Positions 1 to 33,506 are shown, numbered from the stretch's first letter. The stretch is 33,506 bases of DNA from Candidatus Omnitrophota bacterium (GCA_022013205.1 JAKLQT010000227.1:1-33506); one strand, 5' to 3'. Notes: a model not told the origin generated them from the letters alone. Program-made: numbers and translations.

Positions 1-1
1 T

Positions 2-271
2 AAGCATTATTTTAAAAATCCGAAAAATTTTCTAAAAAAAGGGCCTTGTCATATTAGTGTAGAAGCTCTTAATATAACTCCCACAGGACAGGTGCATATT
101 TGTTTTTATAAACCGGCGATTGGAAATATTAAAAGCTTTAACATTAGAGACATCTGGTTTTCTGAAAAGGCTAAATCAGTAAGAGAGATGATAAAAAAGT
201 GCACCAGAAATTGTCAATCATTAGTTAATTGTAACTTTGAAGAATCAGAAACATATATAGATCAGATATGA
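2..271 (+). CDS. C-terminal part of a radical SAM/SPASM protein, truncated by window start
   Basis: Open frame from nt 2 to TGA 269-271: KHYFKNPKNFLKKGPCHISVEALNITPTGQVHICFYKPAIGNI...IRDIWFSEKAKSVREMIKKCTRNCQSLVNCNFEE; aligns by eye with the C-termini of the next two genes (YFKNPREF.../YFLDPLTF..., C-x3-C-x6-C ending). Overlaps the next ATG as ATGA. Confidence 0.8.
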   Translation, partial: KHYFKNPKNFLKKGPCHISVEALNITPTGQVHICFYKPAIGNIKSFNIRDIWFSEKAKSVREMIKKCTRNCQSLVNCNFEESETYIDQI

Positions 272-1266
272 AACCTGAAGCCAAAAATAAACCGGAATTT
301 GCCTGTTTAGGTGTTACTGACGATTGCATGCTGCGCTGCAAGATGTGCTATAAATGGAAAGATGATATATTTATTAAAAAAGACCATTATTATGGAATAC
401 CTACGTTAGAACAATATGAAAGGTTTTTCCTCGATTTGAGAGTGCTTGTTGATGAGGGGTTTATTATTAATTTTGGCGGGGGGGAAGCTCTTTTACATAA
501 GGATATTTTTAAGCTTATAAAAATCGCGTCTTCATTAGGCTTTCGTATCAACCTTAATTCCAATGGCTTTTTAATTGATGAGGTAGTAGCGCGAAAACTT
601 GGCGAGGCAGGTTTAGTTGATATTAAGTTGTCTTTAGATAGTTTGCAAAAACAAAAGCATGATTATTTAAGAGGAGTTGATGGTGTGTATGATCAACTGC
701 GAAAAGCGATTGATAACTTGCATGCTTATGCTAAAAATGTAAATATCTCGATAATAAGTGTGATTTATGAGCAGAATTATAGAGAGTTTATCCCTCTGAT
801 AGAGTGGATCAACAATAACGAAAAAATAAACCATGTATTAGTTATGGCCGCAATGCAGCCGAATAATACGCTTCCCGAGGAACATTGGTGGGAAGGTGAA
901 TACGGGGCTCTCTGGCCTAAGGATACAGGGCAAATAGAAAAACTCTTAGACCAGCTAATCGTCATGAAAAATGATGGTTATAAAATATGCAACCCTGTCG
1001 GACAGCTTAAAGCTGTTAAAAAATATTTCAAAAACCCGCGGGAATTTGTAAAAAAGACAATTTGTAATATGTATAAAGCAATACATCTTAGCTCAATCGG
1101 ACTGATGTATTTATGTTTTGAATACGAAGTAATCGGGGATATAAAGAAAAATGATGATGTTAAAAATATTTGGCATTCAGATAAAGCGCAGCAGATAAGA
1201 GATGAGATTAAGAATTGCAAAAAAAATTGTCACTTTCTGATTAACTGTTTTTTTGAAGAGGATTGA
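268..1266 (+). CDS. Radical SAM/SPASM domain protein
   Basis: CMLRCKMC (CxxxCxxC) near N-terminus, NFGGGEALLHKDIF (GGxEPL-like), Cys-rich SPASM-like C-terminus (CKKNCHFLINC). Confidence 0.9.
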   Translation: MKPEAKNKPEFACLGVTDDCMLRCKMCYKWKDDIFIKKDHYYGIPTLEQYERFFLDLRVLVDEGFIINFGGGEALLHKDIFKLIKIASSLGFRINLNSNGFLIDEVVARKLGEAGLVDIKLSLDSLQKQKHDYLRGVDGVYDQLRKAIDNLHAYAKNVNISIISVIYEQNYREFIPLIEWINNNEKINHVLVMAAMQPNNTLPEEHWWEGEYGALWPKDTGQIEKLLDQLIVMKNDGYKICNPVGQLKAVKKYFKNPREFVKKTICNMYKAIHLSSIGLMYLCFEYEVIGDIKKNDDVKNIWHSDKAQQIRDEIKNCKKNCHFLINCFFEED

Positions 1267-1291
1267 GCTGAGATAAAGATAAAATTTAAGG

Positions 1292-2317
1292 ATGAGTGAA
1301 GTGTTGAAAGAGGAAGATATCCCAAATAATGCGTTGACTTACTGTGATCTGGGCATAGCTTATGAATGTAATATGAAATGCCGCATGTGTAGTTTTTGGC
1401 TGGATAGTCCATTGAATAAAGATAATGTTCTTTCTATAGAAAACTGGATGAATATTTTAAAACAAATCAGCAAATTTACAGAAAGTCATGAGTGTATGAT
1501 AAATTTTTCTGGTACTGGAGAATCTTTACTGCGTAAAGATATATTTAAGCTGATTGAATATGGCAGAAGTTTAAATCTAAAAATCCAGATAATATCTAAC
1601 GGCTTGTGTGTTAGTGAAGAAATGGCTAAAAACATCCATAATTCAGGGCGTGAGCATATTTGTTTTTCATTAGACAGCTTAAATCCGAAAACGCATGATT
1701 TTATGCGCGGGAAAGATCAAGCGCACAAGGCAGTAATGAACGCCATAGATAACATTGCTGCTTTTTCTCCTGAAACTATTATTGGGATTAATACTATTAT
1801 CAGTGGTGTTAACTTAGATGAGATTGTAGAGCTTGTGGAATGGGTCTATCAGAATGAAAATATTGCGTATATAAATTTTCAAGCTATCGCGCAGCCTTTT
1901 TCATATAATCAAGCTCCTGATGAGGAATGGTTTAAGCGAGAAGAGAATAGCCTTTTGTGGCCCGGAGATAAACAAAAAATAGAGATGACAATGAATAGAC
2001 TTATAGAGTTAAAGAGAAGGGGCTATAAAATCGCAAATGATGTAACGCAGCTTAATGCTTTCCGTAGATATTTCCTTGATCCTTTAACTTTTATCAAGCA
2101 AAACAGGTGCAACCTGGGACAAGCTAAAGTCTTAAATATAGATCCAGCGGGAAATATTGCTAGATGTCAACTTGTTGGAATAATCGATAATATAAAAAAT
2201 GGAAAGTCGCTTAAAGAGATATGCGCGTCAAATGAGGCTTGTGAGCATTTGGATAAAATTAATAAGTGCCGTAGGAATTGTCATTTGGTTGTAAGCTGCT
2301 ATTATCATGGAGAGTAG
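1292..2317 (+). CDS. Radical SAM/SPASM domain protein (paralogue of 268-1266)
   Basis: CNMKCRMC motif, INFSGTGESLLRKDIF, C-terminal Cys cluster CNLGQAKVLNIDPAGNIARCQ...CRRNCHLVVSC; same architecture as preceding gene. Confidence 0.9.
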   Translation: MSEVLKEEDIPNNALTYCDLGIAYECNMKCRMCSFWLDSPLNKDNVLSIENWMNILKQISKFTESHECMINFSGTGESLLRKDIFKLIEYGRSLNLKIQIISNGLCVSEEMAKNIHNSGREHICFSLDSLNPKTHDFMRGKDQAHKAVMNAIDNIAAFSPETIIGINTIISGVNLDEIVELVEWVYQNENIAYINFQAIAQPFSYNQAPDEEWFKREENSLLWPGDKQKIEMTMNRLIELKRRGYKIANDVTQLNAFRRYFLDPLTFIKQNRCNLGQAKVLNIDPAGNIARCQLVGIIDNIKNGKSLKEICASNEACEHLDKINKCRRNCHLVVSCYYHGE

Positions 2318-2346
2318 ACTTTAATCTTTATTGGAGGTTATGTGTT

Positions 2347-5300
2347 ATGGGCTATTTACAAAGAGTCATTTCAAAATTAAAGAAATATGAATTAGGCCAT
2401 AATTCTGTCAAGTTAATTACCAAGGATCAATATTTAGAGCTCTCCTTTAATGGGCAGAGATTAACCAGGGATATATGCTTGCATAGTGCGTTACTTGTAA
2501 ATGGCAGCTGGTATAGTTCAGCTCAAGGGGTTTGGCAAGTGGCAAAAAAAGATGAAGGTTTGTTTATTACTATGGATTGGAAAAAGATTCCACTGCGCCA
2601 AATCTGGCAACTTAGAAAAACCAACAGCGGTTTTAACTGGCTGGTTTATATGGATGTAAAAGAGCCGGTAAAGATCGAAAAAATGCTTTGCGGGATCATG
2701 CTTCGACAGGATTATGAAAACTGGATAAGTGCTACGGAAGAGGGGAGTTTCCCTGCTTTTAATAAATCATGGGAAAATATATTTCTGCAGGATTCAAAAG
2801 GTAAGCTGCTAGGAGTGAAGAATGTACAAAAGTTTCCTGCGGTTATATTCGAAAATTTGCAGCACGGTGTGCTGCTGCTTCAGAATTCTCCGGCAGGGGA
2901 GCAAAGCCGGGCGCTGCGTATTGAAGTAGACAGCCATAATGAACAGTTTGAGCCCAACCGGTATAAACCTTTTAACCTGAATATATATTTATTCCCAAAG
3001 GAAGAAAAGACAGCGGATTTCTTAAGTTTAAAAAATAAGCAGCTGCTGGAGGAAAGACAGCTGCGGGAAGGGAAATTAAAGTTGTCTCTTGAACATTCCA
3101 CAGTGCATCTATACTGGGATGAGAAAAAACTCACGATAAATCAGGGATTGCATGCGGCGTTACAGGTTAATAACGAGTGGTTTGATTCCAGTAAAGCGGA
3201 TTGGAAAATTGAAAGAATTAATGATCAGTGTATCTATATCGATATTGATTGGAGGCCTCTGCCGATCACACAGTCCTGGCAATTAACAGTAAAAAACAGT
3301 ACATCTTTCGAATGGAAAGTAAAAACGGATTTGAAGGAGAAGAGGACAGCGTTGATTACCAAAATGTCTCTGGGGTTAGTCTTAAATCCGGATTATAAAG
3401 AATGGTTGGGAGGCTACGATTCAGGAAAGTTTCCGCAAAATTTCGGTTCCTGGAAGGAAATGATTGAAGACAGGCCTGAAGGTGCTATTGGCTTGAAAAA
3501 CACAGATAAGCTTCCCGGTTTATTGTTTAAAAATGCTGATAAATCACAAGCAAAACTTTTGGTTCAGAACGGAGATAAAAACTCCGGAGCACGGTTTTTG
3601 CAGTCAATAGGAGAAAGCGGGTTTGATTTTCACCAGCAGATTAATATTGTTGAAAATTTAGACGATATTGAAGCATTGATCAAAGAAAAAATGGATCAGG
3701 AAATTTTGACTAAGGGGATATCTGTTGGTGACCTGAAACTTGTATGCGGGAAGGGAAAGGTAAGGATTTTCTGGAAAGATAAGGAAATTACCACCGATAT
3801 TGGCCTGCATTCAGCTGTTTGTTCCGGGGGGCGCTGGTATGACTCGGGTAAAATGAAATGGGGTATTAATAAACTATCTGCTAAGAAGCTCAGGATTGAG
3901 GTTGATTTTAATCCGTTGCCGGTAATCCAGGCCTGGGAGTTAGATTCTATTTCCGGCAATGTTTTTTCCTGGAATATATCGATGAAGCTGGCAAAGCCGG
4001 TGGAGATAACCGAGCATAAGGCGGGAATTATTCTAAACGGTGCTTACAAGGAATGGTTTAATTCTTTTGAAGAGGGTAAATTCCCTGAAAAATTCAGTTA
4101 TTGGCACGATATAATCCGTAATCGCGATGGAGAAACATTCGGAACTTATCCTGTTGATGAGCTGCCGGGAGTCATGCTCAGTCTTGATGAAAAGCATCTG
4201 TCCTTGATCCAGAATACAGATGAGTTTATAAGCGGACGTGTATTTCAAGGCCAGGTTGTGGAAACAGAGGAAACAAAGTTATATGAGAAACAGGAATTTA
4301 ATTGTTTTTCAGGTGTGCTGAAATTTGTCGAAGATCGCAATCAGATTTTGGAGTATAAACAGGAAGCACAACCATTGGCATACAGGAGCGAGACAGTATA
4401 TCTATATGCGGACAGCGCTTTTTTGCATAATAGAATAGCAGGGGTAGATGATTTTGAGGAAAAGATTAAAAAGATCAAAGCATTGACCAAGAAAAATAAG
4501 AATTTCAAGATTACGATTGGCGTTTCCAGATATAACTTTTTTAAACTGGAACAAGTGTTGAAATTCGCTTTGAGCCTGAAAGGCAAGAACATTGATTTGC
4601 GTTCATCGAAATTAAATATTTTGCCGCTTAGGCGTTTACGCAGGAATTCTATTGAATATCTTGAGGAGCTAAAAAAAATAGCTGCGGAGGAAGGCGGAAT
4701 AAACTTTACTTTAAATGATCGGGACTTTTTTAAAATGATAACATCAGTTTGCGCACAGGCAGATGCAGGGAATGAACGGCAGTTGCTGAGACTATTGGGA
4801 GTTTTGTGTGAGCATGCTTTTATCGGGCCTGCGATAATAGTTATTGATCCTTATCACCGTTGTAACGCGAATTGTATTCATTGCTGGGTGCATACTCCCG
4901 GAGTAACTCATCCTAAAGAATACTATGAGATGAAGCTTGATTTTGATAAGTTTAAAGCCATTGCGGATGATCTGGGAGATTTGATGGTTGATCTGATTAT
5001 TTTTCAAGGTGATGGCGAGCCTTTGATGCATGATCGTTTTTTTGATATGGTCAGATATGCACGGGATAAGGGTATCCAGGTGTCTTTTTTTACTAACGGT
5101 ATCCTCCTGAATAAGGCCAACGCGGAAAATGCGATCCAAAACGGAATTACCGAGATATTCTGCAGTTTGCCTGCAGGATCGGCCAAGACCTTTGCGAAAA
5201 TAAACACAAAACAAAATGAAAAAACATTTGACGATGTTTTGAGAAATCTAAAATATTTATGCGATCTTAAAAAGAAGAAATCGAAAAATAAGCCAAGATT

Positions 5301-5892
5301 GATAATGACCCATGTAATACATAATCAGAATGCGCATGAACTTGTTGAAATGGCCCAAAATGATATTGAAATAGGCGCTGATGTGATGCGCTTTTATCTT
5401 ATACGACTGGATGAAAATATAGAATTTTTAAAATTAAAGCCTAAGGATCTGGAAAAAATAAAAAGTTCACTTGATCAAATAAAGGAATTGGCAAAGGGCA
5501 GGGATATTGAATTGCTTGATACCACTGATTTTCAGCTTGAAAACTTTGAGGAAGATACCGGTTCCTGGTCGGGAAATGTGTTTCTTGAAAAAGGCTGCAC
5601 ATTAGGTTGGAACTTTTGCCTTATACCCGCCTCAGGTGAAGTGAGTTTTTGCTGTCATTTGAGGACTGTGGGGTATTTGGCAGAAAAGAGTTTTAAGGAT
5701 ATCTGGAACTCTGCTGATTATCAGCGTTTCAGATATCAGGCTAAGTTTTTGAGTGAAAACTCAACAGAAAAATTCCTAAACGGTACATCTCTTTTTGATG
5801 AATATTGCCGGCATTGTGATACGCATCAGGTGATCAGAGATGTTTGGGATCAAGTCAAATTATATAATTTAGAGGAATTTTACAGAGGATGA
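2347..5892 (+). CDS. Giant radical SAM protein with three N-terminal copies of a novel ~200-aa repeat domain and a C-terminal rSAM/SPASM module
   Basis: SD GGAGG (2333-2337) 9 nt before ATG 2347, so the ORF-track start at 2278 (inside the upstream gene) is too early. CNANCIHC at 4861-4884; FQGDGEPLMHDRF; C-terminal CTLGWNFCLIPASGEVSFCCHLRTVGYL...YCRHC SPASM-like. Three repeat units at the N-terminus. Confidence 0.9.
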   Translation: MGYLQRVISKLKKYELGHNSVKLITKDQYLELSFNGQRLTRDICLHSALLVNGSWYSSAQGVWQVAKKDEGLFITMDWKKIPLRQIWQLRKTNSGFNWLVYMDVKEPVKIEKMLCGIMLRQDYENWISATEEGSFPAFNKSWENIFLQDSKGKLLGVKNVQKFPAVIFENLQHGVLLLQNSPAGEQSRALRIEVDSHNEQFEPNRYKPFNLNIYLFPKEEKTADFLSLKNKQLLEERQLREGKLKLSLEHSTVHLYWDEKKLTINQGLHAALQVNNEWFDSSKADWKIERINDQCIYIDIDWRPLPITQSWQLTVKNSTSFEWKVKTDLKEKRTALITKMSLGLVLNPDYKEWLGGYDSGKFPQNFGSWKEMIEDRPEGAIGLKNTDKLPGLLFKNADKSQAKLLVQNGDKNSGARFLQSIGESGFDFHQQINIVENLDDIEALIKEKMDQEILTKGISVGDLKLVCGKGKVRIFWKDKEITTDIGLHSAVCSGGRWYDSGKMKWGINKLSAKKLRIEVDFNPLPVIQAWELDSISGNVFSWNISMKLAKPVEITEHKAGIILNGAYKEWFNSFEEGKFPEKFSYWHDIIRNRDGETFGTYPVDELPGVMLSLDEKHLSLIQNTDEFISGRVFQGQVVETEETKLYEKQEFNCFSGVLKFVEDRNQILEYKQEAQPLAYRSETVYLYADSAFLHNRIAGVDDFEEKIKKIKALTKKNKNFKITIGVSRYNFFKLEQVLKFALSLKGKNIDLRSSKLNILPLRRLRRNSIEYLEELKKIAAEEGGINFTLNDRDFFKMITSVCAQADAGNERQLLRLLGVLCEHAFIGPAIIVIDPYHRCNANCIHCWVHTPGVTHPKEYYEMKLDFDKFKAIADDLGDLMVDLIIFQGDGEPLMHDRFFDMVRYARDKGIQVSFFTNGILLNKANAENAIQNGITEIFCSLPAGSAKTFAKINTKQNEKTFDDVLRNLKYLCDLKKKKSKNKPRLIMTHVIHNQNAHELVEMAQNDIEIGADVMRFYLIRLDENIEFLKLKPKDLEKIKSSLDQIKELAKGRDIELLDTTDFQLENFEEDTGSWSGNVFLEKGCTLGWNFCLIPASGEVSFCCHLRTVGYLAEKSFKDIWNSADYQRFRYQAKFLSENSTEKFLNGTSLFDEYCRHCDTHQVIRDVWDQVKLYNLEEFYRG
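2404..3000 (+). repeat. Protein repeat domain copy R1
   Basis: LELSFNGQRLTRDICLHSALLVNGSWYSSAQGVW...MDWKKIPLRQIWQL...FNWLVYMDVKEPVKIEKMLCGIMLRQDYENW...GSFPAFNKSWENI...LLLQNS; aligns by eye to R2-R5. Confidence 0.8.
3073..3660 (+). repeat. Protein repeat domain copy R2
   Basis: VHLYWDEKKLTINQGLHAALQVNNEWFDSSKADWKI...IDWRPLPITQSWQL...FEWKVKTDLKEKRTALITKMSLGLVLNPDYKEW...GKFPQNFGSWKEM...LPGLLFKN...LVQNGD. Confidence 0.85.
3730..4335 (+). repeat. Protein repeat domain copy R3
   Basis: VRIFWKDKEITTDIGLHSAVCSGGRWYDSGKMKWGI...VDFNPLPVIQAWEL...FSWNISMKLAKPVEITEHKAGIILNGAYKEW...GKFPEKFSYWHDI...LPGVMLS...LIQNTD. Confidence 0.85.
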
Positions 5893-5913
5893 GGAAGTTT
5901 AAGCTTTCTTGGC

Positions 5914-6162
5914 TTGGAAATAGGGGGAACAAAAAGTATAAAATTACTTTATTCGGAGGTTTTATGCTTATTATTTGCTGCTGATAAAGATCAGCGTTTT
6001 GAAAGTATGCCTGATTTTAGTAAAAAGAGTTTTCTGGAACATAGCAAGCTTTACCTTTTCTTGAAAAATGTAATTTTTAGACCAAGATTGAGACGAGTAT
6101 CAATAGAAGACTATTATAAAAACTGTGAAAGAATGTTACTTTTTGCAAGGAAAAATAACTGA
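5914..6162 (+). CDS. Small hypothetical protein (82 aa) between the two giant rSAM genes
   Basis: Same-strand ORF filling the gap between 5892 and 6181; no recognisable motif; start codon uncertain. Confidence 0.4.
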   Translation: MEIGGTKSIKLLYSEVLCLLFAADKDQRFESMPDFSKKSFLEHSKLYLFLKNVIFRPRLRRVSIEDYYKNCERMLLFARKNN

Positions 6163-6180
6163 TAATTATTTGGAGAGAGA

Positions 6181-9100
6181 ATGAAGATTGTATTAGTTAA
6201 TTTACCGTGGAAAAAGCGAAACCAGTGGGGAGTTCGTGCCGGTTCACGCTGGCCGCATCTTAAAGATCAGACAGAGGAAAACTATCTGCCTTTTCCTTTT
6301 TATCTGGCATATGCTGTTGCTTTGCTTAAAAAAAACGGGTTTGACGCGCAGATCATTGATGCTATTGCCGAGAAAACATCATATGAATCATTTTACAAAA
6401 AGATTGTCTCCTTAAATCCGGATTTGCTTGTTGTAGAGACTTCTACTGTTACCTTAAACCATGACATGAAATTTCTTTCCCGTTTTAAGGGTAACTTCCC
6501 GATTGCATTATGCGGCCCTGATGTTCATATCGCAAAACCTGAGTTCTTAAAAAAGAATAATAACATTAATTACGTTTTGTTCGGTGAATATGAAGCAAGC
6601 CTTCTTGAGCTTGCGCAAAAACTAAAAAGTAACGATACTCTGGGTGCACTCAAAGGCATATTGTACAGGCAAGGCGATAAGATTATTAAAAATTCTCCGC
6701 GTGAGCTTATCAGCGATCTTGATTGGCTGCCATGGCCCCAAAGGAAACTCCTGCCTGTAAAGAAATATAATGATGCTCCGGGAGACATACCTTTGCCTTG
6801 TGCTTCCATGTGGGCAAGCAGGGGATGCCCTTATAAATGCTCATTTTGCTTGTGGCCTCAGGTGATGTATGGGGGGAATTCATACAGGGTCAGAAACGTT
6901 AAAAATGTTGTTGATGAAATAGAATATCTTGTAAACGAACTGGGATTTAAGTCAGTCTATTTTGATGATGATACCTGGAATGTCGGCAGAAAGAGGATTA
7001 TTGATTTTTGCCGGGAGCTAAAAATCAGAAATCTGCAAATACCGTGGGCGATTATGGCTAGAGCTGAATTGATGGATGAGGAACTGCTTGAAATAATGCG
7101 TGATGTAGGCCTTTTTGCTGTTAAATACGGTATTGAATCATCCTCTCAAAGGATCTTAGATAACATCAACAAGGGCCTTAATCTCAAAAAAGCCGAGGAG
7201 ATGATCAAATACACAAAATATTTGGGTATAAGAACTCATCTTACATTCACTTTCGGCTTACCCGGAGAAACACAGCAAACAATAAAGAATACGATTGATT
7301 ACGCGCTGCTGCTGAATCCTACATCAGTGCAGTTTTCTCTGGCAACACCTTTCCCCGGAACTAAATTTTATGAAACTATGGATAAAAAGGGATATATACT
7401 GACAAAGGATTTGGAAAAATTCGATGGAAATCACAGTAGTGTTATCCGCACGGAAAAACTAACGGCAAAACAGCTTCAGAATGCTAAAAAATTGGCCTAT
7501 GTTAGATGGCAGCAGCATTACCGGATGAAACGCAAAAAACTTGCTTTTGAACAAAAACCGTTAAAGGCAAAGCTAAAGAGTTCTTTGATCGAAAAGGGAG
7601 CGTTTGAAACAGGGCTGAAAGTGCTCAGGTTTCTTATAAGAAAAATATTTCCCCCCCCTGAGCGTATGAGGAATTTTTTAAATAAAAATCTCTGGATCAT
7701 AGAAGAGTTTATTTCAAGCGGCAATATTAAAATAAGGTTTGGGGAAGGGCAGGTGCGTCTTTATTGGAAGGATAGAGAAATAAGTAAAGGGGTGGGCTTA
7801 ACCACGTCTTTTTACTATGGGGAAAGGTGGTTCGATTCTTCGCAGGCTAATTGGAAACTGGAAAAAGAGTCTCCTGAGGTGATAATAGTAAAATTAAATT
7901 GGGATGATGTGCCGGTGCGGCAATGCTGGAAGATATCAATTGATACGGACCATAGTATCAGCTGGACTGCCCAGATGGAAGTTAAAAGAGCCGTGCAGCT
8001 TTTAGAATATAAATCCGGAATTATGCTGCAGCCTGATTTTAATATGTGGAAGGATGACCTTGGTGTTGGTAAGTTCCCTCAATTGCAGGATTGGGAAGAG
8101 ATCGAGCTTTATAATTCAAAAAGCAAAAAATTGACTGCTTTTCAGGATAGGGATGAGCAGGAAAACAGATTGCCTGTGCTTGAGCTTTCTCTTGCGGGGC
8201 CGATGGAAAACAACACGTATCCGCAGATACAGAATACGGATTTAAAAACAAAAGCAAGAATACTTCAGATGCGTTGCTTAAAAATAGAACAATTTGCTCC
8301 AGGTCAGTATGACTATTTAGACCTAAAGCTGAGATTGGAGGATAGCCTAGTCCAGCAGTCAATATCTGCATATAAAAGAAGAGTGCCTATGAAATTCTTC
8401 AAGACTCAATTGGCCAACCAGGGCCTGTTTCAGATTTTAAAGAAAATGCGTCCTAAAAAAATTGCTGAACATTATCTGGATATACTGGGAGTGCTTGATG
8501 GAAGCTATGCGTATAAGGGGCCTTTTTGTGTCCAGATAGACCTGACAAACGATTGTAATAATGACTGCATCGGTTGCTGGTGTAACTCACCTCTGCTTAA
8601 TGAAAAAAAAATAAGTGATAATATTAAGCAGCAGACCCTGCCTCTGGAGGTCGTTAAAAAAACGATTGATCAGCTTTATGCTATGGGGACTAAGGAGATA
8701 TACTTTGCCGGCGGCGGAGAACCTTTTATGCATCCAGATATCATGAAAATTCTTGAGCATGTTAAGTCAAAAGGGCTGCGCTGCTATATAAATACCAATT
8801 TTACGCTTGTAAATGAAGATATTGTCAAAAAGCTGGTTGAACTCAAAGTTGATAACCTGGTTATTAGTGTTTGGGCGGGTGAGCCGCAGACATATCTAAA
8901 AACTCATCCGAATAAGTCAGAAGAAATGTTTTTTCAGATAAAAGGGATGTTAAAGCTTCTTAATTCTATAAAAAAAAACCTGCCGCATACAAACATATAT
9001 AATGTGATTTCCAGCATGAATTATGATGAGCTTGGGCAAATGATGGATTTCGCCATAGCGACTGATTCGAACTCACTTGAATTTACGGTGATTGACACAA

Positions 9101-10365
9101 TACCTAATGCCACAGATTCCCTGATCCTAACTGATGATCAAAGACAGCATGTGCTTAAAAGCGCTAAGGATATAGAGGAGCGCTTAAAGACTAAAGATAA
9201 AAATAAAGTAAAAGTATTTGGTTTTGAGCAATTTATTCGCAGGGTCAGTAATGTGGATGCTAAATGTGCTAAATACGATAAGGATATACTCGCTCAACTG
9301 CCATGTTATATCGGCTGGCTGTTCGCGAGAATTCTCGCGGACGGAAATGTAAATTTCTGCCTTAAAGCGCATCGTATTCCGGTAGGAAATATCTATGCGG
9401 ATAGTTTTTTGCATATCTGGAATAACACAAAGCAGCAGGAATTCAGAAAGAGGGCCTTGCACGCGCCAAAAGATGATGTGTTTTTCTCTTTTATAGGCAA
9501 TGACCCGGATGTTAAAGTCGGCTGCTATAAAAGCTGTGATGATCTGGCCCGTAATGTGTGTATGCATAAAAAGATTCAGTCTTTGAGCGCTCTGGAAATA
9601 TATTTTCTCAGATTATTTTTGCTTGGAGCAAAAATCAAAAAATGCTTTAAAGAGAAAAAAGTAAAGCAAACATTCCAGAGCCATGTGTACAAAAGGAAAA
9701 AACAGGCTCAGGGCGGAATTTCTCAAAACAAACTACATGTCCAAATGCATGATGAGGGTATAAAACTTTTTTGGGATAAATTGGAATTAACTCAGGGTGT
9801 CGGATTGAATTCTTCTGTTTGTATTTTCGGCCTTTGGCATGATTCTTCAAAAGCAAAATGGGAAGTAACAAAGCGCGGCAATAATGAACTGGTTATAAAA
9901 AACAACTGGCAAAATATTCCTATAGCCCAGGAATGGCAGATTAAGATTGATAGCAGTAATTCCCTGCTGTGGCAGATTAATACGCGCGTGGACTCAAGGA
10001 TCGAGATTGAGCAGAGCAAAGCGAGTATGATGCTTTCATCTGTTTATACCAGGTGGAATACAACTGAAGAACGCGGCAAATTTCCATTAACTATGTCCTG
10101 GAATGAGGCCAACATAAAAAATTCCCAGGTTAAACGCGTATCTGTGCTGGCAGCCAAAAATAATACGCAAAGAATGCCGGGCATCAGTTTTGATTTCAGC
10201 CTGACCCAGGGGCAAATAAAACCGCAGGTTCAAAATTCCGATAAGATCATAAATGCCAGGGTAGTATCGGTAATACGCACAGAGGAAAACAGCGGTAAAG
10301 TTTTTCTGCCTGGAAACTATGAGTATTTTTCCGTGAAAATTGATATAGGAGATAATGATGGGTAA
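6181..10365 (+). CDS. Giant multidomain protein: B12-binding-like domain, rSAM 1, repeat domain R4, rSAM 2/SPASM-like, repeat domain R5
   Basis: SD GGAGAGAG immediately upstream of ATG. N-terminus typical of B12-binding rSAM (FPFYLAYAVALLKKNGFDAQIIDA...CGPDVHIAKPEF...GEYEASLLELAQ); CPYKCSFC at 6826-6849; second CNNDCIGC at 8554-8577; CYIGWLFARILADGNVNFCLKAHRIPVGNI near the end; two repeat domains. Confidence 0.9.
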   Translation: MKIVLVNLPWKKRNQWGVRAGSRWPHLKDQTEENYLPFPFYLAYAVALLKKNGFDAQIIDAIAEKTSYESFYKKIVSLNPDLLVVETSTVTLNHDMKFLSRFKGNFPIALCGPDVHIAKPEFLKKNNNINYVLFGEYEASLLELAQKLKSNDTLGALKGILYRQGDKIIKNSPRELISDLDWLPWPQRKLLPVKKYNDAPGDIPLPCASMWASRGCPYKCSFCLWPQVMYGGNSYRVRNVKNVVDEIEYLVNELGFKSVYFDDDTWNVGRKRIIDFCRELKIRNLQIPWAIMARAELMDEELLEIMRDVGLFAVKYGIESSSQRILDNINKGLNLKKAEEMIKYTKYLGIRTHLTFTFGLPGETQQTIKNTIDYALLLNPTSVQFSLATPFPGTKFYETMDKKGYILTKDLEKFDGNHSSVIRTEKLTAKQLQNAKKLAYVRWQQHYRMKRKKLAFEQKPLKAKLKSSLIEKGAFETGLKVLRFLIRKIFPPPERMRNFLNKNLWIIEEFISSGNIKIRFGEGQVRLYWKDREISKGVGLTTSFYYGERWFDSSQANWKLEKESPEVIIVKLNWDDVPVRQCWKISIDTDHSISWTAQMEVKRAVQLLEYKSGIMLQPDFNMWKDDLGVGKFPQLQDWEEIELYNSKSKKLTAFQDRDEQENRLPVLELSLAGPMENNTYPQIQNTDLKTKARILQMRCLKIEQFAPGQYDYLDLKLRLEDSLVQQSISAYKRRVPMKFFKTQLANQGLFQILKKMRPKKIAEHYLDILGVLDGSYAYKGPFCVQIDLTNDCNNDCIGCWCNSPLLNEKKISDNIKQQTLPLEVVKKTIDQLYAMGTKEIYFAGGGEPFMHPDIMKILEHVKSKGLRCYINTNFTLVNEDIVKKLVELKVDNLVISVWAGEPQTYLKTHPNKSEEMFFQIKGMLKLLNSIKKNLPHTNIYNVISSMNYDELGQMMDFAIATDSNSLEFTVIDTIPNATDSLILTDDQRQHVLKSAKDIEERLKTKDKNKVKVFGFEQFIRRVSNVDAKCAKYDKDILAQLPCYIGWLFARILADGNVNFCLKAHRIPVGNIYADSFLHIWNNTKQQEFRKRALHAPKDDVFFSFIGNDPDVKVGCYKSCDDLARNVCMHKKIQSLSALEIYFLRLFLLGAKIKKCFKEKKVKQTFQSHVYKRKKQAQGGISQNKLHVQMHDEGIKLFWDKLELTQGVGLNSSVCIFGLWHDSSKAKWEVTKRGNNELVIKNNWQNIPIAQEWQIKIDSSNSLLWQINTRVDSRIEIEQSKASMMLSSVYTRWNTTEERGKFPLTMSWNEANIKNSQVKRVSVLAAKNNTQRMPGISFDFSLTQGQIKPQVQNSDKIINARVVSVIRTEENSGKVFLPGNYEYFSVKIDIGDNDG
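7723..8343 (+). repeat. Protein repeat domain copy R4 (between the two rSAM modules)
   Basis: VRLYWKDREISKGVGLTTSFYYGERWFDSSQANWKL...LNWDDVPVRQCWKI...ISWTAQMEVKRAVQLLEYKSGIMLQPDFNMW...GKFPQLQDWEEI...QIQNTD. Confidence 0.85.
9730..10362 (+). repeat. Protein repeat domain copy R5 (extreme C-terminus)
   Basis: IKLFWDKLELTQGVGLNSSVCIFGLWHDSSKAKWEV...NNWQNIPIAQEWQI...LLWQINTRVDSRIEIEQSKASMMLSSVYTRW...GKFPLTMSWNEA...MPGISFDFS...QVQNSD. Confidence 0.85.
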
Positions 10366-11998
10366 AACAGTGCTGATAAATTGTCCCCCCTGGGGAGTGG
10401 TTATGCCTCCTTTGGGGGTCGCGTATCTTTCCTCTTACCTTAAATCCAAAGGCAAAGAGGTTGAGATCTTTGATCTAAATCTGGATCTATACAAGAAAGC
10501 CGGTACAAAGCAGAGGCTTTTTTGGGAGCTGGATACGATAAATAAAATGCCTCCGGTTGATATAGCAAAAAATCTATACAAAGATTTCAAAGAAGAAATT
10601 TATCTTTTTGTCGATAAGCTGGCACCTTTTTCTATTGTCGGGTTTTCCGCGAATAATTTAATAAGTACTACGTTTGCAGGGGTAGTTGCCGGGATGATTA
10701 AAATCAAATATCCTGAAAAAATTATTGTCCTTGGCGGGCCGGGATGTTTTTATAGCTGGGACCGCAAGGCTGTGCCTAAAGACGCGGTTGACTTTTTTGT
10801 TATCGGAGAGGGAGAGCAAGTGCTTGAGCGATTTATAGATTATTTTTCCAATACGGAAAATCCTGCTCCCCAAAACCTGAAAATCCCCGGTTTATTACAT
10901 AATAACACAGTAAAAAAGCAAAAATTTTATCCTGCTGCTTTTGTAAAGGATTTGGATTCTATCCCTTTCCCTGACTTTAAAGAATTCGATTTGAGTCAAT
11001 ATAATTATGAGAAGAAATACCGGCCATTACCTATGTTGATGAGCAGAGGGTGCATCAATCGCTGCAGTTACTGTATAGATTGGTATATGTGTTCAAATTT
11101 CCGGGTAAGGAAGCCGGAGAATATTATCACGGAGATAGAACATCATGCTAAGCTCTATGGCATAACACATATTGAGTTTAATGATTTGCTGTGTAACGGT
11201 AATCTCACTCATCTTGAGAAATTCTGCGATCTTCTTGTCAATTCTGAAACTAAGATAAGATGGATCAGTTATGCGGCGATAAGAAAAAACATGAGTGATG
11301 AATTACTTGAAAAAATAAAAAAATCCGGGTGCAATTCCCTTTGTTACGGCATAGAAAGCGGTTCTGATGCTGTTTTAAAGCGTATGAACAAACATTATAA
11401 CAGGGCCGATGCCTCTGATCTTATAAAAAGGACTTATAATGCCGGTATTGAAGTACGCATGAATATAATAGTAGGATTTCCCGGTGAAAGTGTTGATGAT
11501 TTTGAGCAAACACTTGAATTCGTGCGGCAGAACAGAAAATACATCACTCAGGTGACCAATGTTTCCTCTTTTGTTCTGATGCCTGGTTCTGACCTGTCTG
11601 TTTATCCGCACCGCTTCGGGATAACTTATCGAGATGTTACTGACCCGGGAAGCTGGCGGGATGATTTAGGGCTTACTCAGGATATCCGTAATAAAAGAGT
11701 ATCGCGTACTTGTGAGCTGCTGGAAACTCTTCGGATCAGGAACCTTATTGTTAATTACCAGAAAAATCCGTGCCAGGATTTGGAGCCGCTGGGACAGAAA
11801 GATATTGTAAAGGGTAGGCGAAAGGAGCCGATAGAGCAGCATAGAGAGGATAAAGGATCCTTTCGTAAAAAAAACACGCGCAAGTCTTTTTTTCAAAAGA
11901 CAGTGCTTGTTTTGCTGTTTGTTTTCAGCTTAGCTATGGATTTTTATTTGTTGATTTTAAAAAAATTAAGAGGCTCGATAATTTTTCCCGGAAACTGA
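10358..11998 (+). CDS. B12-binding-type radical SAM protein with C-terminal hydrophobic (TM) segment
   Basis: MGKTVLINCPPWGVVMPPLGVAYLSSYLKSKGKEVEIFDLN, VLGGPGCFYSW, GEGEQVLERF, CINRCSYC, GIESGSDAVLKRMNKH, GFPGES. ATG 10358 preferred over ORF-track 10355; overlaps upstream stop. C-terminus KTVLVLLFVFSLAMDFYLLILKKLRG. Confidence 0.88.
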   Translation: MGKTVLINCPPWGVVMPPLGVAYLSSYLKSKGKEVEIFDLNLDLYKKAGTKQRLFWELDTINKMPPVDIAKNLYKDFKEEIYLFVDKLAPFSIVGFSANNLISTTFAGVVAGMIKIKYPEKIIVLGGPGCFYSWDRKAVPKDAVDFFVIGEGEQVLERFIDYFSNTENPAPQNLKIPGLLHNNTVKKQKFYPAAFVKDLDSIPFPDFKEFDLSQYNYEKKYRPLPMLMSRGCINRCSYCIDWYMCSNFRVRKPENIITEIEHHAKLYGITHIEFNDLLCNGNLTHLEKFCDLLVNSETKIRWISYAAIRKNMSDELLEKIKKSGCNSLCYGIESGSDAVLKRMNKHYNRADASDLIKRTYNAGIEVRMNIIVGFPGESVDDFEQTLEFVRQNRKYITQVTNVSSFVLMPGSDLSVYPHRFGITYRDVTDPGSWRDDLGLTQDIRNKRVSRTCELLETLRIRNLIVNYQKNPCQDLEPLGQKDIVKGRRKEPIEQHREDKGSFRKKNTRKSFFQKTVLVLLFVFSLAMDFYLLILKKLRGSIIFPGN

Positions 11999-12003
11999 AA
12001 CAC

Positions 12004-12031
12004 AGCTCATAGCTGATAGCTCATGGCTCAT
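12004..12031. repeat. Degenerate 7-bp tandem array, 4 units
   Basis: AGCTCAT-AGCTGAT-AGCTCAT-GGCTCAT, directly readable in the intergenic gap. Confidence 0.85.
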
Positions 12032-12053
12032 AGGTAAAAAATAAAGGACGTAA

Positions 12054-12084
12054 AACGCGAAATGCGCCAACGCGCTAACGCGTA
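12054..12084. repeat. Degenerate 7/8-bp tandem array, 4 units
   Basis: AACGCGA-AATGCGCC-AACGCGCT-AACGCGTA directly readable. Confidence 0.7.
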
Positions 12085-12097
12085 AAAAGGAAGCTAA

Positions 12098-13264
12098 GTG
12101 AAGATACTGATGGTGCATCCGCATGATTTGTTCTCTAAGGCTGAGCCGTGGACGACAAGGATACGGAATATCGCAAAGCAATTTAAAAAAAATAGCCACG
12201 AGGTCAGGGTGGTTTATTTTCCGCTTGTAAATCGTGAGAATGAGCAAATCTTTTATGCCGATGGTATTGAATTTATACCGCTATCCCGGCAGGTAGGTAA
12301 GGGGAATTTTTTAAAAAACATCCGGTTTTTTATTAAAGAGAGTAAGTGGGCGGATGTTATCCATTTTCAAAAATGCTTTCACTATGCTGCCTTGCCGGTA
12401 CTTATAGGCGGTTTCTTAAATAAGAAACCTTTACATTATGACTGGGATGACTGGGAGATTAAAATTTTTCATTATTGCGCGAAACAGCCCTGGCTTACCG
12501 GAGTATTTCTGGGGGCATTGGAAAGGTTTATCCCCTTACTCTGTGATACTATCTCTGTATCCAGTTTGAGATTAAAACAGGAATGTCTGCGTTACGGGAT
12601 AAATGAAAAGCTGATTTTCATGGCTCCTGTGGGGGCTGATCTTGAGCTTTTTCATCCGAGAATCTCTCCTGTTCGAATACGGGAGCGTTATAACATAGAC
12701 TCGCCTTTAATAAGCTATATTGGCCAATTACACGGCGGGCAGTACGCGGAGCAATTCATAAAAGCGGCAAAAATAGTGCTCAATAGCATCAGGGACATTA
12801 CGTTTATGATCGTTGGAGGAGGATACCGCCTTGAAGAGTTAAAAACTCTGGCAGCTGTTTTAGATATAGATGAGCATATCATTTTTACCGATTCTGTTGC
12901 ACATCAAGAGGTGCCTTTATTCATGGCTGCTGCGGATATCGCGATCGCTTGTTTTGAAGATAATGATATTACAAGGTGTAAAAGCCCGCTTAAAATAGCC
13001 GAATACATGGCTTGCGGAAAGCCTATTGTGGCCAGCAATGTCGGGGAGGTAATAAATATGCTCGGCGGAGCGGCAGTTATAACAGAGCCGGATAATCCCG
13101 AGGACCTGGCACGAGGCATAATTAAACTGCTTGAAGATGAGCCATTGCGAAAACGGTTATCCGTCAAGGCGCGTCAGAGGGCTGAGGAAATATACAATTG
13201 GAAGAATACAACGGAGAATTTATTAAGGGCTTACAGGTATAGTTTGGGAGTAGTTAGCTATTAA
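12098..13264 (+). CDS. Glycosyltransferase family 4 (GT-B)
   Basis: GTG start with SD AAGGAAG; GT4 signatures SYIGQLHGGQYAEQFIKAAKIV, FMIVGGGYRLEEL, HQEVPLFMAAADIAIACFED, KSPLKIAEYMACGKPIVASNVGEV. Confidence 0.92.
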   Translation: MKILMVHPHDLFSKAEPWTTRIRNIAKQFKKNSHEVRVVYFPLVNRENEQIFYADGIEFIPLSRQVGKGNFLKNIRFFIKESKWADVIHFQKCFHYAALPVLIGGFLNKKPLHYDWDDWEIKIFHYCAKQPWLTGVFLGALERFIPLLCDTISVSSLRLKQECLRYGINEKLIFMAPVGADLELFHPRISPVRIRERYNIDSPLISYIGQLHGGQYAEQFIKAAKIVLNSIRDITFMIVGGGYRLEELKTLAAVLDIDEHIIFTDSVAHQEVPLFMAAADIAIACFEDNDITRCKSPLKIAEYMACGKPIVASNVGEVINMLGGAAVITEPDNPEDLARGIIKLLEDEPLRKRLSVKARQRAEEIYNWKNTTENLLRAYRYSLGVVSY

Positions 13265-13282
13265 TACAAAGAAGGGAAGAAT

Positions 13283-14215
13283 ATGAAAATATCGGTTATA
13301 ATACCTGTTTTTAACGAACAGGGCAGCTTGGCTGACTTGCACAGAAAACTTAATGCTGTTTTGGAAAAAATGGATTTATCCTATGAAATAATTTTCGTTG
13401 ATGATGCAAGTACAGATAAGAGTTCCGGCATATTGGAGTCAATTAGTAATGCCGACAATAAAGTTAAGGTTATCACATTGAGCAGGAATTATGGGCAAAC
13501 CCAGGCAATTGCCGCGGGAGTTGATGCAACTATTGGAGAAATAATCGTTACTATGGATGCCGACCTGCAGAATGACCCGGCCGATATACCCAGGATTCTG
13601 GCTAAGCTTGATGAGGGGTATGACGTTGTGAGCGGTTGGCGCAAAAAGAGAAAAGACGATTTATGGCTGAAAAAAATACCGTCAATCCTGGCAAATAACA
13701 TAAGTGCCTGGATTACAGGAGTAAAGATTCATGACCTGGGATGCACCTTAAAGGCGTATCAAAGCCGGATTTTGAAAAATATTGAGTTCCATGGCGAAAT
13801 CCACAGATTACTCCCTTTGTACGCGGCTATACAGGGCGCAAAAATAACCGAAATACCGGTTAAACATTATCAAAGAAAGTACGGAGAGTCAAAATACGGG
13901 ATTTCACGTTTTTTTAAAGTTATTCTCGATCTGTTCGCGGTAATGTTTATGTGGAAATTTCTTCCCAAACCTATTTATGCTTTTGGAGGCATTGGTTTGG
14001 CTTCTTTAGGCCTTTCCGGAGTGATCGGACTGGTTATTGTTTTTAGAAAAGTATTTTTTTCAGGTGTTTGGGTAAGCCCGCTTTTATTTATTTTTGTTAT
14101 TTTCTTTTTGATCGGCATACAGTTTATACTTATGGGAATTCTGGCGGAATTTATCCTGCGGCTTTATTTCGGGGTGAAGGATTTAAAAAGATATAAAATA
14201 AAATATAAGGAGTAG
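13283..14215 (+). CDS. Glycosyltransferase family 2, polyprenyl-phosphate sugar synthase-like (DPM1/ArnC type) with C-terminal TM helices
   Basis: SVIIPVFNEQGSLADL, EIIFVDDASTDKS, ITLSRNYGQTQAIAAGVD, MDADLQNDP, hydrophobic C-terminus. Confidence 0.93.
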   Translation: MKISVIIPVFNEQGSLADLHRKLNAVLEKMDLSYEIIFVDDASTDKSSGILESISNADNKVKVITLSRNYGQTQAIAAGVDATIGEIIVTMDADLQNDPADIPRILAKLDEGYDVVSGWRKKRKDDLWLKKIPSILANNISAWITGVKIHDLGCTLKAYQSRILKNIEFHGEIHRLLPLYAAIQGAKITEIPVKHYQRKYGESKYGISRFFKVILDLFAVMFMWKFLPKPIYAFGGIGLASLGLSGVIGLVIVFRKVFFSGVWVSPLLFIFVIFFLIGIQFILMGILAEFILRLYFGVKDLKRYKIKYKE

Positions 14216-14226
14216 AAAGCTTTTAA

Positions 14227-15930
14227 GTGTATATATTGGGAATTTGTGATAGTCAGGACGCGGGGGCAGTACTCTTAGATACATCAGCTAATGAGATAAC
14301 TGCTGTAAATGAGGAGAGGATCTCACGAATTAAATTATCGGGAGGCTTTCCAACTGGTGCCATTAAAGAAGTGTTTAGTTTAAAAAAGATTAAGCCGCAG
14401 GATATCGGGTTGGTTGCTCTTGCCTCACATATGACGCCATCATTCATCTTGAGAAGTTTAAGCACTGCCCATAGAAAATTAAAACAGAAAAACAAGCAAT
14501 TCAGTTTATTGCTTTCCTTATATATTTTTTATCAGGTTATAGCTAAATGCAGTATAATCCTTGAGTTTATTGACTCAAGATTATCTTGCTTCATTATTAA
14601 AAGAAAGTTAAAAAAGTTAGGCATAAAAGCTGAATTGCGTATTGTAGAACACCATCATGCTCATGCATTCGCTGCTTATATTACTTCCGGCATGCAAAAG
14701 GCATTGATATTTACGATTGACGGATTAGGTGATGGCGTTTCTTTTAGCGTGAATATCGGGGAAAAAGGCTGCCTGAGGCGCATATATGAGGGGAAAGCCT
14801 TAAATGACATAACACTTTATTATTCAAGGCTTACGGAATTTTTAGGGTTTGCTCCCATACAGGATGAAGGCAAGGTGATGGGGCTGGCGGCTTATTCTGA
14901 TAATTATTGTGTATTAAATGAAGCCCGAAAGCTGCTGCGCGCTAATAACGGAAGATTCAAAAGCAGGAATATTTTTTACGCTTTTTCAAAAGACAGGATT
15001 ATTTTTCAAAGGCTTAAAGCGAAACCGCGGGAAGATGTAGCGGCTTCTTTTCAGATCCATGCTGAAAATACAATCTGTGATATTGTGCGTTATTGGGTGA
15101 AAAAAACCGGTATAGCCGATATCGCGCTTTCCGGCGGTTTTTTCGCGAATATAAAGGTTAATCAACGGATTGCCCAGATGCGTGAAGTGCGCGGGGTTTA
15201 TGTTTATCCGCATATGGGAGACGGGGGACTGGCTTTGGGTGCCGTTTATGCCCTTTGGAAAACGCGGCCATTTGAATTTAATGATCTTTTCTTTGGAACT
15301 TCTTATTCCGATGAACAGGTGCAGGCGGTTTTAAATAAATACGGTTTGAAATATGAGAGGATTGAAAATATTGAACAGAAGATTGCTTTTTTACTAAGTG
15401 AGGGCAAAATAGTAGCGCGCTTTAGCGGCGCTATGGAATACGGCCCGCGCGCCTTGGGTAACCGCTCAATCCTTGCGCAGGCTACGGATTCCGCTATACA
15501 GGAATCTCTAAACAAAAAGCTGGGCAGAGATGTTTTTATGCCCTTTGCTCCTTCAATGTTGATGGAACATAGAAATGATTGCTGCCAAGGTGCGGATAAG
15601 GCGGCTTACTCAGCTCAATTCATGAATATAAGTTTTTCCTGTACAGAATATTTTAAAAACAGATGCCCCGCGGTAGTTCACAAGGACGGTAGTACAAGGC
15701 CGCAGCTTGTTTCCTTGCGGAATAACCCGGGCTTTTACAAAATCCTAAGTTTTTATAATAAGTATACCGGTATCCCCGCGTTAATTAATACCAGTTTTAA
15801 TATGCATGAAGAGCCGATTGTCCGTTCGCCCGAGGAGGCAGTACACGCTTTTGAAAGAGGAAAACTGGATTATTTGGCAATTAATAATTTTCTTATAAAA
15901 GGAGGATGGTATGAAAAAAGGAAAGGATAA
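14227..15930 (+). CDS. Carbamoyltransferase, NodU/CmcH (TobZ-like) family
   Basis: GTG start; YILGICDSQDAGAVLLD, NEERISRIK, EHHHAHAFAAYITSG, SGGFFANIKVNQRI, FSGAMEYGPRALGNRSILA, NTSFNMHEEPIVRSPEEAVHAF: family hallmarks. Confidence 0.93.
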   Translation: MYILGICDSQDAGAVLLDTSANEITAVNEERISRIKLSGGFPTGAIKEVFSLKKIKPQDIGLVALASHMTPSFILRSLSTAHRKLKQKNKQFSLLLSLYIFYQVIAKCSIILEFIDSRLSCFIIKRKLKKLGIKAELRIVEHHHAHAFAAYITSGMQKALIFTIDGLGDGVSFSVNIGEKGCLRRIYEGKALNDITLYYSRLTEFLGFAPIQDEGKVMGLAAYSDNYCVLNEARKLLRANNGRFKSRNIFYAFSKDRIIFQRLKAKPREDVAASFQIHAENTICDIVRYWVKKTGIADIALSGGFFANIKVNQRIAQMREVRGVYVYPHMGDGGLALGAVYALWKTRPFEFNDLFFGTSYSDEQVQAVLNKYGLKYERIENIEQKIAFLLSEGKIVARFSGAMEYGPRALGNRSILAQATDSAIQESLNKKLGRDVFMPFAPSMLMEHRNDCCQGADKAAYSAQFMNISFSCTEYFKNRCPAVVHKDGSTRPQLVSLRNNPGFYKILSFYNKYTGIPALINTSFNMHEEPIVRSPEEAVHAFERGKLDYLAINNFLIKGGWYEKRKG

Positions 15931-16669
15931 AAAATTCCTGGAGTGGTTTTTTGAGGAAGAAAAATCTGAAGGCCTTGAGGAAATAGATGAGGAAACCATT
16001 GAAATAAATTTTTTCCAGGCTGTATTGATCATAATTGTTACGGTGTTCTTTTTGCTGTGGATATTCAGATCATATCTGAAGCCGTATTTTAGAGTACCGG
16101 TATTTAGCCCTCAGGAATATATAGAGTCGAAAATTAAGAAAAATTACTTTGAAAATAATAGCTCAATTAAGAATGGCGATTTTAGCCAGGGATTAATGCA
16201 CTGGGTAAGCTCTGACGGGGGTAAACTTTTTCCGGAATCAAAAAGTATTATTACCCTTTGCAAAAAGGACTATCATTCACCTCCTTACAGTATGAAAATA
16301 GAGTCAAAAAATCCGGCAAACCGTATGCATTATACTAAAAGTAATAAGGAGCACATTATTAATAACGCATATGATTACAGGGAGACAGATCATTGGTTGG
16401 GGGTTATTCCGGGCTCTCATGTGCGGGTAAGCCTTTGGTACAAGGGGGATGTCCCCAGAGTGTCTGTTATTGGCCTGAGCCATGAAGGTAAGTGGACTGG
16501 CCTTATTTCCGGCGGAGGCCCCCAAACGGATGAATGGAAGCGGGTTGAAGTTTTTGCTGATGTGCCGGAGTCGATCAGGGCAATTGCTCTAGAGATTACG
16601 CTTAATCAAGGAGAGGGTATGCCGTTGCCGGTAATATGGATTGATGATGTAAATATAGAAGTTCAATAA
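15911..16669 (+). CDS. Single-TM protein with extracytoplasmic CBM-like beta-sandwich
   Basis: N-terminal hydrophobic segment FFQAVLIIIVTVFFLLWIF then NGDFSQGLMHWVSS...PYSMKIES...GVIPGSHVRVSLWYKGD...TDEWKRVEVFADVPE...WIDDVNIE, a CBM4/9-like pattern. Overlaps upstream gene by 20 nt. Confidence 0.75.
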   Translation: MKKGKDKKFLEWFFEEEKSEGLEEIDEETIEINFFQAVLIIIVTVFFLLWIFRSYLKPYFRVPVFSPQEYIESKIKKNYFENNSSIKNGDFSQGLMHWVSSDGGKLFPESKSIITLCKKDYHSPPYSMKIESKNPANRMHYTKSNKEHIINNAYDYRETDHWLGVIPGSHVRVSLWYKGDVPRVSVIGLSHEGKWTGLISGGGPQTDEWKRVEVFADVPESIRAIALEITLNQGEGMPLPVIWIDDVNIEVQ

Positions 16670-16670
16670 G

Positions 16671-18374
16671 ATGAAAAACAAGCCAAGTGAGAAAAATAAT
16701 TATTTCATTTTATTGATCGTACTGCTTTGCTTTCATTTAGCAGTCAACCTTTTGTTTTTTAAAGGCAATCCTTTACCTGAAGGCAAGGATAGTTACGCGC
16801 ACGCGAGTACCTTTAATAATTTTCTGCAGATAGCAAAAACAGGCGCGAAGCATCCGTTTTATATAGCCGATAAAGGGATCCTATACAATCTGATCTTCAT
16901 ATCATTTGATTATCCTCCGCTGTTTTACTTTGTGGCTTATCTGCTTAAATCTCTTTTATCCATGATTTATATTAATGCCGCTTTATTTACTGCCAGCTTA
17001 TTTTTTATCATTTTGATTGTAAGTGTTTACAAAATCGGGTTGCATATAAACAAAAATACAGGGATCCTGGCGGCTTTTGCCTGCAGTTTCTATCCGATTG
17101 TTCATCTTTCCTCCAGGCATTTTAACCTTGAACTTGCAACCGCCGCGATGGTTGCCTTGACTATCTGGTTGCTTATCGAAACAGATCTCTTTAAAAATCT
17201 GTTCTTTAGCGTTTGTCTGGGGATAAGCCTTGGCCTGGGCATGCTTACGAAACAGATATTTATTGTTTTCGTAACAGCACCGTGTTTGTTTTATGCCGCT
17301 TATTCCCTGAAGCGTGTATGTGAGAATAAGCGTGGCCGTAGATTAAAAGTCAAAAACATGTTCATTGCTGTGAGTATCGGGGTTGTTTTAAGCGCGATTT
17401 TTTATTGGAATAATCTTGTTTATGAAGGTATTGCCGCCAGGGCCGGTTTTGTCGGGGCAGTTGCGGGTGAAAGTATCCTTTCATTAAAGCATATGCTTTA
17501 TTATCCGTTTTCCCTCTATCAGACCATCGGCCTGTTTTTTCTGCTGGTATTTTTTATCGGGCTTATCAATTTGCCCAAAGCCGGGTATTTATACATGTCC
17601 TTGTTTTTAATATGGCTGTTATTCCCAATTGTTTTTTTGAGCTTTTTCACCCTTAAGTATGCTGAGTACACAATTTCCGTATTGCCTGCTATAGCCCTGA
17701 TCACCGCGGCCGGGATTTCCGCTCTGCGGAGAAGGCGTACGCGTAACGGCTTGATAATGGTTATTTTTATTTTTAGCTTTGTGTTGTATTATCAAATTAT
17801 TTGCGGCAATAGGCGGTTATTTTATTCCAGCTGGGATATTGATAAACAGTACATATTTATGGCTCTTAAACTGCCGGATGCCGCGAATGGGGATAATCTT
17901 TTAGTTCAGGACGTAATCAAGGAAATCGGCAATAGCAATAAAACTATCGGTATCTGCTACGATAATACAGATCTCTTTTTCCCGACGTTTTTGATGAAAA
18001 GAATTTTTTCATATACAAAGATGAACTCATCAATCGTTGATTTTTCTTTTAACACGGCAGTATTTTTTAAAAATATTAATAACTTTGATATGCTAATCTA
18101 TGTGACACGTTCTAAAAATCATTGGTTAACAAGACAATCATTTTATGAATTCATAAAGAAGCTTAATGAAAACTGTAACATCAGGATTGCCTTTAGCGAT
18201 AAGTTTGCGGATGATTACGCTTATGCTGACAGGAAACGGATTTCTATAGCGGCTAATTTAGCTAAAAAACTGATAAATGGAAAAAAGGAATATGGCCTAT
18301 ATTGTTATATGCGATTTTTGAATGAGAATACCGCGTCTTATGAACATGTGTATTTTTATCAAAGGAAAGACTGA
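16671..18374 (+). CDS. Polytopic membrane glycosyltransferase (PMT/ArnT-like)
   Basis: Many hydrophobic helices, GKDSYAHASTFNNF near N-terminus in PMT-like loop position, no soluble GT motif. Confidence 0.75.
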   Translation: MKNKPSEKNNYFILLIVLLCFHLAVNLLFFKGNPLPEGKDSYAHASTFNNFLQIAKTGAKHPFYIADKGILYNLIFISFDYPPLFYFVAYLLKSLLSMIYINAALFTASLFFIILIVSVYKIGLHINKNTGILAAFACSFYPIVHLSSRHFNLELATAAMVALTIWLLIETDLFKNLFFSVCLGISLGLGMLTKQIFIVFVTAPCLFYAAYSLKRVCENKRGRRLKVKNMFIAVSIGVVLSAIFYWNNLVYEGIAARAGFVGAVAGESILSLKHMLYYPFSLYQTIGLFFLLVFFIGLINLPKAGYLYMSLFLIWLLFPIVFLSFFTLKYAEYTISVLPAIALITAAGISALRRRRTRNGLIMVIFIFSFVLYYQIICGNRRLFYSSWDIDKQYIFMALKLPDAANGDNLLVQDVIKEIGNSNKTIGICYDNTDLFFPTFLMKRIFSYTKMNSSIVDFSFNTAVFFKNINNFDMLIYVTRSKNHWLTRQSFYEFIKKLNENCNIRIAFSDKFADDYAYADRKRISIAANLAKKLINGKKEYGLYCYMRFLNENTASYEHVYFYQRKD

Positions 18375-18376
18375 AA

Positions 18377-19438
18377 ATGCTAAGGGGTATCTATTCACAA
18401 ATTAATAATTTATACGCCTTCAATAAGCTGTTTTCGCCCAAACAAATAATAAATAGGATATTTAATTATCCGCTGACAATTAATATGCTGATTACTCAAG
18501 AATGTAATCTGAAATGCCGTATTTGTTCGGCAAAGTACATGATGCGCGATAATGCCAGGCTCAGCATGCCGGAGATTGAAAAGTTTATCAAAAAGATTGC
18601 CGATTTTAACCCGAGTATTTTTATTGGAGGGGGAGAGCCTTTTATGAGAGGCGATATCTTTGATATTTTTAAAGTGATAAAAAAAAATAATCTGCGTTTT
18701 GGGGTTGTTACTAACGGTGTTTTGATTGAGGAGGATAAAATTAATACGCTTTTAACTGTTCAGCCGCAGGTAATGATTTTTTCTGTTTACGGCCCTCGAA
18801 AACTGCATGAAGACGTTGTCGGGCAGAAAGGGGCATTTAACCGGCTGAGTGAGAATATCAAGTATTTAAACGCGAAAAGGAAAAACATGCGTTTGATCTT
18901 AAATTGCGTAATAGGCGAAGAAAATTATCAGTACCTTGAGGAAATGGTAGTCCTGGGCCGGAAAATGGGTGTTGATTTCGTCAGATTTGAACATCTGATT
19001 TTTCTCAGCAATAAGGAATACGATAATCATATGGAAGTAAGCTCTGAAATATTTCCTCGGCATATGTGTGAGCTGGCGACTTATATCAAGGAGATCGACA
19101 GTGCCGAAATAGGCCGGACACTGGAGAAGACAATACCGTATTTGCGTAAAAAATATAAGAAATTTGTTCTGTTTAAACCATATCTTAATTCCCGGGAATT
19201 GTCTTTATGGTACAAAAGTGATTTTTTCTTAAAGCGCAGGTGTTTTTTTACGCAGCATTCTCTGTTCATCAAACCGAATGGAGATATAGTCCCATGCCAG
19301 TTTTTTAATAATTTTGTGCTTGGCAATATCCTGAAAGATGATCTTATTCGGGTTTGGAGGTCGCCAGAGAGGAGATCATTCAGCAGGCTGCTTAATAAGC
19401 GCCTTTTACCCGGGTGTATGCGGTGCTGTAAGTTGTAG
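18377..19438 (+). CDS. Radical SAM/SPASM protein
   Basis: CNLKCRIC, IGGGEPFMRGDIF, VTNGVLIEE, C-terminal CFFTQHSLFIKPNGDIVPCQFFNNFVLGNI...CMRCC. Confidence 0.93.
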   Translation: MLRGIYSQINNLYAFNKLFSPKQIINRIFNYPLTINMLITQECNLKCRICSAKYMMRDNARLSMPEIEKFIKKIADFNPSIFIGGGEPFMRGDIFDIFKVIKKNNLRFGVVTNGVLIEEDKINTLLTVQPQVMIFSVYGPRKLHEDVVGQKGAFNRLSENIKYLNAKRKNMRLILNCVIGEENYQYLEEMVVLGRKMGVDFVRFEHLIFLSNKEYDNHMEVSSEIFPRHMCELATYIKEIDSAEIGRTLEKTIPYLRKKYKKFVLFKPYLNSRELSLWYKSDFFLKRRCFFTQHSLFIKPNGDIVPCQFFNNFVLGNILKDDLIRVWRSPERRSFSRLLNKRLLPGCMRCCKL

Positions 19439-19444
19439 GAAAAC

Positions 19445-19465
19445 AGCGAATAGCGGATAGGAAAT
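19445..19465. repeat. Degenerate 7-bp array, 3 units
   Basis: AGCGAAT-AGCGGAT-AGGAAAT directly readable. Confidence 0.55.
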
Positions 19466-19468
19466 TCA

Positions 19469-19500
19469 GTTATAAAGTTGTAACGTCATAAAGTAACAAG
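19469..19500. repeat. Degenerate 8-bp array, 4 units
   Basis: GTTATAAA-GTTGTAAC-GTCATAAA-GTAACAAG directly readable. Confidence 0.55.
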
Positions 19501-19528
19501 TGAAAACGGATTGTCCACAGAAGGTAGG

Positions 19529-19568
19529 AATTAGTAACTAATATTAACCATTAGTAACCAATTGTAAC
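19529..19568. repeat. Degenerate 10-bp array, 4 units
   Basis: AATTAGTAAC-TAATATTAAC-CATTAGTAAC-CAATTGTAAC; every unit ends in TAAC at exact 10-bp phase. Confidence 0.85.
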
Positions 19569-19597
19569 CGTGAAAAAGAAAAGAGTTAGGGTGAGCC

Positions 19598-20143
19598 ATG
19601 CTGCTGGATAAGAGTTATAGTAATTTAAAAAAGATTTTATTGGAAAATATGTGTCTGTCTGAGGGCTCAAGAGTTTTAGATATTGGCTGCGGGGTGAGGG
19701 GTAATGTTTACGGGATTGATCCAAAGGCATATGTAGGAATAGATAATCAAGGTATTTTTATTAAGCATCTTAAAGAAAGTCAATCAGGAATATACCATGT
19801 TATGGAGGCGGGAAACCTGAAGTTTGATGATAAATGTTTTGATTATATTATTAGTGTGAGCTTATTGCATCATTTGTCCGCAGTTGAACTGAAAGACGCG
19901 ATGAGTGAGGTCAAAAGGGTATTGAAAAAAGAGGGGAAAGTAATAGTTGCTGACGGGGTGTATCCGGAATCTAAATTTAATCTTGCCGGATGGCTGATAC
20001 GGTTTTTTGACAAAGGCCGGTATGTCAGGTGCAAACATAGCTTAAGGGAGTTGCTTACAGGATATTTTTATATAGAGAAAGAGTATTACCTTGTGGATAA
20101 AATATTCGCGTACAGTTTATTTGTTATGAGTATTAAGGAATAA
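19598..20143 (+). CDS. Class I SAM-dependent methyltransferase
   Basis: VLDIGCGVRGNVYGIDPKAYVGIDNQ (motif I), FDYIISVSLLHHLS, EVKRVLKKEGKVIVADG. Confidence 0.9.
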   Translation: MLLDKSYSNLKKILLENMCLSEGSRVLDIGCGVRGNVYGIDPKAYVGIDNQGIFIKHLKESQSGIYHVMEAGNLKFDDKCFDYIISVSLLHHLSAVELKDAMSEVKRVLKKEGKVIVADGVYPESKFNLAGWLIRFFDKGRYVRCKHSLRELLTGYFYIEKEYYLVDKIFAYSLFVMSIKE

Positions 20144-20153
20144 AACCGGAAAA

Positions 20154-21560
20154 GTGCTGATGCTTAATAAACAGGGTAGAAAACAAATAATTTACTGGGT
20201 TATCTTAGGATGTGCTGTTTTTATGCGTATTATTGCTTTTGCGGGCTCCGATAACTTTCATGGTATTGCCGCAGGCAAAATCATGGAGGCGCGGCGAATC
20301 CTAGAGCATCCTAATGAACTGACTGCATGGATAGTGCCGGCGCATGGCCCTGCGCATCTTTACCTGGTAGCTTTAGGCCTTAAGACCAGTAATAATCATT
20401 ATAATAGCGCGTGTATTTTAAGTTTATTGTTCGGGATAGGAGTATTGCTGCCCTATACACTATTCGTTAAAACAGCGTTTGACGATAAAACTGCTATTTG
20501 CAGTTCTTTTATTGTCGCGTTTTTCCCACTGCATGTTGTATACAGTGTGCTATCGACTGCTGAGACAATGTTTCTTTTCTTTCTTTTTAGCGGATTATTT
20601 TTTTTCGTCAAGGAAAAGAAAAACGGACGTTTAATTGATTTGTTTCTTTCCGCTTTATTTCTCTCAATATCAACAGTTTGCCGGTTTGAAGGCGGATTGT
20701 TTATTATTATAGTTACATTACTGCTTGCGAGAAATCTAAAGAAAGCTGTTTTTTTTATGCTGGTTTCCTCGGTTTTGCCTATTGCCTGGATGTGGGGCAA
20801 CTACCTTGTAAGCGGTAATTTTATGCAATTTTTGTTTGCCAGCGATAATATAGTTAAAACTGAGTTTCATTTTCAACGTTCTTTGGGTATACATTTAGGA
20901 TGTTTTGAAAAATTTTTTTATTGGATATTTATACTGAAAAGCTATTTTAGCTGGCCTGTTTTTGCGGTAGCTTGTTGGGGGTTTATAGAATATGGATTCA
21001 GAAAAAAATATCGGGATGCCGGATTGATTTTTTTGAGCACACTGGTTTTTTTTAGTTACAAGACTTTAGCCGAGGAATTGGCAATGCAGCCGCGTTATGG
21101 CATGAGTTTAGGGTTATTGTTTTTGCCTTTTTTTTCATTGAAGCTTATTGAAATATTAAAACAAGTAAAAAAAAGAAGCCGCATTATTATCTTAATAGGT
21201 TTTATCCTATATGTAATTTTTCGTTGCGCTTATCTTCAAATATATATGTTACCGCGGGCCCCTTATTGGATTAAGCAGACAGCATTATTTTTGCGGCATA
21301 ATGTAAAGGACGGCCAGACTATATATATAGAAACGGATGAGGATAATATCAAAGCGCCTTTAAAAATATACACTCGATTAAAACCAGAGCAGTTTATAGA
21401 TTATAATCCATTTGCTCAGGATGTTGAGCTTTTAAATGAAAATGGGTTAAAAAAGCTAAAATTCATAGTATTAATTTCCCAAAGGAAATTAAAAAATTTG
21501 AAAGAGGTTTTTCGTATCAATAGTTGTAAAATCTATGATCTTGAAAATTATGAAAAATGA
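20154..21560 (+). CDS. Polytopic membrane glycosyltransferase (PMT/ArnT-like), paralogue 1 of 3
   Basis: RIIAFAGSDNFHGIAAGKIMEARRIL...PAHGPAHLYLVALG...FPLHVVYSVLSTAETMFLFFLFSGLFFF...VCRFEGGLF; multiple TM helices. GTG 20154 or ATG 20160 start. Confidence 0.8.
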   Translation: MLMLNKQGRKQIIYWVILGCAVFMRIIAFAGSDNFHGIAAGKIMEARRILEHPNELTAWIVPAHGPAHLYLVALGLKTSNNHYNSACILSLLFGIGVLLPYTLFVKTAFDDKTAICSSFIVAFFPLHVVYSVLSTAETMFLFFLFSGLFFFVKEKKNGRLIDLFLSALFLSISTVCRFEGGLFIIIVTLLLARNLKKAVFFMLVSSVLPIAWMWGNYLVSGNFMQFLFASDNIVKTEFHFQRSLGIHLGCFEKFFYWIFILKSYFSWPVFAVACWGFIEYGFRKKYRDAGLIFLSTLVFFSYKTLAEELAMQPRYGMSLGLLFLPFFSLKLIEILKQVKKRSRIIILIGFILYVIFRCAYLQIYMLPRAPYWIKQTALFLRHNVKDGQTIYIETDEDNIKAPLKIYTRLKPEQFIDYNPFAQDVELLNENGLKKLKFIVLISQRKLKNLKEVFRINSCKIYDLENYEK

Positions 21561-23226
21561 TGAGATATTAAAACCCCGGAAGAAGCTTAAAAAAATAGCT
21601 GTGATTGTTCTAATACTTTGCTTGGCCTTTTGCCTTAGATTATGGCTGCTTGTCAATACAGATGATTTTCATGGCGTTTCTAACGGAAGGATCATTAGGG
21701 CTCAATTGATTCTTAAAAACGATTTACCCAGAGGAGAATGGTATTCACCTGTGCATCCGCCGGTTCATCTGCTGCTTTTGATGGGGGGAATAAAGGCATT
21801 TAATAACCCGGTTGTTATATCGCGAGTAATAAGCCTGATCTTCGGGGTTTTACTTCTTTTGCCGTTTTATTATTGCGTTAAATTTTTGTTTGATGAGCAG
21901 GCCGCTGTGTTTTCAATGCTTGCTGTGTCCCTGTATTCAGAGCATGTTGTTTATAGCGTTATTGCCACCTCAGAAACCTGTTTTCATTTTTTTCTCTTTT
22001 TATCCCTATTTCTGCTTTTGTCATCTTTTGGGAAGAAATCCGCAAAATACCTGCTGAGTTCGGCTTTGTGTCTTGGAGCGGCAAGTTTGTGCCGTTATGA
22101 GGGGCTTCTATTTATACCTTTGTTCGCTTTTGCGCTCAAGAAAGACCTGAAGCACTGCGCGCTGTTTGCGGCAGCGGCATTAATAGCCCCAGTAATATGG
22201 ATGTTTATAAATTTTACGTATAGCGGGGATCCTCTGCAGTTTATAAATACAAATGATTTTACTGTGCCTTTACAGTTTGGCTGGATCCGCGCTCAGGGGC
22301 AGGACATGGGTATACTTAGAAAAGCCATGTTCTGGCCGAAGTCTTTAATAGATACCCTCGGTTACGGGGTGTTCTTTTTTGGTATCGCAGGGATAGCATA
22401 TAGTCTTTTCAAAAAAGAGAGAATGTTTATGGCCCTGTTGTTTTGTTTCTTAATAGTTGTTTTTATTTTTAGAACAATTGAGGAAAAATTATATGTGCAG
22501 GAGCGCTATGCTATTACTATCGGCCTTTTGCTTATCCCGTATAGTATTTTTATTATTAGCAAGATCATAGCAAGTTTAAGAAAACATAACCTGAAAGTCA
22601 CTGGAATTATGACTTTACTGCTTATCGCGAGCATGATACCATCTCTGAAGCAGAGAATCCTGGCCGCGCCGCTTTACGCGCCTTTATTTGCCAAACAAAC
22701 GGCCGCTTATATGCGCGAGAACATAAAAGAAGGGGATAATATAATCCTTGACCATTGCGGAGATGAAAAATATAGAGAACCGATCAAGGTTTTAAGCGGT
22801 ATAAACCCAAAACAATTCGTATTAATGCCGTACCTCGTCCCTTGTGACGGGCAGTGGCTGGCAGACAGAGAAATGTTTTTTAACGTACTTAAAGAGGCAA
22901 AAGTAAATATTTTAATATACTCTCCCAGGGGGGATCTGAAGGATATTCTTAATTTAGAGGAAAGAGGGGAGCAGGCTATTATCGGCGATTTTAAATTTAG
23001 CCTGCTTTATCCCGCATGCTTTGAAACCCCCGGCTTTAAAACCGGGGATGAAAGCAAATCTGCGGGATTCCCCTTAGAAACTCCGGGCTTTCCCCGTGGA
23101 ATGCAAAGCATTCCCGGGACTAAGTCCTCGAAATTTCTGCAAAATTTCAGAGGGAGCCCGGATGAGCTTCATTCCGGAAAACCGTATTTTATATACAGCG
23201 TGGAAAGGATTGGCAATGAGAAGTAA
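21535..23226 (+). CDS. Polytopic membrane glycosyltransferase (PMT/ArnT-like), paralogue 2 of 3; C-terminus contains palindromic element copy 1
   Basis: LRLWLLVNTDDFHGVSNGRIIRAQLIL...PVHPPVHLLLLMGG...YSEHVVYSVIATSETCFHFFLFLSL...LCRYEGLLF. ATG 21550 is an alternative start. Confidence 0.8.
   Translation: MILKIMKNDEILKPRKKLKKIAVIVLILCLAFCLRLWLLVNTDDFHGVSNGRIIRAQLILKNDLPRGEWYSPVHPPVHLLLLMGGIKAFNNPVVISRVISLIFGVLLLLPFYYCVKFLFDEQAAVFSMLAVSLYSEHVVYSVIATSETCFHFFLFLSLFLLLSSFGKKSAKYLLSSALCLGAASLCRYEGLLFIPLFAFALKKDLKHCALFAAAALIAPVIWMFINFTYSGDPLQFINTNDFTVPLQFGWIRAQGQDMGILRKAMFWPKSLIDTLGYGVFFFGIAGIAYSLFKKERMFMALLFCFLIVVFIFRTIEEKLYVQERYAITIGLLLIPYSIFIISKIIASLRKHNLKVTGIMTLLLIASMIPSLKQRILAAPLYAPLFAKQTAAYMRENIKEGDNIILDHCGDEKYREPIKVLSGINPKQFVLMPYLVPCDGQWLADREMFFNVLKEAKVNILIYSPRGDLKDILNLEERGEQAIIGDFKFSLLYPACFETPGFKTGDESKSAGFPLETPGFPRGMQSIPGTKSSKFLQNFRGSPDELHSGKPYFIYSVERIGNEK
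23008..23184 (+). repeat. Palindromic element copy 1, in-frame inside the 3' end of 21535-23226
   Basis: Arms ATCCCGCA (23009-23016)/TGCGGGAT (23061-23068), GCTTT/AAAGC, CCCCGG/CCGGGG; then CCGGGCT (23083-23089)/AGCCCGG (23155-23161) enclosing GGAATGC-AAA-GCATTCC (23098-23114) and GAAATTT-CTGCA-AAATTTC (23130-23148). Shares TATCCCGCATGCTTTGAAACCCCCGGC and GAGCTTCATT with copy 2. Downstream boundary approximate. Confidence 0.85.
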
Positions 23227-25945
23227 AATTTGCCGCGCACGGATTGATTTTAGTATGAATATGCTGCGGCCGTTGTTCAGTGTTTGGTTTAAAAGCAAAG
23301 AAGAAAAAGCGGCTTTGATAGAGAAATTTGAAAAAGCCTTTGCTGAGTATATTGGGGTTGATTACGCGATTTCTACCTCAAGTGCTAAATTCGCCCTTTA
23401 CCTGTCGCTTAAAGCATTAGGCGTTGAAAAAGATGATGAAATAATTGTGCCGGCTTTTACAGTTAGAGAGGTTATTGATGTGATTATTGTCCTGGGGTTA
23501 ATCCCTGTTTTTGTGGATATTAATCTTAGAGACGCAAATATGGATCCAGGCCTGATAGATAAGAAGATAAGCAAAAAAACAAGATTTATCTTAATGACCC
23601 ATATATATGGATGTCCCTGCGATGTGGAAGCGGTCCTGAAAATAAGCAAAAAGTATAATCTTACAGTTATTGAAGATGCTGCGCAGGCTTGCGGCGCGGA
23701 ATATAAACTAAAGAAGGCGGGTAGTTTTGGTAAAGTCGCTTATTTTAGCTTTGGAATTTTGAAAAATCTAAATACTCTTGGCGGGGGGATGATTGTTACA
23801 AAGGAAAAGCCTATCGCTAGAGCAATAGAAGAGGAGAGGGAAAAGTTTCCTGATATTTGTTCTTTTGTAATTTTAAAAAGAGCATTTATAGCAATGGCCA
23901 TATCATTTTTTACTTATCCGCTTTTTTTCTCGTGGTTGGTTTATCCGCTATTGTTTTTATATAAGAAAATAAAGAGATCAGGGGCAGTTGAATTTTTTAA
24001 AGTTGACAAGATAAATATTCAAAAATTAAGAAAACATAATCGCAGGTTTTCTGCTGTTCAAGCTGCTATAGGCTTACTGCGGCTGGGTGAGATAGATAAG
24101 ATAAACAATGGAAAAATACATAACGCGCGAATTCTTAATGAAGAGTTGAAGGATTGCGCAAAGGCGCTGCTCTTTGAAGAGAACAGCGCTAAAAAAAATA
24201 TATACCTTAATTATGTTATCAGGGCGAAGGATAGGAAAAAACTAGTTGATGATTTATTCGCTGCTGGTATTGATGTAAGCCCCGGGCAGGTAACTTGCTG
24301 TGCTGATCTGGAGGATTTCAGCCAATTTTACAGCGATTGCCCCATGAGCAGAAAAATGCAGCAGGAAAATGTTTATCTGCCGGTGTATTCACCGCTTGAT
24401 AAAGAACATATGTATCAAATAGCGAATGCGGTAGGGAAAAATGGTGAAAAAAATAAATATGATGTTTTTCATAGGTTAATAATGGAAAAAGGCTTTTATG
24501 TGCCAATTTTCTTGTCGCTTCTGGCTTTTTTTATCCGTTTCGGTTTTTTGGCTTTTAGTGATAATTTTAAGGGGCCGCAACCGATGCTCAATATCATTAC
24601 ATCCCTGCATATTTTTAATTTTCCATCAATCATGGAAAATATTTTTTATCAGCAATTGCCTGTATTCTTATATTCATTATTTTGCGTTATTAAGATAGCG
24701 GGTGAGCAGATAATCTCCGGACGTTTGCTCTGTGTATTTTGGGGAAGCATGTCAGTGATTCCTTTTTACTATTTGAGCAATAGATTATTCACTAAAAGAA
24801 TAGCGCTGCTCGCGTCAATACTATTTTGCTTTTATCCAGAGCATATTGTTAATAGTGTAATTACTATGCCTGATGCCGCGGGATTGTTTTTCCTGCTATG
24901 CTCCTTATATTATCTAGAAGATGAAAAGAATGTTTTAAGCGCTATTTCTCTTGGATTTGGCACTGCCTGCGCGTATATTTGCTGGTTTTTTGTGCCGATT
25001 ATCTTTGTTTATATATTATTAACAGCAAAAGAGAAAATAAAGTTGAAATCGCGAAACGCTTTTTCCTTCCTATTTATAACAGCCCTTTTTCCTTTGCTCT
25101 GGATAATGCTTATAAACAATAAATATGGAATGTTTAATTTGTTTTACAAAAACTTTTTTGAAGCGCGGTCTTTGTGGCAATATTGCTTTGTTTATACGCA
25201 AACTGTTTCAATAGCCGCAAACCGATTGTTTGCGCCTATGCCTTTATTGTTTTTACTTGGCCTGGCGGGTTTGTATCAAAGTGCTAAGGCTAGAAAATAT
25301 TATCGGTTATTTTTTTTGATCGGAGCACTTGTCCTAGCTGTCAGTTCAGGGCTTTTTCGCAAAGAAATCCCTGTCTTAGAAGAGGGGATTTTTATATTAT
25401 CAATATTGCTTCTTCCGTTCGCGGTATTAGGAATTGATTTTATACTAGGGGTTTTAAAACTGAAAAGCACCAGGAACTCAGGTTTAGCAGTGGGATTAAT
25501 CTGTTTGAGTTTGTTGTTTATAAGCGTGAGCAAAAGTCCTTATCCCGCATGCTTTGAAACCCCCGGCATTAAAGCCGGGGACGAAAGCAAAACAGCGGGA
25601 TTGCGCTCAGAAATTCCGGCCTTTAGCCCGGGTGAGCTTCATTTGCCGGCGGGAGTTAAAAATTTATGTTCCTGGCTTAAAGAAAACAAGAAGGGTGAAA
25701 ACGCGAAATTTTATATAAGTAAACGCAATAATCCGTTCTATAGCTCAATTATAATGCTTAGCGGCCTTCCTCAGGGCAATTTTTATTATTATGATAAAGA
25801 AGATGAGTTGGCTAATTTAGAAATAGAACAAAGGCGCAAGACATATTTTATCTATCGCGGTGCTTTAAATGAAAACGTACTTGTTAAATTTAAAATGGTT
25901 AAAAATTTTGATAAGTTCTTGATTCTGATGAGGTTAGATAACTAA
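23216..25945 (+). CDS. Fusion: DegT/DnrJ/EryC1-family PLP aminotransferase + polytopic PMT/ArnT-like glycosyltransferase (paralogue 3 of 3)
   Basis: ATG 23216 overlaps upstream stop; ORF-track start 23096 lies inside the palindromic element and is unlikely. YIGVDYAISTSSAKFALYLSLKALGV, DEIIVPAFTVREV, VIEDAAQACGAEY, YFSFGILKNLNTLGGG (PLP Lys codon 23762-23764); then IRFGFLAFSDNFKGP...YPEHIVNSVITMPDAAGLFFLLCSLYYL. Confidence 0.85.
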   Translation: MRSKICRARIDFSMNMLRPLFSVWFKSKEEKAALIEKFEKAFAEYIGVDYAISTSSAKFALYLSLKALGVEKDDEIIVPAFTVREVIDVIIVLGLIPVFVDINLRDANMDPGLIDKKISKKTRFILMTHIYGCPCDVEAVLKISKKYNLTVIEDAAQACGAEYKLKKAGSFGKVAYFSFGILKNLNTLGGGMIVTKEKPIARAIEEEREKFPDICSFVILKRAFIAMAISFFTYPLFFSWLVYPLLFLYKKIKRSGAVEFFKVDKINIQKLRKHNRRFSAVQAAIGLLRLGEIDKINNGKIHNARILNEELKDCAKALLFEENSAKKNIYLNYVIRAKDRKKLVDDLFAAGIDVSPGQVTCCADLEDFSQFYSDCPMSRKMQQENVYLPVYSPLDKEHMYQIANAVGKNGEKNKYDVFHRLIMEKGFYVPIFLSLLAFFIRFGFLAFSDNFKGPQPMLNIITSLHIFNFPSIMENIFYQQLPVFLYSLFCVIKIAGEQIISGRLLCVFWGSMSVIPFYYLSNRLFTKRIALLASILFCFYPEHIVNSVITMPDAAGLFFLLCSLYYLEDEKNVLSAISLGFGTACAYICWFFVPIIFVYILLTAKEKIKLKSRNAFSFLFITALFPLLWIMLINNKYGMFNLFYKNFFEARSLWQYCFVYTQTVSIAANRLFAPMPLLFLLGLAGLYQSAKARKYYRLFFLIGALVLAVSSGLFRKEIPVLEEGIFILSILLLPFAVLGIDFILGVLKLKSTRNSGLAVGLICLSLLFISVSKSPYPACFETPGIKAGDESKTAGLRSEIPAFSPGELHLPAGVKNLCSWLKENKKGENAKFYISKRNNPFYSSIIMLSGLPQGNFYYYDKEDELANLEIEQRRKTYFIYRGALNENVLVKFKMVKNFDKFLILMRLDN
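25541..25650 (+). repeat. Palindromic element copy 2, in-frame inside 23216-25945
   Basis: ATCCCGC (25542-25548)/GCGGGAT (25595-25601), GCTTT/AAAGC, CCCCGGC/GCCGGGG with ATTAAA loop; then CCGGCCTTTAGCCCGGGTGAGCTTCATTTGCCGG; matches copy 1 minus a 63-nt segment. Downstream boundary approximate. Confidence 0.85.
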
Positions 25946-27036
25946 TGAAAGTAATATTTGTAACCCGAGAAAATTCACAGATGCCGGCAGTAAGAGTACG
26001 CTGTTATAATTTCGCGAAGTATTTGGAAAAGGCTGGGATTTGCACTGAGGTTTTTTCTTATGCTGATATGCTTGGAGCTAAAAGCGGCAAAGATGAAAAA
26101 CATATGAGTTGGTTTTGGAAAATTTATTATAATTTGCAGGCATATCGCCGCCTTTCCTGCGAAGATGCGATTTTCATTATACAGCGAGTTAATTATCACT
26201 CTTTTGCCCCGCTTTTTTTGGGAATTTTTAAAAAGCGTAAACTTATCTTAGATCTTGATGATTGGGAGGCGAGAGAAGATATTAGTTATTATTTTAATCG
26301 GATACCGAGCTCGAAAGCAGAAATTATGATGCGTTTTATCGCGAAACGGAGCGTTCTTTGTATAGGCGCGAGTAGATTTCTTATCCGATTCCTTTCTTGT
26401 TATAGCAATAAAGTCCTCTATATTCCAACAACCGTTGATACGGATGTGTTTAAGCCGGATAAAAAGCCAAGGCAAAAAAGCGGATTGATTTTATCCTGGC
26501 TGGGAACAATGTATAGAAATGATAATGTGGAGAACATTAACTTTCTCATTGAATGTTTTAAAGCTCTTGCTGATGATTATCCGCAGTTAAAGCTTGAGAT
26601 AAGAGGGGATGGAACATTTTATGAACAGGTTTATGATTTAGTTGAGAAATGTAATCCTAAGCGGGTTTTGTTAAAGCCGTGGATAAGCCCCCAAAACGTA
26701 GCGCAGTACCTGGAGGAAATTGATATTGGAGTTATGCCTCTTATCCAAAATAGCAAGTTTAATAAATCTAAAAGCCCGACTAGATTGTTTGAATATATGG
26801 CCATGGAAAAGCCTGTTGTAGTCTCTGCTGTGGGGGAGGCAAATGAAATCATAATTGACGGGTTTAATGGATTACTTGCGGATAATAAAGCTGATTTTAT
26901 TAATAAACTTAGAACTTTAATTGAAGATAGGGATTTAAGAGAAAATCTCGGCAAAAATGCCCGGGAAACGATTATTAGTAAATATAGAATTGAAAAGCTA
27001 ACGCAATCACTGGTCAAAGCAATAAAATCATTATGA
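25945..27036 (+). CDS. Glycosyltransferase family 4-like
   Basis: TAATG overlap with upstream stop. MPAVRVRCYNFAKYLEKAG, LSWLGTMYRNDNVENINFLIECF, LLKPWISPQNVAQYLEEIDIGVMPL, KSPTRLFEYMAMEKPVVVSAVGEANEII. Confidence 0.9.
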   Translation: MKVIFVTRENSQMPAVRVRCYNFAKYLEKAGICTEVFSYADMLGAKSGKDEKHMSWFWKIYYNLQAYRRLSCEDAIFIIQRVNYHSFAPLFLGIFKKRKLILDLDDWEAREDISYYFNRIPSSKAEIMMRFIAKRSVLCIGASRFLIRFLSCYSNKVLYIPTTVDTDVFKPDKKPRQKSGLILSWLGTMYRNDNVENINFLIECFKALADDYPQLKLEIRGDGTFYEQVYDLVEKCNPKRVLLKPWISPQNVAQYLEEIDIGVMPLIQNSKFNKSKSPTRLFEYMAMEKPVVVSAVGEANEIIIDGFNGLLADNKADFINKLRTLIEDRDLRENLGKNARETIISKYRIEKLTQSLVKAIKSL

Positions 27037-28523
27037 AAATTGTTGTCGCGAATTCAATTGGCAGAGATAGAAAAGGTAATTATATTATTCACTCTCCGAG
27101 CAGGTGGTCAGAGGCAGTAAAAAACAAATATCACTGGTTTGCCTATTACCCCTGGGAGCTGGCGTACTTATCCGCTCTTTTAAAACATGAAACAAAACAC
27201 AGGGTGAAATTTGTCGATGGATGCTTAATGCGCCTGGGAGGGAAGGACTACTACAAACATATTATAGCCGAAAGTCCTGATATGCTGGTTATTGAAAGCG
27301 CGACAAGGATGATAGAAGAAAATGTTGAACTGGCGCTTAAGGTAAAAGCCGCGACTGGCGCGAAGATTGTATTTGTAGGGCCTCATGCAAGCGCTTTTCC
27401 CCAGAAGCTTATTGATATGGGAATTGACTATGTGTGTGTGGGTGAATATGAGCTCACTGTTTTGGAAATTGTACAATCGAAAAAAAGGAATGAGATCCTG
27501 GGGCTTTATCCTAATGTCCGCAGGCCGCTTTTGGATATAAAAAAGCTGCCCTGGCCTGAAGATAACGATGTCAGCCGTTTGGAATATGCTTATCCGGGAG
27601 AGCCCAGTTCTGAATTTCGTGAGATCCAGATGTATGCAACACGCGGATGTCCCGGGAGCTGCAATTTCTGTGTAGCCAGGCATGTTTATTATAACAAGGC
27701 TAACTGGCGGCCACGCGAGGTTACTGATGTTATAAACGAAATAAAGCACCTAAGGGATAAATATCCACTGATGCAGGGAGTCTTTTTTGACGAGGAAGTC
27801 CATAACGCCGACAGGCAGTTTGTATTTAAACTTACAGAGGCGATCATTGAAAATGGGTTGAGTGACCTAAGGTTTGAAGCAATGTGTGATGTAAGATTTC
27901 TTGATGCGCAAGTAATGAGAGCCATGAAAAATGCCGGATATTATAAACTCCGTATCGGCATTGAAAGCGCGAGCGAAAAGGTAATGAAGGCCATGGGCAA
28001 AACCATAGATCTTGAGAAAATTGTCAATACGCTTAAAACAGCTAAAAGTATAGGATTAAAAACATACGGAACATTTACTTTCGGCGCCTTGGGCTCTGAT
28101 GTTAAAGAGGATGAGAAAACAATTAAGCTTATGCGAGATTTGATAAAAAATAACTTGCTTGACAATCTGCAGCTTTCTATCTGTACGCCACAGCCGGGAA
28201 CTCCTTTTTATGAGCATGTACGCAGAAATAGTTTGTTGAGAAAAAATATTGAAGCTTGTGATTATGACGGAGGTATTTTTGCTGTAATTGATTACCCAAA
28301 TTATACGCATAGGCAAATTGAGGCAATGAAGAGAAAGGCACTAGTTATTCGGGATCATTATTTTATGAATAAAAGGATAAAAGATAAAGGCGTACGGGAC
28401 TGGATCATCTCTGCTTTTCGCCGTTACGGCTGGTGGGGAGTGAGTACGAAAGCTTTTTTACGGATCATAAATGAATTATGCTTTGTTAAAATAATTAAAC
28501 TTAATAAAAAAAATAGGTTCTAA
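27033..28523 (+). CDS. B12-binding-type radical SAM protein
   Basis: ATGA overlap with upstream gene; IVFVGPHASAFPQKLIDMGIDYVCVGEYELTVLEI, CPGSCNFC, VFFDEEVHNADRQFV, IGIESASEKVMKAMGK. Confidence 0.92.
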   Translation: MKIVVANSIGRDRKGNYIIHSPSRWSEAVKNKYHWFAYYPWELAYLSALLKHETKHRVKFVDGCLMRLGGKDYYKHIIAESPDMLVIESATRMIEENVELALKVKAATGAKIVFVGPHASAFPQKLIDMGIDYVCVGEYELTVLEIVQSKKRNEILGLYPNVRRPLLDIKKLPWPEDNDVSRLEYAYPGEPSSEFREIQMYATRGCPGSCNFCVARHVYYNKANWRPREVTDVINEIKHLRDKYPLMQGVFFDEEVHNADRQFVFKLTEAIIENGLSDLRFEAMCDVRFLDAQVMRAMKNAGYYKLRIGIESASEKVMKAMGKTIDLEKIVNTLKTAKSIGLKTYGTFTFGALGSDVKEDEKTIKLMRDLIKNNLLDNLQLSICTPQPGTPFYEHVRRNSLLRKNIEACDYDGGIFAVIDYPNYTHRQIEAMKRKALVIRDHYFMNKRIKDKGVRDWIISAFRRYGWWGVSTKAFLRIINELCFVKIIKLNKKNRF

Positions 28524-28542
28524 TCAATTTTATAAAGATATT

Positions 28543-29739
28543 ATGAATATTGAATTGGCCAGAAAATTGGATTATTATTTAGGGATTTTTTTGTGCAGGA
28601 TTTTATCTGTGTTTTGCAGGATAAAAGGATTGAGAGTCCCGGCAGCACGGAAAATCCCGATTCATCCTAAAAAAGTTCTTTTTATTGAATTGTGCGAAAT
28701 GGGTTCGATAATATTAGGTTATCCGGCTTTTATAGAACTAAAAAAATATTATCCAAAAGTGGACATTTATTTTCTTACTTTCCATGAAAATATTGAGGCT
28801 GTTCTTTGTTCCGGTGTGATATCTGAGAGGAATATTATCGGGATAAGAAATAAAAGTATCGTTGTTCTGCTCTTTGATCTATGGCGGAGTATCAGAAAGT
28901 TAAGAAGGATCGGGGTGGATACAGTAATTGATATGAATTTCTTTTTCCGGGTATCTGCGGTTTTAAGTTATTTGAGTAACGCTTCGATTAGGGTTGGTTT
29001 TTATCAAAAATCGCATAAGGGGCTTTACCGGGGAAATATGCAGACGCATAAGGTGTTGTATGATCCAGGTAAACATATTAAAAATAATTATATTTCGCTT
29101 GTAAATGCTTTAAAATCAGACAAAATTAATTTGCATTTTCATAACCATGAGCAATCTGAGATTTCTAATGCAACAAGAATTGACACTGCCGATATTGAGG
29201 CGATGAGGGATAGGCTGCGTATTTTTGCTCCTGGATTAGATTTGAGTTATAAGTTGGTTCTGATCAATTTAGGGGAGGTGGATAGGATTAGACTAAGAAA
29301 ATGGCCGATGAGAAATTATAACAAACTTATAGCAATGCTTCTTGAGCATGAGAAGATTTTTATTGTGATGGTAGGGAAAGGGCATCCGGGCTGTGAACAG
29401 CTAATTAGACATGCGCGCTGTATGGATCTTATCGATAAAACTAATATTAGAGATATGCTTAGTCTTTGTAATCTGGCGCGTGTTTTGGTAAGCCATGATT
29501 GCGGAATGATCCACATAGCTTCGCTCACAGATATTTTTATTTGCGCGCTGTTTGGACCCGAGACGCCGAAATTATACGCTCCGATATCGGAGAATATGAA
29601 AATTTTTTACAAAGAGTTATCGTGCAGTCCTTGTTTATCCGCGTATAACCACAAAACATTTTCATGTGTAAATAATAATTGTTTGAGTGAGATTAAGCCG
29701 GAAGAGGTATATGCTTGTCTTATAGAACAAATTTTTTGA
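28543..29739 (+). CDS. Glycosyltransferase family 9 (heptosyltransferase-like)
   Basis: KVLFIELCEMGSIILGYPAFIELKKYYPKVDIYFL, KWPMRNYNKLIAMLLEHEKIFIVMVG, LARVLVSHDCGMIHIASLTDIFICALFGPETPKLYAP. Confidence 0.88.
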   Translation: MNIELARKLDYYLGIFLCRILSVFCRIKGLRVPAARKIPIHPKKVLFIELCEMGSIILGYPAFIELKKYYPKVDIYFLTFHENIEAVLCSGVISERNIIGIRNKSIVVLLFDLWRSIRKLRRIGVDTVIDMNFFFRVSAVLSYLSNASIRVGFYQKSHKGLYRGNMQTHKVLYDPGKHIKNNYISLVNALKSDKINLHFHNHEQSEISNATRIDTADIEAMRDRLRIFAPGLDLSYKLVLINLGEVDRIRLRKWPMRNYNKLIAMLLEHEKIFIVMVGKGHPGCEQLIRHARCMDLIDKTNIRDMLSLCNLARVLVSHDCGMIHIASLTDIFICALFGPETPKLYAPISENMKIFYKELSCSPCLSAYNHKTFSCVNNNCLSEIKPEEVYACLIEQIF

Positions 29740-29801
29740 GAGATATTTGTTTGCCCTGAATATTAATTATAAGAGTTGAAAAATGATGGAAAGGGAAACT
29801 A

Positions 29802-31316
29802 ATGAAACTGGCTTTGATTTTTAATCCTTTTAAATATAAAATGCATGAAGAAAATCTGCGTATTGTTCAAAAGTATTTTGGACTTTTTCCTCCTTTGAGC
29901 CTGGCCTGGGCTGCGGCGATTGCAGAAAAAGCCGGGCATACGGTAAGAATAATTGATGCGCGGACCCTTGGGCTTTCTCCAGAAAGTACAATTAAGCTGC
30001 TGCGGAAATTCAAACCGGACGCGCTGGGATTCATGGTTACTACTTACATGTTTCCCGATACATTGCAATGGATAAAGGCGATAAAAAAACAGATAAACGT
30101 TCCGGTGATTGTCGGCGGTTATAATCTAAGAGTTTATCCTCAAGATTCTATTGCTCATGAAGAAATAGATTTTGGCATTATTGAGCAGGCATATTATACA
30201 TTACCGGCACTTTTAATAGAGCTTGAGAAGGGGACAAAAAGATTTGCCAAAGTTCCGGGGTTGGCATTTAAGGAAAACGGGAGAATAATTATTACAGAGC
30301 ATCCGCAGAAAATTATTTTCGATGAATTTCCCAACCCGGCCAGGCATTTATTACCGAACGAATTATATGCTGAATTTCCTACGGAAAGAAAAAACTTTAC
30401 GGTTATGATTACCTCTTTAGGGTGTCCGTTTGAATGTGTCTTTTGCGAAGCAGGCAGGACAGAATATAACGCAAGGTCACCGCAAACGGTAATTAAAGAA
30501 ATAGAAGAATGTTATCATGATTATTCCGTAAGGGAAATTGACATTTTTGATTATGAATTTACCGGTATAAGAGCAAGGGTTAGTGAGATTTGCCGCTTGT
30601 TAATTGAGAAGAAATTGGATATTGTATGGTCCTGCCGTTCCAGAGTAGATACAGTGGATGAAGAGCTTTTGAAACAGATGTATACTGCCGGATGCCGAAG
30701 AATATATTTTGGTGTTGAATCAGGAGTTCAGGATATATTGGACAGAATGAACAAGAAGCAAAAAATCCGGCAAATAATTGATACAATAAAATGTTGCCGG
30801 AAATTAGGTGTTAAGACCCTGGGGTTTTTTTTAGTTGGTGCCCCAGGGGATACAAAAAAAACAATTAGGAAAACGTTAAATTTCGCAAAAAAACTGGATC
30901 TTGATTATGTGCAGTTCTCTAAGTGCCTGGCAAAACCTAAAACAGAGCTTTGGGAAGAACTTGTGAAAAAAGAGAAGAAGGATTATTGGCAGGACTGGAT
31001 TCTGGGTAAAGTTTCTGATGCCCAGATGTCCAGGCCATGGACTGAGCTTAGTAATGAGCAGATAGATAAACTTACAAAATGGGCTTATATTTCTTACTAC
31101 TTAAGATTCAGATTTATTATAAAGGCTTTATTTAATATAGGATCCTGGTATGAATTCAAAAGGAAATTATGCGCTTTGATAGATATGATCTTTTCGCAAG
31201 AAAGTTTATCAAGAGTAGATGATAAATTTTACGCTTTTAATGAAAACAGCGAAGCGCTTATTTTAAAAGCCAGAAATAACCTGGAAAATTCGATGCGGTG
31301 TGATATGTCTGATTGA
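29802..31316 (+). CDS. B12-binding-type radical SAM protein
   Basis: FPPLSLAWAAAIAEKAGHTVRIIDART, VPVIVGGYNLRVYPQD, CPFECVFC, IYFGVESGVQDILDRMNKKQ, FFLVGAPGDTKKTI. Confidence 0.92.
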   Translation: MKLALIFNPFKYKMHEENLRIVQKYFGLFPPLSLAWAAAIAEKAGHTVRIIDARTLGLSPESTIKLLRKFKPDALGFMVTTYMFPDTLQWIKAIKKQINVPVIVGGYNLRVYPQDSIAHEEIDFGIIEQAYYTLPALLIELEKGTKRFAKVPGLAFKENGRIIITEHPQKIIFDEFPNPARHLLPNELYAEFPTERKNFTVMITSLGCPFECVFCEAGRTEYNARSPQTVIKEIEECYHDYSVREIDIFDYEFTGIRARVSEICRLLIEKKLDIVWSCRSRVDTVDEELLKQMYTAGCRRIYFGVESGVQDILDRMNKKQKIRQIIDTIKCCRKLGVKTLGFFLVGAPGDTKKTIRKTLNFAKKLDLDYVQFSKCLAKPKTELWEELVKKEKKDYWQDWILGKVSDAQMSRPWTELSNEQIDKLTKWAYISYYLRFRFIIKALFNIGSWYEFKRKLCALIDMIFSQESLSRVDDKFYAFNENSEALILKARNNLENSMRCDMSD

Positions 31317-31351
31317 ATATCATAATGCCAAATTAGATAAGACGAACTAAA

Positions 31352-32203
31352 ATGGATAAGATAAGCGTAGTTATAGTTACCTGGAATGCCGAAGCTTTTA
31401 TCCGCAGGTGCCTTGATTGTGTTTTTTCGCAGGGGATCGATGACATGGAAGTTTTTGTTGTTGATAACGGTTCTGTAGATAAAACCGTTAAGATTGTAAA
31501 AGAGTTTGCCCCGCGTATAAACCTTATTGAAAACAGCGAAAATAAGGGGTTTTGTTTTGCTAACAATCAGGCGCTGGCAAAAGCCAGGGGAGATTTCATT
31601 CTCACTTTAAACAGCGACATCGCCCTTGAGAATAATTATGTGTCTGAGCTGCTGGATTTTTTAAAAATAAATCCAAAGGCCGGTATGGTGCAGGGTAAGT
31701 TTCTGCGTATGGACAAAGTTACGATCGACGGGTTAGGATTGCACCTTAGCCCGCTTTTTCGTCTAGGCAATATCGCTGAGGGAAAGGCGGATACACTTAA
31801 ATTTAATAAATCATTTGAAATATTTGGTCCCTGCGCGGCTGCCGCGCTTTATAGAAAAGAGTTGATAACTGATATAACCTTTGAAGATGAAGTTTTTGAT
31901 GAACGGTTTTTCTTTCTTGTAGAGGATTTTGACCTGGCCTGGAGGGCACGCAATGCAGGCTGGATAGCGATGTATGTGCCAAAGGCAGTGTGTTATCATT
32001 ACAGGGGCAGCTCAGGGCATAAATCTTTTTTTAGGCAATATCTCTCTCTTCGAAACCGATACTTTTTATTGATAAAAAATTTAAGCCTCAAGAGCATAGG
32101 ACAACTTGTTCTGGCTGTCTTATTTTATGATATTCCAAGATTGGTTTTTATCTGTTTTACGAACCGTATGGCACTTAAGCTTTTTAGTGAAATTCGTTAT
32201 TAG
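31352..32203 (+). CDS. Glycosyltransferase family 2 (rhamnosyltransferase/WbbL-like)
   Basis: SVVIVTWNAEAFIRRCLDCVF, VFVVDNGSVDKTV, ENKGFCFANNQALAKARGDFILTLNSDIAL, FFLVEDFDLAWRARNAGW. Confidence 0.92.
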   Translation: MDKISVVIVTWNAEAFIRRCLDCVFSQGIDDMEVFVVDNGSVDKTVKIVKEFAPRINLIENSENKGFCFANNQALAKARGDFILTLNSDIALENNYVSELLDFLKINPKAGMVQGKFLRMDKVTIDGLGLHLSPLFRLGNIAEGKADTLKFNKSFEIFGPCAAAALYRKELITDITFEDEVFDERFFFLVEDFDLAWRARNAGWIAMYVPKAVCYHYRGSSGHKSFFRQYLSLRNRYFLLIKNLSLKSIGQLVLAVLFYDIPRLVFICFTNRMALKLFSEIRY

Positions 32204-32249
32204 TATCCGCTTCTTATAAAAAAACGCTATAATAGAAAAAAGATAGATT

Positions 32250-33350
32250 ATGAAAAGGTTTACTAGAAGAGAATTTATTAAAAAAGGATTAGGGTTAGGC
32301 GCGGCTTTAACCTGCGCGCAAATCTGGCCGGATTATTCATATGCGTTAAACCCAGCCAGCGAGGTCGCTCTTGTTAAAGGGAATAAAATACCCCAAATAA
32401 CTCAAAAAGCCTTAGAACTGATAGGCGGGATACAGAAAGTAGTTAAACCAGGCTCAAAGGTGTTTATAAAGCCTAATTATATCGCGGGAGGTTTTATGGG
32501 GCATGACCCCGTGCGATCTGGAGAAATACCTCACCCCGAGGTTGTGGCAGCCGTGGCGCGTGAATGCGTAAAATCAGGCGCTAAACAGGTTATTATCGGC
32601 GAATGGTTTGAAAGGCCGTTGAAAATAGAGTTTGGCGGGGAAAAGAGCAAATGCGGAGCTCAGATCAAAAAGCTGGTAGAGAAAATAAATAAGAAGTTCT
32701 CAAATAAAGTCTCGCTTGTGGATTTAAGAAAATATACAAAGTCATTTATCTATGTGCCCTCGTCTACCAGTATCCAATGGCTGGCAATACCTGATCTGGT
32801 CGCGGAAGCTGACGCAGTAATATCTGTGGCTGTATTAAAGACGCATCATCGTCCGATCTCTGTTACATTCGGCATGAAAAACTTTGTGGGCATAATGCCA
32901 TCTATATTATACGGAGAACCGCGGATGAAGCTGCATGCTGCGGGAATAAATCAGGTAATTCTGGATATTGTAAAGGGAGTCAAACCGAAACTAACTGTTA
33001 TCAGCGGAGTTTATGGTATGGAAGGGGAAGGGGTGGTTCTTTCCTTCGGAGGCAAACCTGTTGATGTGGCTTCCAGGATCGGCGGCGCGGTAGTGATCGC
33101 CGGTTTTGATCCGGTGGCCACCGACGCGACAGCAACCAGGCTTATTACAAGGGCATGGCAGCCTCAGCCAATAGACACTGATTTAGGGGTTCCATGGTAT
33201 ATAAAGCATCTGCGGATGGCTTATGAACAGGGAATAGGCCAGATACACTCTTCACGCATAAAAATTAAAGGGGAAAAACTTGATGATTTGGCAATGTCAT
33301 GGCTTATGCCGCAAAAGAATACTTATCCGGAGCTGCCAAATCATATTTAG
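32250..33350 (+). CDS. Tat-exported DUF362-family protein
   Basis: N-terminal twin-arginine signal MKRFTRREFIKKGLGLGAALTC; VFIKPNYIAGG, HPEVVAAVARECVKSGAKQVIIGEW, AVLKTHHRPISVTFGMKNFVGIMP typical of DUF362. Confidence 0.88.
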   Translation: MKRFTRREFIKKGLGLGAALTCAQIWPDYSYALNPASEVALVKGNKIPQITQKALELIGGIQKVVKPGSKVFIKPNYIAGGFMGHDPVRSGEIPHPEVVAAVARECVKSGAKQVIIGEWFERPLKIEFGGEKSKCGAQIKKLVEKINKKFSNKVSLVDLRKYTKSFIYVPSSTSIQWLAIPDLVAEADAVISVAVLKTHHRPISVTFGMKNFVGIMPSILYGEPRMKLHAAGINQVILDIVKGVKPKLTVISGVYGMEGEGVVLSFGGKPVDVASRIGGAVVIAGFDPVATDATATRLITRAWQPQPIDTDLGVPWYIKHLRMAYEQGIGQIHSSRIKIKGEKLDDLAMSWLMPQKNTYPELPNHI

Positions 33351-33506
33351 GTAATTTAAAGCAACTATATAAGGTATGACTTTTCATTAAAAATATATAT
33401 TAATGCATGCAATTTTTGATAATAAGAGTAGAATATCTAAAATTGATTTATAAGAAATATATAATTTATTATTCGGAATGTGCTTGGAGCCGAAAAGATT
33501 GGCTGA

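Follow-up and report, generated by a model that had tools for sequence, protein, structure and literature searches.

A repeated domain shared by radical SAM proteins and Wzt-type exporters suggests a common glycan-reading module in Omnitrophota

Two giant radical SAM proteins of a Candidatus Omnitrophota bacterium carry five copies of a tryptophan-rich domain, here called R (copies R1 to R5), which raises the question of what this domain is and what it holds for the enzymes that bear it. The DNA analysed (GCA_022013205.1 JAKLQT010000227.1:1-33506; 33,506 nucleotides), to which we refer as the window, was compared with other metagenome assemblies, among them G002, a sister genome of the source in which the locus lies on a single contig (C244). 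The genes and domains of the window are:

268 to 1266, + strand: stand-alone radical SAM/SPASM protein without R (Pfam; syntenic with G002 C244)
1292 to 2317, + strand: second stand-alone radical SAM protein without R (Pfam; synteny with G002 C244)
2347 to 5892, + strand: protein A, 1181 aa, with R1-R2-R3, a linker of about 130 aa and radical SAM + SPASM (ORF with ATG at 2347; Pfam Radical_SAM 4.7e-18, SPASM 1.2e-10)
2380 to 3051, + strand: R1 domain (profile match E 3.5e-92)
3049 to 3705, + strand: R2 domain (profile match E 9e-89)
3709 to 4383, + strand: R3 domain (profile match E 6.8e-97; AlphaFold2 pLDDT 95.2, supersandwich by Foldseek)
6181 to 10365, + strand: protein B, 1394 aa, with B12-binding/radical SAM (HpnJ/AprD4-like), R4, radical SAM/SPASM and R5 (ORF; Pfam; NCBIfam; PDB)
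7699 to 8397, + strand: R4 domain (profile match E 3.8e-92)
9712 to 10359, + strand: R5 domain (profile match E 1.3e-89)
10355 to 11998, + strand: B12-binding/radical SAM protein without R, overlapping the end of protein B (Pfam)
12098 to 14215, + strand: two glycosyltransferases (Glycos_transf_1, Glycos_transf_2; Pfam)
14227 to 15930, + strand: carbamoyltransferase (Carbam_trans_N/C; Pfam)
16671 to 18374, + strand: PMT_2 membrane glycosyltransferase, without R in the window copy (Pfam)

Most of the stand-alone radical SAM genes of the locus are without R.

The five units, of about 205-225 aa each, are homologous. All pairs align with 27-33% identity across 174-208 residues and with scores 26-54 standard deviations above shuffled sequence. 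BLASTP of protein A against protein B recovered the unit pairs (E 2e-16 to 2e-26), and a profile built from the five units detected exactly R1-R5 within the window (E 1e-88 to 1e-97). These comparisons confirmed the five-fold repeat in two radical SAM proteins described in the initial annotation, and the profile placed the copies as it had proposed, with R1-R3 in tandem at the N-terminus of protein A, R4 between the two radical SAM modules of protein B and R5 at the C-terminus of the latter. The motif that it had read by eye (WxDSSxAxW, PxxQxW, GKFP, LPG, QNxD, AR) is real, with 18 columns invariant over R1-R5, and its label 'W-rich' is fair at 3.0-3.6% Trp; many of the conserved Trp residues may belong to the core. 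The copy number of five holds for the window but not for the genome, which has ten copies, the other five in an ABC transporter ATPase on contig C31.

In proteins A and B, Pfam and NCBIfam recognise the radical SAM, SPASM and B12-binding parts and nothing else. Both contain the CxxxCxxC motif and match the Radical_SAM profile above its cut-off, and thus belong to the radical SAM superfamily. The closest solved relative of the radical SAM modules in the PDB is AprD4 (8e-29), and another is the cytosylglucuronate decarboxylase BlsE (1e-8). For the B12-radical SAM module the best NCBIfam model is HpnJ (TIGR03471); its score of 270.6 bits is far under the equivalog cut-off of 577.6, which ruled out an HpnJ equivalog. 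HpnJ, AprD4 and BlsE, the nearest named relatives of these modules, act on sugar-containing small molecules or lipids, and to our knowledge none of them carries R. Sequence cannot tell methylation, epimerisation, deoxygenation and ring change apart as the exact radical chemistry.

A search of 65 R copies against Pfam and NCBIfam revealed no coherent match, as each listed family matched a single copy at chance level, and sequence-profile searches of the PDB gave chance matches only. AlphaFold2, given 65 related copies alongside the R3 sequence, modelled R3 as a nearly all-beta domain (pLDDT 95.2, pTM 0.91). The same fold was obtained in another model (pLDDT 92.6) for a distant, ABC ATPase-linked copy with 15-20% identity to the window copies. 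Foldseek against the PDB placed the R3 model among the galactose-mutarotase-like supersandwiches, with the N-domain of a Flavonifractor galactosaminidase, GH36 alpha-galactosidases, OpgG and galactose mutarotase as neighbours, as well as the YidC periplasmic domain and PBCV-1 capsid proteins. The list for the ABC-linked copy is even richer in carbohydrate-active proteins than that of R3, and for both copies the neighbours are mostly carbohydrate-active enzymes. Significant fold matches in BFVD were a few large chlorovirus-type proteins; a search of viral contigs for R relatives found none. R resembles GalM, the N-domains of GH36 and FpGalNase, OpgG and the YidC periplasmic domain in fold (Foldseek E 2e-7 to 1e-4; domain-wide TM about 0.5-0.69), whereas it is only about 10% identical to them and has no sequence-profile match. 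R is a new, previously unnamed sequence family with a known fold; both earlier guesses, an all-beta super-sandwich and an unnamed family, were right, and the fold prediction suggested as a check returned the galactose-mutarotase-like supersandwich.

R was found in 74 of the 386 Omnitrophota genomes searched; it occurs in all 12 genomes searched from the source's own family and in 35 of 147 relatives. A DNA-pattern scan tuned to R3 gave eight confirmed loci, all from Omnitrophota. The 61 fetched loci and the window together hold 238 R copies in 104 ORFs, with a few double-counted where loci overlap. Assigned by motifs and single-sequence searches, with representatives checked against Pfam, the hosts form three classes. 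ABC ATPases (33 ORFs) carry one to five C-terminal copies, mostly 2-5, and two of them are additionally fused to radical SAM modules. In radical SAM and B12-radical SAM proteins R flanks the catalytic modules, and four PMT_2 membrane glycosyltransferases have a C-terminal R. The remaining hosts are small stand-alone or truncated ORFs. A low-sensitivity scan detected a glycosyltransferase in 25 of 39 R loci of at least 12 kb, hence not in every one. The recurrent co-occurrence of R with radical SAM and glycosyltransferase loci, which had been named as a sign of a new family, is supported across the fetched loci.

The ABC hosts point to the pathway in which R takes part. Searched against solved structures, the C31 protein's NBD scored best with the O-antigen Wzt of A. 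aeolicus (E 7e-64) and less well with TagH/TarH; the adjoining membrane protein matches Wzm (E 9e-21). On these matches the R-bearing ABC proteins are Wzt-type polysaccharide exporter ATPases. R follows the NBD in all 33 of these ORFs. The gene just upstream encodes a Wzm-like permease in 27 of them (gap -54 to 246 bp); of the others, some lie where a contig or region stops. In 24 a radical SAM gene is found on the same strand no more than 8 kb downstream. The exporter gene of the source genome is interrupted by an apparent frameshift.

The gene order on the G002 contig C244 is a WecA-like glycosyl-phosphotransferase (PF00953), an FAD oxidoreductase, Wzm, Wzt with five R copies, then five radical SAM genes, followed by protein A, protein B, the B12-radical SAM gene, two glycosyltransferases, the carbamoyltransferase and the PMT_2 gene. 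These genes match the source genome's own C31 and then the window in the same order, which makes it most likely that a single exporter-dependent glycan locus is split between C31 and C202, the window being its second half. A WecA-type initiator, Wzm, Wzt and glycosyltransferases thus occur in one locus (G002 C244; own C31 and window), as in an ABC-exporter-dependent O-antigen-type pathway. In two further genomes enzyme and exporter are fused: L047 (G006) encodes ABC-R5-radical SAM-SPASM (five R copies) in one frame of 1856 aa and L063 (G020) ABC-R2-B12-radical SAM-R-radical SAM-SPASM (two R copies after the ABC part) in one of 1902 aa, each beside a Wzm-like gene. In L068, L070 and L075 the ABC-R gene is directly followed by separate genes for single R units. 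This recalls the carbohydrate-binding domain of Wzt, which binds capped O antigen, recruits it for export and can work in trans (PMC9445017).

In the ABC proteins R stands C-terminal to a Wzt-type NBD with a Wzm partner, which is the place of the Wzt carbohydrate-binding domain. Like Wzt_C (PF14524; A. aeolicus, E. coli O9a), it belongs to the same kind of exporter ATPase adjoining Wzm, and it can be a separate gene where Wzt_C can work in trans. However, Wzt_C is a jelly roll of about 140 aa, whereas R is a predicted supersandwich of about 215 aa, mostly in 2-5 copies, and is fused to radical SAM enzymes and PMT_2 transferases as well. No PF14524 match was found in the R-ABC proteins or in the 65 R copies; as judged from the models, R is unrelated to Wzt_C in family and predicted fold. 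Canonical Wzt_C proteins are encoded elsewhere in the source genome (contigs C224 and C54). Among 147 genomes, 8 had both R and canonical Wzt_C against 9.3 expected (p 0.66). A simple replacement of Wzt_C by R-Wzt is not supported by this independent distribution, and for the same reason R-Wzt is an additional exporter type.

The supersandwich fold alone does not prove sugar binding, because the YidC periplasmic domain and PBCV-1 capsid proteins also use it. Further points against a glycan role are that most stand-alone radical SAM genes of the locus have no R, that a glycosyltransferase was not detected in every R locus of at least 12 kb and that R-Wzt is no simple replacement of Wzt_C. Glycan recognition nevertheless becomes considerably more likely, by analogy, because R occupies the position of the carbohydrate-binding domain of Wzt-type exporters. 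We therefore regard it as probable that R is a new glycan-binding domain, similar in role to the Wzt carbohydrate-binding domain, which would dock radical SAM 'writers' and an exporter 'reader' on the same lipid-linked glycan. A WecA-type enzyme would start this glycan in the cytoplasm and glycosyltransferases would extend it. The R-bearing radical SAM and B12-radical SAM enzymes (proteins A and B) would use R to bind the chain as it grows and would modify its sugars. The Wzt-type ATPase would bind the finished chain with its own tandem C-terminal R copies and, together with Wzm, export it, similar to the reading of a methylated cap by the Wzt carbohydrate-binding domain in Aquifex. The presence of the same domain on the exporter and on radical SAM enzymes of one operon is most simply explained if the enzymes hold and modify the same chain, and we count for this reading that AprD4 and BlsE, the nearest solved relatives of the radical SAM modules, act on sugar-bearing substrates, together with the enzyme-exporter fusions, the PMT_2 hosts, the synteny in G002 and the mostly carbohydrate-active fold neighbours of R. 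The lipid-linked glycan would then be the radical SAM substrate, and its modification may license export. In logic this resembles the capping and export by WbdD and Wzt in E. coli O9a, where an enzyme modifies the end of the lipid-linked chain and the exporter's binding domain recognises it. In contrast to WbdD, a kinase/methyltransferase for which we know of no binding domain in common with Wzt, the candidate modifiers here are radical enzymes that share R with the exporter.

Between genera the exporter R copies are 28-42% identical, against 68% for the NBD, and the R copies of radical SAM proteins are 50-58% identical, against 70-72% for the catalytic parts. Within R1-R5, conservation is highest in R3, which adjoins the radical SAM module, and in R4. 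A FastTree tree of the R copies, of which only the coarse clustering is relied on since the domains are short and diverged, showed 15 host changes against 66 in shuffles, and 10 against 54 for ABC versus radical SAM hosts. The exporter copies required five position changes for 39 copies (minimum four) and R1-R3 two, which is the minimum. The R copies cluster by host and position rather than by genome; the few host changes imply that each position has long kept its own identity. The idea that the copies of one genome were recently homogenised was rejected, as they are positional orthologs. The rapid divergence of R beside a conserved NBD in Wzt is as expected of a domain that tracks a variable glycan, and its evolution, as read from the sequences, fits a reader of a variable ligand.

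The same pattern bears on the possibility that R of the exporter and R of the radical SAM enzymes bind each other and thereby assemble an enzyme-exporter complex without direct glycan contact. R does occur on partners that are encoded side by side and fused in two genomes, and tandem arrays of varied copy number would suit a scaffold. We nevertheless consider it unlikely, since the copies group by host and position instead of by genome and those of the exporter diverge fast. Moreover, PMT_2 transferases act on the membrane face opposite the cytoplasm-side partners and could not meet them, and Wzt requires a glycan reader at exactly the place of R. Recognition of a lipid carrier headgroup or of a protein or peptide acceptor would agree with the location of R in cytoplasmic proteins and on PMT_2 transferases, with the frequent action of radical SAM/SPASM enzymes on peptides and with the RiPP maturases among the NCBIfam models matched by the radical SAM parts; it is decidedly unlikely, as no precursor peptide gene was noticed in a neighbourhood of WecA, Wzm, Wzt and glycosyltransferases and R varies strongly whereas a lipid headgroup is constant. 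That R is itself a mutarotase, epimerase or lyase-like enzyme, as galactose mutarotase, GH36, GH38 and dermatan sulfate epimerase among its fold neighbours might suggest, is very improbable, since the 65 copies have no conserved His, which also rejects a galactose mutarotase, and no acid conserved above about 70%, unlike the catalytic His/Glu of GalM, and since it is unusual for catalytic domains to occur as 3-5 diverged copies in tandem.

Known substrates of radical SAM enzymes include nucleotide sugars, antibiotics, peptides and lipids; we know of no such enzyme that has been linked to a polymeric surface glycan and to the exporter of that glycan. A literature search for radical SAM enzymes with O-antigen export, Omnitrophota with radical SAM enzymes and mutarotase-like domains with radical SAM enzymes found no precedent in the library searched. 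The export of capped glycans by ABC transporters is itself already known; R as a putative glycan reader and its link to radical SAM enzymes would be new. More tentatively than for the binding role of R, we propose that Omnitrophota may use radical chemistry to cap or decorate a lipid-linked surface glycan, with one domain family that positions the writers and lets the exporter accept only modified chains, and with writer, reader and motor joined in one protein in two lineages. The results suggest that in Omnitrophota one sugar-reading module serves both the chemical modification of a surface sugar chain and the selection of that chain for export. If true, R would be a new carbohydrate-binding domain family, would give Wzm-Wzt exporters a second type of glycan reader, would offer an experimentally reachable case of radical modification coupled to export, and would suggest a function for a radical SAM-rich locus in a hardly cultured phylum.

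The repeat domain R, a proposed glycan-binding all-beta domain, occurs in two large frames fetched from other Omnitrophota genomes:

L046 (genome G005), 1-5676: 1891-aa frame of about nine diverged R domains
L088 (genome G117), 3088-7635: single 1515-aa protein combining three radical SAM modules with one R domain at its C-terminus

The 1891-aa frame, in which no Pfam domain was found, precedes genes encoding R-radical SAM proteins. Two of the three radical SAM modules in the 1515-aa protein are of the B12 type.

Own contig C31, taken by synteny as the first half of the glycan locus, carries two split genes:

L038, 10579-14643: Wzt-R5, a Wzt-type ABC exporter ATPase with five C-terminal R domains
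L038, 7267-8284: WecA-like glycosyl-phosphotransferase

Both are interrupted by an apparent frameshift, and their counterparts in the sister genome G002 are unbroken single open frames.

The following features were identified in the window:

23007-23091 and 25540-25624: two copies of an 85-nt palindromic element
23096-25945: single 949-aa frame, DegT/DnrJ/EryC1 sugar aminotransferase plus PMT_2 membrane glycosyltransferase
32250-33350: DUF362 protein

The palindromic element is a CCCCGGCTTTAAAACCGGGG-type hairpin. Its two copies are 88% identical, lie in frame within the C-terminal portions of two adjacent PMT_2 ORFs and were the only ones detected in the genome by an exact-pattern scan. The aminotransferase-PMT_2 joining represents an unusual fusion. 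The glycan locus is closed by the DUF362 protein, whose N-terminus, judged by eye, resembles a twin-arginine signal (RREFIKKG).
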